A stretch of DNA of 64,000 bases from Bradyrhizobium sp. CCBAU 53338. Lineage in GTDB: Bacteria > Pseudomonadota > Alphaproteobacteria > Rhizobiales > Xanthobacteraceae. The position numbers and the translations under genes are program-made. Shown one piece after another: positions 1-64,000 of this stretch. The notes under the pieces were generated by a model, which was not told where the DNA came from, made no database searches, and was given only the letters and a program-made list of their open reading frames with translations. Each line of letters starts with the position of its first letter. Position 1 is the first letter of the stretch. The stretch is from contig NZ_CP030048.1 of NCBI RefSeq assembly GCF_015291665.1, positions 2,728,001-2,792,000 on the forward strand, in the 5' to 3' direction.

Positions 1-914
1 TTTTCCGCGGCCGGCTTGGCCGCCGGCGCCGGAGGGGGCGGCGGCTCGACGCGTGCGGCGCGCGGAGAAGCCGTGGGCGCCTCCGGCGCGACCGGCGGCG
101 CGATGGTCTCGCCGGCCGGACGGCGCAGGGCCGCCTCGAGGCGCTGGGCCATCTCGGCGAGATTTTGCTCGGCGCTCGACGGCGCGGCAGCCGCGGGGGC
201 CGGCGGCGGCACCGGCGGAGCCTGCGGCACGGGCGGAGGAGGAGGCGGCGGCGCGACTGCGCGCTCGGCGCGCACCGACGGCATCTTCGGCGGCTCGCCC
301 TGACGCGGCGGGCGCGGCATCAGTGGCGGCTCGCTGCGCGGAACGCGCGGCGGCATCGGCTCGGGACGGGGCTCACGCTCCAGACGCGGCGGCATCGGCT
401 CGGGCGAGAAGCCGCCGAGCTGCGGTTCGCCGCGGCGCTCGGCCAGAGTGGGCGCCGGCCGGCGGAGCTCGTCGGCGAAAGAGGGGCGGCTAGGCCGCGG
501 CGGCGGCTCCGGCATCTGCGTTTCGGGATGGTCGAGCACTTCGGGGCGCGGCGCCTCGTCGGCCCAGCTACCGGCATCGGGCATCGGGGCGAGGCGCGGC
601 GGCTCGGCGGCGCTCGGACGCTGCGGAATCTGGTCGCGGCCAGCGGCGGCGCGCACGATGTTCGGTTCGACGACGATGTCGGTGGGACCGCCGATCATCA
701 GGAGATGTTCGACGTTGTCACGGCGGACCAGCACCAGGCGCCGGCGGCCATCGACTGCGGCGGCGTCGATCACGGCGAGCCGGGGCATCCTGCCGCGCTG
801 GGTGTTGGCGCCGAGCCGGGTGGTCGCGAATCGGCGGACCAGCCACGCCGCGACGCCGATCAACGCCAGAACGACGATGAACGCGACGATGAAGGTGATA
901 GGGCTACCGTTCAT
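1..914 (-). CDS. fliO: FliO-like flagellar export protein (3' end cut by window edge)
   Basis: This is an open frame of 304 codons on the minus strand with no stop before the window edge. The ATG at 914 begins a short periplasmic tip and one transmembrane helix at about residues 5-24, followed by Arg-Arg. A compact domain of about 70 residues comes next (RLAVIDAAAVDGRRRLVLVR, then HLLMIGG), the usual FliO layout. From about residue 100 the protein is a long Pro/Ala/Arg-rich tail, as is frequent in alphaproteobacterial FliO-like proteins. FliO helps assemble the FliP ring of the flagellar export gate in the inner membrane. It is divergent from flgB. The name rests on the N-terminal pattern and the context, and the tail is uninformative. 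Confidence 0.75.
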   Translation of the reverse strand, partial: MNGSPITFIVAFIVVLALIGVAAWLVRRFATTRLGANTQRGRMPRLAVIDAAAVDGRRRLVLVRRDNVEHLLMIGGPTDIVVEPNIVRAAAGRDQIPQRPSAAEPPRLAPMPDAGSWADEAPRPEVLDHPETQMPEPPPRPSRPSFADELRRPAPTLAERRGEPQLGGFSPEPMPPRLEREPRPEPMPPRVPRSEPPLMPRPPRQGEPPKMPSVRAERAVAPPPPPPPVPQAPPVPPPAPAAAAPSSAEQNLAEMAQRLEAALRRPAGETIAPPVAPEAPTASPRAARVEPPPPPAPAAKPAAE

Positions 915-1146
915 ACCTGTCCTCGGTAAATGGCGCTTCCGTCGTGCCCATGGTCAGAAGCCGACCACCAGCGTGCGATGCCCCAAAACTGCGATCTCTT
1001 AACGTCCCACGGCAAGTTTTGCCGTCCCCAACTCTTAATAACCCATGAATCGCCCGATCCAAAACGACTTCTTGGCCTGTCCCTGCATCGCCAAGCGGTT
1101 GGGTTAATGCAGCTTTTGGAACGCGTAGAATCACGGGGGGAGAATG

Positions 1147-1169
1147 GCATGTTTCAATCAGAAACATGC
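1147..1169. promoter_or_regulatory. Perfect 9-bp-arm palindrome upstream of flgB
   Basis: The arms are GCATGTTTC and GAAACATGC, separated by AATCA. It ends 12 bp before the CtrA-type box. The symmetry and the place in the control region suggest a dimeric regulator site, but the cognate protein is unknown. Confidence 0.4.
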
Positions 1170-1181
1170 ATCCGACGCGCC

Positions 1182-1197
1182 TTAACCGCTTGTTAAC
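1182..1197 (+). promoter_or_regulatory. CtrA-type box upstream of flgB
   Basis: TTAA (1182-1185), seven bases CCGCTTG, then TTAAC (1193-1197) match the CtrA full-site consensus TTAA-N7-TTAAC exactly. The site ends about 78 bp before the flgB start, which suits control of a flagellar promoter. In Alphaproteobacteria CtrA commonly controls flagellar genes, and its phosphorylation starts from CckA, encoded at 5082-7667. Confidence 0.65.
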
Positions 1198-1275
1198 CAT
1201 ACACGCGGCAAATTCTGCCTAGCTTCGGACCCAAGTACGCACATGGGTCCGCAAGAGGCGGAAGGAGCCGCAACG

Positions 1276-1680
1276 ATGTCCATCAACGATCTTCCGGTGC
1301 TGTCGGCGCTTCGAACCAAGATGCAGTGGCACCAGGAACGCCAGCGCGTCCTGTCCGAAAACGTCTCCAATTCCGATACCCCCAATTTCCGGCCGCGCGA
1401 CCTGGTCGAACCGAAGTTCGACAAGAACGGCGCCACCACAGGCTCGATGGGCACCCTGGCCATGACGGTGACCAGCGCCTCGCACATGACGCCGTCGGGG
1501 GCGGCCTCCAGCTTCGACCAGAACAAGAATGCAGGTTTCGAGACGCGCCCCGCGGGCAATGCCGTCAATCTCGAAGAGGAGATGATGAAGTCCGCCAACA
1601 ACCAGATGGATTATGCGGCGGTGACCTCGCTCTATTCGAAGAGCCTCCATCTTCTGAAGACCGCAATCGGCAAGGGCTAG
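1276..1680 (+). CDS. flgB: Flagellar basal-body rod protein FlgB
   Basis: A 134-residue proximal rod protein. The N-terminal rod signature is clear (LPVLSALRTKMQWHQERQRV, then LSENVSNSDTPNFRPRDL), with the expected disordered middle and the C-terminal amphipathic helix (NQMDYAAVTSLYSKSLHLLK). An in-frame ATG at 1243 exists, but the ATG at 1276 is chosen because GGAAGGAG precedes it at proper spacing and the protein then starts MSINDLPVL as in the family. FlgB is exported by the flagellar type III system and forms the rod with FlgC. It is first in a plus-strand run with flgC and fliE, 18 bp before flgC, and probably shares the CtrA-type control upstream. Confidence 0.96.
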   Translation: MSINDLPVLSALRTKMQWHQERQRVLSENVSNSDTPNFRPRDLVEPKFDKNGATTGSMGTLAMTVTSASHMTPSGAASSFDQNKNAGFETRPAGNAVNLEEEMMKSANNQMDYAAVTSLYSKSLHLLKTAIGKG

Positions 1681-1698
1681 AGCTAGAGGAGCCGGATC

Positions 1699-2124
1699 AT
1701 GGCGAATGACAGCAGCGATTTTGCCCGCTCGATGGCGATCGCAACCTCGGGGTTGCGGGCGCAGGCCGGTCGGATGCGGGTGATCTCCGAAAACATCGCG
1801 AACGCGGATTCGACCTCGGCGACATCAGGCGGCGATCCCTATCGCCGCAAGGTGCCGACGTTCTCCTCGGCGCTCGACCGCACGCTCGACGCGCAGGTCG
1901 TCACGCTGGGCAAGATCAAGCCCGACCAGTCCGACTTTCGCATCAAATACGAGCCGAGCAATCCGGCGGCGGATGCCAACGGCAACGTGAAATATCCCAA
2001 TGTGAATTCGGTGGTCGAGATGACCGACATGCGCGACGCGCAGCGGTCCTATGAGGCCAACGTCAACATCATCAGTGCGACGCGCCGGATGATCCAGCGC
2101 ACGCTCGACATCCTCAAGGCCTGA
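1699..2124 (+). CDS. flgC: Flagellar basal-body rod protein FlgC
   Basis: A 141-residue rod protein. The N-terminus has the rod signature (SMAIATSGLRAQAGRMRVIS then ENIANADS). The C-terminal helix carries the conserved SVVEMTDMRDAQRSYEANVN pattern of FlgC/FlgG-type proteins. AGGAG lies about 7 nt before the ATG. It sits between flgB and fliE with short gaps, so the three are probably one transcript. The length is normal for FlgC. It builds the proximal rod across the periplasm. Confidence 0.96.
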   Translation: MANDSSDFARSMAIATSGLRAQAGRMRVISENIANADSTSATSGGDPYRRKVPTFSSALDRTLDAQVVTLGKIKPDQSDFRIKYEPSNPAADANGNVKYPNVNSVVEMTDMRDAQRSYEANVNIISATRRMIQRTLDILKA

Positions 2125-2141
2125 ACGGGAATTCTCAAGCC

Positions 2142-2450
2142 ATGGCAACACCCTCAATCGCGGCCAATGCCTATGCCAACCTTGCGCGCGTGCTGGAAAA
2201 TACCGGCGCAGGCAAGGGCAGCGAGCCGAACGGGCAGTCCTTTGCCTCGCTGCTGAAAGACGCCGTCGGCAGCGTCGTGGAATCCGGCCGCAAATCCGAC
2301 GCGCAGACCGTGGCGATGGCCAACGGCAAGGCCAACGTGATGGACGTGGTGACGGCGGTCGCCGACACCGATGTCGCGGTGTCGACGCTGGTCTCGGTCC
2401 GCGACCGCGTGATCGCGGCGTACGAAGACATCATGAAGATGCCGATCTGA
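2142..2450 (+). CDS. fliE: Flagellar hook-basal body protein FliE
   Basis: A 102-residue FliE, the adaptor between the MS ring or export gate and the rod. The C-terminal half has the family features: SFASLLKDAVGSVVESGRKS, then an alpha-helical DVVTAVADTDVAVSTLVSVR followed by DRVIAAYEDIMKMPI. The typical FliE ending (Y-x-x-I-M-x-M-P-I) is present, so the gene is complete. The start lies 17 bp after the flgC stop. A palindromic repeat follows and may separate this unit from fliQ or stabilise the mRNA end. Confidence 0.95.
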   Translation: MATPSIAANAYANLARVLENTGAGKGSEPNGQSFASLLKDAVGSVVESGRKSDAQTVAMANGKANVMDVVTAVADTDVAVSTLVSVRDRVIAAYEDIMKMPI

Positions 2451-2476
2451 TTTTCGGCGCGGGCGCTCGCCTCATC

Positions 2477-2555
2477 GTCATTGCGGGCGCAGCGAAGCAA
2501 TCCAGGCTCTCTCCGCAGGCACCAGTCTGGATTGCTTCGCTGCGCTCGCAATGAC
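2477..2555. repeat. Dispersed-type inverted repeat (REP-like hairpin)
   Basis: Arms 2477-2505 and 2527-2555 are 29 bp each and match at 28 positions, around a 21-bp loop. The arm contains GCAGCGAAGCAATCCAG, a motif I recognise as a common interspersed palindrome in Bradyrhizobium and relatives. It fills most of the fliE-fliQ gap and would form a strong RNA hairpin. Confidence 0.8.
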
Positions 2556-2617
2556 GGGGAGGGGTCTTCGTTCCCCGTCGGCTTGGCGGGGATGTGACTT
2601 GAACAAGGAAAGTGCAA

Positions 2618-2881
2618 ATGACCGGACCTGAAACCCTCGACGTCGCCCGCGATGCGATCTGGACCATCGTGATCGTGTCCTCACCGCTGATGGTGGTCGG
2701 GCTCGCGGTCGGCGTGATCGTGTCGCTGTTCCAGGCGCTGACGCAGATCCAGGAGCAGACGCTGGTCTACGTGCCGAAGATTCTCGCCATCTTTGCCACA
2801 TTGCTACTGGCGCTACCGTTCATGGCCGATGCCCTCCACGCGCACATGCTGCGGATCTCGTCGCGAATCATCGGCGGCTGA
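2618..2881 (+). CDS. fliQ: Flagellar export gate protein FliQ
   Basis: An 87-residue inner-membrane protein with two transmembrane helices (about 16-38 and 50-72) and the FliQ pattern: GPETLDVARDAIWTIVIVSS, then VGVIVSLFQALTQIQEQTL. The ATG at 2618 is preferred over the in-frame GTG at 2612 because AAGGAA lies 7 nt before it. FliQ forms the export gate with FliP and FliR. It is followed 17 bp later by fliR. Confidence 0.96.
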   Translation: MTGPETLDVARDAIWTIVIVSSPLMVVGLAVGVIVSLFQALTQIQEQTLVYVPKILAIFATLLLALPFMADALHAHMLRISSRIIGG

Positions 2882-2898
2882 GGCACTATGCGCCCACC

Positions 2899-3669
2899 AT
2901 GCGCATCGACGTCTCGCTGCTGCCGGCGCTCGCCGCGGCCTTCATGCTCGCTTTCGCCCGGGTCGGCGCGATGGTGATGCTGCTGCCGGGGCTCGGCGAG
3001 ACCAACATACCGGCGCGGGTGAAACTGTCGATCGCGCTGCTGCTGACGCTGATCATCCTGCCGCTGCATCGCAACGCCTATCAGGTCGACATGGGCTCGC
3101 TCGCGCCGATGCTGGTGATGATGCTGCACGAGATCGTGATCGGCATCGTGCTCGGCGCGACCGCGCGCGTGACGCTGTCGGCGCTGCAGGTCGCGGGCGC
3201 CGTGATCGCGCAGCAGATGGGGCTCGGCTTCGTCACCTCGGTCGATCCGACCCAGGGGCAGCAGGGCGTGCTGGTCGGCAACTTCCTGACCATGCTGGGC
3301 GTGACCCTGCTGTTTGCCACCGACAGTCATCATCTGGTGATCGCGGCACTGAATGACAGCTATTCGATCTTCGCGCCGGGCGAGACCGTATCGAGCGGCG
3401 ACGTGGCGTCGCTGGCAACACGCGCCTTCTCCGCAGCGTTCCTGCTCGGCCTGCAGCTGTCAGGGCCTTTTCTGGTGTTCGGGCTCGTCTTCAATATCGG
3501 GCTCGGCGTGCTGGCGCGCCTGATGCCGCAGATGCAGGTCTATTTCGTCGGCGTGCCGCTATCGATCTTCGCTGGCTTCATGGTGCTGGCCGTGGTGCTC
3601 ACGGCGATGATGGGCACCTATCTCGATTACTTCATCGGTGTCATGCACCAGATGCTGCCGCTCAAGTAG
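2899..3669 (+). CDS. fliR: Flagellar export gate protein FliR
   Basis: A 256-residue integral membrane protein of normal FliR length with about six hydrophobic helices. Recognisable FliR features are FARVGAMVMLLPGLGETNIP near the N-terminus, the QQMGLGFVTSVDPTQGQ stretch and the NIGLGVLARLMPQMQVYFVG segment. FliR joins FliP and FliQ in the gate core through which flagellar substrates pass. It lies between fliQ and flhB. The 177-bp gap to flhB carries two large hairpins, so read-through into flhB may be modulated. Confidence 0.96.
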   Translation: MRIDVSLLPALAAAFMLAFARVGAMVMLLPGLGETNIPARVKLSIALLLTLIILPLHRNAYQVDMGSLAPMLVMMLHEIVIGIVLGATARVTLSALQVAGAVIAQQMGLGFVTSVDPTQGQQGVLVGNFLTMLGVTLLFATDSHHLVIAALNDSYSIFAPGETVSSGDVASLATRAFSAAFLLGLQLSGPFLVFGLVFNIGLGVLARLMPQMQVYFVGVPLSIFAGFMVLAVVLTAMMGTYLDYFIGVMHQMLPLK

Positions 3670-3677
3670 GTGAGCTG

Positions 3678-3749
3678 GTGCCGCCGATTTGAAGTTCCTA
3701 CATGGCAAACCTCGCGTTCGACCAGGAACTTCAAATCGATCTGCGGCAC
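3678..3749. repeat. Inverted repeat after fliR
   Basis: GTGCCGC (3678-3684) and GATTTGAAGTTCCT (3686-3699) pair with AGGAACTTCAAATC (3724-3737) and GCGGCAC (3743-3749), giving 21 paired bases with an asymmetric bulge and a 24-nt loop. It begins just after the fliR stop and has no T-run, so it is a processing or attenuation candidate rather than a classic terminator. Confidence 0.65.
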
Positions 3750-3772
3750 TAGCCAAATTGATTGAGAGTCTC

Positions 3773-3846
3773 GTAGCGCCCCTGTGCTTTCCGAAGTTCG
3801 TGCACGGGGGCCGCGAAAGTGACGAACTTCGGAAAGCGGGCGCTAC
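3773..3846 (+). promoter_or_regulatory. Large hairpin abutting the flhB start codon
   Basis: GTAGCGCCC (3773-3781) pairs with GGGCGCTAC (3838-3846), and GCTTTCCGAAGTTCGT (3786-3801) pairs with ACGAACTTCGGAAAGC (3822-3837). This makes 25 bp of stem with one 4-nt bulge and a 20-nt loop. The only Shine-Dalgarno-like stretch before the flhB GTG at 3847 (GGAAAG, 3831-3836) lies inside the stem, so the folded RNA would hide it. Confidence 0.6.
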
Positions 3847-4926
3847 GTGGCGGAAGACAACGATCCAGAGAGTCAAACAGAAGACCCGACGCAAAAACGC
3901 CTCGACCAGGCGCTCGAACGCGGCGACGTTGCCAAAAGCCAGGAGATCAACACCTGGTTCATGATCGCGGGCGGCACGCTCGTGATCTCGACTTTCTCAG
4001 GCTCGGTCGGCAGCGGGCTGCTGACGCCGATGCGCAATCTGCTGGCCAATTCCTGGATGATCAAGACCGATCCCGGGAACCTGCTCGCACTGATGCGGCA
4101 GATCGAGGTCGCGGTGCTCGCCGCAGTCGGCGTTCCGCTGTTGATGCTGGTGATCGCGGCCATTGCCGGCAACATGCTCCAGCACCGGCTGGTGTGGTCG
4201 GCCGAATCCCTCACGCCCAAATTCAGCAAGCTCTCGCCGGCAGCGGGCTTCAAGCGCATCTTCGGCAAGCAGGCGGGGGCCAACTTCCTGAAGGGCATCG
4301 GCAAGCTCGTCGTGCTCGGCGCGGTCATGACCACGATCCTGTGGCCGGAGCGGCACCGCATGGAGGCGATGGTCAAGCTCGATCCAATGGCCATGCTCGG
4401 TGCCACCACCGGCATGATCGTCCACCTGCTCGGCTCGGTGGTCGCAGCCCTCGCGATCATCGCCATCGGCGACTATTTCTTCCAGTACCGCAGCTGGTTC
4501 CAGCGGCAGAAGATGTCGCTCCAGGAGATCAAGGAAGAGTTCAAGCAGTCGGAAGGTGACCCGCACATCAAGGGCAAGCTCCGGCAATTGCGCCAGCAGC
4601 GCTCCAAGAAGCGCATGATGGCGGCGGTTCCCAAGGCCTCGGTGATCATCACCAACCCGACCCACTATTCGGTGGCGCTGTCCTACGAGCGCGGCATGTC
4701 GGCGCCGATCTGCGTCGCCAAGGGCGTCGACAACCTCGCTTTCAAGATCCGGGAAATCGCGCGCGAGCACGACATTCCGATCGTCGAGAACGTGCCGCTG
4801 GCCCGCGCGCTCTACGCCACCGTCGAGATCGACCAGGAAATCCCCATGGAGCACTACCATGCGGTTGCCGAGGTCATCGGCTACGTCATGCGGATGAAGC
4901 GCGGTTTTAGCGCCGCGCGGCAATAA
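3847..4926 (+). CDS. flhB: Flagellar export switch protein FlhB
   Basis: A 359-residue FlhB of normal length. The N-terminus is polar and acidic (ESQTEDPTQKRLDQALERGD), followed by four transmembrane helices and a cytosolic domain from about residue 215. The autocleavage motif NPTH is at residues 270-273 in the context VIITNPTHYSVALSYE. FlhB controls the switch from rod/hook to filament export after cleavage between Asn and Pro. The start is GTG at 3847 and directly follows a hairpin that contains the likely ribosome site. cckA follows after 155 bp. Confidence 0.97.
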   Translation: MAEDNDPESQTEDPTQKRLDQALERGDVAKSQEINTWFMIAGGTLVISTFSGSVGSGLLTPMRNLLANSWMIKTDPGNLLALMRQIEVAVLAAVGVPLLMLVIAAIAGNMLQHRLVWSAESLTPKFSKLSPAAGFKRIFGKQAGANFLKGIGKLVVLGAVMTTILWPERHRMEAMVKLDPMAMLGATTGMIVHLLGSVVAALAIIAIGDYFFQYRSWFQRQKMSLQEIKEEFKQSEGDPHIKGKLRQLRQQRSKKRMMAAVPKASVIITNPTHYSVALSYERGMSAPICVAKGVDNLAFKIREIAREHDIPIVENVPLARALYATVEIDQEIPMEHYHAVAEVIGYVMRMKRGFSAARQ

Positions 4927-5081
4927 AACCCCCGAAAAGTACCGGAAATGGCTGTAAGCTGGGAATCAGCGTACGCTTTCGCCCCGCCGCCCTTGCGTCT
5001 GCGGGTCCGATTCAGGCAGGGAGGACCCCACGTGCCCCCGAAGCGCGTTGATTCTCTGCCGACAGGCCAAACCTGCGTGAA

Positions 5082-7667
5082 ATGACCGCCGAGACCGACC
5101 ACGACCTGTCACGCGAGCCCGTTGCGGCGCAAGAACCGTCGCCGCGCTCGGGCAGCATTGCGCTGGTGCTCCTTGTGGCCACCGGCCTTGTTGCGGTCGC
5201 CGTCGGGCTGATGACGCTCGGGCGCGCGCAGGCGCAGCCCTATATTCTCGGCATTCTCGCCGTGCTGGCGATGATCGGCTTGTTCAATCTGTTCGCCTTC
5301 GCCGCCGGTATCATCCGCTTCGTCGACCGCAATCTCGACGATCCCGTGATGGGGCGCATTGCCGATCATGCCTTCGACGGTCTCGCGGTGACCGATCCCC
5401 GTGGCCATGTGGTCTATTCCAACGCGGCCTATCTTACGCTGACCGGCGCCGCCGGCCCGCAGGACGTGCGCCCGGTGGAGCGTGTCTTCATCGGCAATCC
5501 GGACGTTTCCGAAGCGGTGTTCCGCCTGCTCAAGGCGGCGCGCGAGGGCAAGCGTCAGCAGGAAGAGGTGCGCATTTCCGGCCAGGACGGCAGCCAGGGG
5601 CGCTGGCTGCGCATGCGCGTGCGTCCGCTCGGCACCGGAAAGCGCGAGGCCAAATATGCGGTGTGGTCGATCTCCGACATCACCCGCGATCGCGAGCGCC
5701 AGGAGGACGTGTTCCAGGAGCTCCAGCACGCGATCGAATACCTCGATCACGCGCCGTGCGGTTTCTTCTCGGTCAATCCCGCCGGCGAACTCGCTTACGT
5801 CAATGCGACGCTGGCGAACTGGCTCGACTACGATCTCGCCGAGATCGGCTCGGGCGGCTTGAGGCTTGCAGACATCGTCTCGGGCGACGGCACTTCGCTG
5901 CTGAGCTCGATCGTGGCCGTGCCGGGCGAAGTGAAGACGGAGGTCTTCGACATCGATCTGCGCATGCGCACCGGCAAGACCATGCCGGTCCGGCTCTATC
6001 ACAAGCTCGCCTTCGGCGCCGACGGCGCACCGGGGCCGTCCCGCACGCTCGTCATCAGCCGCGCCCGCGACGAACGCAGCGATCCCGATCGCGCCGCCGA
6101 AGTGCGTTTCATGCGCTTCTTCGACCACACGCCGATGGCGATCGCCACCGTCGATCGGGGCGGCAACGTCGTGCGGGCGAACGCGCGCTATGCCAAGCTG
6201 GCGCAGGGGCTTGGGCTCGACAGCGCCTCCAAGTCGATCTTCCGCGCCATCAATGCCCGCGACCGTCATCTGGTGATCGCGGCGATCAACCAGGCCGCCG
6301 AGGGCCAGGCCGACATCGCTCCGGTCGAGGTTGCGCTGGAAGGCACCAAGGAGCGCTGGGGCCAGTTCTTCGTCACGCCCGTCGACGCGGCCGAGAATGA
6401 CGCGGAAGCCGCCATCGTGCACATGCTCGAGACCACCGAGCGGCGCGCACTGGAGAACCAGATCAACCAGTCGCAGAAGATGGAGACGGTCGGTCAGCTC
6501 GCCGGCGGCATCGCTCACGACTTCAACAACGTGCTCTCCGCCATCATGATGGCGAACGACTTCCTGCTGAACGCGCACAAGCCGACAGATCCGTCGTTCC
6601 AGGACATCATGCAGATCAAGCAGAATGCGACGCGGGCTGCGACGCTGGTGCGGCAGTTGCTCGCCTTCTCGCGGCGGCAGACGCTGCGGCCGCAGGTGCT
6701 CGATCTCGGCGATGCGCTGTCGGATCTCACCATGCTGCTGCGACGCCTGATCGGCGAGAAGGTCAAGCTCGACCTGATCCACGGCCGCGACCTGTGGCCG
6801 GTCAAGGTCGACGTCTCCCAGTTCGAGCAGGTCATCGTCAATCTCGCGGTGAACGCGCGCGATGCCATGCCCGACGGCGGCAAGCTGATCATCCGCACGG
6901 CCAATGTCGCGACCGAAGAGGCGGGCAGGCTCGCTTACAAGGGCATGCCGGCCGCGGATTATGTGCGGATCGAAGTCGCCGACACCGGCACCGGCATCCC
7001 CGCCGACATCCGCGACAAGATCTTCGAGCCGTTCTTCTCGACCAAGGAAGTCGGCAAGGGCACCGGCCTTGGCCTCTCAACCGTCTACGGCATCGTCAAG
7101 CAGACCGGCGGTTTCATCTACGTCGACTCCGAACCGGGGCACGGCACCTCTTTCCACATCTTCCTGCCGCGCCATCACGCCGAGCCCGAGGTCCAGGTCG
7201 AGCAGCCTGCGGCTGCGAGCGTCGCGACGAACGGTGCTGCGAAGGAAGCCGTCCCCGCCGCGGTCGAGGCCAAGTCTCGCACCGATCTGACCGGACAGGG
7301 CACGATCCTGCTGGTCGAAGACGAGGAAGGCCTGCGTGCGCTCAACGCCCGCGGCCTGCGCTCGCGCGGCTATACCGTCGTCGAGGCCGAGAACGGCGTC
7401 GAGGCGATGGAGGTGCTGGAAGAGCAGAGCGGTGCGATCGATCTCGTCGTTTCCGACGTCGTGATGCCGGAGATGGACGGACCGACGCTGCTCAAGGCGA
7501 TGCGGGAGAAGAACCCCGACATCCGCTTCATCTTCGTCTCCGGCTACGCCGAGGATGCGTTCGAGAAGAGCCTGCCCGAGGGGCAGCAGTTCGACTTCCT
7601 GCCAAAACCGTTCACGCTCAGCCAACTCGTGGCGGCGGTGAAGGAGACGATGACGAAGCAGGGGTGA
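5082..7667 (+). CDS. cckA: CckA hybrid sensor histidine kinase
   Basis: An 861-residue hybrid kinase. Two transmembrane helices lie at about 26-47 and 55-76, then two or three PAS-like sensor domains (about 95-450), then the HisKA domain with phospho-acceptor His479 in [15 protein letters not shown] HATPase domain follows, with the N box near 587-595, the DTGTGIP loop and [21 protein letters not shown] receiver domain runs from about 740 to the end, with Asp792 in [12 protein letters not shown]. CckA feeds phosphate through ChpT to CtrA and CpdR, and its location just after flhB matches related genomes as I know them. The long minus-strand frame opposite is a shadow. No clear Shine-Dalgarno is visible before the ATG, so the exact start is moderately sure. 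Confidence 0.93.
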
Positions 7668-7905
7668 GCGCGCGGCTGCGCCCGCGTTGACGAGGCGAAA
7701 ACCCGTTCATCGTGAATCGACATTTCACCGGTAACAGGCGACCGTGGTTCCCGCTCCCATCCGGCCAAGTCCCCGGTAAATATGGGCTTTTGCCACATCC
7801 CCGCGACTGAGGGCCGCAGCCGCGGGTTCCGAAACCGGCTTCCATTTTGATGAAGGCTGCCCATCTTACTGGCACGTCCCCATGCCGGGGATTTGGGAAA
7901 CGCAC

Positions 7906-8889
7906 ATGAAGTTCTCGCAATGGTCCCGCAGTTTCGTGAAGACGATTGCCGTCGTCCTGGCGCTCGCGCTGCCGACGGCGCTTGCGATCTCCTCCGCTGA
8001 CGCCCGCGTCGGCGGAGGCTTCTCGTCGGGGTCGCGCGGTTCGCGGACCTTCTCGGCCCCGCCGTCGACCACGACCGCGCCTGGCTCGACCTCGCAATTC
8101 AACCGCACCTATAGCCAGCCGGGCGCCGGCATGAACAGTGCTGCGCCTGCGCGCGGCGGCCTGTTCGGCCGCGGCGGTGGCTTCCTGGGTGGTCTTGCGG
8201 CCGGCTTCCTCGGCGCGGGCCTTCTGGGCATGCTGTTCGGTGGCGGCCTGTTCGGCGGCCTCGGCGGCCTGTCGTCGATCCTGGGCCTGATCATCCAGAT
8301 CGCGCTCGTCGTGTTCGTGGTGCGGCTGGGAATGTCCTGGTGGCAACGACGCAATTCGCCGCGGGCGGCCTATGCCGGCGGCGCTGACACCGGTTCGGGT
8401 CCGCAGACGAGCTATCGCAGCGGTCTCGGTGGTGGGCTCGGCTCGGGTCTTGGCGGCGGCTTCGGCTTCGGCGCCAACAACGCGCCGCTCGAGATCAAGC
8501 CCGACGACTACGAGGCGTTCGAGCGTCTGCTCGGCGACATCCAGTCTGCGTGGTCGAACGAGGACGTTGCCAAGCTGCACACGCTGGCGACGCCGGAAAT
8601 GGTCTCTTATTTCGAGCAGGATCTTGCCCAGAACCGTGCGCGCAACGCGGTCAACAAGGTGACCAACGTCAAGCTGTTGCAGGGCGACCTCGCCGAAGCC
8701 TGGCGCGAAGGCGAGACCGACTACGCGACGGTGGCGATGCGCTTTGCGCTCACCGACAAAACGGTCGACCGCAACACCGGCGCGGTCGTCGCCGGCAGCG
8801 AGCAGCCGGGCGAAGTCACCGAGGTCTGGACCTTCGCCCGCCGCCCGGGCAGCCCCTGGGAATTGTCGGCGATCCAGCAGACCAACTGA
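7906..8889 (+). CDS. Secreted/membrane Tim44-like domain protein
   Basis: A 327-residue protein. The start is set at the ATG at 7906, not at the in-frame ATG 7882, because GGGAAA precedes it and a clean signal peptide results (residues 1-33, ending in ADA). A low-complexity Ser/Thr/Pro segment follows, then a Gly-rich membrane region and a helix (ILGLIIQIALVVFVVRLGMS followed by WWQRR). The last 130 residues or so form a Tim44-like domain (DYEAFERLLGDIQSAWSNED, then LHTLATPEMVSYFEQDLAQN). Such bacterial proteins are membrane-anchored and their function is unclear. The gene stands alone and ends in a strong terminator. Confidence 0.88.
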   Translation: MKFSQWSRSFVKTIAVVLALALPTALAISSADARVGGGFSSGSRGSRTFSAPPSTTTAPGSTSQFNRTYSQPGAGMNSAAPARGGLFGRGGGFLGGLAAGFLGAGLLGMLFGGGLFGGLGGLSSILGLIIQIALVVFVVRLGMSWWQRRNSPRAAYAGGADTGSGPQTSYRSGLGGGLGSGLGGGFGFGANNAPLEIKPDDYEAFERLLGDIQSAWSNEDVAKLHTLATPEMVSYFEQDLAQNRARNAVNKVTNVKLLQGDLAEAWREGETDYATVAMRFALTDKTVDRNTGAVVAGSEQPGEVTEVWTFARRPGSPWELSAIQQTN

Positions 8890-8911
8890 TCGCGCTCATA
8901 GCGACAAGCGA

Positions 8912-8946
8912 GGGCGTCGTGCTTCGGCACGGCGCCCTTTTTGTTT
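8912..8946 (+). terminator. Rho-independent terminator after the Tim44-domain gene
   Basis: An 11-bp stem, GGGCGTCGTGC against GCACGGCGCCC (one G-T pair), is closed by a TTCG tetraloop and followed by TTTTTGTTT. This is a textbook intrinsic terminator 22 bp after the stop codon. Confidence 0.92.
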
Positions 8947-9028
8947 GGGGTCCAGTGCTCTCCGTCCCACTCTGACGGAACTTGCGTCACGTGCTAGGCT
9001 TGTCCTGCGCGTCGCAAAGGACTGTCTC

Positions 9029-9736
9029 ATGACATACGAGCTCTACTATTGGCCCGAGATCCAGGGGCGCGGCGAATACGTGCGGCTGGCGCTGGAGGAG
9101 GCGGGGGCGGCTTACGTCGACGTTGCGCGCGGATCGCGCGGCAGCGGCGCCATGATGAAGATGATGGAGGTCCACAAGGGCACGCCGCCCTTTGCGCCGC
9201 CGTTCCTGAAAGCCGGCAAGCTCGTGATCGGCCAGACCGCCAACATCCTGCTCTATCTCGGCGCTCGTCACGGGCTCGCGCCGAAGACTGAAGCCGGGAA
9301 ACTCTGGGTGCACCAGCTTCAATTGACGATCACGGACTTTGTGCTGGAGATCCACGACACCCATCATCCGCTCGGGCCTTCGCTCTACTATGAAGACCAG
9401 AAGGCGCCGGCGAAGAAGCGTACCGCCGAATTCTGGGATGAGCGCGTGCCGAAATATCTCGGCTATTTCGAGCAGCTTCTCGATGACCATGGTGGTGTCT
9501 ATGTCACCGGTCGCAGGCTAACCTATGTCGATCTCTCGCTGTTCCAGATCGTGGACGGGCTGCGCTACGCCTTTCCCAAGCGCATGAAGGCGTTCGAGAA
9601 AAAGATCCCTGGCCTCGTCGACCTGCACGACCGCGTCGCGTCGCGGCCGGGCATCAAGGCCTATCTTGCAAGCGAGCGCAGGATTCCCTTCAACGAGCAG
9701 GGCATCTTCAGGCGCTATCGCGAGCTGGACGCATGA
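9029..9736 (+). CDS. Glutathione S-transferase family protein
   Basis: A 235-residue cytosolic GST. The N-terminal thioredoxin-like half begins YELYYWPEIQGRGEYVRLAL, with Tyr residues near the N-terminus where the catalytic Tyr lies in sigma-type GSTs. The cis-Pro region is PPFAPPFLKAGKLVIGQTAN. The C-terminal half is helical (VDLSLFQIVDGLRYAFPKRM). The ATG at 9029 has AAAGGA 8 nt upstream, and in-frame ATGs further upstream lie inside the previous gene or its terminator. It converges with the methyltransferase-like gene, with stops one base apart. Substrate unknown. Confidence 0.88.
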   Translation: MTYELYYWPEIQGRGEYVRLALEEAGAAYVDVARGSRGSGAMMKMMEVHKGTPPFAPPFLKAGKLVIGQTANILLYLGARHGLAPKTEAGKLWVHQLQLTITDFVLEIHDTHHPLGPSLYYEDQKAPAKKRTAEFWDERVPKYLGYFEQLLDDHGGVYVTGRRLTYVDLSLFQIVDGLRYAFPKRMKAFEKKIPGLVDLHDRVASRPGIKAYLASERRIPFNEQGIFRRYRELDA

Positions 9737-9737
9737 A

Positions 9738-10412
9738 TCACCACACGCCCGGCAGCAGGCGATAGCGCACCCGCGCGGCATAGTCGGAATAACCCGGCAG
9801 TCCCGCGCGCAACGTGCGTTCTTCGATGTGGATGCGGATCGCAAGCAGGATCAAAAGGACAGGCGCCACGGCAAGTCCCCACCATGAGCCCAACAGCAGC
9901 GGCACGCCGGCGAAGAACATGATCATGCCGCTGTACATGGGATGGCGGACATGGGCGTAGGGCCCGGTCGAGATCACATGCTGGGCGCGCTCGGCCTGCA
10001 GCTTCACCACAGGTGCGGCGAACGAGTTCTCGCGGAACACCCACATCGTGAACGCCGTGCAGCCGAGATACAGCACGAAGCCGAGGGCCTGCAATGCGAC
10101 CGGCACGTTGGAGGCAACGGCGCGCCGGTCGAGACCGATGGCAATCAGCCAGCCCAGGATGGCCGCGATGAAGATAACGATGAAGGCCTGGTCGGCGCGC
10201 GGCTGCTCCCTCTGGATCACCGGACGGAGCCGCTCTGCCAGCAGCCCCGGATCGATCCGGTAGAGCCACCAGCCGCAGAGCGGGCCGAGCAGGGCGGAGG
10301 TGGCGAGGAACACCCAGGCCGACGGCCAATGCAGCGTGCCCGCGGAGGCGAACAACAGTGCGCCCATCGCGACGACGAAGATCGTGTTCTGCAACAAGAG
10401 GCGTGCGATCAT
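9738..10412 (-). CDS. Isoprenylcysteine carboxyl methyltransferase (ICMT)-like membrane protein
   Basis: A 224-residue polytopic membrane protein with five or six hydrophobic helices. The C-terminal signature is that of the ICMT/phospholipid methyltransferase family: GPYAHVRHPMYSGMIMFFAG, then the cytosolic helix RIHIEERTLRAGLPGYSDYA. These residues bind S-adenosylmethionine. The start at 10412 is preceded by GGGGGAA on the minus strand; an in-frame ATG at 10523 would add 37 unlikely residues. Bacterial members methylate lipids or unknown acceptors, and the substrate cannot be read from sequence. Confidence 0.85.
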   Translation of the reverse strand: MIARLLLQNTIFVVAMGALLFASAGTLHWPSAWVFLATSALLGPLCGWWLYRIDPGLLAERLRPVIQREQPRADQAFIVIFIAAILGWLIAIGLDRRAVASNVPVALQALGFVLYLGCTAFTMWVFRENSFAAPVVKLQAERAQHVISTGPYAHVRHPMYSGMIMFFAGVPLLLGSWWGLAVAPVLLILLAIRIHIEERTLRAGLPGYSDYAARVRYRLLPGVW

Positions 10413-10529
10413 GCGCGGTTCCCCCGGGCATTCTCGCACGAGTCTCGCAGCGCTATCCGGCAAATATGCGACCGGATACGCGAAAAGCCCGGTCACCAGG
10501 ACCGGGCGATCCATCGCAGGCAAACGCGA

Positions 10530-10703
10530 TCAGGCGAGCTGATCGATCCGCGTGCCCTGACCCGGCGGCAGCGGCGCGGGCGGCGTCGGCTGATAGGTCG
10601 GGTCGTTGTCCCTGGTCTTGGTCTGGTCGTCCGGCTGCTTGGTCGTGTCGTAGCTCGGGACCACGATCGTGACAGGCGGCGGCGCAACGCTGGAAACGCT
10701 CAT
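10530..10703 (-). CDS. Small Pro/Thr-rich hypothetical protein
   Basis: A 57-residue polar protein (SVAPPPVTIVVPSYDTTK, then DPTYQPTPPAPLPPGQG) with no membrane segment. The ATG at 10703 has GAGGA about 8 nt upstream, which supports this start over an in-frame ATG at 10727. It lies 117 bp before the methyltransferase-like gene on the same strand. I recognise no family. Confidence 0.5.
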   Translation of the reverse strand: MSVSSVAPPPVTIVVPSYDTTKQPDDQTKTRDNDPTYQPTPPAPLPPGQGTRIDQLA

Positions 10704-10809
10704 CCACAAATCCTCACAGATTGACACAATTGACCTTGCCCCGGAGGGGACGAAAGGTCCGTCAAGCCAATCGTTAAAATGCGAGGGATCCGGTGCGATA
10801 GATGCGCCG

Positions 10810-11289
10810 TTACTCGTCCTTCGGCCGCGTGATGGTGATTGCAGCTTCCTTCTTCGTCCGCGTGCATTCCATGTTGAGGCGCTTGTAGCGCATGGTGATC
10901 TTGTCGCCGCGCAACAGGCCCATGCGCTTCAGGCAGCGCGTCGCGCCGGTCGTGGTGTCGTCCTTCGTCACCGTGAAGATGATCGCGGCCGCGGACGCCA
11001 CCAGTTCATAGAACTGCGGCGTCGGCTTGCGGTCGCCCTTGGCATAGAGCTCGTTGGAATAGGCCTGTCCCTGGGAGCGGCAGCCGAGCGACAGCTCCTT
11101 CGCCGCGGGGTGGGTGAGGTAGATGATGTTGGCGGCCTTGAAGTTGACCTTCAGCCCGTCGATGCCGCCGGCGAGCTGCTTGGCGATGTCGTCGCACTGG
11201 TCCGCGCGCGCCGACGGGGCGAGGGTCACAAGGCCGATGGTTGCGGCGGCGACCAGCATCGCGCCGCGAAAGTCCAGTTTGAAAATCAT
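10810..11289 (-). CDS. Secreted hypothetical protein
   Basis: A 159-residue protein with an N-terminal signal peptide (MLVAAATIGLVTLAPSARA then DQCDD) and several Cys residues that could form disulfides in the periplasm. A Lys/Arg/Glu-rich C-terminus ends in ITITRPKDE. The ATG at 11289 is chosen because AAGGGG lies about 7 nt before it; the upstream in-frame ATG at 11319 would spoil the signal peptide. The gene is divergent from the fumarase gene. No known domain recognised. Confidence 0.75.
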   Translation of the reverse strand: MIFKLDFRGAMLVAAATIGLVTLAPSARADQCDDIAKQLAGGIDGLKVNFKAANIIYLTHPAAKELSLGCRSQGQAYSNELYAKGDRKPTPQFYELVASAAAIIFTVTKDDTTTGATRCLKRMGLLRGDKITMRYKRLNMECTRTKKEAAITITRPKDE

Positions 11290-11534
11290 GATGAAAAGCC
11301 CCTTAGGGCGCGCATTCAACCGTCGCCGCGCGCGAAGTGCAAGGGGTGCAACCCCGCTCGGCCGGGCACAACTAAAGCTATTTGCCGGCGGAAGGCGGGC
11401 AACAAAAAAATGGCCGCAATGGCACCGAATCGGGATGCCCCGGCCGCGCCGGAACGCCTTCCCTTTGCGGCAAAAAAGCTTAGAACGCTTCTATGCTTAG
11501 AGGCCCGTGAGGGCTCCAGAACCCGAGATCACCC

Positions 11535-13190
11535 ATGAACGCTCCCACCGCCTTCCCCGACCAGTCCAAGCCCGTTCCGCCCTACAAGCACACGCCGCTG
11601 TTTCCGCTGGGCAAGGACGAGACGCCGTACAAGAAGATCACGTCCGAGGGTGTCAGGGTCGAGAAGGTCCTGGGCAAGGACATGCTGGTGGTGTCGCGCG
11701 AGGCGCTGCGGGCGCTGTCGGAGGCGGCTTTTGGCGACATCAATCACTATCTGCGTCCCGGCCATCTGAAGCAGCTGCGCGCGATCCTGGAAGACGGCGA
11801 GGCGAGCCCGAACGACAAGTTCGTCGCGCTCGACTTTTTGAAGAACGCCAACATCGCCGCCGGCGGCGTGCTGCCGATGTGCCAGGACACCGGCACCGCG
11901 ATCATCATGGGCAAGAAGGGCTGCAACGTCATCACCGACGGCGATGACGAGGCCGCGCTGTCGGAAGGCGCGCGCGATGCGTATCTGCGGCGCAATCTGC
12001 GCTACTCGCAGGTCGCGCCGCTGTCGATGTACGAGGAGAAGAACACCGCCAACAACATGCCGGCGCAGTGCGAGATCTACGCCGAGGGCGACGACGCCTA
12101 CAAGTTCATGTTCATGGCGAAGGGCGGCGGCAGCGCCAACAAGAGCTTCCTGTTCCAGGCGACGCCCTCGGTGCTGACCAAGGATCGGCTGCTCGCCTTC
12201 CTGAAGGAAAAAATCCTCACGCTCGGCACCGCGGCGTGCCCGCCTTATCACCTTGCGATCGTGATCGGCGGCACCTCGGCCGAGCTCTGCATGAAGACGG
12301 TGAAGCTCGCCTCCGCCCGCTATCTCGATGCGCTGCCGACCCACGGCTCGCCCGACGGCAACGCGTTCCGCGACGTCGAGATGGAGAAGGAAATCCACAA
12401 GATGACGCAGTCGCTCGGCGTCGGCGCGCAGTTCGGCGGAAAGTATTTCTGCCACGACGTGCGCGTGATCCGGATGCCGCGCCATGGCGCCTCGCTCCCG
12501 ATCGGGCTCGGCGTGTCCTGCTCGGCCGACCGCCAGGTGCTCGGCAAGATCACCAGGGACGGCGTCTATCTCGAGGAGCTCGAGCACAATCCGGCGCAGT
12601 ATCTGCCGCAGGTCGAGCAGTCGCTCGGCGGCGAAGTGGTCAAGATCGATCTCAACCAGCCGATGAAGGACATTCTGGCGACGTTCTCGAAGCATCCCAT
12701 CAAGACGCGGGTCTCGATGACCGGCACCATGATCGTGGCGCGTGACTCCGCGCATGCGAAACTCCGCGAGCGCCTGGAGAAGGGCGAGCCGCTGCCTGAC
12801 TATTTCAAGAATCATCCGGTCTACTACGCCGGCCCGGCCAAGACCCCCGAAGGCTACGCCTCCGGCGCGTTCGGTCCGACCACGGCGGGTCGCATGGATT
12901 CCTTCGTCGACCAGTTCCAGGCTGCCGGCGGATCGATGGTGATGGTGGCGAAGGGCAACCGCGCGCCGGCCGTGCGCGAGGCCTGCAAGAAGTATGGCGG
13001 CTTCTATCTCGGCTCGATCGGCGGCGCGGCGGCGAACCTCGCCGAGCACTGCATCAAGAAGGTCGAGGTGCTCGAATATCCCGAGCTCGGCATGGAAGCG
13101 ATCTGGCGCATCGAGGTCGTCGACTTCCCGGCCTTCATCATCATCGATGACAAGGGGAACGACTTCTTCAAGGAGTTGAATCTGGGTTAG
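11535..13190 (+). CDS. Class I fumarate hydratase (iron-sulfur)
   Basis: A 551-residue class I (4Fe-4S, oxygen-sensitive) fumarase of the single-chain FumA/FumB type, interconverting fumarate and malate in the TCA cycle. Cluster cysteine candidates are Cys116 ([10 protein letters not shown]), Cys235 ([16 protein letters not shown]) and Cys329 ([11 protein letters not shown]), spaced as in the family. The beta domain has [20 protein letters not shown] and the substrate region [20 protein letters not shown]. The length is normal and the gene complete. It stands alone with its own upstream region and is followed at once by a strong stem-loop. Long minus-strand frames opposite are shadows. Confidence 0.95.
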
Positions 13191-13196
13191 CTCTTG

Positions 13197-13224
13197 ACCT
13201 CGCCCCGCGACAGCGGGGCGAGGT
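13197..13224. terminator. Stem-loop between convergent fumarase and hypothetical gene
   Basis: A perfect 12-bp stem, ACCTCGCCCCGC against GCGGGGCGAGGT, closes a GACA loop. It begins 6 bp after the fumarase stop and ends 7 bp before the stop of the opposite gene. There is no T-run, but the symmetry suits a bidirectional terminator. Confidence 0.75.
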
Positions 13225-13231
13225 AGTAAGA

Positions 13232-13528
13232 TCAGGCGCGCGCGCCCGTGAACGGGAAGCTGCCCATAGGGCCGATGCCCATCTCGCCGCTCATGCTGTC
13301 GCCGGAGACGGTGCCGGTGAATTCGAGCGTGAGCGGCATCGGGTTGGTGATCGAGACCTTCCAGGAGACGTTGTCACCGGAGACGGTGCCGTCGAAAATC
13401 TCGGCGGTATTGCCTTCCGCACCCTGTGTGCCCGTGAGCGTGCCGCCCGCGGCCTTCAGGCTCAGCGTCGCCTGGCGTTCACCCATCGGCGTCGTCATGG
13501 TCAGATTCCAGTTGCCGTCCACGGCCAT
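13232..13528 (-). CDS. Small conserved-type hypothetical beta-rich protein
   Basis: A 98-residue protein made of short beta strands (DGNWNLTMTTPMGERQATLS, GTLTGTQGAEGN, DGTVSGDNVSWKVSI, EFTGTVSGDSMSGEM), ending in GSFPFTGARA. The ATG at 13528 has GGGAGA nearby and gives a start without the Arg-rich extension of the ATG at 13567. The repeated GT-x-SGD-x-(V/M)S motif suggests an antiparallel beta barrel or sandwich. I do not know its role. Confidence 0.7.
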   Translation of the reverse strand: MAVDGNWNLTMTTPMGERQATLSLKAAGGTLTGTQGAEGNTAEIFDGTVSGDNVSWKVSITNPMPLTLEFTGTVSGDSMSGEMGIGPMGSFPFTGARA

Positions 13529-13648
13529 TCGCGTCTCCCGAACACTATTCCGGCGGGTTGCGATCATTCGCAGCCAGTCCTGAACCGAGCCTATAGCCTA
13601 ACTTGAAGCTGCTGCCTAACGTCCCTTCGACGCTCCTTGGGGCGGCAT

Positions 13649-14203
13649 TCAGGCGCGGGCGGCGGCGCGCCGGCGGCTGGTGACGACGAGCCTGAACACG
13701 AGGTATTGCACGGCAAAGGCGAGAGCCTTGGCGCCGCCCGCAACCGCGGAGATGTAGAAAGCCCACAGCTTCAGATCGCCGGTGGCGGCGACAGCGATCG
13801 TGCCGGCGCCGAGGGCGAACATCAGCGCGGCCCAGGCGTAGCCCGCAGCGGTGACATATTCGGGTGCGGTCTCGACCACGATCGGCGGCATGTAGCGCAG
13901 CATCCAGCCCCGCTTGAGCATGATCGCGCCGATCGCGAAATGCGCGATCGCAGGCTTGGCCAGCATGAAGCGAGGATCATTGGTCAGCAGCGTGATTGTA
14001 CCGAGGACGACGACGAGCGCGAGGCTCGCATAGGTCATGTAGCCGAGTTCGCGTCCCTTGACGCGCGCGTAGATCACTTGCGCGATCGCGCCGGCTATTG
14101 CGACGGAGGTCGCCAGGATGACGTTGTCGGTGACCAGATAGATCACCAGGAAGACGATAGCCGACAGGAAGTCGGAGGCGAGGCGGGCGAATACGTCCTT
14201 CAT
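13649..14203 (-). CDS. YciB/IspZ-family inner membrane protein
   Basis: A 184-residue protein with about five or six transmembrane helices, beginning MKDVFARLASDFLSAIVFLV and continuing with TDNVILATSVAIAGAIAQVI and YARVKGRELGYMTYASLALV, the look of the YciB/septation protein A family. The ATG at 14203 is 13 bp after the stop of the upstream membrane gene and has AGGA nearby, so the two form one unit. YciB proteins affect envelope and septum formation in Enterobacteria; the role here is inferred only. The unit lies downstream of operators A and B. Confidence 0.75.
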   Translation of the reverse strand: MKDVFARLASDFLSAIVFLVIYLVTDNVILATSVAIAGAIAQVIYARVKGRELGYMTYASLALVVVLGTITLLTNDPRFMLAKPAIAHFAIGAIMLKRGWMLRYMPPIVVETAPEYVTAAGYAWAALMFALGAGTIAVAATGDLKLWAFYISAVAGGAKALAFAVQYLVFRLVVTSRRRAAARA

Positions 14204-14216
14204 TGTCGGTCCTGTC

Positions 14217-14792
14217 TCACTTGGCTTCGGACAGCGCGCCGGAAGGCGCACCATACTTGATCTGGCGATATTCGGGATACCATTTGGTGAAATAGATCGC
14301 ACTGTTGCGTGCGGCGAAAGCGACCGCGAGGCCCAGCCAGACCGGCAGGCCCGGGAAGTAGAGCAGCACAATGTTGGCGGCCATCATCAGCAGGGCGGCC
14401 ACGGTCCATGCGCCGGTGATGATGTAGTTGGCGGTGAGGAAGCCGGGCATTGCCGCGGTCTCGGCCGGAACGGCCTCGATCGCATATTGCAGCGTGAAAG
14501 GGCGGCGCGCGAGCATCGAGCCGAGCGAGATGACGAAGATGCCGATATCGACCGAGAGCTTGACGCCGAGCGTGCTGAGCACGGGGCCGCGGAGCGCGAG
14601 GTAGAGGCCGATGCCAGCGAACAGGATCGCCGAGCCGGCAGCCAGGGTCTTGATCGAGCGGCCCCGGGCCACGTCGATCGCGATCGTGGCGAGGCAGATC
14701 GCGGAGGCCGTGAACACGCTGACCGTGGCCGAGGTCATGAACATCAGGAGGGTGTAGACGCCGTAGGGGGCAAGGATCAGGAAGATCGTCAT
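14217..14792 (-). CDS. Polytopic membrane protein of unknown function
   Basis: A 191-residue protein with about six hydrophobic helices, starting MTIFLILAPYGVYTLLMFMT. It ends in a polar tail (YFTKWYPEYRQIKYGAPSGA). GAGG lies about 6 nt before the ATG. It resembles its downstream partner in size and topology, and both may be distant relatives of the YciB type, but this is a guess. Operator A (14812-14830) begins 20 bp upstream of its start codon, so it is likely repressed by the TetR protein encoded at 16898. Confidence 0.75.
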   Translation of the reverse strand: MTIFLILAPYGVYTLLMFMTSATVSVFTASAICLATIAIDVARGRSIKTLAAGSAILFAGIGLYLALRGPVLSTLGVKLSVDIGIFVISLGSMLARRPFTLQYAIEAVPAETAAMPGFLTANYIITGAWTVAALLMMAANIVLLYFPGLPVWLGLAVAFAARNSAIYFTKWYPEYRQIKYGAPSGALSEAK

Positions 14793-14811
14793 GGTCGCCT
14801 CGGTCGCACTA

Positions 14812-14830
14812 ATCTTTACGATGTCAAGAT
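14812..14830. promoter_or_regulatory. Operator A (TetR-type), before the membrane-protein pair
   Basis: ATCTTTACGATGTCAAGAT is an imperfect palindrome with 8-bp arms and a 3-bp centre. It shares the ATCTTTAC-N3-GT half-site pattern with sites B, C and D. Confidence 0.7.
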
Positions 14831-14863
14831 TGGTAGTTCAGGCCAAGGAGCCGGTCAAGCAAA

Positions 14864-14882
14864 ATCTTTACAGTGTCAAAAT
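14864..14882. promoter_or_regulatory. Operator B (TetR-type), overlapping the MAPEG gene stop
   Basis: ATCTTTACAGTGTCAAAAT is centred 52 bp from operator A. The TAA stop of the MAPEG gene (14868-14870) lies inside it, so the operator is partly coding. Confidence 0.7.
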
Positions 14883-15350
14883 GACGTGAATGACTTCTAG
14901 AAATTGAATGGTCGCAATGGCTTGGTCGGTCAATTCATCGGCAAATGCCGCCCAGGGCAGGCGCGACAGGATGGTGAGGGCGCAGGAGATCAACAGGCCG
15001 ATGGTCAGGAAGATGCCGCCGGCGCGGCAGATCATGAATCGGAGCGAGCCCGGCCTCGCGTACATGCCGAGTGGATGCAGCAGGCGCGACAGCACAAGTG
15101 CGCCCATCAGCATGTGAATGCGCAGTGGTGATGCGCCGGACATTTCGAGCAGGGCGATCATCAGCGCGATGATCGGGACGTACTCCATGAAATTACCATG
15201 GGCCCGGATCGCGCTGCGCAGGCCATCATTGCCGCCGTGATTGAACGCGGCGCCGCTGCTCCGTCGCAGCCGGATGACCTGCAACGCGAGCGCAGCGTAG
15301 ATCAGCGCGAGGATCGCGAGGTAGTTCGCCGTGATGGTGGGGACGTGCAT
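14868..15350 (-). CDS. MAPEG-family membrane protein
   Basis: A 160-residue membrane protein with four helices. Family features are the first helix (ITANYLAILALIYAALALQV), the conserved RAHGNFMEYVPIIALMIALL segment with its Arg-x-x-Gly-Asn-x-x-Glu, and SRLLHPLGMYARPGSLRFM. MAPEG proteins are glutathione-linked membrane enzymes acting on hydrophobic substrates. The ATG at 15350 has GGGAGA about 6 nt upstream. It follows the oxygenase gene by 44 bp, so both are probably cotranscribed. The C-terminus runs slightly past the usual family end and its stop falls within operator B. Confidence 0.85.
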   Translation of the reverse strand: MHVPTITANYLAILALIYAALALQVIRLRRSSGAAFNHGGNDGLRSAIRAHGNFMEYVPIIALMIALLEMSGASPLRIHMLMGALVLSRLLHPLGMYARPGSLRFMICRAGGIFLTIGLLISCALTILSRLPWAAFADELTDQAIATIQFLEVIHVILTL

Positions 15351-15394
15351 GCGAAGTCTCCCTGATGACATTCGCAAAGGAGTGAGGGTGGGAG

Positions 15395-16792
15395 CTACTG
15401 TGCTCCCACCCAGTTGCCGTGAAAGCCGTCGGGCACGCGATGGCCGAGCTGCACCAGCGCGGCGGGGCCGGCCTCGATGTCGGTGGCATTGAACACGGCG
15501 AGGTCGCTGCGGTTCTCCCGCGCGCGCCAGACCACCGCCAGCAGCCAGCCGTCGCCTTCCGCCGCATCCTTCGATCGCTCGACGAACACAGGCTCAGAGA
15601 TGGTGTCGCCCGCCGGCAGCAGATATTGGCCGAGGCGCTTGCCGGCGCCGTCGACATGGACGATGCCGGATAGTGCGCCGAACATCGGCAGACGCGGATT
15701 GGCACAGGCGTACCAGCCATGACGGCTCTTCAAGCCGGCGCGGCGATCGTCGATGCGCGGGAATTCGCCGGTGAGGTCGTCGAGATAGGTCTGCTGGAAG
15801 CGGTCGGTATTCCCGGAGAGATCGAAGGTCCAGCGGCAGTGGCGGGCGCGCGATTTCTCCGGATCCGTCGGCCGGCCGTCGGGATGAGGAAACAGCGGCG
15901 CTTCTTCGAACTGCATGACGTCGGCGACAATGCGGCCGCCATTCTCCCACGCATTCATGATGTGGAAGACGTAGCAGGCTTCGCCGCGGAACCAGACGAT
16001 ATCTTCCGCCGTGCCGCTGCGTTTCATCACGCCGACATAGGCGCCTTTCTCCGGTTCCCAGGCATAGGGCGGCTTGCTGCTCATCGCGCGCTCCATGCTG
16101 CCGGTCAGGGGCAGGATCGGAAACAGCACGTGATTTTCGGTGACAATGAAGTCGTGCACCATGCTGGCATAGGGCGTCTCGAAACGCTCGAAGCGTGTGA
16201 CCTTGCCGCCCGCATCGATCGATCCGTAGGAGAGGGCAGGCGTCAGCGGTCCCGCCGCGTTGTATCCGAAGAACACCAGTTCGCCCGTAACGGGATCGAC
16301 CTTCGGATGCGCGGTGAAGGGCCCGGCAACGCCGCCCTGATAATTGTCGTAGCCGCGCGTTGCCAGCGTGCCCGGCTCGATCTCGGTCGGCAGATGTCCT
16401 TCTTCAAGGGCGAGCAGCTTGCCGGCATGGAAGACGATGTTGGTGTTGGCGACGCCGCCGTCGGTCAGGTTTTGCGGCGCACCCGGGAGCTTGCGGCCGA
16501 AGCCGCCGAACAGCGCACGACCGGCATCATGCTCGGCGAGCCATTTCGGCGTGCGGACCCAGCGGTTGCGGTAACTGGCGCGCCCCTCTTCGAGGTGGAA
16601 GGCGTGGAGCATGCCGTCGCCGACGAACCAGTGCGCGCCTGGCGAGTCGAACTGCGGATTGGGGCCGTTGCGGTAGAGCGTGCCGTTCAGTTCGCGCGGC
16701 AATTCGCCGACGACCTTGAGGAACGGCGCATCCGCCTCGAATGGAATCGGCGCGATGTTGTTGCGGCGCTCGGCGGTCGCATCCTGATGCAC
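15395..16792 (-). CDS. Carotenoid/stilbene-cleaving oxygenase (RPE65/CCO family)
   Basis: A 465-residue non-heme iron oxygenase of the carotenoid cleavage / lignostilbene dioxygenase family. The four iron-ligand histidines are visible at about 162 (FTAHPKVDP), 213 (SMVHDFIVT), 277 (CYVFHIMNAWE) and 458 (PDGFHGNWV). The N-terminus carries the family pattern GELPRELNGTLYRNGPNPQF. It cleaves a double bond in a carotenoid, apocarotenoid or phenolic stilbene; the substrate cannot be decided. The start is GTG at 16792 with AGGAGG about 8 nt upstream. Operator C begins 15 bp upstream of the start and abuts the Shine-Dalgarno, so the TetR protein likely represses it. Confidence 0.92.
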   Translation of the reverse strand: MHQDATAERRNNIAPIPFEADAPFLKVVGELPRELNGTLYRNGPNPQFDSPGAHWFVGDGMLHAFHLEEGRASYRNRWVRTPKWLAEHDAGRALFGGFGRKLPGAPQNLTDGGVANTNIVFHAGKLLALEEGHLPTEIEPGTLATRGYDNYQGGVAGPFTAHPKVDPVTGELVFFGYNAAGPLTPALSYGSIDAGGKVTRFERFETPYASMVHDFIVTENHVLFPILPLTGSMERAMSSKPPYAWEPEKGAYVGVMKRSGTAEDIVWFRGEACYVFHIMNAWENGGRIVADVMQFEEAPLFPHPDGRPTDPEKSRARHCRWTFDLSGNTDRFQQTYLDDLTGEFPRIDDRRAGLKSRHGWYACANPRLPMFGALSGIVHVDGAGKRLGQYLLPAGDTISEPVFVERSKDAAEGDGWLLAVVWRARENRSDLAVFNATDIEAGPAALVQLGHRVPDGFHGNWVGAQ

Positions 16793-16806
16793 GGCGTATC
16801 CCTCCT

Positions 16807-16825
16807 ATCTTTACATCGTAAAGAT
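16807..16825. promoter_or_regulatory. Operator C (TetR-type), perfect palindrome
   Basis: ATCTTTACATCGTAAAGAT has perfect 8-bp arms around a 3-bp centre. It directly abuts the AGGAGG of the oxygenase gene. It is the most symmetric of the four sites. Confidence 0.8.
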
Positions 16826-16859
16826 GCCATAGAACCAAGCGCGGCTTCCGTCAAGTGAA

Positions 16860-16878
16860 ATCTTTACACTGTCAATAT
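16860..16878. promoter_or_regulatory. Operator D (TetR-type), before the regulator gene
   Basis: ATCTTTACACTGTCAATAT is centred 53 bp from operator C and ends 19 bp before the TetR start codon, consistent with autoregulation. Confidence 0.75.
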
Positions 16879-16897
16879 TGCGTCATATAGCTTGTAA

Positions 16898-17614
16898 ATG
16901 GCCAAGAGAGACACCACCGGCGAGACGCCGCGCCGCCCCAAAAAGACATCGCCGGCATCTCGTCCGGCGCGTCGCCCTGCGAGCGCGAAGACCGAGACGC
17001 CCTATCACCACGGCGCCTTGCGCGAGGCGTTGCTTCTAGCCGCCGAACGGGTGCTGGAGCGCGACGGGCTCGCCGGTCTGACGTTGCGCGCGGTGGCGCG
17101 AGAGGCGGGCGTCTCGCATGCGGCGCCAACCCATCATTTCGGTGATCTCACCGGACTCGTCAGCGAACTCGCGGCGATCGGCTTCCGCCAGTTCAACGCG
17201 GCGATGGCCTCATCCTGCGACGCGGCCACCTCGCCGCTGGAGCGGGCGCTGGCGCGGCCCAAGGCCTATGTCGCGTATGCCCAGGCCCATCCCGGCATGT
17301 ACGGGTTGATGTTCCGTACCGAGCGGCTCGACTATTCCAGGCCCTCGCTGCACGAGGCCGCTGAATCCTCGTTTGCCGGACTTGCTAATGCCATCGGCGC
17401 GATGCGGCAGGAGCCGATCAGAGGCAACGCGCTGACGATCGAGCAGGGCGCCGCGATCGCGCGGGCCTGGTCGATGGTGCACGGCTTCACCATGCTGCTG
17501 CTCGACGGGCGGCTCGAGGATATTCTGGAGCGGCTGCCCGATGGAACGACGGCCGAGCAGCTTCTGGAGGCGATCCTGAAGTCGACGGTGGCCGGACGGC
17601 TGCCAAGCACCTGA
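16898..17614 (+). CDS. TetR-family regulator with WHG-type C-terminal domain
   Basis: A 238-residue repressor. A basic N-terminal arm of about 33 residues precedes the DNA-binding domain (YHHGALREALLLAAERVLER), with the helix-turn-helix at about 61-85 (LTLRAVAREAGVSHAAPTHH then F). The C-terminal ligand domain contains HPGMYGLMFRTERLD and AWSMVHGF, as in WHG-domain TetR proteins. It is divergent from the oxygenase operon. Sites C and D in the shared 105-bp gap, and A and B near the next unit, fit its expected operator type. The inducer is unknown; a substrate or product of the oxygenase is a reasonable guess. Confidence 0.92.
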   Translation: MAKRDTTGETPRRPKKTSPASRPARRPASAKTETPYHHGALREALLLAAERVLERDGLAGLTLRAVAREAGVSHAAPTHHFGDLTGLVSELAAIGFRQFNAAMASSCDAATSPLERALARPKAYVAYAQAHPGMYGLMFRTERLDYSRPSLHEAAESSFAGLANAIGAMRQEPIRGNALTIEQGAAIARAWSMVHGFTMLLLDGRLEDILERLPDGTTAEQLLEAILKSTVAGRLPST

Positions 17615-17674
17615 TCGGACGAGACGTTCGCAATCCTCGCTATGAACCCTTGCCGTGCCCGGGCGTTGACGCCC

Positions 17675-18289
17675 ATGGCAAGATCATCTCGCGCGCCCTG
17701 GAAACGCCAAAACCCGCGCAAGCGGGCGGGTAAAGCGTCAAAGCATCTTACTTCCGCGGAGAAATCGGCGGCGAAGGTGCGCGCCCGTCGTGCCGGTCGC
17801 CGCTATCCCAACCTCGTGGACAACATTCGCATGGCAGCCAGGAAGAGGACCAAGACGAAATCCGCCGGAACGTCAGCGACGAAAAAGACGCGGAAGGCCG
17901 CTGCGCGCAAGACCACAGCACGGAAGAGCGCAAAGGGACGCAAGCGCGGCGCCTCGGCGCCTGCGAAGGATCCGCGCGGCGGCCTGACCGCGGCGGGCCG
18001 CAAGGCCTTTGCACGCAAGCAGGGCGCACATTTGCGGCCGGGCGTAACCAAACGTGAATCCGAGATGACGCCGCAGGACATGCGGCGGAAGGGCAGCTGG
18101 GCGGTGCGCTTCTACGGCCGCGCGAAGCTGCCGCCTTTGGTCGATGCCAGGGGCCGGCCGACACGGCTCGCGCTATCGGCCCACGCCTGGGGCGAGCCGG
18201 TGCCGAAGACAGTCGCGGCCGCGCGGCGCATTGCGGCCAAGGGAGAGCGTCTGCTGGCACGCTATCGGCGGATCAAAGAAGGTGCCTAG
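17675..18289 (+). CDS. Lys/Arg/Ala-rich protein with C-terminal DUF6321
   Basis: About 204 residues and strongly basic. An N-terminal part has HLTSAEKSAAKVRARRAGRR followed by YPNLVDNIRMA. A middle stretch (about 55-95) is almost only Lys, Arg, Ala, Thr and Ser, like bacterial histone H1-type tails. The C-terminal domain (about 98-204) reads GGLTAAGRKAFARKQGAHLR and SEMTPQDMRRKGSWAVRFYG, the DUF6321 pattern. The start is uncertain: ATGs at 17642, 17675 and 17831 are in frame and none has a clear Shine-Dalgarno. 17675 is chosen because it keeps the YPNLVDN segment. Nucleic-acid binding is inferred from charge. A SET-domain methyltransferase gene follows on the same strand. Confidence 0.75.
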   Translation: MARSSRAPWKRQNPRKRAGKASKHLTSAEKSAAKVRARRAGRRYPNLVDNIRMAARKRTKTKSAGTSATKKTRKAAARKTTARKSAKGRKRGASAPAKDPRGGLTAAGRKAFARKQGAHLRPGVTKRESEMTPQDMRRKGSWAVRFYGRAKLPPLVDARGRPTRLALSAHAWGEPVPKTVAAARRIAAKGERLLARYRRIKEGA

Positions 18290-18448
18290 TCATACGAGAT
18301 GCCGCGGAACTCGCGGCTTGCACATTTTTCACTGTGGGCAAGCATCAAACGTCACAGGGACAGGCCTGACAGCGGTGCGGAATCGTTCTAGAAGAGCGGC
18401 TCCGCTCGGGCTCACGCAGCCTGGTCCGCGTCCTCGTTACACCTGATC

Positions 18449-19015
18449 ATGCCAGCCATCGCTCCCCGCAAATCCTACCGTGTCGGCCGTTCCAAGACCG
18501 GACTTGGCCTCTTCGCCACCATGCCGATCAAGAAGGGCACAAGGATCATCCGTTACTTCGGGCCGATCCTGGACTGCCGCATTCCAGCGCAGGACGAGAT
18601 CGAGAACAAATATCTGTTCGAGCTCAACAACCGCTGGACGATCGACGGCTCGGTGCGCAAGAACCTCGCGCGCTACATCAACCACTCCTGCCGTCCCAAC
18701 GCGGAATCCGACGTCCGTCCGCGCGAGCGCAAGGTGTTCATCCGGGCCATCAAGAACATCGAACCCGGCGACGAGATCAATTACGACTACGGCACCGACT
18801 ATTTCAAAGCCTATTTGAAGCCGATCGGCTGCAAGTGCCCCTCCTGCGAAAACAAGCGCAAGAAACAGCGCGCCGAAGCCCGTGTCGAACGGGCCAAGGT
18901 GAAGGCGCGCGCGGAGCGCAAGGCGGAGAAGGCAGCCGCCAGGGGCGCAAAGAGCGTCAAGAAGAAGCTCAACGGCCATGCCGTTGCCACGCCGAAGGGC
19001 CGCGCGCGGGCGTAG
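18449..19015 (+). CDS. SET-domain lysine methyltransferase
   Basis: A 188-residue protein. The SET core spans about 8-118: RSKTGLGLFATMPIKKG at the start, the SAM-site motif RYINHSCRPNAE with NHSC at 78-81, and EINYDYG at 109-115 with the catalytic-type Tyr. A post-SET-like CKCPSC (Cys128, 130, 133) is present and could bind zinc with Cys81. A Lys/Ala/Arg-rich tail follows to the end. SET enzymes methylate protein lysines; bacterial targets are poorly known. The neighbouring Lys-rich protein and its own tail are obvious candidate substrates, by inference only. Confidence 0.88.
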   Translation: MPAIAPRKSYRVGRSKTGLGLFATMPIKKGTRIIRYFGPILDCRIPAQDEIENKYLFELNNRWTIDGSVRKNLARYINHSCRPNAESDVRPRERKVFIRAIKNIEPGDEINYDYGTDYFKAYLKPIGCKCPSCENKRKKQRAEARVERAKVKARAERKAEKAAARGAKSVKKKLNGHAVATPKGRARA

Positions 19016-19022
19016 CCCGCGC
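19004..19022. terminator. GC hairpin overlapping the SET gene stop
   Basis: GCGCGGGC (19004-19011) and GCCCGCGC (19015-19022) form a perfect 8-bp stem with a 3-nt loop; the TAG stop lies within it. It sits between convergent genes and has no T-run, so the termination role is tentative. Confidence 0.45.
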
Positions 19023-19068
19023 GTTGCGCCCGTCGTGTGCCGCTAACGCAGCGCATCGAGCACTGGCT

Positions 19069-19467
19069 TCATACAGCCACCGCGTTCCCGCTCTTCCGCA
19101 AGCCCACATATTGCAGCTCGGCAAAGACGCCGGTTGCGATCGCCTGCGCGACGACCATGACCTCGCCGGCGAGGTTCGGTGAGGTCGTGCCAGAGAACAA
19201 CAATGCGATACTGCCGACGGTCCACGCGGCGTTGCCGACGACGACCAGGAGCACGAGCGGCTTCGGCACCGTTGTGCGCGAGGCGAGCCAGCCGACCAGC
19301 GCAGTATAGGCGATCAGGAACAGGCCGGTTTCGCGCAAAAGTGCTTCAGGCAGATTGAACAGCGCCGCGAACGCGCCGGCACCGAAAGTGAAGCCGATTG
19401 CGGCGATACCGCTGAAGACGGTGTCGGCAAACAGGGCGCCGCGCAGGAATCTGGATGCGTGGATCAC
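19069..19467 (-). CDS. Four-helix membrane protein of unknown function
   Basis: A 132-residue protein with four hydrophobic segments (FSGIAAIGFTFGAGAFAALF; LRETGLFLIAYTALVGWLAS; PLVLLVVVGNAAWTVGSIAL; VMVVAQAIATGVFAELQYVG). The start is GTG at 19467 with GGAGA about 6 nt upstream. It lies 36 bp after the next minus-strand gene, so the two may be cotranscribed. No family name is assigned. Confidence 0.7.
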   Translation of the reverse strand: MIHASRFLRGALFADTVFSGIAAIGFTFGAGAFAALFNLPEALLRETGLFLIAYTALVGWLASRTTVPKPLVLLVVVGNAAWTVGSIALLFSGTTSPNLAGEVMVVAQAIATGVFAELQYVGLRKSGNAVAV

Positions 19468-19503
19468 GAGAGGTCTCCATGGTTGGTTGGGCGCGAGGTG
19501 AAA

Positions 19504-19734
19504 TCAATGCCGTCCGCGCCAGCAGGCGCGGAGCAGGCGGGTGAGGCGGAACGGGCAGAGGCTCCTGCCGATGCTGTGCTCGAAGGCGGAGACCTGCGCG
19601 AGGACATAGTCGCCGGTTGAGTGCACCAGTGGCTCGGGCATGTTCAGCCCACGCGCCAGCATCCGGGTCGCAAAAGCTATCGCCCAGGGTCCAAAGTGAT
19701 CGGCGAGAAAGCGGTAGAGCAGCAGCGCGATCAT
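19504..19734 (-). CDS. Small hypothetical protein
   Basis: A 76-residue protein beginning MIALLLYRFLADHFGPWAIA and ending in a basic LLRACWRGRH. The ATG at 19734 is preferred because AGGAG lies 6 nt upstream; the ATG at 19740 would sit directly on it. There is one amphipathic or weak membrane helix at the N-terminus. A 19-bp palindrome lies about 49 bp upstream. Function unknown. Confidence 0.6.
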   Translation of the reverse strand: MIALLLYRFLADHFGPWAIAFATRMLARGLNMPEPLVHSTGDYVLAQVSAFEHSIGRSLCPFRLTRLLRACWRGRH

Positions 19735-19782
19735 GGTCATCTCCTGTCGTGACCGAAGATGCGCCGATGCGGGCCCCAATTC

Positions 19783-19801
19783 GATTACCTCAGGGGTAAT
19801 C
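19783..19801. promoter_or_regulatory. 19-bp palindrome upstream of the small hypothetical gene
   Basis: GATTACC, five bases, GGTAATC: perfect 7-bp arms lying upstream of the minus-strand pair 19734/19467. This is the form expected of a dimeric regulator site; no regulator is evident nearby. Confidence 0.4.
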
Positions 19802-19896
19802 AACGGGCCAATTCAAATCCGTTCGAAGACGTTGGAGGACGTTGTTGTTCGCCGCCCACGAAAGCGTTCACGGTCGGGCGGCGCGGGCAGGGCCGG

Positions 19897-20517
19897 TCAG
19901 ACCTCGAAGGTCCCAAGTCGGGAAATCATCGCGTTCGAGTAGGGCGAAGGCTGTATGACCGTGAAGACGGCATTCGGAAAGGCCTTCCAGACGGCGAGAT
20001 CGTTTCGCGTAATTTCGACCAGGCCGAAGCGAGAGCGATGTTCGCCCGGTTCGCTCGGCTCGCCGACATCGGAAAAGCGCAATCGTAGAATGCGATCCTT
20101 CGGCAAGGGAAGCGGCGGATGGCGCGCTTTCACCACGGCCAACGGCTCAAGGCTGATGACTGGAGGTGTCTTTGCTGCCGGCGGGCTTGAAAGCACACTG
20201 GGCTCCTCGCCGCGCGCAGCCTCCGGCATGGGGTCCAGCGCACTCGCAGCTACACTGGTTGGGTCTCCAGGTAGAGAGATTGGCCCAGCACTGGGTTCAC
20301 GGTCGGGTTCATCAACAGGCGGTGTGGTTTGCGAGGAAACCCGGTCACCGCCAGATGCACTGTCGACTTCCAAAGAGGCGCTGGCGGCGCTGGTTGGCGA
20401 AACCGGAATCGGCTTCGACCGTGGTAACGCCAACGCGCTCCAATCAAAATGCTCGGGAAGCTCGGCTTGCACATCCCCTACGAGGGCGGAGCCAGGTGTG
20501 TTCGCGTTGTCGTTCAT
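19897..20517 (-). CDS. Hypothetical Pro/Ser-rich protein
   Basis: A 206-residue frame. The first 130 residues are disordered and rich in Pro, Ser and Ala (TPPVDEPDREPSAGPISLPG). The last 75 look folded: DRILRLRFSDVGEPSEPGEH, then ITRNDLAVWKAFPNAVFTVI. GACGGA lies about 4 nt before the ATG. No family recognised. It is accepted because the C-terminal part has ordinary protein composition and frames on the other strand look worse. Confidence 0.5.
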   Translation of the reverse strand: MNDNANTPGSALVGDVQAELPEHFDWSALALPRSKPIPVSPTSAASASLEVDSASGGDRVSSQTTPPVDEPDREPSAGPISLPGDPTSVAASALDPMPEAARGEEPSVLSSPPAAKTPPVISLEPLAVVKARHPPLPLPKDRILRLRFSDVGEPSEPGEHRSRFGLVEITRNDLAVWKAFPNAVFTVIQPSPYSNAMISRLGTFEV

Positions 20518-20907
20518 TGCATCCGTCGTGGTCGTATTCTAAGCCAGCTCAATGATTTCGGATCGTGGGCCGGTCTTGCAAAGCGTTCCGCAGCCCATGC
20601 TCAGGCTCGCCGCTGATCGGTCAAATAAGCTATGGCCAAACATGGGCATTGGCCAGTTGATCGGCGCGCAATCGGTGGCCTCGGTTAATCGTAGACCCGA
20701 GACTTGGCGGGACGGGTGCATCGGGATTAAGGAGTGTTTAGTTACCTAAATGAATTCGAGTTGCGTTCTACCCACGAGACCCCGCTGGTCGTCTAGTGAA
20801 AATTGTACGATGCGTTCCTGAACCGATCACGTTTACTCCGCCCGCCAGTCCCGGTGCGTAGGGCTGTCAATCGGTATCCTGCGCAAGTCGAGCGTGCGCA
20901 AAGAAGA
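20518..20907. other. 390-bp gap without a supported gene
   Basis: Only short frames with shadow-like composition occur here. Base composition is less GC-rich than the flanks near 20720-20830. No clear promoter, hairpin or RNA gene was seen. Confidence 0.5.
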
Positions 20908-21387
20908 TCAGTAGCGGCTGCCGTCGCTCTTCTGACGGGCGATCCATTGTGACAGGGTTTGCGGTCCGGGCCTCGATACTGCCGCCGTTCGCTTCGGTCG
21001 CGGCGGGGATGCGCCAGATTTGGCTGACGGGACGGCGACCGCAGCGGCTGCCTCTCTCTCGAGCCGAAGCTGCTTCAGCCGCACCATCTTGTCGCGCTCG
21101 GCCTCCAGCTCGGTGCTGTCGGAGAGCAGCCTTCTATGCTGAGGACTTTCTGCCTGGACCACGACGGCAATGACGGATGTTTCGCCAAGGGCTCTGCAGG
21201 CTTCAAGGCGATGCAATCCTTCAACCAGAATGAACTGATCCTTATCGACTCGAACGGAAATGGGCGCTTGCTGCCCGGTCTCCAGAATGCTTTCCGCGAG
21301 CTCCCGAACGCGCTCCGGCTGGAGCGCCCTGCTTCTTTTGGCCGGAATGTGGATCTTTTCGATCGGGAAGCTCTCCGCTTTCGGCAT
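20908..21387 (-). CDS. ParB/sulfiredoxin-fold domain protein
   Basis: A 159-residue protein. The N-terminal 80 residues have the ParB/Srx-like nuclease-fold pattern: IEKIHIPAKRSRALQPERVR, LAESILETGQQAPISVRVD, then LVEGLHRLEACRALGE with the GxHR motif at about 57-60. A helical Arg/Glu-rich stretch and an Ala/Pro linker follow, ending SQWIARQKSDGSRY. The ATG at 21387 has AAGGGAG about 8 nt upstream; the 21405 start is a TTG. It lacks the helix-turn-helix and dimer domains of chromosome-segregation ParB and has no ParA neighbour, so it is probably a stand-alone member of the fold. Confidence 0.78.
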   Translation of the reverse strand: MPKAESFPIEKIHIPAKRSRALQPERVRELAESILETGQQAPISVRVDKDQFILVEGLHRLEACRALGETSVIAVVVQAESPQHRRLLSDSTELEAERDKMVRLKQLRLEREAAAAVAVPSAKSGASPPRPKRTAAVSRPGPQTLSQWIARQKSDGSRY

Positions 21388-22020
21388 CGCTTCTGCTCCC
21401 TTCAACCCGGGCCGTCACGCGCAGCGATCATCGCCGATATCCTAGGGGTGGGCGAGCGAGAGAGGCAACCGATTTCCAGGTCTATGTCGACGCGGCTTGT
21501 GATGGAACCAATCGAACACCGAGAGCATCTGGCGCACGGGAGGTGCGGTTCGAGAGCGATCAGCTGCTGCTAGTGAGACGCGCACGACCTCTGCGATCTA
21601 CTCGAAGTCTTCTTGCCTTCGGCCGTGGCTTGCATTCCGCGGGGCCGCTCACGGTTGCGCCAGGATGCAGCCTCCGAAGCATCTCGCTCGGTCGATCAGG
21701 CCGCGCCGGGCAGTTTGCCGCAGGTGAATGCGATACCCGCGAAATCCCAACAGCCTCCACATGAACTGCCGGCACTGCGCGCAGCGATCTCAATCCAACG
21801 ATCCTGAATGTCTTTTCTTTAAGTCAATGCAGGGCAATGGAGATAGCGGCTTGCGGGTATGCCGAATTCGCTGCGGATACTTGTGCGACGCAAAAACGGC
21901 TGACGCATCTGCCCCAAGTTGGAAGCGTTTCAGAAAATCTCCCGCAAAAAAAAGTTTACTCCGCGCCGATCCGAGGGCTAAATTTGTTCTCCCTTTTGGT
22001 GACGAGTTGGGGAACCTCTC
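21388..22020. other. 633-bp gap without a supported gene
   Basis: Several short frames occur on both strands, but all have shadow-like or low-quality composition. One (21728-22024) overlaps the next start by ATGA but has no convincing ribosome site. No RNA gene or strong repeat was seen. Confidence 0.5.
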
Positions 22021-22197
22021 ATGACTGCTTTCCAAGCCAAGCTGGAACGGTTTGAAGATCTGGCGGCCGAGTGCGAGTTGATCGCGAGCCGTGTGCAGGA
22101 AGGGCAGCGCGGGTTGTATGTGAGGCTGGGCGAGCGTTATCGCACCCTTGCAAGTGATATGCGGGCTCTGATCGCCACGTTCGACGTTGCGGCCTGA
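22021..22197 (+). CDS. Small conserved-type hypothetical protein
   Basis: A 58-residue helical protein (MTAFQAKLERFEDLAAECEL, then GLYVRLGERYRTLASDMRAL). GGGGAA lies about 6 nt before the ATG. The pattern (FQAKLERFEDxAxECE near the start, YxRLGxxYRxLAxDMR near the end) resembles small proteins I know from Bradyrhizobium genomes, function unknown. It lies just ahead of the AT-rich control region of the giant adhesin. Confidence 0.65.
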   Translation: MTAFQAKLERFEDLAAECELIASRVQEGQRGLYVRLGERYRTLASDMRALIATFDVAA

Positions 22198-22575
22198 AAA
22201 GAGCTGGCCAAAGGCACCCGCAAGCTTCGGAAGCGCCGCTGCGGCTGGATATCAGGGTGGCAATTCACCGGCGCATTCGATCAGGCGCCGTCGGCCTTGG
22301 CGTCGTTCAGAAATCGACATCGAAATCTCGGACTCGAAGCCTCACCGGCGCGGCCCCTATCTGGTTTCAATTTCGTCCGCCGCATCGTTGCCGCTGATTC
22401 ATGAATAAAATCAATTTGTTGATTGATATTCGGTTTTTTTTGAATTTCTCCATCAGTCAAATTAATTACGGGCGGAAAAACTCGCGCATTGCGCGTGTGG
22501 CTACTTTTCCGGTCGGCATTGTAATGCTATCTCAATAGGTAATTTAATTTATTTTTAACTATTTACGGTGGCGTC
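22198..22575. promoter_or_regulatory. AT-rich region upstream of the giant adhesin
   Basis: This 378-bp stretch turns sharply AT-rich after about 22400. It contains a small inverted repeat near 22410-22425 (ATCAA, TTTG, TTGAT) and the CtrA-type box at 22544-22559. No ORF is supported. It is the probable promoter region of the 6104-residue gene. Confidence 0.5.
22544..22559 (+). promoter_or_regulatory. CtrA-type box upstream of the giant adhesin
   Basis: TTAA (22544-22547), seven bases TTTATTT, then TTAAC (22555-22559) fit the CtrA consensus exactly. It ends 16 bp before the TTG start used here, so it either acts as a repressor site or implies that translation starts further downstream. The surrounding AT-richness raises the chance of an accidental match. 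Confidence 0.45.
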
Positions 22576-25500
22576 TTGAAGTACACCGACACATTGCCGT
22601 CGATCGGCTCGGATCACCAATCCCTTCATTTCGGCCCCGTTTCGGCTGCCGATCATCGGCCTACAAGCAGCGTCGAAATTCCCGACGCGCATCTTTTGTT
22701 CTCCGGCAACTTTGAGCGGATCGGAGCCGACCTGATCCTGTCGGACGAGCTTCATCGCGTCATCGTGCCAAACTACTTTCGCGATCACGTGCGCCCCTTG
22801 CTCGTGTCCCCGGAAGGAGCGCCGCTCGATCCCGGCGTCGTCGATACCCTGACAGGTCACACCCAGTATGCACAGGCCGGCGCGCCAGCTGCCGGCGGCA
22901 AGGTCGTGGGCCACGTCGTCAAGATGACCGGCAGCGCAAGCATCGTCCGCAATGGCGTGGCGATCGTCGCCAATGTCGGTGATGCCGTCTACCAGAGCGA
23001 TGTGGTCCAGACGGGCAGCGGGTCGACCCTGGGTCTCGTGCTCGACGATGGCACGACGTTCAATCTGTCCGCCAGTTCGCGGTTCCTGCTGAACGAATTG
23101 ACCTATGATGCCAGCAGCACTTCCAACAGCTCGCTGATGACCCTGGTTCAGGGCGCCGCCAGCTTCGTGGCGGGGCAGGTTGCAAAGACCGGCGATATGC
23201 GGGTGGCGACACCCACCGCCACGATCGGCATTCGCGGTACGGCTGTCATTCTCGACGTGTCCGCGACCGATGGAAAGGTGTCCGTCTCGGTCGTCGATCA
23301 GCAGGACGGTCAGGTGCATGCCGTTCAGGTTTTCAACACGGCCGGCGTCCTGATCGGTACCGTCACGAGCAACGGATCGACGCTGACGTTGACGCCGACC
23401 GCAAACTTCGACGTGATTGCTCAGCAGACCAACAAGACGACAGATCAGGTCGCTCAGGAATTCAGTGCCTTCCAGCAAGTGCTGAGCACATATGATTCCG
23501 GCAAGCAGCTGTTTCCAAATCTTCCCCAGCACACCGAGAACAAGGATCAGAACAACAACAACCCGAGCCCGAATAGCACCACGAAGTTCGCCGGCAGCCC
23601 GCCGCTCCAGCCGCCCGGTACCGAATATCATCCGCCGGCCGGGACAACTACCGTTCAACCCTCGAGCGCGACGACGTCGACGGTTGTCGTCACGGTCAAT
23701 CCGTCTGACGCTGGCACGGACTTGGCGACCACCAAGTCCGTCACGGTCGATCCGATCATCATCCCGGTCAAACTGTCGTCGATACCTTTTGTCGTCACTC
23801 CGCCGAGCGTAGCGGCGATCACCTCCGGTGCGGGAGATCACATCGGCCCGGTCATGAGTGCCAATGGTGACGTGGTCTACGATCCTGACGGCGCCATCTA
23901 TTTCTTCAGCCGCGAAACCGGCACGACTACCACCATCGCTTCGCCGTCGAGCGGCTGGAGCTATGGCTCGCCGACGATCAGTTCCGATGGGCGGTACATC
24001 GTCTATCAGGGATCCGATGGTAGTGGGAGTTTCGTATTCGTCTACGGCACTGATTCTTCCGATCCCGCGCATTACCATGTCCAGACTGAGCTGGCTCCAG
24101 GCAGCGCTCCCACCGTCAGCGGTGACGGCAGCGCGATCGTGGTCGAGCAAGGTGGCGGCAATATCGCGATCTACGATTTGCAGGGCAACCTGAAGGCCGT
24201 GATCACGCCGGCCGCTGCCGGAAGTTCGGGGGCGCTTTGGAAGCCCGCAATCAGTGCCGACGGCCACATTGTCGTGTTCTGGAACTCGGACGCAGCAGTT
24301 TCCGGAGGCGCAGGCCAGCTCGACGTGCTCGATCTCTCGACGGGGGGAATTACCCAGATTGGGAACACCGCCATCGGTGCGGGGACTGCGCCGCCGACCG
24401 TCAGCGCCGACGGCCACCTGATCGCCTACCAGAGCACTGACGGGACCGGCCATTCCGAAATCTATCTCTATGATCTGAACGCCGGCACGGTCGTATTCCA
24501 CACCTCGAACGCCTCAGGCAGCAGTTACAGTCCGGTGCTGAGCCCTGATGGACATTTCATCGTCTTTACCAGCGACGCGCAGCTGGCGTCGGCCGATCAC
24601 AACAGTTTTGCCGACATCTATATCGTCGATGTCACGAACCCGGCTGCACCGGTGTACAAGCTGGTTTCCGATGGTGTGAATGCGGCTTCCAATGGAGGCG
24701 CGGCCATCAGCGCCGGGGGCCAGTACGTCGCTTTTGGAAACAGCAGCAACATCTTCTTTGCCGACCCAACCTCGGGCCTCAGCGCGATCATTCTGGAGAC
24801 CGTCAAATCGCCGGCGATGCTGACCGCGAAGGGGGCGATCTCGATCACCGGCGACTACACGGGCGTGGATATCGGCGTGACCGATCAATTTGGCAGCTCG
24901 ACGCCAAATTTCACCGCGAGCTTCGATTCCGCCGGGCACATCAATTGGACCTTCAGCGAGTTGAAGAGCGACTTCGCCTTCTTGTCTTATGGCCAGGATG
25001 CGACGCAAGAGTTCATTGTCACGCTGTCCGCTGACAATGGCACCCTGACGATACCAGTTTTCATCACGGTGCATGACGGCGTACAGCCGACCATCCAGAC
25101 TGCGGATGCCGCGCCGGTCGCTGCGCCCGTCACGCTTGCGCAGGGTCAGCAGGACAATTCGTATACGATCACGCCGGCCGCGCTGCTGACGGGGGTCGCC
25201 GATATCGATGGACCGTCGCTGACCATCACGTCGCTGGCGGTCAGGAGCGGAGGCGGCGGCCTCGTCCAGAACAGTGATCTGACATGGACCTATACGCCGG
25301 ATCCCGGATTCAGCGGTCAGGTCGTTTTCGACTACACGGTGTCGGATTCCATCAAGTCGGCCGCTTCGATCGCAAGCCTCAACATTGCGCTGCCGCTTGC
25401 GATTACGTCGATCGCTCCGGACGGCGGCGTAGTTGGGGACTTTGTCACCAACGGTACGTCACTGACCGTCTCGGGGACCAACGGCACGCTATCGGCCGGC

Positions 25501-28500
25501 GAGAAGATTCAGATCAGCAGCGATGGTGGCATCACGTGGAGCGATGCCGTCCAGACGTCGGGATCGACATGGAGCCTGACCGATCCGGTCGTGCACATCT
25601 CGAACTTTGCGTATCAAGCGCGCGTCGTCGATTCCGCCAACAACGCCGTCAACTCGGTGGTTCAGGCGATCACGATCGACACGGCTGCGCCGGTGGTCGG
25701 AATCACGAGTGGCAGCGGCCTGACCAATCATGCCAACCAGATCGTCGCAGGAACAGTGGATCTGGCTGATGCGGGCACCACCGTCATTGTGTTCGATAAT
25801 GGCAATTCCGTCGCCGGCGCCGTTGTCGGGGCGGATGGACACTGGAGCACGGTCGTTTCCCTGACCGAGGGGGACAATAGCCTGGTTGCCCAGGATTCCG
25901 ACGTTGCAGGCAATGTCGGTGTCAGCAACACCATTGTCATTTCGCTCGACACGACGGCACCGAGCGCGGTCGCGACTGTCACGGCGCTGAGCCCGGACAG
26001 TGGCAGCTCGTCGACCGACTTCAATACCAACGTTGCCTCACAAACGATCAGCGGGACCTACACCGGTGCGCTCGGCTCCGGCGAGGTGATCCAGGTCAGC
26101 GCCGATGGCGGCGCGACTTGGGTGGCGGCGACGGCATCGAGTGGCAATTGGTCGGCCTCCGGGGTCACGTTGTCCCCCGGCGCCGGCCTGCTGTCGGTTC
26201 GCACGATCGACCTGGCAGGCAACACCACGTCCGGCACGGGCCACGCCTACACGCTGGATCAGAACGCGCCGACCGCGGTTGCGACCGTCACCGCGCTAAG
26301 CTCCGACACCGGCTCATCGAGCAGTGATTTCGTCACCAGCAGCAGCTCGCAGACAGTAAGCGGAAGCTTTACAGGCACGCTGAGCTTCGGCGAGCAGATT
26401 CAGGTCAGCGCCGATGGCGGTGCCACCTGGGTGACTGCAAGCACGAGCGGCGCGAGCTGGTCGGCGTCCGGCGTGACGCTCTCGACGGGCACGGGCGCGC
26501 TGTCGGTGCGCACGATCGACTTGGCCGGCAACATCACGTCGGGAGCGGGTCATAGCTATACGCTGGATCAGACTGCTCCTTCGGGCGGTGCGCCGGATCT
26601 GATTGCGACGTCGGATTCAGGCGTTTCCAGTACCGACAATATCACCAACGTACTGGCGCCGACGTTCTCAGTCTCGCTCGGATCTGGCGTGGCAGTGGGT
26701 GATATCGTTGAGCTGCGGCTGAATGGAGCGTCGTTCTCTCATCCGCTGGTGCATGCGGTCAGCTTGGCCGACCTCTCTGCCCAGAGCATCAGTTTCTCGG
26801 TTAATCCTGGCGATCTTGGGATCGACGGCGCCAAGCAGATTTCGGCGCTGTTCACGGATGCTGCGGGCAACAGCACGACCAGTTCGGTGCTTGGCGTCAC
26901 GCTGGATACCTCGGCCCCTGTGGTGACAATCGGCAACGCGGGCGGCAACACGAACCAGGTCGCGCAGACCATTTCGGGGACTGTGGACCTCGCGGACGCA
27001 GGTGCGACCGTCAGCGTGCTGGATGGAGGTGCGCCGGTGGCTACCGCCACCGTTCAGGCCGACGGCAGCTGGAGTACGAGCGTTACGCTCCAGAGCGGCA
27101 ACAACGATCTGACAGCTCAGGTCACCGATACCGCGGGCAATCAAGGTGTCAGCAATGTCGTCACCTATACGCTGAACACGAACGCGCCCATTGGCGGCAC
27201 CCCGGACCTGATAGCCGCATCGGATTCCGGATCGTCCAGTACGGACAACATCACCAATGTAACGGCGCCTATTTTTACGGTTGCGCTAGGTACTAATGTA
27301 GTGGTCGGCGACACGGTCGAGCTGCTGCTTGGTGGCTCGTCTCTGGCAACTCCGGTGCTGCATACCGTCACCTCAGCCGATGTCACTGCGCACAGCGTCA
27401 GCCTGACGGTCACGGCGGGCGATCTCGGGGGCGACGGCAATAAGCAAATCTCGGCGCAGCTGAGCGATTCATTCGGAAACAGCTCTACCACAGCGGCGCT
27501 GATCGTCACCGTGGATACGACGGTGCCATCGGCGGTTGCGACGGTGACGGCGTTGGGCGCCGATAGCGGCAGTTCCTCGATCGATTTCGTCACCAACGTG
27601 GCGTCGCAGACGGTCAGCGGCACCTACACCGGTTCGCTGGGATCCGGCGAGACGATCCAGGTCAGTGCCGACGGCGGCACCACCTGGGTCACGGCGATCG
27701 CGAACACATCAAACAACACCTGGTCGGCAGCGGGAGTGACCCTGTCGGCGGCCGGCATAACGCTGTCGGTGCGGACCATTGATCCGGCCGGCAACGTCAC
27801 GGCGGGCACGAGCCATAGCTATACGCTCGACACCACGGCGCCGTCGGCGGTTGCGACAGTGACGGCCCTGAGCTCCGATAGCGGCAGTTCGTCGAGCGAC
27901 TTCGTCACCAACGTGGCGTCGCAGACGGTGAGTGGGACCTACATCGGTACGCTTGGCTCCGGCGAAACGATCCGGGTCAGCGCCGACGGCGGCGCCACCT
28001 GGGTTACAGCGGCCGCCAATACATCGAACCATACCTGGTCGGCATCGGGGGTAGCGCTATCGCCCAGCGGTACGACACTGTCAGTGCAGACGATCGATAC
28101 GGCCGGGAATGCGACGGCGGGGACAGGGCACAGCTACACGCTCGACACATCCGCACCCACCGCAGTCGCGACGGTGACGGCGCTGAACTCCGATAGCGGC
28201 AGCTCGTCGAGCGACTTCATCACCGGCGTGGCGTCGCAGACGGTGAGTGGCACCTACAGCGGTACGCTGGGGTCCGGCGAAACGATCCAGGTCAGCGCCG
28301 ATGGCGGTACCGCCTGGGTCACAGCGACAGAAAACATATCGACCAACACCTGGTCGGCGCCGGGCGTGACCCTGTTGGCGGCCGGCACCACGCTGTCGGT
28401 GCGGACCATCGATCTGGCCGGCAATGTCGCGGCGGGCACGAGCCACAGCTATACGCTCGACACGACGGCGCCGACGGCCGTTGCGACGGTGACGACGCTG

Positions 28501-31500
28501 AGTTCCGATAGCGGTAGTTCGTCGAGCGACTTCGTCACCAGCGTGGCGTCGCAGACGGTGAGCGGCACCTATAGCGGCACGCTGGGATCTGGCGAGACGG
28601 TCCAGATTAGCGCCGACGGTGGCGCCACTTGGGTCACGGCCACCGCGAACACGTCAAACAACACCTGGTCGGCGGCGGGGGTGACCCTGTTGGCAGCCGG
28701 CACTACGCTGTCGGTGAGAACCATTGATCTGGCAGGCAATTCCACGGCGGGCACGGGGCACAGCTATACGCTGGACACGACGGCGCCGGCGGCCGTTGCG
28801 ACGGTGACGGCGTTAAGCTCTGATACCGGTTCATCGAGCAGCGACTTCGTCACCAACGTGGCGTCACAAACGGTGAGCGGCACCTACAGCGGCACGCTGG
28901 GATCCGGCGAGACGATCCGGGTCAGTGCCGACGGCGGCACCACCTGGGTCACGGCGACCGTCAATACGTCGAACCACACCTGGTCGGCGTCGGCGGTGAC
29001 GCTGTCGCCCAGCGGCACGACACTGTCGGTGCAGACGATTGACACAGCCGGGAATGCGACGACGGGGACACCCCATAGCTATACACTGGATACGACGGCG
29101 CCGACGGCCGTTGCAACGGTGACGGCGCTGAGCTCCGATAGTGGCAGTTTGTCGAGTGACTTCATCACCAATGTGGCGTCGCAGACGGTGAGTGGTACCT
29201 ACATCGGTACGCTGGGAGCCGGCGAGACAATCCAGGTCAGCGCAGACGGCGGCACCACCTGGGTCACGGCGACGGTCAATACGTCGAACCATACCTGGTC
29301 GGCATCTGGCGTGACGCTGTCGCCCAGCGGCACGACACTGTCGGTGCAGACGATTGATGCGGCCGGGAATGCGACGGCGGGGGTAGGTCACAGCTACACG
29401 CTCGACTCAACCGCACCTACAGCAGTTGCAACGGTAACCGCGCTCAGTTCCGATACTGGCTCATCGAACAGCGACTTCATCACCGATGTGGCATCGCAGA
29501 CGGTGAGCGGGACCTACACCGGTACACTGGGATCCGGCGAGACGATCCAGGTCAGCGCGGACGGCGGCGCCACCTGGGTCGCCGCGATAGCAAATACATC
29601 GAACCATACCTGGTCGGCGTCGGGCGTGACGCTGTCGGCCAGTGGCACGACGCTGTCGGTGCAGACGATCGACACGGCGGGGAATGTGACGGCTGGGACC
29701 GGCCACAGCTATACACTGGACACGACGGCGCCGACGGCAGTTGCGACTGTGACGGCGTTGAGCTCCGATAGCGGCAGCTCGTCGAGCGATTTCATCACCA
29801 GCGCGGCGTCGCAGACCGTCAGCGGGACCTATAGCGGCACATTCGGAACCGGCGAGACGATCCAGGTCAGCGCCGATGGCGGCACCACCTGGGTCGCCGC
29901 AACGGTCAATACGTCGAACCACACGTGGTCTGCATCTGGCGTGACGCTGTCGCCCAGCGGCACGACACTGTCGGTGCAGACGATCGATACGGCCGGGAAT
30001 GCGACGGCGGGGACAGGCCACAGCTACACGCTCGACACATCCGCACCGACGGCGGTTGCGACGGTGACGGCCCTGAGCTCCGATACCGGTACATCGAACA
30101 GCGACTTCGTCACCAGCGTGGCGTCGCAGACGGTCAGTGGGACCTATACCGGTACGCTGGGATCCGGCGAGACGATCCGCGTCAGCGCAGACGGCGGCAC
30201 CACCTGGGTCACGGCGACGGCAAATGCGTCGAACCATACGTGGTCGGCATCAGGCGTGACGCTGTTGGCTAGCGGCACTTCATTATCGGTGCAGACGATT
30301 GACCCGGCAGGGAATGTGACGTCGGGGACACCCCATAGCTATACACTGGACACGACGGCGCCGACGGCTGCTGCGACGGTGACGGCCCTGAGCTCCGATA
30401 GCGGCAATTCGTCGAGCGACTTCATCACCAATGTGGCGTTGCAGACGGTGAGTGGCACCTATACCGGTACGCTGGGAACCGGCGAGACAATCCAGGTCAG
30501 CGCGGACGGCGGCACCACCTGGGTCACGGCGATCGCAAATACATCGAACCATACCTGGTCGGCGTCGGGCGTGACGCTGTCGGCCAGCGGCACGACACTG
30601 TCGGTGCAGACGATCGATACGGCCGGGAATGCGACGGCGGGGACAGGGCACAGCTATACACTGGACACGACGGCGCCGACGGCAGTTGCGGCGGTGACGG
30701 CGCTGAGCTCCGACAGTGGCAGTTCGTCGAGCGACTTCATCACCAGCGTGGCGTCGCAGACTGTGAGTGGCACCTACACCGGTACGCTGGGATCCGGTGA
30801 AGCGATCCAGGTCAGCGCCGATGGCGGCACAACCTGGGTGACGGCGACCGTCAATACATCGAACCATACCTGGTCGCTCTCGGGTGTGACGCTGTCGCCC
30901 GGCGGCACGACACTGTCGGTGCAGACGATTGATGCGGCCGGAAACATCACGGCGGGGACCGGCCACAGCTATTCGCTCGACACATCAGCACCCACGGCAG
31001 TTGCGACGGTAACGGCGCTGAGCGCCGATACCGGTACATCGAACAGCGACTTCGTCACCAGCGTGGCGTCACAGACGGTGAGTGGCGCTTACACCGGTAC
31101 GCTAGGGTCCGGCGAGACGATCCAGGTCAGCGCAGACGGCGGCACAACCTGGGTGACGGCGACTGCAAACACGTCGGCCAACACCTGGTCGGCAGCAGGG
31201 GTGACGCTGTTGGCGGGGGGCACCACGCTATCGGTGCGGACCATTGATCTGGCCGGCAACATCACGGCGGGTACGGGGCATAGCTATACGTTGGATAGTT
31301 CGGCGCCGCCTGAAGCCGTCGCAATTACCTCCATTACCGGAGCATCGTCGCCTGCGAGCACGTCGATTATCGTTGCCGGCACCAACGGTGCGCTCCGGCC
31401 CGGCGACAAGGTGCAGATCAGCAGCAGCGATAATGCGACGTGGACGGATGTGGTGGCCAGCGGGTTGAATCGGTGGAGTTTCGCCGACAACGTCGCCCGC

Positions 31501-34500
31501 AGTTCGAGCTTCACCTACTTCATTCGGGTCGTGGATTCGGCCGGCAACGCCGGCGCGACGGCGACCCAGTCGGTGGTGGTTGCTAACAACGGTGCAACCG
31601 TGGCCATGGCCGCGGCCGGAGGTGTCGCCGAGTTCACCGGGACCGGCGGAAATCTCCAGGTCGGGGCGGCTGGTGTGTCCGCCACCATCAACGCCATTTC
31701 GGTCGCGAGCGGCGGATCCGCCACGATCAACGGGAGCGGCAATGTCATAACGTCTGCTGGCGATGCCATTGATCTTTACGCAACGGGAGCACCTCAGGGA
31801 AGCCCGGAAAACCTGCTGGTCAATCCAACAGGAACGATCACGGGCGCTGCCTCGGGCATCTCTGTGGCCCAGAATGCAGCGGGTTCGATCATGGTCACGA
31901 CCTCCGGGCCGGTGACCGGCCTCGCGGGCCGAGGCATTCTGGCGCAGCAAACCGCAACGGGCACCGGCGCGATTACGATTAATGGATCGGGCACCGTAAT
32001 CGGCACAGGCGCAGCCTTCAGTGGCATCGCAGCGCAGAACCTGAACTCATCGAACAATGCCGACATAACGGTCAGCCAAACCGGAAATATCATTGGTGGA
32101 CACGACGGGATCCACGTCCAAACCAACGGCAACGGCAATATCAGCGTAACCACCGCGCCTAATCCGCTCGAGGCAACCGCGCAAATCGTCGGGTCCGCGC
32201 TCTACGGCATCGAGGCACAATCCAAGGGCACGGGCAATATCCTGATCACGACGGCTGCCGGCACGGTCATTACATCAGGCGGCGTCGGGATCAACGCGTA
32301 CAACGAAGCGACCTCTTTGCCCAAGGTCGGCAATGTGATCGCAAGCTCGATTTCAGTCAATGCGAGCGGCGTGATCAACTCAGGCGTAGCTCTGACCGGA
32401 CAAGGTGGCCGTGCAGCCGGTATCCTCGCCGGGTACAAAGGCGGCACGACCAATACGGTCAATGCCAGCGTGTACGGCAATGTCGTCGTCAACAACTCTG
32501 CGACCATCAACGCGGCGGGTGGTGACGGTATCCGCGCCTACAACTTCGGCCCAGGCAACGTCTCCATCAGCAATTCCGGGATGATCACTGCCAAGGATGT
32601 CTATGGCATCGTCGGTTCGAGCAACGGCACGGGCAACGTCTCGGTCACGACGACCGCCAGTTCCAGTATCACCTCGGGGTCGCATGGCATCCTTGCGATC
32701 AACCAGGCCACTTCGATTTTGCAGACCTTGGGCTCGACGGTCACCGTGATAGCCGACGGTACCATCAACTCGGGTGTACACCTTTCAGCCGGAGGCGCCT
32801 CGCCAGCCGGCATTTCGGCCGGATATTACGGCAGCAACGGCACGTCAAATCCGAACATCAACGGCTCGGTGCTTGTCGATAACGCGGCCAATATCACGGC
32901 GAGAGCGGGATACGGCATCATTGCCTTCAATCTCGGCTACGGAAACATCGCCGTCATCAACAGGGCCGACACGTCCGTGAGCGGCGGGCAATTCGGCATC
33001 AACGTCGGTTCGTCCGTCAACGGCACCGCGTCGCCGTCCGATGTCTCGGTGACCATCGAAGCCAATTCGACGCCGACGATTGCTGCAGTGACCGCGAGCT
33101 CGCTCATGGGCCTCGCCGCAATCAACGCCAACAACTCGAGCGGCGGCAACATCACGATCGTGACCGGTGCCAATGATCAGTTTATCTCCGGTGGCTTCGG
33201 CATCAACGCCAATTCGTCGGCGGGCAGCGTCGCAGTCGGAAAGCAGATATCAGTCACGACATCGACGGGGTTGATCGACTCCGGTTACAATGTCTTTTCG
33301 GGCGGTGGTACGCCTGCGGCCATTTCGGCCGGCTACGGTGTCCTCTCGCCGGCCAGCATTCACGGTAACGTCGTTCTGGACAATTCGGCGACTGTCACCG
33401 CGGCTTCGGGTTCCGGAATCAATCTCTACAACAACGGCAACGGCAGTATCAGCGCAACGCTGCGGCCGACGTCGTCGATCAACGCAGCGCAGGGAGCTGG
33501 CGTTACAGCATTCTCGGCCGCCGGCGGCAACATCGGGATCGACAACCAGGGCGCCATCACCGCGGCGGCCATCGGCATTTCCGTCAACAACGGATCCAGC
33601 GCTTCGGTCAACGGGTTGATCTCGATCTCCAATTCCGGAACGGTCTATGCGCCCGGCGTACCGTACATGCCCGTCGTGACAATCGGCAATGCGAACAGCA
33701 CTCAGACCGCAACGGTTTCCAACAGCGCTACCAAGTCCATCGCCTCAACTCTCTTTGCCCGCACGACCGGCAACGTCGCCATTTCGTTCTTCACCGGCAA
33801 TGGGTCGGTCACCAACAATGGCACGATCACCGGCAACGTCAATTTCAGCGGGAGTGCCAGCGGCAGCTTCAGCAACGCGTCCGGGGCAACCTGGAATATC
33901 AACGGCTGGAATTCCTTTGGCAGCGGTACAAGCACGATCGGCAATTCCGGTCTTATCAGCTTGTCTGGCCTTGCCGCCTTGTCCGGCCCAAGCGCGATCA
34001 CCCTGACGAATACGGGCAGCATATCTGTCAGTTCCAATGCCTCGGCGCAGATCTTTGCGAACGTCAGCGGGGCAGGCGCGATCGCCTTGGGAGATCATGC
34101 GGCTCTCGAGCTTGGATCCTTTGTTGCGGCCTCACAGGCGATCAATTTGGCCGGCAGGGACCTTCTGACATTCGATAACCCGGCCTCGGTGGGTACCAAT
34201 CTGCCGCTCACCTTTAGTACCAGCGGCAACGGCAACATTGGCACCGTCATAACCCTGCAAGGCAGTGGCATCACGGCTGCGAATGTAAGTGGCTCCACGC
34301 TGACCGTGAGCGGCGCTCAGAACCAAACGTTCCAGGTGTCCGGCACCGGGCTATCCGGCAACACGTTTGACGTTCTCTCGTCGAACCGCATCGTGCTGGT
34401 GCCAAGCAGCGCGCAGACCGTCTCAGGTATCTTTACATCGCAGCCGGCAGTAGCGCCCGCAAACTTCTACATCCTCGACAATTACCACATCAACAGCAGC

Positions 34501-37500
34501 ACGGGCGCTGGATTCAACCTGTCGACGTCTGACACTGCGAATACGTATACGATCGTCGCCAACGCCAGTTCCGACATTGTGATCAACGGTGCGTTCCCCG
34601 GTCTCCGGGTCGCGACGCAGGGCGCCAGCGGCGCGATCATCAATGCTGCGAATATAGCCGGCCCGATCGCTGGCACTGGCCCCATCACCGGTGTCGTCGT
34701 GGATACCACGCAGAATGCAAACACCGGCAACGGCTCCGCCGACATCGTCAATTACGCAAATGTCAGCGGCACCACCAACGGCATCACCGCCAATACGGTC
34801 AACGGCAATATCAGTATTGTCAACATGGCCACCACGGTGGCCGGAACTAGCTCGTACGGAATATTGGGCGTGTCCAGCGGCACGGGCAACGTCACCATCA
34901 CCTCGTCGGGCGGCACGATCACCGGCGGCTTTAACGGCATCCGCGCCGCAGCTCTGCAGGAGTTCACTCCCGGGACGGGCAACGTCATCATCTACAACTC
35001 GTCCAGCATCACGAGTGGCGCGAACTCAAACAATGCAGGCAGCGGCGCGGCCGGTCTTCGCGCGCGCATTCTCAATAACAACAACACGGTGCCGAACGCC
35101 GCGATCGCAGGCGACGTCACGATCGAGAATCGCGCCAGCATCACGGCGCTGGCCGGCGCGGGCATTTTTGCCGACAACTACGGTTCGGGAAATACGTCAG
35201 TTACGTTTGCGGGCGGCCAGAACACGATCACGGCGGTCAATGGCGGAGCGACGGGCGTCGGTAGTGGCCTTACTCAGTACGGCATCTTCGCCTTCACCTA
35301 TGGTATTGGAAGCTCGCTGGTGAATTCCGGCTATGGCACCACCATTACATCGGGCAGCACTGGCATCAATGCCGGCAACCAGGCCACAACGATTGCTTCG
35401 GGCAGCGGCAGCACCGTCTCGGTCTACAGCCAAGGATTCATTTCATCCGGAACGAACGTCAACAACGGCGGCAGCGCGCAATCCGCGATCCAGGCAGGCT
35501 ATAATCCCGGCGGCAGCGGCGCCTTCAGTTCTGCGGTGTATGGCGACGTGATCGTCAATGTCGCGAGTGACGGCAATCCCTTCGGCAACCCCAATCCGAC
35601 TCTGCTCGCTGCGGCCGGGCCCGGCATCCTTGCGTACGACTACGGCGTCGGCAACATCACGGTCAGCGTCGGCTCGGGTGTGTCGATCAATGCACTGAAC
35701 GCTGCATCGTCGTCATCGGGTGGTAATGCTCCCTATGGCATCAGCGCCACCAATCGCGGGCCGGGCAGTATTTCCGTCCTGACGTTGAACGGGTCCTCCA
35801 TCAATTCCGGCAGCACCGGCATCAACGCCGTCAACGACGCAAATCCGACGGTGAGCACGCCGGATCTGGTCAATCTCTTCGCCGCCAATGCCGCTACCGG
35901 CAATCCTGCGGTCGTCGCGGTGACGGCGGCCGGCACGATCACTGCAGGCGGACAGCAAACAAACAGCGGCGGTACACCGTCCGGCATCGCCGCCGGCTTC
36001 TTTGGTGGAGGAGGGCACTCCAACCAGTATGTCAGCGGCAACGTCTTCATCAACAACGCCGCGGTGGTCAACGCTGCTGGCTTTGGTCTCCAGGGGTACA
36101 ATTTCGGCTACGGCAGCATCACGATCAACGTCGCCTCGGGCGCCAACATCACGGCGGGCTCTAACGGCATCTACGCTCACGCCGACGGCGGCTTCACCGA
36201 TCCGGTCACCGCCAGCGCGCTCACGCGTGATATCTCGATCAACGTATCGGCAAACACGACGATCACCGCCGGCTCTGCGGCTTTCAACAAGGCCTACGGC
36301 ATTCTCGCCTTCAGCGTCAACGCGAGCAGCATCTCGATCGTGACTTCGGCGGGGGACACGATCGATTCGCAACAGGGCGGCTCCGGCATCAACGCCGTCA
36401 ACGAGGCCACCAGCATTGCCCAGTCGTTCAACAGTTCGGTGGTCGTGACAAACGCGGCGACAATCCACTCCGGCATCGGCCTCACCGGATTCAACGGCCA
36501 GCCGGCCGGTATCATCGCGGGCTATATCGGCCAAACGACGGACCCGAGCCTGAACAATCCGCCGAACCCTGCGAACTACAACGTCTATGGCGAGGTCGAC
36601 GTCAACAACTTCGGCAATATCACGTCGAATGCAGGCGACGGCATCAGGGCTTACAATTATGGCGTCGGCGACGTCTATGTGAACAATTTTGCCGGAACCA
36701 TCGTCGCCATGGGCGGCGCCAGCCCGCCGAACGGAACGGGTGTCGGCATTCTCGCGCAGAATTTCGGACCGGGCAGCATTCATCTGACGACCTCGGCCAC
36801 GACCTCGATTACGTCAGGCAGTTCCGGCATCGCTGCGGTCAACAAGGCGACCACTGCGGACCCGCTCCATCCCACCGTGGTCGTCCCCGCGACATCCGAG
36901 ATCGCCGTTTATGCCTCCGGAATCATCAAATCCGGCACGACGCTGACGGGGTCCGGCGACGTGCCTGCGGGCATCTTGGCCGGCTACAACCCGAACAATT
37001 TGAACAACCCCCAGGTGGGCGTCGGCGTCCACGGCAACGTTTTCGTCGACAGCCATGCCACGATCCAGGCACCGTTCGGCACGGATGGTATTCGCGGGGT
37101 CAACTACGGCGGTCCGGATAGCAGCGGCGCTGGCGGCGATATCAATATTTTCATCGAAACCGACTCGACTGTGACGGGCGGGCGCTATGGCGTCGCCGCC
37201 CTGAGTTACGGCGTTGCCGTCGACCCACTGAGCCCTGACCCACAGAACCCGAACTATGTTCCCAATGGCGGAGACGTCAGTGTCACGAACAACGGCGCGG
37301 TGTTTGGTGGCGGGCTCGCGGCGATCAACGCGACGACCAACGGCGCCGGCGTGGCGACAATCGACAACACCGGTTTCGTCAGTGGTGTGGTGATAGGTTA
37401 CAATGCGACTTTCACCAATGAGGCCAGCGGGCGCTGGCTCTTTGACGGCACCAGCAGCTTCACCGGCGCAAGCAGCTTCACTAACGCCGGAACCATCGAG

Positions 37501-40500
37501 ACCAGCGGTACGTCCGCGATCAGCGGCCTCGATAGTTTCACCAACACCGGGATGATCACCGTCGATTTGGGCACCTTGACGATCGGCGCGCCCATGACCG
37601 GCGGCGGCACCGCCCGGCTCTACAATGGAACACTGGTTCTCACGGGCGTGTCCGACGTCAATGTCCAGTTTGCCGACATCAATCCCGTAAGCGGTGGCGA
37701 ACTGGTGCTCTTGGATCCCATTCACTTCACCGGTACCGTTACAGGCTTCGACTTTGCCGACGCGATCGATCTTGCCAACGTTGCGCCTGGCAGCGTCAGC
37801 GTTACGAATGACGGCGGCTTCCTGCGCGTCAATTTCGCCGGCGGCGCGATCCAGCTGCTCGGCAATTACGCGGCCAACGGCTTCTCGATCAACTCCGATC
37901 TCAGTGGCGGCACGCTCGTCCGCTGGGAAGGGACCACCCACGGACCAGTGATCGACGCCTCGCATTTCACGCTTCAAAACAACGCGGACGGTACGACCAC
38001 GATCTTCGGCCTTAATGTGAGCGATACCGATCCGGTCGGATCGCTGAACATGGCGATGGCCACGATAACCTCCTCGGGGGTGGATACGGTCTCGCCAAGC
38101 AGCGGCTCGGGAACCCTCTCCGACCTCACCACCACGCTCAACAACGGCGTGATCTACAATCCGACTGCGGCACCGGCGCAGAAGGAAATGATCACGATGA
38201 CGATCACCGACAGTGACGGTGGGTCTGACGCGGTGCATTTTATCTTCACGCCCGGTTCGAACAACGGCGGCAACGGTGTTACCCTGCAGGGGACCTCCGG
38301 CGAGGACGTGATTTTCGCGACCGGCGGCCCTGATACGCTGACCGGCGGTGCGGGCGCCGATCTGTTTGTCATCACGCCTAACGGTTCAAGCACGGCGCAG
38401 GACACGATCACCGACTTTGTCGAGGGCTTCGACAAGATCGATCTCAGGCAGATGCCAGGGATTTTCTTCCTGGCTGACATCCAGTCACGCGCCACGCAGC
38501 AGGGCAACGATGCCCTCATCGACTTCGGCGCTACCGGCGGAGTGATACTGAAGAACGTCCTGGCGACGAGCCTTCTGGCCGGCGACTTCATCTTCAACAA
38601 CGGCGTCACCGGGACCACCGGCAACGACACGCTGGTCGGCACCGGCCAGGTCGACGGGCTGTTCGGGCTCGATGGCAACGACCGCCTGCAGGGCCTTGCC
38701 GGCAACGATTGGCTGGATGGCGGTCAGGGCTTTGACCGCGCGATCTATACGGATGCGACCGGGCCCGTGACGATCAATCTGGCCGCGGGCACGGTGAGCG
38801 GTGCCGGGGTCGGCACCGACACGCTGGTCAACATCGAGGGCGCGGTCGGCAGCAATTTTGCCGACACGTATAACTCGGCGGGATTTACCGGCGACAGCGC
38901 GATACCGGGCACGCCGGTCGGCTTCAACGAATTCGAGGGCAAGGGTGGCGACGACACCATCATCAGCAATCTCAACAGCCAGGGCGCCGAGCTGACACGG
39001 GTGTCCTATGTCAGTGCGACCGGGGCGGTGACGGTCGATCTTATGGCGGGATACGCCCAAGGGGATGCGTCCGTCGGTCACGACACGCTCGTCGGCTCGG
39101 GCTTCAGTGGCGTCTACGGATCGGCGTTCGACGACACCATCAGCGGCAGCAATAATCCAAACTTCACGGCGGAAGTTTTCGCCGGCTTTGCCGGCAACGA
39201 TCTGATCGACGGTCGCGGCGGCTTTGACCGCGCCGACTACAACGTCGATTCGACGACCACGTCGGGCATCAACGTCAACCTTGCGGCGGGCATCGTGACG
39301 GGTGACGCAACGGTCGGAACCGATACGCTGCGTTCGGTCGAGGCGGTCCGCGGTACCAACTTTGCCGATACCTACGACGCGACGGGTTTCAGCAATAACA
39401 GCACGAATGCAGGCTCGCTCGGTACGTTCAACGAGTTTACCGGCAACGGTGGTGACGACACGATCATCGGCAACGGCAACACGCGACTCGGCTTCAACAA
39501 CGCCACGGCGGGCGTGAATGTCGATTTTGTGACCGGTATTGCCACCGGAGATGCATCTGTCGGCACCGATCACTTCAGCGGAGTGAATGCGGTGCAGGCG
39601 TCGGTGTTCGATGACACCCTGCTCGGAGGTGCGACCAACGACACCTTTACCGGACTTGCCGGCAACGACTACATCGACGGTCGCGGTGGCTTTGACATCT
39701 CATCCTACAACAACATCTTCTTCACCACCGGCGGCGTGACGGTGAACATGGCGGCGGGCATCGCGGCCGGAGACGCCTCGATCGGCAGCGACACGCTGCA
39801 CTCGATCGAGGGCATCCAGGGCACGATGTTCGCCGACACCTACGACGCGACCGGCTTTGGCCAGGCGGGCGCTGCCAATGTTGGCAGTCTCGGCACCTTC
39901 AACCAGTTCGAAGGCCTTGGCGGCGACGACACGATCACCGGCAACGGCAACACCAAGGTCATCTATGGCAATTCGACCGATGGCGTGACGATCACGATCG
40001 GCGTCGGCGGCGCCGGCACGGCACAGGGCACGGCGAGTGGCGATCTGGCCACCGTCGGCCACGACGTCTTCACCGGTGGCGTCAACGCCGCGCTCGGCAG
40101 CAACTTCGCCGACGTCTACGACGCACACGCCTTCGACGGCGGCTTCAACGCGTTTCAGGGCAATGCCGGGGATGACACCATCACAGGCAATGGCGCGACC
40201 CAGATACAGTACGGCAATGCGACCACCTCAGGTGTGACGATCACGATCGGCGCAGGCGGGGTCGGCACGGCTGCAGGCGATACCTCGGTCGGCACGGACC
40301 ACTTCACTGGAGTTAACAGTGCGATCGGTAGCAGCTTTGCCGACAGCTACAACGCGTCCGGGTTCAGCGGCTTCAACTCGTTCCAGGGCCAGGGCGGCAA
40401 CGATACCATCACCGGCAATGGCGCGACCCAGATCCAGTTCAGCAACGCCACCGCCGGCGTCGCAGTGGACCTTGCTGCCGGCACTGCGGACGGCGATGGC

Positions 40501-40890
40501 TCGGTCGGACACGACATCTTCACCGGCGTCAGCAATGTCGTGGGCTCGAACTTCAACGATACGATTACGGGCAATGCCGCCAACAACGTTCTCTCCGGCT
40601 TGAATGGCAACGATACTTTTGTCTTCAAGGAGGTGACCGGTGGCGGAATAGGAAATGACGTGATCACAGACTTCGTCGCCGGACAGGATCATATCCAACT
40701 CGACTATGCGGCATTCGATCCGAACAACGCTTCGACCTTTTCCGCCTGGCTGTCGAGCCACGCCAGCACGGTGAACGGCACGGATACGTTGATCGACCTC
40801 GATCCCGTGTCGAACCCGGGCAAGGATACGATCCTGCTGAAGACCGTGGCGCAAGCCAGTCTACATGCCAGCGACTTCATCGTGCCCTGA
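22576..40890 (+). CDS. Giant RTX adhesin (6104 residues) with FecR-like, propeller, Ig-like and solenoid regions
   Basis: A giant secreted surface protein. In order: a conserved-looking N-terminal tail (1-107); a FecR-like domain (about 108-250, GKVVGHVVKMTGSASIVRNG); a Pro/Thr/Asn linker (320-400); TolB/PD40-like propeller blades (420-740, e.g. VSADGHLIAYQSTDGTG); a cadherin-like domain (about 845-940); Ig-like repeats (about 1129-2910) including twelve 105-residue copies at 1651-2910; a Gly/Asn/Ser/Thr-rich beta-solenoid (about 3010-5010); RTX-type Ca-binding repeats (about 5235-6015, GNDRLQGLAGNDWLDGGQG); and a hydrophobic C-terminus ending ASDFIVP as in type I secretion substrates. The start is TTG; no ATG or GTG lies between it and the upstream stop at 22540. 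The exporter is probably the ABC/HlyD pair at 52829-55915. Minus-strand frames opposite are shadows. Confidence 0.9.
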   Translation: MKYTDTLPSIGSDHQSLHFGPVSAADHRPTSSVEIPDAHLLFSGNFERIGADLILSDELHRVIVPNYFRDHVRPLLVSPEGAPLDPGVVDTLTGHTQYAQAGAPAAGGKVVGHVVKMTGSASIVRNGVAIVANVGDAVYQSDVVQTGSGSTLGLVLDDGTTFNLSASSRFLLNELTYDASSTSNSSLMTLVQGAASFVAGQVAKTGDMRVATPTATIGIRGTAVILDVSATDGKVSVSVVDQQDGQVHAVQVFNTAGVLIGTVTSNGSTLTLTPTANFDVIAQQTNKTTDQVAQEFSAFQQVLSTYDSGKQLFPNLPQHTENKDQNNNNPSPNSTTKFAGSPPLQPPGTEYHPPAGTTTVQPSSATTSTVVVTVNPSDAGTDLATTKSVTVDPIIIPVKLSSIPFVVTPPSVAAITSGAGDHIGPVMSANGDVVYDPDGAIYFFSRETGTTTTIASPSSGWSYGSPTISSDGRYIVYQGSDGSGSFVFVYGTDSSDPAHYHVQTELAPGSAPTVSGDGSAIVVEQGGGNIAIYDLQGNLKAVITPAAAGSSGALWKPAISADGHIVVFWNSDAAVSGGAGQLDVLDLSTGGITQIGNTAIGAGTAPPTVSADGHLIAYQSTDGTGHSEIYLYDLNAGTVVFHTSNASGSSYSPVLSPDGHFIVFTSDAQLASADHNSFADIYIVDVTNPAAPVYKLVSDGVNAASNGGAAISAGGQYVAFGNSSNIFFADPTSGLSAIILETVKSPAMLTAKGAISITGDYTGVDIGVTDQFGSSTPNFTASFDSAGHINWTFSELKSDFAFLSYGQDATQEFIVTLSADNGTLTIPVFITVHDGVQPTIQTADAAPVAAPVTLAQGQQDNSYTITPAALLTGVADIDGPSLTITSLAVRSGGGGLVQNSDLTWTYTPDPGFSGQVVFDYTVSDSIKSAASIASLNIALPLAITSIAPDGGVVGDFVTNGTSLTVSGTNGTLSAGEKIQISSDGGITWSDAVQTSGSTWSLTDPVVHISNFAYQARVVDSANNAVNSVVQAITIDTAAPVVGITSGSGLTNHANQIVAGTVDLADAGTTVIVFDNGNSVAGAVVGADGHWSTVVSLTEGDNSLVAQDSDVAGNVGVSNTIVISLDTTAPSAVATVTALSPDSGSSSTDFNTNVASQTISGTYTGALGSGEVIQVSADGGATWVAATASSGNWSASGVTLSPGAGLLSVRTIDLAGNTTSGTGHAYTLDQNAPTAVATVTALSSDTGSSSSDFVTSSSSQTVSGSFTGTLSFGEQIQVSADGGATWVTASTSGASWSASGVTLSTGTGALSVRTIDLAGNITSGAGHSYTLDQTAPSGGAPDLIATSDSGVSSTDNITNVLAPTFSVSLGSGVAVGDIVELRLNGASFSHPLVHAVSLADLSAQSISFSVNPGDLGIDGAKQISALFTDAAGNSTTSSVLGVTLDTSAPVVTIGNAGGNTNQVAQTISGTVDLADAGATVSVLDGGAPVATATVQADGSWSTSVTLQSGNNDLTAQVTDTAGNQGVSNVVTYTLNTNAPIGGTPDLIAASDSGSSSTDNITNVTAPIFTVALGTNVVVGDTVELLLGGSSLATPVLHTVTSADVTAHSVSLTVTAGDLGGDGNKQISAQLSDSFGNSSTTAALIVTVDTTVPSAVATVTALGADSGSSSIDFVTNVASQTVSGTYTGSLGSGETIQVSADGGTTWVTAIANTSNNTWSAAGVTLSAAGITLSVRTIDPAGNVTAGTSHSYTLDTTAPSAVATVTALSSDSGSSSSDFVTNVASQTVSGTYIGTLGSGETIRVSADGGATWVTAAANTSNHTWSASGVALSPSGTTLSVQTIDTAGNATAGTGHSYTLDTSAPTAVATVTALNSDSGSSSSDFITGVASQTVSGTYSGTLGSGETIQVSADGGTAWVTATENISTNTWSAPGVTLLAAGTTLSVRTIDLAGNVAAGTSHSYTLDTTAPTAVATVTTLSSDSGSSSSDFVTSVASQTVSGTYSGTLGSGETVQISADGGATWVTATANTSNNTWSAAGVTLLAAGTTLSVRTIDLAGNSTAGTGHSYTLDTTAPAAVATVTALSSDTGSSSSDFVTNVASQTVSGTYSGTLGSGETIRVSADGGTTWVTATVNTSNHTWSASAVTLSPSGTTLSVQTIDTAGNATTGTPHSYTLDTTAPTAVATVTALSSDSGSLSSDFITNVASQTVSGTYIGTLGAGETIQVSADGGTTWVTATVNTSNHTWSASGVTLSPSGTTLSVQTIDAAGNATAGVGHSYTLDSTAPTAVATVTALSSDTGSSNSDFITDVASQTVSGTYTGTLGSGETIQVSADGGATWVAAIANTSNHTWSASGVTLSASGTTLSVQTIDTAGNVTAGTGHSYTLDTTAPTAVATVTALSSDSGSSSSDFITSAASQTVSGTYSGTFGTGETIQVSADGGTTWVAATVNTSNHTWSASGVTLSPSGTTLSVQTIDTAGNATAGTGHSYTLDTSAPTAVATVTALSSDTGTSNSDFVTSVASQTVSGTYTGTLGSGETIRVSADGGTTWVTATANASNHTWSASGVTLLASGTSLSVQTIDPAGNVTSGTPHSYTLDTTAPTAAATVTALSSDSGNSSSDFITNVALQTVSGTYTGTLGTGETIQVSADGGTTWVTAIANTSNHTWSASGVTLSASGTTLSVQTIDTAGNATAGTGHSYTLDTTAPTAVAAVTALSSDSGSSSSDFITSVASQTVSGTYTGTLGSGEAIQVSADGGTTWVTATVNTSNHTWSLSGVTLSPGGTTLSVQTIDAAGNITAGTGHSYSLDTSAPTAVATVTALSADTGTSNSDFVTSVASQTVSGAYTGTLGSGETIQVSADGGTTWVTATANTSANTWSAAGVTLLAGGTTLSVRTIDLAGNITAGTGHSYTLDSSAPPEAVAITSITGASSPASTSIIVAGTNGALRPGDKVQISSSDNATWTDVVASGLNRWSFADNVARSSSFTYFIRVVDSAGNAGATATQSVVVANNGATVAMAAAGGVAEFTGTGGNLQVGAAGVSATINAISVASGGSATINGSGNVITSAGDAIDLYATGAPQGSPENLLVNPTGTITGAASGISVAQNAAGSIMVTTSGPVTGLAGRGILAQQTATGTGAITINGSGTVIGTGAAFSGIAAQNLNSSNNADITVSQTGNIIGGHDGIHVQTNGNGNISVTTAPNPLEATAQIVGSALYGIEAQSKGTGNILITTAAGTVITSGGVGINAYNEATSLPKVGNVIASSISVNASGVINSGVALTGQGGRAAGILAGYKGGTTNTVNASVYGNVVVNNSATINAAGGDGIRAYNFGPGNVSISNSGMITAKDVYGIVGSSNGTGNVSVTTTASSSITSGSHGILAINQATSILQTLGSTVTVIADGTINSGVHLSAGGASPAGISAGYYGSNGTSNPNINGSVLVDNAANITARAGYGIIAFNLGYGNIAVINRADTSVSGGQFGINVGSSVNGTASPSDVSVTIEANSTPTIAAVTASSLMGLAAINANNSSGGNITIVTGANDQFISGGFGINANSSAGSVAVGKQISVTTSTGLIDSGYNVFSGGGTPAAISAGYGVLSPASIHGNVVLDNSATVTAASGSGINLYNNGNGSISATLRPTSSINAAQGAGVTAFSAAGGNIGIDNQGAITAAAIGISVNNGSSASVNGLISISNSGTVYAPGVPYMPVVTIGNANSTQTATVSNSATKSIASTLFARTTGNVAISFFTGNGSVTNNGTITGNVNFSGSASGSFSNASGATWNINGWNSFGSGTSTIGNSGLISLSGLAALSGPSAITLTNTGSISVSSNASAQIFANVSGAGAIALGDHAALELGSFVAASQAINLAGRDLLTFDNPASVGTNLPLTFSTSGNGNIGTVITLQGSGITAANVSGSTLTVSGAQNQTFQVSGTGLSGNTFDVLSSNRIVLVPSSAQTVSGIFTSQPAVAPANFYILDNYHINSSTGAGFNLSTSDTANTYTIVANASSDIVINGAFPGLRVATQGASGAIINAANIAGPIAGTGPITGVVVDTTQNANTGNGSADIVNYANVSGTTNGITANTVNGNISIVNMATTVAGTSSYGILGVSSGTGNVTITSSGGTITGGFNGIRAAALQEFTPGTGNVIIYNSSSITSGANSNNAGSGAAGLRARILNNNNTVPNAAIAGDVTIENRASITALAGAGIFADNYGSGNTSVTFAGGQNTITAVNGGATGVGSGLTQYGIFAFTYGIGSSLVNSGYGTTITSGSTGINAGNQATTIASGSGSTVSVYSQGFISSGTNVNNGGSAQSAIQAGYNPGGSGAFSSAVYGDVIVNVASDGNPFGNPNPTLLAAAGPGILAYDYGVGNITVSVGSGVSINALNAASSSSGGNAPYGISATNRGPGSISVLTLNGSSINSGSTGINAVNDANPTVSTPDLVNLFAANAATGNPAVVAVTAAGTITAGGQQTNSGGTPSGIAAGFFGGGGHSNQYVSGNVFINNAAVVNAAGFGLQGYNFGYGSITINVASGANITAGSNGIYAHADGGFTDPVTASALTRDISINVSANTTITAGSAAFNKAYGILAFSVNASSISIVTSAGDTIDSQQGGSGINAVNEATSIAQSFNSSVVVTNAATIHSGIGLTGFNGQPAGIIAGYIGQTTDPSLNNPPNPANYNVYGEVDVNNFGNITSNAGDGIRAYNYGVGDVYVNNFAGTIVAMGGASPPNGTGVGILAQNFGPGSIHLTTSATTSITSGSSGIAAVNKATTADPLHPTVVVPATSEIAVYASGIIKSGTTLTGSGDVPAGILAGYNPNNLNNPQVGVGVHGNVFVDSHATIQAPFGTDGIRGVNYGGPDSSGAGGDINIFIETDSTVTGGRYGVAALSYGVAVDPLSPDPQNPNYVPNGGDVSVTNNGAVFGGGLAAINATTNGAGVATIDNTGFVSGVVIGYNATFTNEASGRWLFDGTSSFTGASSFTNAGTIETSGTSAISGLDSFTNTGMITVDLGTLTIGAPMTGGGTARLYNGTLVLTGVSDVNVQFADINPVSGGELVLLDPIHFTGTVTGFDFADAIDLANVAPGSVSVTNDGGFLRVNFAGGAIQLLGNYAANGFSINSDLSGGTLVRWEGTTHGPVIDASHFTLQNNADGTTTIFGLNVSDTDPVGSLNMAMATITSSGVDTVSPSSGSGTLSDLTTTLNNGVIYNPTAAPAQKEMITMTITDSDGGSDAVHFIFTPGSNNGGNGVTLQGTSGEDVIFATGGPDTLTGGAGADLFVITPNGSSTAQDTITDFVEGFDKIDLRQMPGIFFLADIQSRATQQGNDALIDFGATGGVILKNVLATSLLAGDFIFNNGVTGTTGNDTLVGTGQVDGLFGLDGNDRLQGLAGNDWLDGGQGFDRAIYTDATGPVTINLAAGTVSGAGVGTDTLVNIEGAVGSNFADTYNSAGFTGDSAIPGTPVGFNEFEGKGGDDTIISNLNSQGAELTRVSYVSATGAVTVDLMAGYAQGDASVGHDTLVGSGFSGVYGSAFDDTISGSNNPNFTAEVFAGFAGNDLIDGRGGFDRADYNVDSTTTSGINVNLAAGIVTGDATVGTDTLRSVEAVRGTNFADTYDATGFSNNSTNAGSLGTFNEFTGNGGDDTIIGNGNTRLGFNNATAGVNVDFVTGIATGDASVGTDHFSGVNAVQASVFDDTLLGGATNDTFTGLAGNDYIDGRGGFDISSYNNIFFTTGGVTVNMAAGIAAGDASIGSDTLHSIEGIQGTMFADTYDATGFGQAGAANVGSLGTFNQFEGLGGDDTITGNGNTKVIYGNSTDGVTITIGVGGAGTAQGTASGDLATVGHDVFTGGVNAALGSNFADVYDAHAFDGGFNAFQGNAGDDTITGNGATQIQYGNATTSGVTITIGAGGVGTAAGDTSVGTDHFTGVNSAIGSSFADSYNASGFSGFNSFQGQGGNDTITGNGATQIQFSNATAGVAVDLAAGTADGDGSVGHDIFTGVSNVVGSNFNDTITGNAANNVLSGLNGNDTFVFKEVTGGGIGNDVITDFVAGQDHIQLDYAAFDPNNASTFSAWLSSHASTVNGTDTLIDLDPVSNPGKDTILLKTVAQASLHASDFIVP
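27526..31305 (+). repeat. Twelve tandem 315-bp repeats inside the giant adhesin
   Basis: Equivalent Pro codons of the TAPTAVATVTALSSDSGSSS motif fall at 27526, 27841, 28156, 28471, 28786, 29101, 29416, 29731, 30046, 30361, 30676 and 30991, with the array ending at 31305. Every step is exactly 315 bp (105 residues). Two shorter relatives of 309 bp start at 25960 and 26269. The copies differ by scattered substitutions but never in length. Confidence 0.95.
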
Positions 40891-40997
40891 AGTGGCTGTC
40901 TGCGGAGGTGTCTCGCCATTGAATTACTGCCTTTGGGTGCCGTCGTGTTTGTGCAGGTAGTGCGTCTGGCTCTCAAGAACCCGGGTCGGGAGCACGG

Positions 40998-41273
40998 ATG
41001 AAGGAGATAGAGGTTTTGCTGAGGTCTCTCGTTGACGTCGACCGCGACATGTTGATCTCAGTGTTGTCCATGGAGGTTCAGACTGCGACAAAGATCGCGA
41101 TGAGCGGTCACCAGCGAACCGCCTGGCAGCGCGTCAAGAGGCAAGGCGCCGTCGAGCGCGCCGCGCGTCTTGCACATATCCTGGCCTATTTCAGGGACGG
41201 CGAGGCACCGCCCGGCATGTCGGAGGATGACCGTGAGCTTTGCGCACAGATTGCGGAAAAGCGCAGCTTGTAG
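40998..41273 (+). CDS. Small hypothetical protein
   Basis: A 91-residue helical cytosolic protein (KEIEVLLRSLVDVDRDMLIS; AAPPGMSEDDRELC-like C-terminus GEAPPGMSEDDRELCAQIAE). GGGAG lies about 6 nt before the ATG. It follows the giant adhesin by 107 bp and could share its transcript. No family recognised. Confidence 0.65.
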   Translation: MKEIEVLLRSLVDVDRDMLISVLSMEVQTATKIAMSGHQRTAWQRVKRQGAVERAARLAHILAYFRDGEAPPGMSEDDRELCAQIAEKRSL

Positions 41274-41323
41274 GTCGATGCGATGATGCGGACTGCAAGA
41301 CGTTCGATGAAGAGTTGATCGCC

Positions 41324-41542
41324 ATGGATGAGAACGACGCATTGCTGGCGGACCTTGCGGTCGGCAGTCGCTTCCGGGTCAAGTCCCTTGGAAAGCACAG
41401 CAGACGTCTGCACGGCCGGACCGGACGGGTCGTCGGTTTCGCCCATACCAAGAACGCGCTTCGGGTCATTCTCGATGGACAGAAATCCCCGCAGACGCTC
41501 CATCGCAGCTACCTCGAACCCCTGACCGAGACCGCACCCTGA
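41324..41542 (+). CDS. Small hypothetical protein with KOW-like segment
   Basis: A 72-residue protein. LGKHSRRLHGRTGRVVGFAH resembles the loop of KOW-type beta barrels that bind RNA or ribosomes. The ATG at 41324 is chosen over 41240 because the upstream extension overlaps the previous gene and looks random. The ribosome site is weak (GAAGAG, somewhat far). It lies 50 bp after the 91-residue gene on the same strand. Confidence 0.55.
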   Translation: MDENDALLADLAVGSRFRVKSLGKHSRRLHGRTGRVVGFAHTKNALRVILDGQKSPQTLHRSYLEPLTETAP

Positions 41543-41578
41543 GGCAAGGTGCGCTCGACCCTCCGGCTTGATGCGACG

Positions 41579-42025
41579 TCAGTTGGATTCGATAGGTGCG
41601 ATCAGATCGACGATGCGAAGCAAGCCCTGACAGACGCGCCAGATGCAGCCTGTCCCGAGAAAGAGTTCGGTAGACGCATTCATGTCGCCGAACTGGAGGT
41701 GATATCCGTTGGCGATCACGTTGATGGATATGCGGATGCCGTTCGTGCCCACCAGCTGGGTGCGCGCGGTATGGACCGCTTCCACCAGCCGCCGTCCGAA
41801 CTCCCTGGCGTCCTCGATATCGAGCGTTGCCAGCCGCGGCGGCGTGCGGGCTTGGTTGAACGGAAACACCGCGTCGATGAGTATGGTGTGCCCGTCCGAT
41901 TGCAGTAGCAGCTGGCTGACCGACTTTCCGGCCGGGAAGAGGAAACAGCGCTCGTCGAGATCGATCTTGATCTCGTGCTTCGGCCGTAACTCGGCGATGA
42001 TCCGGGGTGCGGGATTGATATTCAT
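41579..42025 (-). CDS. Hypothetical protein
   Basis: A 148-residue protein of ordinary composition, with mixed beta and alpha segments (AELRPKHEIKIDLDERCFLF; DGHTILIDAVFPFNQARTPP; LATLDIEDAREFGRRLVEAV; GIRISINVIANGYHLQFGDM). It converges with the 72-residue gene. No clear Shine-Dalgarno is visible before the ATG at 42025. Family unknown. Confidence 0.6.
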   Translation of the reverse strand: MNINPAPRIIAELRPKHEIKIDLDERCFLFPAGKSVSQLLLQSDGHTILIDAVFPFNQARTPPRLATLDIEDAREFGRRLVEAVHTARTQLVGTNGIRISINVIANGYHLQFGDMNASTELFLGTGCIWRVCQGLLRIVDLIAPIESN

Positions 42026-42241
42026 CGTGCTGCAATGCGAGTTGACCGTAAAATGGCTTTATCCTAGGCCGCTGTCGTGGAAGCGGCAAGCTGGATGAGA
42101 TCAGGGACCGAAATGTTCCGGCATTCGACAGGCCGGCGGAGGCGCTATCGCGAGCCGCCATGTGCGGTATAGTCGATAAAGATTTAGACACGGACGCGGG
42201 CCGGGGAGACCCGACCGCGATTTTTTTGGGACATTGGGCCA

Positions 42242-42718
42242 ATGGCAATCAGGATTGCGGCGGTGAGCTCCGCCACCATGTCGGACGACCGCAAGGAATT
42301 CGTCGTTCATACCACCGGTAAATACACCGGCGCGCTGGAGCTGCGGTTCGCCAGCGACTGCGTCGACGATTTGATCGCTGCGCTGACAAGCGCGCGGGGC
42401 GACGCGCACCCGGCGGCCCCAGATGCCGCCCAGCCGGCCGCCGCCCCGGCAGTCGTCCGCAATCCGAACGGCGCGGAGGCGGTCGCGCCGGCTGTGCCCA
42501 GCAAGGACAATCCCGACGAGGTGAAGTTCGAGATCCCCAAGAACTGCACGATTTCCGCCGATAACTCCGGCCGTGGCCTGGTGCTGTTCATTCTCAATCA
42601 CCGGCTGGAACGACAGGCCGGCTACGCATTCACCCCGGACGCGGCGAAACAATTGGCCGGAGGGCTCACCAAGAGCGCCGATGCATTGCTGGCGCGGCAG
42701 GCGGCACCGAAGACCTAG
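42242..42718 (+). CDS. Hypothetical protein with Ala/Pro linker
   Basis: A 158-residue protein. The N-terminal beta segment (KEFVVHTTGKYTGALELRFA) and the C-terminal part (GRGLVLFILNHRLERQAGYA, then FTPDAAKQLAGGLTKSADAL) are joined by an Ala/Pro-rich linker at about 59-85. An alternative start is the ATG at 42278 (MSDDRKEF). Function unknown. The large minus-strand frame opposite is Arg/Gly-rich and rejected. Confidence 0.6.
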   Translation: MAIRIAAVSSATMSDDRKEFVVHTTGKYTGALELRFASDCVDDLIAALTSARGDAHPAAPDAAQPAAAPAVVRNPNGAEAVAPAVPSKDNPDEVKFEIPKNCTISADNSGRGLVLFILNHRLERQAGYAFTPDAAKQLAGGLTKSADALLARQAAPKT

Positions 42719-42814
42719 GCGTCGAGCCGCCGTGTTGGTTTCCGGTCTTTTTTGACCCGTTCCGCAAGAAGTGACGATGATGAACAACGCAATCACGCTC
42801 AGCATTCGCCCGAA

Positions 42815-43126
42815 ATGGCCGAGATCTCGGATCACTACGCGGCCTGGTCCCAAGGCCGCGAGATTGGCACGATCCGTCACGCGCGCGATGCGAGCGGGCC
42901 TGATCGTTCGTGGGAATGGTTCATCGTGGTCCCGATGGGTCTGCCGGCCTGGGCGAGCGGCGACGCACCGGACAGGGACACGGCAATCAGGGCGTTCAGC
43001 GCAGCCTGGGGAAGGCTGCTGAAGGAAACGCAGCCGCAGCGGCTGCAGCGCGCCTGGGAACTGGGCCATGCGGCGCAATCGCGAAGCGCGCCGTCGCAGT
43101 GCTCGCCGTCTCCGACCGTTGGCTGA
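42815..43126 (+). CDS. Small hypothetical protein
   Basis: A 103-residue protein: MAEISDHYAAWSQGREIGTI, then GPDRSWEWFIVVPMGLPAWA, and a helical RAFSAAWGRLLKETQPQRLQ. The ATG at 42815 is chosen because the in-frame region before it is charged and random-looking. The aromatic pattern around W-x-W-F-I suggests a folded beta core. Family unknown. Confidence 0.55.
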   Translation: MAEISDHYAAWSQGREIGTIRHARDASGPDRSWEWFIVVPMGLPAWASGDAPDRDTAIRAFSAAWGRLLKETQPQRLQRAWELGHAAQSRSAPSQCSPSPTVG

Positions 43127-43460
43127 GAGCCGGACGATCCTTCCGCTCGTCGGGCTGCCTAAGGTATTTGCCAACCTGCGAAAATCGGCGTTTGTCCGGA
43201 TTTTCCCGACCATTGACGTCTCCAGCCGTAGCTTTTGCTCTTATAAACGTTGCATTATTGGCAAATAATTGCTTAATTTTCCCGGTTTGGCTCGTTTTGG
43301 GCAGAGGCTGTTTTGATTGATTTTTGCCCTCGTTGTTTTGCGTAGGCCGGCACGCGTGTCCCGCGTGAACGGTTTTTTTTATGCAGCCAACGACCGCAGA
43401 GCGGCGTCCTCCCAATCGGTTCCGGAATTTTTTTGATTCAGGGCTTTTGGAGGGTAGGTC
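43127..43460. promoter_or_regulatory. AT-rich region upstream of the SdrD_B-repeat protein gene
   Basis: A 334-bp stretch with no supported ORF. It becomes AT-rich from about 43230 with T-runs and a single CtrA half-site (TTAA near 43272), but no full site. The gene's Shine-Dalgarno (GGAGGG) lies near its 3' end. Confidence 0.5.
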
Positions 43461-46400
43461 ATGGCAACGTTCAAATACGATCCGGCGACGGGCACGTACA
43501 CTCTTGTCGATGACACGCAACTGATCGCAGATCCCACTCTAGCCAATCTTTCAGTCGCCACGGATCAAATGGATTATGCGCCGGGCTCGACGGCCGAGAT
43601 CACGGTTTCGGGCTTTAGCTCGGGCGACACCGTCGAGATTACCGCTCAAGTGGTTGAAGCCGACGGAACGCTGGATGCCATCACGTTCGACACGATATTG
43701 ACCGTCGACGGCAACGGCACCGGATTGACCACCATGTGGATCGATCCAACGCTCTATACCAACCAGACCATCCTGCTGACCGCGACCGACCTGACCGCGG
43801 GCGTCATGACGACGGAAATTTTCACCGACGCGACGCCTCCTGTTCCGACCGATTTCGGATATGTCGATGCGCATATCGACCTGGCGACGACCAACGCCAC
43901 CACGCTCAGCGACGCTGGAGCCATCTGGGCCAACTCAGGAACGGCGCTGGTTCCCGGCAAGACCAGCGGCACCGGCACTTACAGCACATTCTCGGAGGTG
44001 CAAACTTCGAGCGGATCGGAGCAGGGGTTCAACACGAGTGCAAATGGTGTCCTGGACGAGAAATATAGCGACGTTCACAATCACCAACTCCATCTGACGA
44101 ATCTTGTCGCGGTCTACGACGACGGCAGCGTGGTGGGTTCGGGGACGCCAACAGGAACCACCTATTACGAGTTCAAGCTCGATCTGCATCAAAGTGGCAG
44201 CAAGCCGTATCTGTCGCTCGACGGCTTGCAGATTTGGCAGTCGCACACCGACAACCTCGGTCTCAACACCTATACGGCGACGCCCGATACCGATGGTTCG
44301 CAGCCATCCACTGCCCCAAGCTTCAGTTTCAATGCGGGTGTTGCGACGCAGATCTACGATCTCGGCGCTCACTCTGTTCTCCTGAACGCTTCGTTCGCGG
44401 CGGGTAGCGGCGGCGGTAGCGACGTGATCGTGCTGATTCCGACGGCCGACTTTGACCCGTCATTGGGCAATGCCATCTATCTCTACTCGGCCTTTGGCAA
44501 CCAGGGCGCCGATTGGCAGGCGAACTCGACCTTCGAGGAGTGGGGGGCTCTGACCGGCACGAACAGCACCCCCAATCCGACGGCGATCCTATCCGGATTC
44601 AAATATAATGATCTCAACACCAATGGTGTGCTGGATCCCGCCACGGATCTGCCGTTGCAAGGTTGGACGATCGACCTTTACAAGGACAACGACAATTCGG
44701 GAACGCTCACGGCTGCGGACACGCTATTTGCGAGTACGTCGACCGACGCGAGCGGCGCCTACCAGTTTGGTGATCTCGTAACGGGCATTGCCGCCGGCAA
44801 TTACATCATTGTCGAGGAGAACCAGGCCGGTTGGACGGAGACGCCCGACATCCACACGACGCTTGTCAACGCGGCCTTCAATGCTGGCGATGCCGAACAT
44901 GGCTATGCTGTGACCGTTCTGGCTACGGATACGACCCGCACCGGATTTAACTTCGCAAACCACGAGTCGAACTTCTCGGCCAGCGGCCAGAAGTTCGAGG
45001 ACCTGACTGGGGACGGCAAGACGGCCGACGACCAGGGCTGGACCTATGGTCCGGTCACGATCTTCATTGACGAGGACAACAGCGGTACCCTGACGGCTGG
45101 TGACAAGTCGACGACGACCGATGCGACCGGTCACTGGTCGATTGGTGGACTGACGCTGTCCGACGTCGGCAAGATCATTTACGAGGTCGTGCCGAGCGGC
45201 TCTGAGCAGACCGGCGTGCTGGTGCAGACGGTCGACAATCCCGGCGGCGGCGGGACCGATACCGGCAACGACTTCACCAACTTCCGCAACTTCACCGTCA
45301 GCGGCCAGAAGTTCGAGGATCTGACCGGCAACGGCAAGACCGCCGACGACCAGGGCTGGACCTATGGTCCGGTGACGGTCTTCATTGACGAGGACAACAG
45401 CGGGGATTTGAGCGCCGGCGATAAATCGACGACGACCGATGCGACCGGTCATTGGTCGATCGGTGGTCTGACGCTGTCCGACGTCGGCAAGAGCATCTAC
45501 GAGGTCGTGCCGAGCGGCTCTGAGCAGACCGGCGTGCTGGTGCAGACGGTCGACAATCCCGGCAGTGGCGGGACCGACACCGGCAACGACTTCACCAACT
45601 TCCGCAATTTCACCGTCAGCGGCCAGAAGTTCGAGGATCTGACCGGCAACGGCAAGACCGCCGACGACCAGGGCTGGACCTATGGTCCGGTGACGGTCTT
45701 CATTGACGAGGACAACAGCGGGGATTTGAGCGCCGGCGACAAATCGACGACGACCGATGCGACCGGTCATTGGTCGATCGGTGGTCTGACGCTGTCCGAC
45801 GTCGGCAAGAGCATCTACGAGGTCGTGCCGAGCGGCTCTGAGCAGACCGGCGTGCTGGTGCAGACGGTCGACAATCCCGGCAGTGGCGGGACCGACACCG
45901 GCAACGACTTCACCAACTTCCGCAACTTCACCGTCAGCGGTCAGAAGTTCGAGGATCTGACCGGCAACGGCAAGACCGCAGACGACCAGGGCTGGACCTA
46001 TGGTCCGGTGACGGTCTTCATCGACGAGGACAACAGCGGGGATTTGAGCGCCGGCGACAAATCGACGACGACCGATGCGACCGGTCACTGGTCGATTGGC
46101 GGGCTGACGCTGTCCGACGTCGGCAAGAGCATCTATGAAGTCGTGCCGAGCGGCTCTGAGCAGACTGGGGTGCTGGTGCAGACGGTCGACAATCCCGGCA
46201 GTGGCGGGACCGACACCGGCAACGACTTCACCAACTTCCGCAACTTCACCGTCAGCGGCCAGAAGTTCGAGGATCTGACCGGCAACGGCAAGACCGCCGA
46301 CGACCAGGGCTGGACCTATGGTCCGGTGACGGTCTTCATCGACGAGGACAACAGCGGGGATTTGAGCGCCGGCGACAAATCGACGACGACCGATGCGACC

Positions 46401-49184
46401 GGTCATTGGTCGATCGGTGGTCTGACGCTGTCCGACGTCGGCAAGAGCATCTACGAGGTCGTGCCGAGCGGCTCGCAGCAGACCGGCGTGCTGGTGCAGA
46501 CGGTCGACAATCCCGGCAGTGGCGGGACCGACACCGGCAACGACTTCACCAACTTCCGCAACTTCACCGTCAGCGGCCAGAAGTTCGAGGATCTGACCGG
46601 CAACGGCAAGACCGCAGACGACCAGGGCTGGACCTATGGTACGGTGACGGTCTTCATCGACGAGGACAACAGCGGGGATTTGAGCGCCGGCGACAAGTCG
46701 ACGACGACCGATGCGACCGGTCACTGGTCGATTGGTGGACTGACGCTGTCCGACGTCGGCAAGAGCATCTACGAGGTCGTGCCGAGCGGCTCTGAGCAGA
46801 CCGGCGTGCTGGTGCAGACGGTCGACAATCCCGGCAGTGGCGGGACCGACACCGGCAACGACTTCACCAACTTCCGCAACTTCACCGTCAGCGGCCAGAA
46901 GTTCGAGGATCTGACCGGCAACGGCAAGACCGCAGACGACCAGGGCTGGACCTATGGTCCGGTGACGGTCTTCATCGACGAGGACAACAGCGGGGATTTG
47001 AGCGCCGGCGACAAGTCGACGACGACCGATGCGACCGGTCACTGGTCGATTGGTGGACTGACGCTGTCCGACGTCGGCAAGAGCATCTACGAGGTCGTGC
47101 CGAGCGGCTCTGAGCAGACCGGCGTGCTGGTGCAGACGGTCGACAATCCCGGCAGTGGCGGGACCGACACCGGCAACGACTTCACCAACTTCCGCAACTT
47201 CACCGTCAGCGGCCAGAAGTTCGAGGACCTGACCGGCAACGGCAAGACCGCCGACGACCAGGGCTGGACCTATGGTCCGGTGACGGTCTTCATTGACGAG
47301 GACAACAGCGGTACCCTGACGGCTGGTGACAAGTCGACGACCACCGATGCGACCGGTCACTGGTCGATTGGCGGGCTGACGCTGTCCGACGTCGGCAAGA
47401 GCATCTATGAAGTCGTGCCGAGCGGCTCTGAGCAGACTGGGGTGCTGGTGCAGACGGTCGACAATCCCGGCAGTGGTGGGACCGATACCGGCAATAACTT
47501 CACCAACTTCCGCAACTTCACCGTCAGCGGCCAGAAGTTCGAGGATCTGACCGGCAACGGCAAGACCGCCGATGACAAGCCCTGGAGCTATGGTGCGGTC
47601 ACGATCTACATCGACGAGGACAACAGCGGCACCTTGACGGCTGGCGACAAGTCGACGACCACCGATGCGACCGGTAACTGGTCGATTGGTGGTCTGACGC
47701 TGGCCGACGTTGGCAAGAAGATCTACGAGGTCGTGCCGGGCGGTTCGCAGCAGACCGGCGTGCTGGTGCAGACGGTCGACAATCCCGGCAGTGGCGGGAC
47801 CGATACCGGCAACAACTTTACCAACTTCGAGCTCTTCTCGATCTCGGGCAAAAAATACCTCGATGCCAATTCGAATGGAAAGATTGACGCCGGCATTGAT
47901 ACCGGTCTTGGCGGCATCAAGATCGATCTCTTTGCTTGGACCGACACCAATAACAACGGCAAGGTCGACTCGGGCGAGACATCGCTCCTCACAGTCGCGA
48001 CAACGGCGGCTGATGGTTCGTACTCGTTCAGCAATCTGGGCCCTGGCAAATACTTTGTGCAGGAGGAGGTGCCCGGAGGCTATACGGAGACCTTCGGTAC
48101 AGCGGGTTATGCAATCGTTGGAACGAGCGGCACTAACGTCACCAACGACAATTTTGCCAATGCAATCAACCAAACAACTCCCGGCCTGACCAAAGGCTAC
48201 TGGTCCACGCATTTGACGCTGTGGGATGTCTATAACGGAAATGAAAAGGGGGCGGGCGCTGAAGTGAATGTGACTCCGGGATATGACTGGAACCACAACG
48301 GCTCAACCGCAGCAATAACGCTTGCCAATCTGACCACGACCGGGAACTCGAGCGGCCTCGGCCAGGTCAAGACCGCAAACAATGGCGGCGGTGATTCCGG
48401 GTTACTGATGGGCGATCTCAACCATGATGGGCTTGTGGGCGGCGACGGGTCGTCTGACCATCTGTTCTTCGACCTTGCCTCCGCCCAGGTACTTGCGAAT
48501 ACCTCAGTGTCGGGGGATGCCCGCGCTATTCTCGCAAGCCAGGCAGTAGCCGCGCAACTCAACGAGTACGTCGATTATGCCTATGACATGGCGCACGGTG
48601 GTGTGGCAGCAGGCTTTGACGCATCTCCCACCGGACTGATCGAAGAGGCGGTGCTGTGGTTGAAGGGAACTGGGCTGATCAGTAACGGCGATAGCAAATT
48701 GAATTGGTCAACCGCCAACGACCTGACGTCTCCGTCTGTTCAGGCGATCATCAATCTCGGCAGTACTTCGTCGAACCCGGCAGTTGGCACCAACGATTAT
48801 ACGATTAGCGGCAATGCCATTACGTTCAAGAGCACGTCGATGCCGTCGAGCGACGCATCGTGGAACAAGTTCGTTGCAGTATTCAACGAAACGGCGGCCG
48901 GTTACCATCCAAACACGGGGAATGCCGCTGTCGACGCTACTCAATACACTGTTACGGCGACCGGCGAAGGCCTGAAAAACGCTCTCGCGGCCTACAACCA
49001 TGGATTGGATGGTACGACGGCGGGATTTGTCGTGAGTGCCGATGGGAGCTTGATCGGCTGGCAGGATAGCCTTGGCGGTGCCGTATACGATGTGCATGCC
49101 AATACGACAGACGCTTTCTGGGGCATCCTGGAGGACCAGAACCTGCTCGGCATACACCCGATCGCAGGCATCAGCCACGCTTAG
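43461..49184 (+). CDS. SdrD_B-type repeat surface protein (1907 residues)
   Basis: A large secreted-type protein without an N-terminal signal peptide. Residues 1-370 hold an Ig-like segment (MDYAPGSTAEITVSGFSSGD) and a lectin-like beta domain. An SdrD_B/Cna-B-like domain follows at about 374-505 (SGFKYNDLNTNGVLDPATDL). Nine 106-residue repeats occupy 511-1464, each with a DEDNSGDLSAGDK-type acidic loop that could bind calcium. Another SdrD_B domain starts at about 1457 (SGKKYLDANSNGKIDAGIDT). The last 330 residues or so form a separate domain beginning GLTKGYWSTHLTLWDVYNG. The ATG has GGAGGG about 7 nt upstream. The C-terminus lacks obvious RTX repeats, so export by the nearby type I system is inferred from context and the missing signal peptide. 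Confidence 0.88.
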   Translation: MATFKYDPATGTYTLVDDTQLIADPTLANLSVATDQMDYAPGSTAEITVSGFSSGDTVEITAQVVEADGTLDAITFDTILTVDGNGTGLTTMWIDPTLYTNQTILLTATDLTAGVMTTEIFTDATPPVPTDFGYVDAHIDLATTNATTLSDAGAIWANSGTALVPGKTSGTGTYSTFSEVQTSSGSEQGFNTSANGVLDEKYSDVHNHQLHLTNLVAVYDDGSVVGSGTPTGTTYYEFKLDLHQSGSKPYLSLDGLQIWQSHTDNLGLNTYTATPDTDGSQPSTAPSFSFNAGVATQIYDLGAHSVLLNASFAAGSGGGSDVIVLIPTADFDPSLGNAIYLYSAFGNQGADWQANSTFEEWGALTGTNSTPNPTAILSGFKYNDLNTNGVLDPATDLPLQGWTIDLYKDNDNSGTLTAADTLFASTSTDASGAYQFGDLVTGIAAGNYIIVEENQAGWTETPDIHTTLVNAAFNAGDAEHGYAVTVLATDTTRTGFNFANHESNFSASGQKFEDLTGDGKTADDQGWTYGPVTIFIDEDNSGTLTAGDKSTTTDATGHWSIGGLTLSDVGKIIYEVVPSGSEQTGVLVQTVDNPGGGGTDTGNDFTNFRNFTVSGQKFEDLTGNGKTADDQGWTYGPVTVFIDEDNSGDLSAGDKSTTTDATGHWSIGGLTLSDVGKSIYEVVPSGSEQTGVLVQTVDNPGSGGTDTGNDFTNFRNFTVSGQKFEDLTGNGKTADDQGWTYGPVTVFIDEDNSGDLSAGDKSTTTDATGHWSIGGLTLSDVGKSIYEVVPSGSEQTGVLVQTVDNPGSGGTDTGNDFTNFRNFTVSGQKFEDLTGNGKTADDQGWTYGPVTVFIDEDNSGDLSAGDKSTTTDATGHWSIGGLTLSDVGKSIYEVVPSGSEQTGVLVQTVDNPGSGGTDTGNDFTNFRNFTVSGQKFEDLTGNGKTADDQGWTYGPVTVFIDEDNSGDLSAGDKSTTTDATGHWSIGGLTLSDVGKSIYEVVPSGSQQTGVLVQTVDNPGSGGTDTGNDFTNFRNFTVSGQKFEDLTGNGKTADDQGWTYGTVTVFIDEDNSGDLSAGDKSTTTDATGHWSIGGLTLSDVGKSIYEVVPSGSEQTGVLVQTVDNPGSGGTDTGNDFTNFRNFTVSGQKFEDLTGNGKTADDQGWTYGPVTVFIDEDNSGDLSAGDKSTTTDATGHWSIGGLTLSDVGKSIYEVVPSGSEQTGVLVQTVDNPGSGGTDTGNDFTNFRNFTVSGQKFEDLTGNGKTADDQGWTYGPVTVFIDEDNSGTLTAGDKSTTTDATGHWSIGGLTLSDVGKSIYEVVPSGSEQTGVLVQTVDNPGSGGTDTGNNFTNFRNFTVSGQKFEDLTGNGKTADDKPWSYGAVTIYIDEDNSGTLTAGDKSTTTDATGNWSIGGLTLADVGKKIYEVVPGGSQQTGVLVQTVDNPGSGGTDTGNNFTNFELFSISGKKYLDANSNGKIDAGIDTGLGGIKIDLFAWTDTNNNGKVDSGETSLLTVATTAADGSYSFSNLGPGKYFVQEEVPGGYTETFGTAGYAIVGTSGTNVTNDNFANAINQTTPGLTKGYWSTHLTLWDVYNGNEKGAGAEVNVTPGYDWNHNGSTAAITLANLTTTGNSSGLGQVKTANNGGGDSGLLMGDLNHDGLVGGDGSSDHLFFDLASAQVLANTSVSGDARAILASQAVAAQLNEYVDYAYDMAHGGVAAGFDASPTGLIEEAVLWLKGTGLISNGDSKLNWSTANDLTSPSVQAIINLGSTSSNPAVGTNDYTISGNAITFKSTSMPSSDASWNKFVAVFNETAAGYHPNTGNAAVDATQYTVTATGEGLKNALAAYNHGLDGTTAGFVVSADGSLIGWQDSLGGAVYDVHANTTDAFWGILEDQNLLGIHPIAGISHA
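44991..47852 (+). repeat. Nine tandem 318-bp repeats, nearly identical
   Basis: The AAG codon of the QKFEDLTG motif recurs at 44991, 45309, 45627, 45945, 46263, 46581, 46899, 47217 and 47535, every step 318 bp. Units 2-7 carry the GDLSAGDK loop; units 1, 8 and 9 carry GTLTAGDK, and unit 9 is the most diverged. Inner units are almost identical even at synonymous sites. Confidence 0.96.
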
Positions 49185-49209
49185 GATTGCGACCAGGACT
49201 TTGTGGACG

Positions 49210-49241
49210 GAAACCCGCGGCAGATATCTGCCGCGGGTTTC
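49210..49241. terminator. Perfect 32-bp palindrome between convergent genes
   Basis: GAAACCCGCGGCAGAT is followed at once by its exact reverse complement ATCTGCCGCGGGTTTC. It lies 25 bp after the stop of the SdrD_B-type gene and 9 bp before the stop of the protease gene. With A-rich and T-rich ends it suits a bidirectional terminator. Confidence 0.8.
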
Positions 49242-49250
49242 TATTGCCGG

Positions 49251-51617
49251 TCATGCAACCAGCGTCCACGGCGTTCCCGAGTGGAGCTGGTTCGAGGCCA
49301 CGCCGGTCACGTCGACAACCGTTACCGGCGTCTGCCCGTTGTGGGCATCGACGACAACGTTGGTTCCCCCATGCCCGTCAGAGAGCAGGTTTAGCCATCC
49401 ATCCGTGACGGGATTGGTGCCGACATATCCGGCGGACGTGAGGATCTGATTCAGGTCGATAATATCCTGGCCCGCAGTAAAGTCGCGAATGACGGCTCCT
49501 GCGGTGGTCAGGAATTTGAACATGAAGGTGTCGCTGCCGGAGCCTCCATAGAGAACGTCAGCGCCGTGCCCGGCGACGATCGTGTCATTGCCGCGGCCGC
49601 CCTGGATCGTGTCGCCGAAATCGTTGGCGATGATGGTGTCGTTGCCATCTCCGGCCCAGGCGTTCTTGATGATCGTGCTGGCTCCGATCTGTAGGGCCTT
49701 GCCGGCGATGGTGTCGGTCGCGCCCCGATTCAAGTCGAGATATGATCCTGTCGAAACTGCCGCGGTGTTGATTGTCGCGGATCCGCTGGCATCGTTGAGG
49801 ACCTGCCGACTTGCGCCGGCGGCGGTTGCGAACTCGTCCGTGTAGACGTACGTGGTCGGTGTATTCGGCGCGTCGCCGAGTGCGGTCAAAGTCCAGCTGT
49901 TGAGCGTTCCGACGTTGCCCGACACTGAATCGGTCACCGTCAGGGTCCAGGTGCCCTTTGCATCCTCGCCCCAGAAACTATTGGCGGTCGTTTCGAATAC
50001 GATACCGCTGCCGGTGCCGCCGGTTGGATGTGACGCAAGCACCGCTGTCGTTCCACTCGACGAAGTCAGTGTGACCGCCAAATCGGAGACATGAGCGTGG
50101 GTGATGTTGAGATCGATCACCATCTTCTCGACCTCCAGTGAGGACGCAAAGGTGATCTGGCTTTGCAGGCTGCCGGAGCCATCCGGGATGGCCGCGTTAT
50201 CGGTGTGGCCGGCCGATTCAGTTGACATGTTGGCGTAGGTTGATTGCTTTTGCCAGCTCTCGGCCAATCGAACCGCGGCGGTCGCATCGACCAGGCCGAA
50301 GCCATAGTCGTTGCTGAAATGCAATCCACCGCCGTTCCAGTCGTGCGCGCCGTTGGTTTGCCAGCCGGTATTGGTCGGGTCGGAATTCTTGGCCGAGTAA
50401 GCCAGAATGTCCATCACGTCGCGATAGCCGAGAGTGGGGTTTGCCTGCAGCATCAGGGCGATCACACCAGCGACGGTTGGTGCCGCGTAGGATGTGCCGG
50501 CTGCAGACGTATAATCGTCAGTTGAATAACCGGCGGAGCCGAGCCGATCGTCGGTATAGGTTCCCAGGCCTGGAGCCGAGACGAGCAGCGCGGCGCCTGG
50601 CGTGCTGAATGTGGTGATGCGGCCGTTGATGTCCGTAGCGGCCACCGTGATCACGTAAGGATCGTTCTGATAGTTGTGATAGTTGACGTTGTCGCCGGTC
50701 GCGCGGCCATTGCCCGCGGCGAAAACCATATCGATTCCAAGTCCGCCCCGGCCGTTGGCGGCATCATTGAGTATCGCCGACTTTGACGACCCAAACGAAG
50801 AGCTGAAGAAATTATCCTGATACGCGGCGCTGTAGCCCCAGCTCGCGTTGGCGACGTCCATACCATTGGTAGCCAAGTGGTTGAAAGCATCAGCAATCTG
50901 GCTTGGGCCTCCGGTAGAGTAGCTGATGCGAAATCCGGCGATTCCGGCGTGGTAGGCAATTCCTGCGATACCTGATCCATCGTGTGCAGCGGCAAGGACG
51001 CCGGCGACTGTCGTGCCGTGGCTATCGGATGAAGTGCCGTAGGCGTCGCTTCCGCCGTTGGTCGCGTCGTAGTCGAGATTCGATAAATAGTTCGGGCTCA
51101 AGTCGGGATGATTGTAGTCGATGCCATCGTCGACGATGCCAATCTTGATACCCGCACCTGTGTAGTTCTGCCACGCCTTTGGGACGTTGATGCCAGTTGT
51201 CGGATTGGTGAGGCTCCATTGCCAGTTTGCGAAGTAGGGATCTGTGGGTAACGCCGTATCACCAATTGCCGGAGCGAGGGGGCGCCAGGTGGTCGTCACG
51301 TCATGGAGGGTAAGAGTCGTCGCGCCTTGGCCGAGTGTGGTCGACCCTGTGCTGCTGCCGCTCGTTGTGCCGCCACTCGTTGTCCCGCCGCTGCTGGTGG
51401 CGCCGCCACCCTTCTTCGCAGCGAAGCTCTCCGGCGCGCCCGCATCCGAGGTTGAAGCATCCGTTCCGAGCCCGCGATCCTCTGAATGGCCCGCTGGATT
51501 GTCCATCGATCCGACATGTGCCGAGGCGATGTTCAGTCCGACGAATTCCCATTCCAGAGCATTTGCATCCGCTTCAGAGAAATTCCCGTACTGATCATTC
51601 ACGCCCCGCTTCGCCAT
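49251..51617 (-). CDS. Subtilisin-like protease with P-domain and RTX C-terminus
   Basis: A 788-residue secreted-type serine protease. The S8 (kexin-like) domain runs from about 150 to 480 with Asp163 (GIVDDGIDYNHPDL), His200 (DSHGTTVAGVLAA), oxyanion Asn303 (FAAGNG) and Ser376 (GTSYAAPTVAGV). A P/Homo-B domain follows at about 490-620 (GTWTLTVTDSVSGNVGTLNS). RTX repeats then appear (GNDTIIANDFGDTIQGGRGN, then DVLYGGSGSDTFMFK), and the C-terminus ends GTPWTLVA. No signal peptide is seen, and RTX plus this tail point to type I export. A Gly/Ser/Thr linker lies at 69-97. The ATG at 51617 has AAGGAG about 5 nt upstream; 51659 is rejected. It may process the neighbouring giant proteins. Confidence 0.92.
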   Translation of the reverse strand: MAKRGVNDQYGNFSEADANALEWEFVGLNIASAHVGSMDNPAGHSEDRGLGTDASTSDAGAPESFAAKKGGGATSSGGTTSGGTTSGSSTGSTTLGQGATTLTLHDVTTTWRPLAPAIGDTALPTDPYFANWQWSLTNPTTGINVPKAWQNYTGAGIKIGIVDDGIDYNHPDLSPNYLSNLDYDATNGGSDAYGTSSDSHGTTVAGVLAAAHDGSGIAGIAYHAGIAGFRISYSTGGPSQIADAFNHLATNGMDVANASWGYSAAYQDNFFSSSFGSSKSAILNDAANGRGGLGIDMVFAAGNGRATGDNVNYHNYQNDPYVITVAATDINGRITTFSTPGAALLVSAPGLGTYTDDRLGSAGYSTDDYTSAAGTSYAAPTVAGVIALMLQANPTLGYRDVMDILAYSAKNSDPTNTGWQTNGAHDWNGGGLHFSNDYGFGLVDATAAVRLAESWQKQSTYANMSTESAGHTDNAAIPDGSGSLQSQITFASSLEVEKMVIDLNITHAHVSDLAVTLTSSSGTTAVLASHPTGGTGSGIVFETTANSFWGEDAKGTWTLTVTDSVSGNVGTLNSWTLTALGDAPNTPTTYVYTDEFATAAGASRQVLNDASGSATINTAAVSTGSYLDLNRGATDTIAGKALQIGASTIIKNAWAGDGNDTIIANDFGDTIQGGRGNDTIVAGHGADVLYGGSGSDTFMFKFLTTAGAVIRDFTAGQDIIDLNQILTSAGYVGTNPVTDGWLNLLSDGHGGTNVVVDAHNGQTPVTVVDVTGVASNQLHSGTPWTLVA

Positions 51618-52828
51618 CGAATCTCCTTGCATGTAGCGACGAAAGAAAATGCGCCTCATGTCGCGCGTGTTGCGCGGAGATCCGACGACGGAGCGATTTA
51701 AGGGTGGGTAAATTCAGTCGTTAAACTGAGATCGGCGGCGCCAAAGCGCTTACGGACGAAGCGCATGCTTCCGGACTGATTTAATGGCGCGTAAATTTGA
51801 TTTATCTTTGTTTATGTTGATCGCCTCGTGATCGGTAAAATCGTCCGACGAGATCGGGGGTGCCCGCGCTGAATTCCCGCGTAGCGCCGCTTCCCGCTTC
51901 CCGCTGCGCGCCGAGTGAAAATGAAATTCGTATATTCCAAAGATTCGGATTGACAGAAGTTCGTGACTGGCGTATAGCCATGCCATCCTGGCCCGTCAAA
52001 AGGGCGTATCGCGATCGTCACGACACGGGGCTGGGATGCGGTGGCCGCGACGGCGTCGGCGCGAACAGGGTCGCAGGGCGGGGCTCCTTCGATGGTGCTC
52101 CGTGAGCGGCGATTGGGCGCGGTACGACACGGCGCTGACGGCGTCTCCATACGGTCTCGACGGTGCGCGCACGCCAACCGTCGAGGGTCCGGTGGAGGTG
52201 TGCGCGGACGGAGAAGTCGTGTGGTCCTGGCGCCCGAAGCTGGCGCCAAGCCTTGTGGAGGCGTCTCGCGCCAACCGGCGTGAACGCGAACATCCGCCTA
52301 GCGACGGGGGCAATTGAGCTCGTCTCCCCGAGGAGAGCACGAAGGACACCGTTAAAACCATCCGCGCAGGGAAGGCCGGGATGCCGGCATCACCTGTGAC
52401 CCACCCGTGCGCACTTTCTTCGCACACGGGCTGCGGGTGCCGGCCGGCGCCCGACCTTCCCTGCGCCCTTTCCTCCGGGAAAAGGGAGTTCCCAGATTGA
52501 ACCCGGGCATGTTGCGCCGCGGGAGCGCGAACCCATGTCCACGATTTGAGATATGACGGGGCGGGCGCCGGCGCCGCCTTATGCCACCCGGCTGCTTCCA
52601 GGTGCGCTCCAATCGATAATAAATATCGTAAATATCGTTGATGCCGTAGCTCTACGGGCACTTTTACCTTTCAGCGAGGATTGCTTTCTCGACGCGGAAG
52701 GGCTGTGCTAGACATTGTGCTCAATTGGATGAGAATTGTTACGGCTGCCAGCCGGTCTTTAACTTTGCCGGGCGTTGTCGCTCCGGTCGGTCGTTTTTGA
52801 TTAGAGGGGCGGGCATCCGCCGGATTGT
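51618..52828. other. 1.2-kb gap between the protease and type I secretion genes
   Basis: Short frames here are Arg/Gly/Pro-rich and overlap on both strands; none is convincing. Near 51781-51795 there is a near CtrA site (TTAA-N7-TAAA) in the AT-rich zone upstream of the protease. From about 52020 to 52620 the DNA is GC-rich and contains the structured element at 52364-52466. A second AT-rich zone at 52612-52645 may hold the promoter for the ABC transporter gene. Confidence 0.5.
52364..52466. repeat. Structured 103-bp inverted-repeat element
   Basis: The outer arms begin GCGCAGGGAAGG (52364-52375) and end CCTTCCCTGCGC (52455-52466), extended inward by imperfectly paired CGGG/GCCGGC blocks. 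An inner hairpin pairs CCCGTGCGC (52404-52412) with GCACACGGG (52422-52430) with one mismatch. I recognise the sequence style as a dispersed intergenic element of Bradyrhizobium; copy number was not checked. Confidence 0.55.
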
Positions 52829-54547
52829 GTGAGCGCGCCTTTTAAAAGGCCGGACGAACTCCGGCGCCTGCTGCAGACCTGCCAAGGCTACTTTCTGACG
52901 GCCGGCATCTTCAGCCTCTCCATTAATCTGCTGTATCTCGCCGGCCCGCTCTACATGCTGCAGGTCTATGACCGCGTGATCTCGAGCGCCAGCGAGATCA
53001 CGTTGTTGATGCTCACCATCGCGCTGCTGCTGGCCTTCATGGCGCTTGCCGGACTGGATGCGGTTCGTGCGCGCGTGTTGACCCGCGCAAGCATCCGTCT
53101 CGACCAGAAGATCGCGTCGCGTGTCATGACCGCGATCATCGATCGCTCGGCCGTCGCGGGTGGCGCCCGCAGCCAGGCGCTGCGCGATTTCGATACGTTT
53201 CGTCAGTTCATCACCGGTACCGGCGTCCATGCGATCTTCGATCTGCCATGGGCGCCGATCTACATCGCCGTCATCTTCGTGCTGCATCCCTTCCTCGGGG
53301 CATTCGCACTCGCCTGCTCGATCGTCCTGGTCCTGATGGCCCTGCTCAGCGAGTGGCTGGTCAAGCTGCCGCTGACGGAATCGAACGAGGCTGCGTCCCG
53401 CAGCTACAGTTTCACCGAGATGAGCCTGCGCAACACCGAAGTGGTCCGTGCCATGGGCATGACCGGCGGCCTGTTGCGGCGCTGGGGCCGCGACCGCGAC
53501 CGGATGCTGGAGCGGCAGGTGGCTGCAAGCGATCGCGCGGCCGCGATCCAGAGCCTGATCCGTTTCCTGCGGCTCGCAATGCAGTCCTTGATCCTGGGAC
53601 TTGGCGCCTATCTCGTGATCGAGCGGCTCACGACGACCGGCTCGATGTTCGCCGCCAGCATCCTGCTCGGACGCGCGCTGCAGCCGGTCGAGCAGATCGT
53701 CGGCTCGTGGCGGGGTTTGGTGTCGGCGCGGGCCGCCTTCCTTCGTATTCGTGAACTGCTCCAGGCACATCCCGTTCTCGAGGCGGGGTTGACGCTGCCC
53801 AAGCCCAGGGGCCGTCTGTCGGTCGAAGCGCTCACTTTCGTCCCGGCGGGTACGGCGAAGCCGATTCTGCGGGGCGTCACATTCGCGATTGAAGCGGGGG
53901 AGGTGCTCGGCGTCATCGGTCCTTCGGGCGCCGGCAAGTCGACGCTCTCGCGCCACCTCGTCGGTGTGCTGACGCCGTCGGCCGGAGCCGTGCGGCTGGA
54001 CGGCGCGGGCGTCTCGACCTGGGTCAAGCGCGCGATCGGCGACCACATCGGCTATCTGCCTCAGGACATCGAGTTGTTTTCCGACACGATCGCCGCAAAC
54101 ATCGGGCGCTTCGACGAGGGGAACGACAAGGAGGTCATCCTTGCCGCTCAGCTCTCGGGCGTGCACGAGATGATCCTGAAGCTGCCGAACGGCTACGACA
54201 CGCAGGTCGGCGAAGGCGGCGCCATCCTGTCCGGCGGCTTCCGCCAGCGCATCGGACTGGCGCGAGCGGTCTATGGCAGCCCCAGCATCGTTGTTCTCGA
54301 CGAACCCAGCTCGAATCTCGACAGCGAGGGCGACGTCGCGCTTGCGGACTGCATCGTACAACTGAAGAAGCGGGGAGCCACCGTCGTCATCGTCTCGCAT
54401 CGCCCGGCCACCATCGGCGTCGTCGACAAGATCCTGGTCCTCCGGGAGGGCGTCGCCGAGATGTTCGGGCCGCGCGCCGAGATCATGGCGCGCCTGACCC
54501 GTCCCGTACCCGTGCCCGTGCACGCGGTGCAAGGCTCCAGCAGCTAG
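52829..54547 (+). CDS. Type I secretion ABC transporter (PrtD-like permease/ATPase)
   Basis: A 572-residue fused membrane and ATPase protein. The transmembrane half (about 15-300) has LLQTCQGYFLTAGIFSLSIN and the AGPLYMLQVYDRVISSASEI pattern typical of PrtD-type exporters. The nucleotide domain has Walker A GPSGAGKST at 364-372, the ABC signature in ILSGGFRQRIGLARA, Walker B IVVLDEPSSNLD and the His switch in VIVSHRP. There is no C39 peptidase or large N-terminal domain, as expected for RTX/adhesin exporters. The start is GTG at 52829 with a weak ribosome site. It is 9 bp before the HlyD gene. It energises export across the inner membrane of nearby giant proteins lacking signal peptides. Confidence 0.94.
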   Translation: MSAPFKRPDELRRLLQTCQGYFLTAGIFSLSINLLYLAGPLYMLQVYDRVISSASEITLLMLTIALLLAFMALAGLDAVRARVLTRASIRLDQKIASRVMTAIIDRSAVAGGARSQALRDFDTFRQFITGTGVHAIFDLPWAPIYIAVIFVLHPFLGAFALACSIVLVLMALLSEWLVKLPLTESNEAASRSYSFTEMSLRNTEVVRAMGMTGGLLRRWGRDRDRMLERQVAASDRAAAIQSLIRFLRLAMQSLILGLGAYLVIERLTTTGSMFAASILLGRALQPVEQIVGSWRGLVSARAAFLRIRELLQAHPVLEAGLTLPKPRGRLSVEALTFVPAGTAKPILRGVTFAIEAGEVLGVIGPSGAGKSTLSRHLVGVLTPSAGAVRLDGAGVSTWVKRAIGDHIGYLPQDIELFSDTIAANIGRFDEGNDKEVILAAQLSGVHEMILKLPNGYDTQVGEGGAILSGGFRQRIGLARAVYGSPSIVVLDEPSSNLDSEGDVALADCIVQLKKRGATVVIVSHRPATIGVVDKILVLREGVAEMFGPRAEIMARLTRPVPVPVHAVQGSSS

Positions 54548-54556
54548 GCGCGTCCC

Positions 54557-55915
54557 ATGGCGATCATCGAGGCGGTACCCAAAAATCTCACGGGCGTTGG
54601 AGCCAAACGGGCGATCGCCGGCGGCCCACCCAGCGATTCCATCAAGCACGTCGCACTGGCCGGCTGGATCATCATCGCAACGTTCTTTGGCGGCATCGGT
54701 GCATGGGCCGTGACCGCCCCGCTCAACGGCGCCGTGGTCGCCAACGCCGTGGTCAAGGTCGATGGCAACCGCAAGAGCGTGCAGCACCTCGACGGCGGTA
54801 TCGTCAAGGAACTTCATGTCAAGGAAGGCGACCGTGTTCGCGCCGGCGATCTGCTCATCGTGCTCGATGGGACCCAGGCGCGCGCGGAGTTCGACGTCCT
54901 CACGCAACAATGGGTCGTGCTTCGCGCCACGGAGGTCCGTCTGCTGACCGAGCTCGACCACGGGGCCGAACTCGTCATGCCCGCCGACCTGAAGGCGCGC
55001 TCGGACGATCCTTATCTCAAGAGCGTATGGAACGGGCAGATCAGCCAGTTCGACAGCCGGCGAGCCGCGCTCGAAGGTCAACGCAGTGTCATCAGGGAAA
55101 AGATCAACCAACTGGGCTCGCAGATCGTGGGGGCCCAAGCGCAAGTCAAGGCGTTCACGGAGCAGATCAACTCCGTCCACAGCGAGGCAAAGGATATCGC
55201 GCCCCTGGTCGACAGAGGACTGATCGCGCGTCCCCGCATTCTGCAGTTGGAGCGCACCGCCTATGGGCTGGAGGGCCAGATCGCGGATGCGAATGCCAAC
55301 ATTGCCAAGGCGCGCCAGGCGATTGCCGAGCAGGAGCAGCAAATTGCACAGCTCGATAACGATCGGATGACCGACGTGACCAAGGATCTTCGCGATACGC
55401 AGGCGAAAATCCTGGAGGTGATCCCGAAGGCCATGAACGCCAAGGCGGTCCTGGGGCGCATGGAGATTCGCGCGCCCTACAGTGGCCAGGTGGTCGGCCT
55501 CAACGTCTTTTCGGTTGGCGGCGTCATCCAGCGCGGCGACAAGATCCTGGACATCGTCCCGGAGCAGGACGGGCTGACCATCGAAGCGCAAGTGGCGGTC
55601 GAGGACATCAGCGACGTGCATCCCAATACGCGTGCGGAGGTTCACCTCACGGCTTACAAGCAGCGGATCGTGCCGATCATTCACGGCGACGTCATTCAGG
55701 TCTCGGCAGATCGTCTGACCGATCCGAAGACCAACAACCCGTACTACACGGCCTTCGTGCGGATCGACGGGGACGAGCTTGCCGCCATGCCCAATATCAA
55801 GCTCTATCCGGGAATGCCTGCAACCGTCATGATCCCGACCGTCCAGCGCACGGCCTTCGAATATCTGGTCGGCCCGCTGATCATGTCCTTCAATCACGCC
55901 TTCCGCCAGAAATAG
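54557..55915 (+). CDS. Type I secretion periplasmic adaptor (HlyD family)
   Basis: A 452-residue membrane-fusion protein. One transmembrane helix lies at about 33-54 after a short cytosolic tail. The lipoyl half-motifs appear at VVKVDGNRKSVQHLDGGIVK and later at MEIRAPYSGQVVGLNVFSVG, with a long coiled coil between (about 150-290, e.g. QIVGAQAQVKAFTEQINSVH). The C-terminal beta-barrel part ends GMPATVMIPTVQRTAFEYLV as in the HlyD/PrtE family. It bridges the ABC transporter to a TolC-like channel, which is not in this window. It forms a tight operon with the ABC gene. Confidence 0.94.
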   Translation: MAIIEAVPKNLTGVGAKRAIAGGPPSDSIKHVALAGWIIIATFFGGIGAWAVTAPLNGAVVANAVVKVDGNRKSVQHLDGGIVKELHVKEGDRVRAGDLLIVLDGTQARAEFDVLTQQWVVLRATEVRLLTELDHGAELVMPADLKARSDDPYLKSVWNGQISQFDSRRAALEGQRSVIREKINQLGSQIVGAQAQVKAFTEQINSVHSEAKDIAPLVDRGLIARPRILQLERTAYGLEGQIADANANIAKARQAIAEQEQQIAQLDNDRMTDVTKDLRDTQAKILEVIPKAMNAKAVLGRMEIRAPYSGQVVGLNVFSVGGVIQRGDKILDIVPEQDGLTIEAQVAVEDISDVHPNTRAEVHLTAYKQRIVPIIHGDVIQVSADRLTDPKTNNPYYTAFVRIDGDELAAMPNIKLYPGMPATVMIPTVQRTAFEYLVGPLIMSFNHAFRQK

Positions 55916-55997
55916 GAATTGCGGCGACGTCGAGCGCGGAGAAGGGCAAGGTGGCCATCGTCCGACGCCGACGCCACGAGAGAGTGACGCTTTTCCG

Positions 55998-56471
55998 ATG
56001 CGCACAGCTGTTGTTGTTGTCCTCCTTGGCCTGCTCGCCGGCTGCGGGGGAGTCCGGCAGGCGCTTCAGAACGAGAGCGAGGACGCCTCCGTCAGTCTGA
56101 CCGATGCGCTCGCGGATTGCCGGAACGCCTTTCCCGACCAGATCACGCAGGCCGTGCGGCGCGCCGACTGCATCGTGAAGGCGACGGAGCTTTCGGTCAG
56201 GCCCAGCCTGCCATTTCCGGAACTGCTCGACCGCGAGAATGCGCTGCGCAAGACGCTTGCCGTCCAGGTCGAGGCGGGCAAGGTCTCGCTTCTCGAGCGA
56301 AACGACCAGATCGCGAAGGCCCACATGGCCATCGTTGCGGAAGAGGCGGAAAGACTGAAAGCCGTGCCGGCGGACGGGCAGGGCGCCAGCCCGACCTCCG
56401 TCGTTCAGTGGCGGGCCTCCAATTCGAATGCGTGTGCCGGTCTTGGGGGCAATTCTCCGAATTGCTATTGA
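55998..56471 (+). CDS. Small lipoprotein
   Basis: A 157-residue protein with a lipoprotein signal (VVVVLLGLLAGC, Cys16 as the lipidated residue). The mature part is helical and charged (PFPELLDRENALRKTLAVQV; KVSLLERNDQIAKAHMAIVA). It ends SNACAGLGGNSPNCY with a Cys pair. It follows the HlyD gene by 82 bp on the same strand and may belong to the secretion operon. No family recognised. Confidence 0.78.
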   Translation: MRTAVVVVLLGLLAGCGGVRQALQNESEDASVSLTDALADCRNAFPDQITQAVRRADCIVKATELSVRPSLPFPELLDRENALRKTLAVQVEAGKVSLLERNDQIAKAHMAIVAEEAERLKAVPADGQGASPTSVVQWRASNSNACAGLGGNSPNCY

Positions 56472-56547
56472 ACTGGCTTGGCGCGCCACTGCGACACGGC
56501 GCGAAACGTCGGAGCGAGAAGATTCGTCGCCCGGGCCGTCCCGATAT

Positions 56548-57186
56548 TCACTTGAACGGGTCGTTGATCGAAGGAGCTGATTGCCTCACGCGTCGAACGC
56601 CGATGGGAGTGCCATCCGACACGAACAGAAGCTCATATCTCTGGCCGCGAGAGTCGGTCGCCGTGCAGGTGACGTTGGAAACCTTGCGCGCTGCGAAGTT
56701 GCCGAACTGGCGGCAGACACCCGTAGACGCCTCCTCCGCAGGCACCGGAAGCCCATGGACCTTCGGCCTGTGTTTGGAATTCAAGAGCATCCGGTCGACC
56801 GGAAGCTCGTAGGAATTGTCATCGAAGCGCTTGCCATTTTCTCCTGAGAAAGACACGACATGGCTATCGTCCGTCGGATCCTCGAGGGCCACAGCGAAGC
56901 TGACCCGTCCGGATTCCGTATGAGCGTAGGCAACGGCCTTGCACGCATAGTCCTGGCCGGCGATCTTGAGTGTCGTGCACTTGCCGGACATGAGCGCAAG
57001 AATGTCGGTCATCGGCTGACGATGTTCGATGTGTCTGGGCGCGTCGGAACGTTGCTCGACTGCCTGTCGTGTGTCCGCCGTTTGCGCGCCGCATGGGACT
57101 GCCAGGGTCAGAAACGCCCCGGTCAGCATGAGCGGGCGCCCCGCCCGCGGTTGAAGACGCGATAAAATGTTCAAGCCAGCCCCCAT
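56548..57186 (-). CDS. Secreted hypothetical protein
   Basis: A 212-residue protein with a hydrophobic N-terminal segment (LMLTGAFLTLAVPCGAQ) that looks like a signal peptide; the true start may be the second Met at residue 20. The mature part has Cys residues in GKCTTLKIAGQDYACKAVAY and FGNFAARKVSNVTCTATDSR, likely disulfides. It ends SAPSINDPFK. It is convergent with the lipoprotein gene. Function unknown. Confidence 0.72.
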   Translation of the reverse strand: MGAGLNILSRLQPRAGRPLMLTGAFLTLAVPCGAQTADTRQAVEQRSDAPRHIEHRQPMTDILALMSGKCTTLKIAGQDYACKAVAYAHTESGRVSFAVALEDPTDDSHVVSFSGENGKRFDDNSYELPVDRMLLNSKHRPKVHGLPVPAEEASTGVCRQFGNFAARKVSNVTCTATDSRGQRYELLFVSDGTPIGVRRVRQSAPSINDPFK

Positions 57187-57662
57187 TGCAGGGCTAACGA
57201 CCGCGACGGAGAAAGCCTCGTTCGATCATACCCTTACCCTGGTTGTGACATAGTGGCATTGACGTGATTGCCGATCAATCGCAACGAAGTCCGGGCGGGA
57301 AGAGCCTTGCCTTTTTAATTAATGCAGGCGAGACATTACACGCTTGGTCGAAACGACTACGGCCGTTTCGTTCGGCAAAGCAGCTTGCTTGGCCGAGGCA
57401 ACTGTCGCGACGGCGTCGATTTAACGAGCTAGGAACCCGACGCGCGAAGCGACGTTGGCTTTGGGAATTGTGGCTCAGGCCTTGCATGGTCAGGGCGGCA
57501 ATGCCGGCACCGGAATGGCAGTTAGCCGGACGATGTCCGCCTACGCCGGTCTCGGGAGCCGAAACCAATGAGTGATGATTGACTTCGACGCGGATAAGCC
57601 CCTAGTCTCGCCCACTTAAGGTCGTTAACGCTGATTCCCACTAATATAAATGGAATTTACAG
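57187..57662. other. 476-bp gap before the Xre-family regulator gene
   Basis: Two overlapping opposite frames of about 100 codons exist (57264-57575 and 57275-57568), but both are Arg-rich and lack ribosome sites. The last 60 bp are AT-richer and may hold the promoter of the regulator gene. No repeat or RNA gene was identified. Confidence 0.45.
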
Positions 57663-58037
57663 GTGCCTAAAGTCAAGAACAAGGCCGCTGCCAACTTTGG
57701 TTCGCGCTTGAAGCAGCTGCGGGAAGAGCGGTCTATGACCATCACGGAGCTGGCGAGGCGGATTGACGTGACGCCGCCCGCAATTTGGCATTGGGAGAAG
57801 CGGGGCAGGCTGCCCAAGCCCGCCACCATAAAGGCCGTGGCAAAGGTTCTCGACGTCAGTTCCGAATTTCTCGAGAACGGTGTCCATATCGTGAGCACCC
57901 AGGATCAAGGGCCCTCGGACCAGATCTCGATGCGCCCGGACGAGATGAGCCTCGAACAGCTGATCCGTGCCATCGAGGCAAAAGGCTTTCATGTCCGGAT
58001 CTCTTCGGCCGGCGATCGCGAGGCCTCCGAGGCCTAA
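57663..58037 (+). CDS. Xre-family helix-turn-helix regulator
   Basis: A 124-residue protein. The HTH_3-type domain covers about 10-68: FGSRLKQLREERSMTITELA, then RRIDVTPPAIWHWEKRGRLP and AVAKVLDVSSEFLENG. The C-terminal part (about 85-124) is a short helical extension (MSLEQLIRAIEAKGFHVRIS). The start is GTG at 57663, with only a weak GGA upstream. It stands alone between the secretion operon and the LEPR-XLL unit, so it could regulate either; this is context only. Confidence 0.85.
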   Translation: MPKVKNKAAANFGSRLKQLREERSMTITELARRIDVTPPAIWHWEKRGRLPKPATIKAVAKVLDVSSEFLENGVHIVSTQDQGPSDQISMRPDEMSLEQLIRAIEAKGFHVRISSAGDREASEA

Positions 58038-58687
58038 TCGGGAGAATGGGGAGTCCTCCTGCCCCTTCCTTTTGAATGTACCCTCGCCAGAACGGCGCGC
58101 GCCGGAAACAGTGCCGATCAAAGTCGTTCCGGCTTTGCGCGCGGCGATCCGGCTAGGGTCCAAGAGCGCAGTTCCGACCGGGGCGATCCTGCGCTAATTT
58201 TTATCATGCTGTAACGGTCGAACGGCGCGGGGGTGATGCCCCCTTGGCAAGCCGTGCAGTGACATTCACTGCGCACTTTCCGGTGATTAAAATAAGTCTC
58301 GCCGGAAAAAAGTCGAGCGAGTACGTGATTGAGGCTCGCCGACGTAAACGGATGCATTCTGTTCGTAGTGCTGGGCGGATTTTACAACTTCCAGCTATGT
58401 GGTGTCGTCGTGCATTTAGGCGACTGCCGCCGAGGCTTTGCGACCTCCTAAGTTGTTGAGCGAGCGCGCTTACTGAGCGGATCAAGCCGTGCCCCATGCA
58501 ATCGGCTTGCAATCATGGATTGTGTATCGAGGTCGGCACCGACTCGCTGAGCTGCCGATGGCGGCCGAGAGGCCAAAGCGCTTGTAGACGGGCTGTGGCC
58601 GTGTCATAACGTCGTCGTTAAAGCCGTATTAAACTACGGATAAATCGAATTTAAGCCGCCCAATCGTCATTCGAAGGAGGCGCTGCG
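58038..58687. promoter_or_regulatory. 650-bp region upstream of the LEPR-XLL unit
   Basis: No supported ORF. It contains a GGGGG/CCCCC hairpin near 58229-58243, a palindrome at 58256-58272 (GCAGTG, five bases, CACTGC), the CtrA-type box at 58618-58632 and, at the end, AAGGAGG about 8 nt before the 34-codon ORF. This is the probable control region for that ORF and the giant gene after it. Confidence 0.5.
58618..58632 (+). promoter_or_regulatory. CtrA-type box upstream of the LEPR-XLL unit
   Basis: TTAA (58618-58621), seven bases AGCCGTA, TTAA (58629-58632), followed by AC. It lies 55 bp before the short ORF start, a good distance for an activator overlapping the -35 region. Confidence 0.5.
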
Positions 58688-58792
58688 ATGATCAAAGATT
58701 TTAGCACCTTTGAGAGTTTGCACTCAGCTCCTCCCATGCCGCGTGTCGTTGAAGGCACCGGCATTCAAATTCTCCCCGGCACACACCGCTAG
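58688..58792 (+). CDS. 34-residue small ORF before the LEPR-XLL gene
   Basis: ATG at 58688 with a near-perfect AAGGAGG Shine-Dalgarno at good spacing, the best ribosome site in this part of the window. The product (MIKDFSTFESLHSAPPMPRV, then VEGTGIQILPGTHR) is polar without a signal peptide. It ends 93 bp before the giant gene. It could be a leader peptide, a small partner protein or a chance frame; the ribosome site favours translation. Confidence 0.5.
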   Translation: MIKDFSTFESLHSAPPMPRVVEGTGIQILPGTHR

Positions 58793-58885
58793 ACATTCTC
58801 CTCAGGCGCATACTGCTTGAGGCGCGTTCGCGTAACTTCGACTTGCTGCTCGCCGTTCGGTCCATTTTTTCGATGGAGCATTCCG

Positions 58886-61800
58886 ATGGGTATAGCCTGG
58901 CGCTGGAACAAGGAAGCTCACAAGCGCTCCGCGTTCGAATCCCTCCTCGACAAGGTCATTCGCGAGATCCTTCCGGGACGGGACAGTAGAAAGCGGCGGA
59001 TCGGCGGTGCTGCGCGCCCGGCGGCAAAGCCGCGGCGCCAGAACTTCACGCTCGAGGCGATCGAGCCGCGGCTGCTGTTGTCGGCGGATATCACCTATGG
59101 CGGGGTCCTCAATACGCATACGGACTTTACGCTCAAGGCCGAGGCGGGCTCGTTCAATCTCTACGACAACGCGACAGCATCGGTCATCGGTTCAAAATCA
59201 ATCGTTGCCGGTGGTGACAACAGCGTCACGATCGACCGCGGCGGCGGAGACGATATTTACGGCGACACGATTCACCTGGATCTCAAGTCCTTTGAGACTG
59301 CAAATGCAGCGATCGGTGGCCACCTACTGAGCATCAATTTCACCGGCGGCGATCAAAGGCTGTTCCAGGACACCGTTTCGCTGGACGCCGCGTCTGCCGC
59401 GACGGTCGGTTTTGGCCTGAACGTCACGAGCGATTCCGCAATCTCGTCCGGCGCACATGCGAGCTTCGCTGGCGAACTGTCGCTGAAGTCGGAGGCCACC
59501 GCCGTTAGCGATGCGATCGTAGGCCAGGGAATACTGTCCAACGCGAATTCGGCCATCACACTGTCCGGCGCCAATCTGAGCGCATCCGGCAAGGTGAGTT
59601 TGACGGCGCACTCGGCGCTCAATGTGACTGCCGACGGTACTACTAAGGGCAATGCTGACGATCCTGACCTGAGCGGCGAGATCACCGGAAAGATCGCCGA
59701 CGCGATCAACGACAATCTCGGCGACAAGATTCATCTCGTCTCACTGGTCACGAGTTTTTCCAGCGCGAAGATCGATGTCGGCGATTCCGTGCTCAGCGCG
59801 ACCAATGGTGACCTGGTTCTCAATGCGACCGTCGACGGCACGCTGACCGCATCGTCGGCCAACAACAACTCGTTCAAGATCACGATCGTCGCCGGCGATG
59901 CGGATCCGGAGGTGCTGATCCACGGGGCCTCGACCAACGTCAGCGCCAGCGGCAAGATCGATGCGACCGCCAAATCCAGCGTGACGATCAATGCATCGGC
60001 CGTGCCGACCGACAACGCCGACGCATCGAAGGATGCAGCCGTGGCCGTCACGGCGTTCGAGAGCAGGGCAAAACTCGCCGTGTCGGACAGCGCGGTCGTG
60101 AATGCCATGGGCGGCGCCGCGACACTGCAGGCGAGCAGCGAGCTCGATGCCACGACCACGGCGGACGGCAGCGCGGGAACAGCCGGCGCGGGCGTTGCGG
60201 TTTCGGTGGTTTTCGGTGACACCGTAGCATCAGTTGACGGTTCCACCGTCAGCGGCCTCGGAGTCAGCCTTCAGGCCACGACGGACCGCGACATCACGAC
60301 CACGGCCAATTCGTCGGTCGGCGGCAGTGCGCAGAGCGGCGGCGGCGACAACGCGAGCGAGACGACGCTCAAGAACAACAACGCGCAGACAGCGGGAGAT
60401 TCAGGCAACGAAAGCATTTCATTTGCGGGCGCGATCGCGGTCGCGGTAGATACGGGCGATACCAAGGCCTATTTGCAGGACGGAACCATCAACGCCGGCA
60501 TTGATGCTGCGTCGATCATAGCGGCGTCCGTCGACGTGATGACGACCAACGCGGATGGTGGGTTCACCCAGGATTCGTCCGGCGGTGGCGGCGGTGCTTC
60601 CAAGGCGGTCGGCGTCGCGGTCGCGATCAATGTCGCGACCCGGGATGATCTTGCCTACATTGGCGGAACGAGCACCGTTACTGGCGGTTCGCTCGCCATT
60701 GAGGTCCAGGCGCTGGACGACAAGCAAAGCGTATTCAGCGCAGAAGCGATCTCCGGCCTCGGGGACGCCAGCAGCGTCAGTTTTGCCGGATCACTGGCGA
60801 TCAATGTCGTCCTGTTCAATCATAAAGCCTATCTCGACAACGGTGCGAACGTCACGCTGGTCGGGAGCCCGGACGTCACCATCGCGGCGCACGCGGACAT
60901 CAAGAACGTCGCGAAGGCGACGCCGCACGAAGCCGACGGCGTGAATCCCGGAACCGGAATCGGCGCCTCCGTAGCTTTCAACTACGGTGAAGACACGACT
61001 GCCGCCTACGTCGACGACAATGTCTTGCTCACGGGCGCGAAGGGTCTGACGCTCGATGCCTCGTCGGCGCACGAGATGGAGACCGAGGCCAAGAACGGTT
61101 CGGCCGGCGGGACTGCGGTCACGCCCGTCATCGCGATTTCGGTCGCGAATGACGATACCCATGCAACGATCGGCAGCGGCGGCCTGCTGACGGTCGGCGC
61201 CGACGGATTCAATCTGAGTTCCACCCTGACCAATGTCGTCAGGACCTCCGCCGAGGGCGACACCGAAGCGGATAAGACCGGCGTCGGCATTTCGCTTGCC
61301 TTGTCGATCGTGAATGATGACTCGCAGGCCACCACCGGCCGCAATCTCTTCACGAGCGGCGGCGCGGCGGCCTTCATGTCGAGCGCCATCTCGATCAGTG
61401 AGAGCTCGGCGAAAGCAAGCGTGAAGGGCGGCGAAGACAGCGGCAGCGGCAAGAAAGCCGACGGCAAGAAGCAGGATCAGATGAACTTCGCCGACACCAC
61501 GGCGAAGACCAAGACGGGTGGAAGTGCCAAGGGCAACAATGGCGCAACCGCTCCCGATGCCGATACCGGCAGCGGGCAGGTCGACGTCGCAGGTGCGATC
61601 GCGGTCAACATCGAGAATGGATCGTCGGTTGCGTCGATTCCGGATAGCGGCCATGTCACGGCGACCGGGCTGATTACAGTCCATTCGCAGGCCAATGTCG
61701 ACGGGCATGCGCTCGCGGATGGTTCCGCGGTCACCGGAAGCGGCGGCACCGGCGTCGGCGTTGCGGTCGCTGTCAACGTCAACAACATCACCAACCAGGC

Positions 61801-64000
61801 CTTTGTCGGTAATGGCGCGGTGGTCAGCGGCAGTGGTCTGAACGTCGGTGCCGTCGTGGCCGATCGGCAGATCGACGCGCCGGTGATCACCGTACCGGTG
61901 GTCGACACCACGCACGATACGCTCTTCGTTGGTCTCAATGCCGGTCTCGCGAACGGCGATCAAGTCCAGTATGTCGGGCTCGGCGGCTTCGGCCTAACCC
62001 CCTTGGTCACGACCTATTACGTGCATGTCAACGGCGACGGCACCATCAAGCTTTACGACACCAACAAGGCGGATGCCGAAGACGGCGGCGCCACCGGCCT
62101 GGTGGATCTCAGTTCCGGCGCCCTGTCATCATCGGGCAACCAGCTCTGGAAATACATCGGGGGCGTCCCGACCCCGATCGGTGCGATTGATTTCGATCCG
62201 ACCGGCAACATCACCGAGCTCAATCTCGGCCCCGACGAGACCCTGCGCACCGGCGACCGTGTCAAATATGATGCCAACGGCGGTTCACCACTCGGTGGTT
62301 TGAGCGACAACACCACGTACTTCATCATCGACCTGACCGGCGGTCACTACCAGCTCGCGGCGTCGCTGGGCGATGCCTACGACGGAAAGGCGATTACGCT
62401 GAGCGGCGCTGCGCCCGCCGGCCAGAAGCTGCACGATCTCACCCACTCTTCGCGTGCCGACGCAACGTCGGGCGCCAGCGGTGGTAATATCGGCGTCGGC
62501 ATTTCGGCCGCAATCAACATCGTGAACAACGACACGCAGGCGGTGGTTGGCCTTACCCCGGGCGTGGATTTGTCCGGTTCGGCGACCGTGACGACGACCG
62601 GAGGCAATTCTTCGGTCTCGGCCGCCGGCGACGAGTCGAATTTGGCAACCGCCAGACCGCACGGCGACACCGAAGGCGAGAAAGCAGGCGTCGGTGCCTC
62701 GATCGGGATCAATGTGCTCACCAATACCGTCAATGCACAGATCACCGACGGGTCGTCGTGGTCCGGTTCAGTCGGGACTTTCACGGTTTCGGCCGACTCC
62801 GGAGATACGGCATTCACCCATGGCGAGAACGGTGCAGCGTCCTCTGGCGGGACCGGGGTAGGTATCGGCGTTGGCGTGCTGGTCGCCGACGAAAAGGCAA
62901 CTGCGTATGTCGGCACTGGCGGACTGTTGTCTGCGAACGGTGACGTTGCGGTTACCGCATCGAACGATGCAGATTTCAACACCGAAACAGACGCCAAGGC
63001 AGCCGGCAAGAGCGTCGGCGTCGGCGCGTCGGTCTCAATTGCCTGGGTTACCGAGAAGGTCAGCGCCGAACTCGCCCGTAGCGTCAATACGACTGCGGGT
63101 GCGGCGACCGTTTCCTCCGATTCGACGGTCAAGAGCGAGGCCAAGGCCCTCGCGTCCGTCTCAGGGGCGAAGGACTCGGATGACAATGCCGATACGAAGG
63201 CCGACGGCCAGGTGAACGGCAGCAGCTCGAACACAAACAGCAAGGGCATCTCGCTGCCAACGGCCAGCGGCGGCGCTTCAGGCGGAAATTCGTCGGCTTC
63301 CTCCGAGGGCGGTACCAACAACAGCGGCGTCGGCATCGCCGCCTCTATCGCGGTCAACCGGATCCTCGCCGATAACACCGCGCAAGTCACCCACGGAGCC
63401 GACATCACGGCACAGGGCGCTGTGACGATCTCTGCTCAGGCCGAATATGACGGCAGTGCCAAGGCGATCGGCACCGGCGTCGCGTTGAACAGCGACGATC
63501 ACATCGCGGCCGGCGTCAGCGTCAACTGGCTCGGGGCGACAAACAAGGCGCTGGTCGGGGGCGGCTCGGTCATCATCAGTCATGATGCGGTCGCGGGTAT
63601 CACGATCCAGGCGATCACGCCGAGCGGCGAGACCGACGATTTTGTCGCATGGGGTGCGGCGGCCGCAGGCGGCAAGGGTGGCATGAGCATCGCCGGCTCG
63701 GTGGCGATCAACATCGTCGACCATTTCGACACCGAGGCATCGACGGCAAGCACCTCGCACCTCGAGTCCGACGGCGGGATCACGGTCAATGGAACTGCCG
63801 TTCTCGGGCCGCAGACGTTGGCGGCTGCAGGTGCGTTCTCCAAGGATAAGGGGGCGTTCGGTGCTGCAATCAATGTGACGCTGCTGCATGCCTCGACGAC
63901 GGCAGCAATCGGTGGTGACGCGGATGCCGCCGGTGCCATTTCGGTCAAGGCCGAGAGTCACATGGTGCCAACCGAAATCGACCTGCCATTGATACAGCCG
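58886..64000 (+). CDS. Giant LEPR-XLL domain surface protein (3' end beyond window)
   Basis: An open frame of 1705 codons reaching the right edge without a stop. The N-terminus is basic and helical (about 1-53) and leads into the LEPR-XLL motif, FTLEAIEPRLLLSADITYGG at about 53-72, a marker of very large cell-surface proteins. The rest is Gly/Ser/Ala/Thr/Asp-rich beta-repeat sequence in which a motif of the form GVGISLALSIVNDDSQA / GVGASIGINVLTNTVNA recurs about every 70-110 residues, suggesting a long beta-solenoid. The ATG at 58886 has GGAG about 8 nt upstream. There is no signal peptide. It is likely another substrate of the type I exporter upstream. Several long minus-strand frames across it are shadows. 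Confidence 0.88.
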   Translation, partial: MGIAWRWNKEAHKRSAFESLLDKVIREILPGRDSRKRRIGGAARPAAKPRRQNFTLEAIEPRLLLSADITYGGVLNTHTDFTLKAEAGSFNLYDNATASVIGSKSIVAGGDNSVTIDRGGGDDIYGDTIHLDLKSFETANAAIGGHLLSINFTGGDQRLFQDTVSLDAASAATVGFGLNVTSDSAISSGAHASFAGELSLKSEATAVSDAIVGQGILSNANSAITLSGANLSASGKVSLTAHSALNVTADGTTKGNADDPDLSGEITGKIADAINDNLGDKIHLVSLVTSFSSAKIDVGDSVLSATNGDLVLNATVDGTLTASSANNNSFKITIVAGDADPEVLIHGASTNVSASGKIDATAKSSVTINASAVPTDNADASKDAAVAVTAFESRAKLAVSDSAVVNAMGGAATLQASSELDATTTADGSAGTAGAGVAVSVVFGDTVASVDGSTVSGLGVSLQATTDRDITTTANSSVGGSAQSGGGDNASETTLKNNNAQTAGDSGNESISFAGAIAVAVDTGDTKAYLQDGTINAGIDAASIIAASVDVMTTNADGGFTQDSSGGGGGASKAVGVAVAINVATRDDLAYIGGTSTVTGGSLAIEVQALDDKQSVFSAEAISGLGDASSVSFAGSLAINVVLFNHKAYLDNGANVTLVGSPDVTIAAHADIKNVAKATPHEADGVNPGTGIGASVAFNYGEDTTAAYVDDNVLLTGAKGLTLDASSAHEMETEAKNGSAGGTAVTPVIAISVANDDTHATIGSGGLLTVGADGFNLSSTLTNVVRTSAEGDTEADKTGVGISLALSIVNDDSQATTGRNLFTSGGAAAFMSSAISISESSAKASVKGGEDSGSGKKADGKKQDQMNFADTTAKTKTGGSAKGNNGATAPDADTGSGQVDVAGAIAVNIENGSSVASIPDSGHVTATGLITVHSQANVDGHALADGSAVTGSGGTGVGVAVAVNVNNITNQAFVGNGAVVSGSGLNVGAVVADRQIDAPVITVPVVDTTHDTLFVGLNAGLANGDQVQYVGLGGFGLTPLVTTYYVHVNGDGTIKLYDTNKADAEDGGATGLVDLSSGALSSSGNQLWKYIGGVPTPIGAIDFDPTGNITELNLGPDETLRTGDRVKYDANGGSPLGGLSDNTTYFIIDLTGGHYQLAASLGDAYDGKAITLSGAAPAGQKLHDLTHSSRADATSGASGGNIGVGISAAINIVNNDTQAVVGLTPGVDLSGSATVTTTGGNSSVSAAGDESNLATARPHGDTEGEKAGVGASIGINVLTNTVNAQITDGSSWSGSVGTFTVSADSGDTAFTHGENGAASSGGTGVGIGVGVLVADEKATAYVGTGGLLSANGDVAVTASNDADFNTETDAKAAGKSVGVGASVSIAWVTEKVSAELARSVNTTAGAATVSSDSTVKSEAKALASVSGAKDSDDNADTKADGQVNGSSSNTNSKGISLPTASGGASGGNSSASSEGGTNNSGVGIAASIAVNRILADNTAQVTHGADITAQGAVTISAQAEYDGSAKAIGTGVALNSDDHIAAGVSVNWLGATNKALVGGGSVIISHDAVAGITIQAITPSGETDDFVAWGAAAAGGKGGMSIAGSVAINIVDHFDTEASTASTSHLESDGGITVNGTAVLGPQTLAAAGAFSKDKGAFGAAINVTLLHASTTAAIGGDADAAGAISVKAESHMVPTEIDLPLIQP

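What the first reader, a model, noticed from the sequence alone, without database searches (positions are those of the whole stretch)
14812..16878. Four copies of one 19-bp operator arranged as two equally spaced pairs
ATCTTTAC-N3-GT(A/C)AA(G/A/T)AT occurs at 14812, 14864, 16807 and 16860. Centre-to-centre distances are 52 bp (A-B) and 53 bp (C-D), about five helical turns. One pair lies between the divergent TetR and oxygenase genes, the other before the membrane-protein/YciB pair. This defines a local regulon and suggests cooperative binding of two dimers on the same DNA face or a small loop.
Basis: partly seen in the sequence, partly recalled or inferred. Interest (0 to 1): 0.7.

Follow-up and report, generated by a model that had tools for sequence, protein, structure and literature searches.

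The report
Two repressor-bracketed promoters of one TetR
A soil bacterium of the Bradyrhizobium group carries two copies of one genetic switch in which two docking sites for a TetR-type repressor bracket a promoter, and comparison with related bacteria suggests which protein binds there and why the sites are spaced as they are.

Summary
The four 19-bp palindromes are real and are the only exact copies in the 8.28-Mb genome. They form two conserved modules: an upstream operator (O1) and a downstream operator (O3) bracket a sigma-70-type promoter, CTTGAC-N17-CTAnnn. One promoter precedes the oxygenase, the other two membrane-protein genes. O1 of the first module also holds the -35 box of a predicted leaderless tetR promoter. 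Across 205 pairs in 117 of 119 loci, spacing is 52-56 bp except one pair (42); most variation lies between the -10 box and O3. I read ~53 bp as 21 + 32: distant relatives carry the same operator in arrays with those two modes, a middle operator holding the -35 box; here only a TTGAC half-site stands in that slot. Recognition-helix residue His79 predicts the majority half-site base 3 in 100 of 100 loci and is the only perfect predictor among 196 columns, though the tree-corrected test is too small to be significant. A local TetR autorepressor is well supported; binding is untested, and looping or same-face cooperativity is not shown. Recurrent neighbours of the subfamily: ABA4-like proteins and RPE65-type oxygenases.

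The parts
16898..17614 (+). TetR-family regulator (TetR_N + TetR_C_33), 238 aa; recognition helix 76-81 with His79
   Evidence: Pfam; AlphaFold2 model mean pLDDT 91, helix 76-81; numbering; covariation
16860..16878 (.). Operator O1 of module 1 (site D); also holds the -35 box of the tetR promoter
16807..16825 (.). Operator O3 of module 1 (site C), over the predicted start point of the oxygenase transcript
   Evidence: start point inferred
16850..16855 (-). -35 box CTTGAC of the oxygenase promoter; its TTGAC sits at the register (+21 from O1) of a middle operator O2 seen in relatives, as a half-site only
16827..16832 (-). -10 box CTATGG of the oxygenase promoter, 17 nt from the -35
16863..16868 (+). 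-35 box TTTACA of the tetR promoter, inside O1
16886..16891 (+). -10 box TATAGC of the tetR promoter; 6 nt before the ATG, so tetR mRNA is predicted leaderless
   Evidence: (6 nt in 82 and 7 nt in 14 of 117 loci)
14864..14882 (.). Operator O1 of module 2 (site B); contains the MAPEG stop codon
14812..14830 (.). Operator O3 of module 2 (site A)
14854..14859 (-). -35 box CTTGAC of the membrane-protein promoter
14831..14836 (-). -10 box CTACCA of the membrane-protein promoter, 17 nt from the -35
15395..16792 (-). RPE65-family (carotenoid/lignostilbene cleavage) oxygenase, 465 aa, GTG start
   Evidence: Pfam RPE65 5.6e-135; below NCBIfam equivalog cut-offs; aligned to dioxygenase 6xm6 with four histidine positions shared (their iron-binding role is recalled)
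14868..15377 (-). MAPEG family membrane protein (TTG start as listed; true start may be further in)
   Evidence: Pfam 2.1e-18; near-intact in 21 of 80 Bradyrhizobium-type loci, shorter matches in 47, none in 12
14217..14792 (-). Membrane protein (by reading) with weak VC0807-family similarity
   Evidence: no Pfam match; NCBIfam VC0807 4.9e-5, below cut-off
13649..14203 (-). Divergent YciB/IspA (septation protein A) paralogue; start placed by me at an inner ATG (ORF as listed runs 13649-14371)
   Evidence: Pfam IspA 2.1e-14; a better-scoring IspA-family gene lies elsewhere in the genome, C1:369973

Best explanation
The TetR at 16898-17614 is a local autorepressor. Two copies of one promoter module, O1 - CTTGAC - N17 - CTAnnn - O3, drive the oxygenase unit and the VC0807-like/YciB-like unit. 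A TetR dimer on O3 sits just after the -10 box, over the predicted start point. A dimer on O1 sits immediately upstream of the -35 box and, in module 1, directly on the -35 box of tetR. Together they exclude RNA polymerase from all three promoters until a ligand releases TetR. The 52-53 bp spacing is 21 bp (O1 to the -35 register, where relatives have a middle operator O2) plus about 32 bp (-35, N17, -10, then O3). Shown by computation: sites, conservation, promoter-like elements between them, composition of the spacing, TetR-operator covariation. Inferred: binding, repression, start points, ligand release. Unknown: the ligand, possibly an apocarotenoid-type or stilbene-type compound (guess from the neighbouring gene families).
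For: Pairs in 117 of 119 loci, 205 pairs; -35-like box at a fixed offset in 203 of 205 (4 nt after O1 in 201, 5 nt in 2), N17 in 191 of 203. Spacer letters vary while operators, CTTGAC and TA are conserved. Spacing variance 0.70 against 0.65 for the -10 to O3 gap, correlation 0.95, 202 pairs. tetR -35 position inside O1 reads TTTACA in 102 and TTGACA in 11 of 117, with the first ATG 6-7 nt after the N17 position in 96 of 117. TetR residue 79 against majority half-site base 3: His with C in 88 of 88 loci (282 of 356 half-sites), Asn/Arg with A/G in 12 of 12 (47 of 48 half-sites); sole perfect predictor of 196 columns. Distant homologues: 46 of 55 loci with two or more sites near tetR; gaps cluster at 19-22 (17 of 59) and 30-36 bp (30 of 59), with TTGACA at the -35 position of the upstream operator in 22 of 22 gaps of 32-33 bp. 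Where the oxygenase is absent, one pair stands between tetR and the VC0807-like or YciB-like genes in 17 of 19 loci.
Against: No binding or expression data. -10 boxes are weak (mostly only TA conserved), the script could choose N15-N19, and in the distant 32-33-bp arrays the -10 position often lacks a clear box. The covariation rests on 5-6 changes on the tree, 3 forced by well-supported branches; the sign test has 3 pairs and gives p = 0.25. In His loci the outer half-sites are often T at base 3 (53 of 356). A 61%-identical TetR paralogue with the same His has no such operator beside it. L113 keeps both operators at 42 bp without a clear -10 box between them. 3 of 55 distant loci have no site, and 9 fewer than two.
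Confidence: 0.8

Rival explanations
1. Spacing of five helical turns is selected for cooperative binding of two TetR dimers on one DNA face, or for a 52-bp loop.
For: 52-54 bp is near 5.0-5.1 turns; the single exception in 80 Bradyrhizobium-type first pairs is 42 bp, four turns; a second mode near 21 bp, two turns, in distant loci.
Against: Spacing spans 52-56 and differs between the two pairs in 87 of 88 loci; 24-27, 35-36 and 39 bp also occur; nearly all variance sits between -10 and O3; a circular test was no sharper at 10.5 bp (R 0.60) than at 11 (0.62) or 12 (0.58). A 52-bp loop without a tetramerising repressor is physically costly (general knowledge).
Confidence: 0.15
2. A cooperative three-site array: O1 holds a dimer that helps a second dimer onto the TTGAC half-site at +21, which is also the -35 box, so TetR and sigma factor compete for the same bases.
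For: O1-to-TTGAC offset fixed in 201 of 203 pairs though promoter geometry does not demand it; relatives carry full or nearly full middle operators at 20-22 bp (for example L172, L173, L194, L195).
Against: The right half of a middle operator is not conserved at that register in the 202 distinct pairs tested; the left-half signal is explained by the -35 box alone.
Confidence: 0.25
3. The sites belong to another regulator (for instance the 61%-identical paralogue at C1:1902813), and the adjacent TetR is a bystander.
For: The paralogue has almost the same recognition helix (SHAAPRHHF).
Against: The sites lie beside relatives of this tetR across the class and co-vary with its own residue; O1 covers its predicted -35 box.
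Confidence: 0.05

Closest known systems
AcuR of Rhodobacter sphaeroides (acuR-acuI-dddL), PMC3017554 (passages seen)
   Same: TetR-family autorepressor, leaderless mRNA starting at the AUG, inverted-repeat operator overlapping the promoter
   Different: One operator TAATAGAC-N6-GTCTATTA over one promoter of one operon; here two modules of two operators each, with a divergent tetR and a different operator
Rv3160c/Rv3161c of Mycobacterium tuberculosis, PMC7810876 (passages seen)
   Same: TetR-like repressor of an adjacent oxygenase gene through palindromes near the promoter
   Different: Nested palindromes at one promoter of a co-transcribed pair; different operator and regulator
TetR/tetO of Tn10 and Tn1721 (recalled; the leaderless Tn1721 tetR is mentioned in PMC3017554)
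   Same: Divergent tetR and target gene, tandem operators, autoregulation, leaderless tetR
   Different: Operators and target unrelated; no second module ahead of another transcription unit (recalled)
QacR and CprB dimer-of-dimers TetR regulators, PMC4150764 (passages seen)
   Same: Two dimers at one control region, cooperativity possible
   Different: Both dimers share one 22-28-bp site; here separate 19-bp palindromes 52-53 bp apart
3on2 (Rhodococcus) and 3cjd (Jannaschia), solved TetR-type proteins
   Same: Best matches by sequence and by fold
   Different: No operator or function stated in the titles seen

Membership tests
TetR-family repressor | TetR_N helix-turn-helix plus all-helical ligand domain | tested here: met
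   Pfam TetR_N 34.7 bits and TetR_C_33 52.3 bits, both over cut-off; all-helical model and TetR-type matches
TetR-family repressor | Palindromic operator in its own promoter region | tested here: met
   O1 covers the predicted tetR -35 box; that hexamer is TTTACA or TTGACA in 113 of 117 loci
TetR-family repressor | Binds the operator and is released by a ligand | not testable with these tools
   Only indirect: residue-base covariation
Housekeeping sigma-70-type promoter (Bradyrhizobium RpoD-like) | TTG-N(16-18)-TATA (PMC4842269, passages seen) | tested here: inconclusive
   TTG part and N16-18 fit (N17 in 191 of 203, N18 in 10, N16 in 2; L113 counted among them although its box falls inside O3); the -10 box usually keeps only TA
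Leaderless mRNA (tetR) | Transcript starts at the AUG | tested here: inconclusive
   First ATG 6-7 nt after the N17 position in 96 of 117 loci; no mapped start point
RPE65/carotenoid cleavage oxygenase | RPE65 domain and four iron-binding histidines | tested here: met
   Pfam 5.6e-135; four histidine positions aligned with 6xm6 (their role is recalled)
Lignostilbene dioxygenase equivalog | NCBIfam equivalog cut-off | tested here: not met
   414.4 bits against 800
YciB/IspA septation protein | Pfam and NCBIfam cut-offs | tested here: inconclusive
   Pfam met, 54.6 over 28.7 bits; NCBIfam equivalog not met, 61 against 180 bits; second, better match elsewhere in the genome
VC0807 family | NCBIfam cut-off | tested here: not met
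   23.1 against 65 bits

The most novel reading that the evidence does not exclude
This TetR is one member of an undescribed alphaproteobacterial regulator subfamily that senses a carotenoid- or isoprenoid-derived signal. It reads a three-slot operator array (O1 - O2/-35 - O3) in which the middle operator and the -35 box are the same bases. In the Bradyrhizobium lineage the array stands twice, around a gained or lost oxygenase cassette, and residue 79 sets which base the half-site carries.
Probability: 0.3. Interest if true: 0.65.

Novelty: new variant of a known kind. Interest (0 to 1): 0.5.

Why it matters
It would turn an anonymous TetR into a regulator with a defined operator, a candidate specificity residue and a predicted target set in Alphaproteobacteria (RPE65-type oxygenases; ABA4-like proteins). 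One residue swap with its matching base change would test the protein-DNA code, and the spacing rule shows how a repressor site and a -35 box can share bases. It also cautions against a common inference: operator spacing near whole helical turns need not mean looping.

Tried and rejected
Strict helical phasing: the circular test on 59 gaps gave R = 0.60 at 10.5 bp but 0.62 at 11 and 0.58 at 12, so it cannot discriminate (the spacings were copied by hand).

Kinship between the VC0807-like or YciB-like proteins and the ABA4-like or neighbouring membrane proteins: six profile comparisons gave no probability above 2% (a seventh, with MAPEG, used an out-of-frame query and is void). The 2-mismatch site elsewhere in the genome lies in an ORF. 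Beside the second RPE65 gene of the genome three weak matches (13, 13 and 14 of 16) and no TetR relative were seen in 9 kb. Beside the 61%-identical TetR paralogue no site of 13 or more was seen near its start. NCBIfam gave no name for the membrane proteins next to the ABA4-like genes.

An error of mine: the MAPEG query was out of frame (found through). MAPEG presence is therefore taken only. The numbering (82, from L036) equals residue 79 in the window protein. The output was cut, so a few of the 80 loci were not seen in that listing.

Papers: ten counted searches. The operator core letters gave 3 papers, judged unrelated from the listing; TetR with carotenoid oxygenase, operator and Bradyrhizobium gave 0; ABA4 with TetR and Alphaproteobacteria gave 1, judged unrelated from the listing. 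Passages were seen of PMC4842269, PMC3017554, PMC7810876 and PMC4150764; everything else only as listings. Most subscription papers are not in that library, so absence there is not proof.

Choice and dropping of rows: the 119-locus set is the window, the best 80 of 571 oxygenase loci and 38 family loci that I chose from the better TetR hits, leaving out L115 and L116 (paralogue and 2-mismatch places). The 55 distant loci (L163, L165-L218) are those fetched, not every hit; 8 of them are from the window's own family; L164 (same place as L133) was left out. One search used 100 loci with a site of 14 or more, only 9 of the 80 named loci among them, and L164 is in it as a duplicate; one search dropped 17 that I judged near copies and 4 further named loci, leaving 79. 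One search used 202 of 205 pairs (L113, and one pair each of L139 and L153 where the -35 search failed, are out).

Full report
Observation. The four sites are present at the stated coordinates. The start-to-start distances are 52 and 53 bp. In the window the pattern with up to 3 mismatches matches 10 times by strand, 8 of them from these four sites, against 0.31 expected. In the whole genome (two contigs, 8,283,608 bp) these are the only exact sites; 80 further strand-matches have 2-3 mismatches, and the reversed control pattern has 31 in all. The one place with 2 mismatches lies inside an ORF; the 79 with 3 were not followed.

Genes. TetR (TetR_N and TetR_C_33) on the plus strand; on the minus strand an RPE65-family oxygenase, a MAPEG protein, a protein with weak VC0807-family similarity, and a divergent YciB/IspA protein. 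A better-scoring yciB-type gene lies elsewhere, as does a second RPE65 gene. The oxygenase is below the NCBIfam equivalog cut-offs, so its substrate is open.

Conservation. In the best 80 of 571 oxygenase loci the first pair is present in 80 of 80, at 53 bp (70), 54 (8), 52 (1) and 42 (1). By the strict pattern the second pair is present in 64 of 80, at 52 (57), 53 (6) and 54 (1). With a slightly relaxed score, and with the window and 38 chosen family loci added, 205 pairs occur in 117 of 119 loci: 52 (80), 53 (83), 54 (33), 55 (7), 56 (1), 42 (1).

What lies between. In 203 of 205 pairs the script finds a CTTGAC-like box at a fixed distance after O1 (4 nt in 201, 5 nt in 2), then 17 nt in 191 of 203 (18 in 10, 16 in 2), then a box in which mainly TA is conserved; from that box to O3 are -1 to 3 nt, L113 apart. 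The 17 nt vary in letters while operators, CTTGAC and TA do not. The Bradyrhizobium start-site paper gives TTG-N(16-18)-TATA as the RpoD-like consensus (PMC4842269, passages seen). Spacing variance is 0.70, that of the gap from -10 to O3 0.65 (correlation 0.95), over 202 pairs. The scan for the -10 box allowed N15-N19 and took the best, which favours finding one. In the window the boxes are at 16850-16855 and 16827-16832, and at 14854-14859 and 14831-14836.

The tetR promoter. The -35 position inside O1 of module 1 reads TTTACA in 102 and TTGACA in 11 of 117 loci; 17 nt on lies TATAGC in 65 and TATAAC in 14. The first ATG follows that position by 6 nt in 82 and 7 nt in 14 of 117. tetR mRNA is therefore predicted leaderless, as shown for acuR and mentioned for the Tn1721 tetR (PMC3017554, passages). 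In Bradyrhizobium 320 gene start points lie within 10 nt upstream of start codons.

Cassette history. Of 52 loci put on a TetR tree, 33 have the oxygenase and 19 do not; the label changes at least 4 times, 3 forced by supported branches. In 17 of the 19 one pair stands between tetR and the VC0807-like or YciB-like genes; L153 has a pair but no such gene found, L154 neither. Loci with the oxygenase mostly carry two pairs; L127, L144 and L145 have the oxygenase and a YciB-like gene with one pair. Gain and loss cannot be told apart. The MAPEG gene is near-intact in 21 of 80 loci, gives a shorter match in 47 and none in 12. In 20 of the 21 its stop codon lies inside the operator.

Wider family. 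TetR relatives at E <= 1e-32 were found in 36 of 397 genomes of the order, and at 1e-28 in 33 of 385 of the class. In 55 distant loci (8 of them from the window's own family, the rest from others), 46 have two or more operator-like sites near the tetR start and 52 at least one; an ABA4-like gene is divergent in 32 and an oxygenase in 4; none shows VC0807-like/YciB genes at the threshold used. Pfam confirmed ABA4-like in 5 of 5 tested. The 56 loci of that script held 140 sites of score 13 or more in 204,960 bp against 14 after mononucleotide shuffling. Of 59 adjacent gaps, 17 are 19-22, 4 are 24-27, 30 are 30-36, 3 are 39-42 and 5 are 49-54 bp; all 22 gaps of 32-33 bp have TTGACA at the -35 position of the upstream operator, while the -10 position after it is often not box-like. 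Loci such as L172 have sites at 0, 21 and 52. So the 52-53 bp of the window equals O1 to O3 of such an array. At the +21 register only the left half-site remains (left-half match 5.9 and 6.0 of 8 for pairs 1 and 2; right half 1.7 and 2.3). That left-half signal is the -35 box itself, so a relic operator is inference.

Which protein binds. Residue 79 of the window TetR lies in the predicted recognition helix 76-81. In 100 loci His goes with C as the majority base at half-site position 3 (88 of 88; 282 of 356 half-sites, T in 53) and Asn or Arg with A or G (12 of 12; 47 of 48 half-sites). Of 196 columns tested it is the only perfect single-residue predictor; the next has Youden J 0.60. The scan pattern left that position free. 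With 79 loci the split is 67 and 12; both traits change 5 times; the 3 independent pairs on supported branches all agree, too few for significance (sign test p = 0.25). Against: a 61%-identical paralogue in the same genome has His there and no such site beside it.

Mechanism. Best reading: promoter exclusion by TetR dimers at O1 and O3 of each module and on the -35 box of tetR, released by an unknown ligand. Looping is not needed. Cooperative contact across 21 bp remains possible. Confidence 0.8 for the local autorepressor with promoter sandwich.

Known or new. The kind (a TetR autorepressor with operators in its promoters) is well known. The operator, the three-slot arrangement, the doubled module and the specificity residue did not turn up in the papers searched, a library without most subscription journals.

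Noticed in passing
window 14868-14882: The MAPEG reading frame ends inside the operator at 14864-14882, so the operator encodes its last residues and stop codon; 20 of 21 near-intact copies in relatives do the same.
   Followed up: partly
G000 C1:1902813-1903439 (L115): A 61%-identical TetR paralogue lacks the operator nearby; two GTTCTAAAANAGAAC palindromes (by eye) lie there just after CTTGAC boxes, ahead of that tetR and of a downstream gene.
   Followed up: no
L183 (G153): A second TetR-oxygenase pair in a same-genus genome has Asn in the recognition helix and ATA-type operators at 52 bp: the same layout with different letters.
   Followed up: partly
L180: Operator-like sites at successive distances of 133, 133 and 35 bp beside a tetR and an ABA4-like gene.
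   Followed up: no
L129, L133, L149, L150, L152: A distant oxygenase (37-40% identity) and a distant TetR (31-35%) sit a few kilobases downstream of the tetR-VC0807-YciB unit.
   Followed up: no
window 22576-40890: A 6104-aa ORF with many near-identical repeats and C-terminal repeats that look calcium-binding (by eye), probably a large surface or secreted protein.
   Followed up: no
window 18449-19015: A SET-domain-like ORF (name recalled, not searched) keeps its place beside tetR in most loci listed.
   Followed up: no
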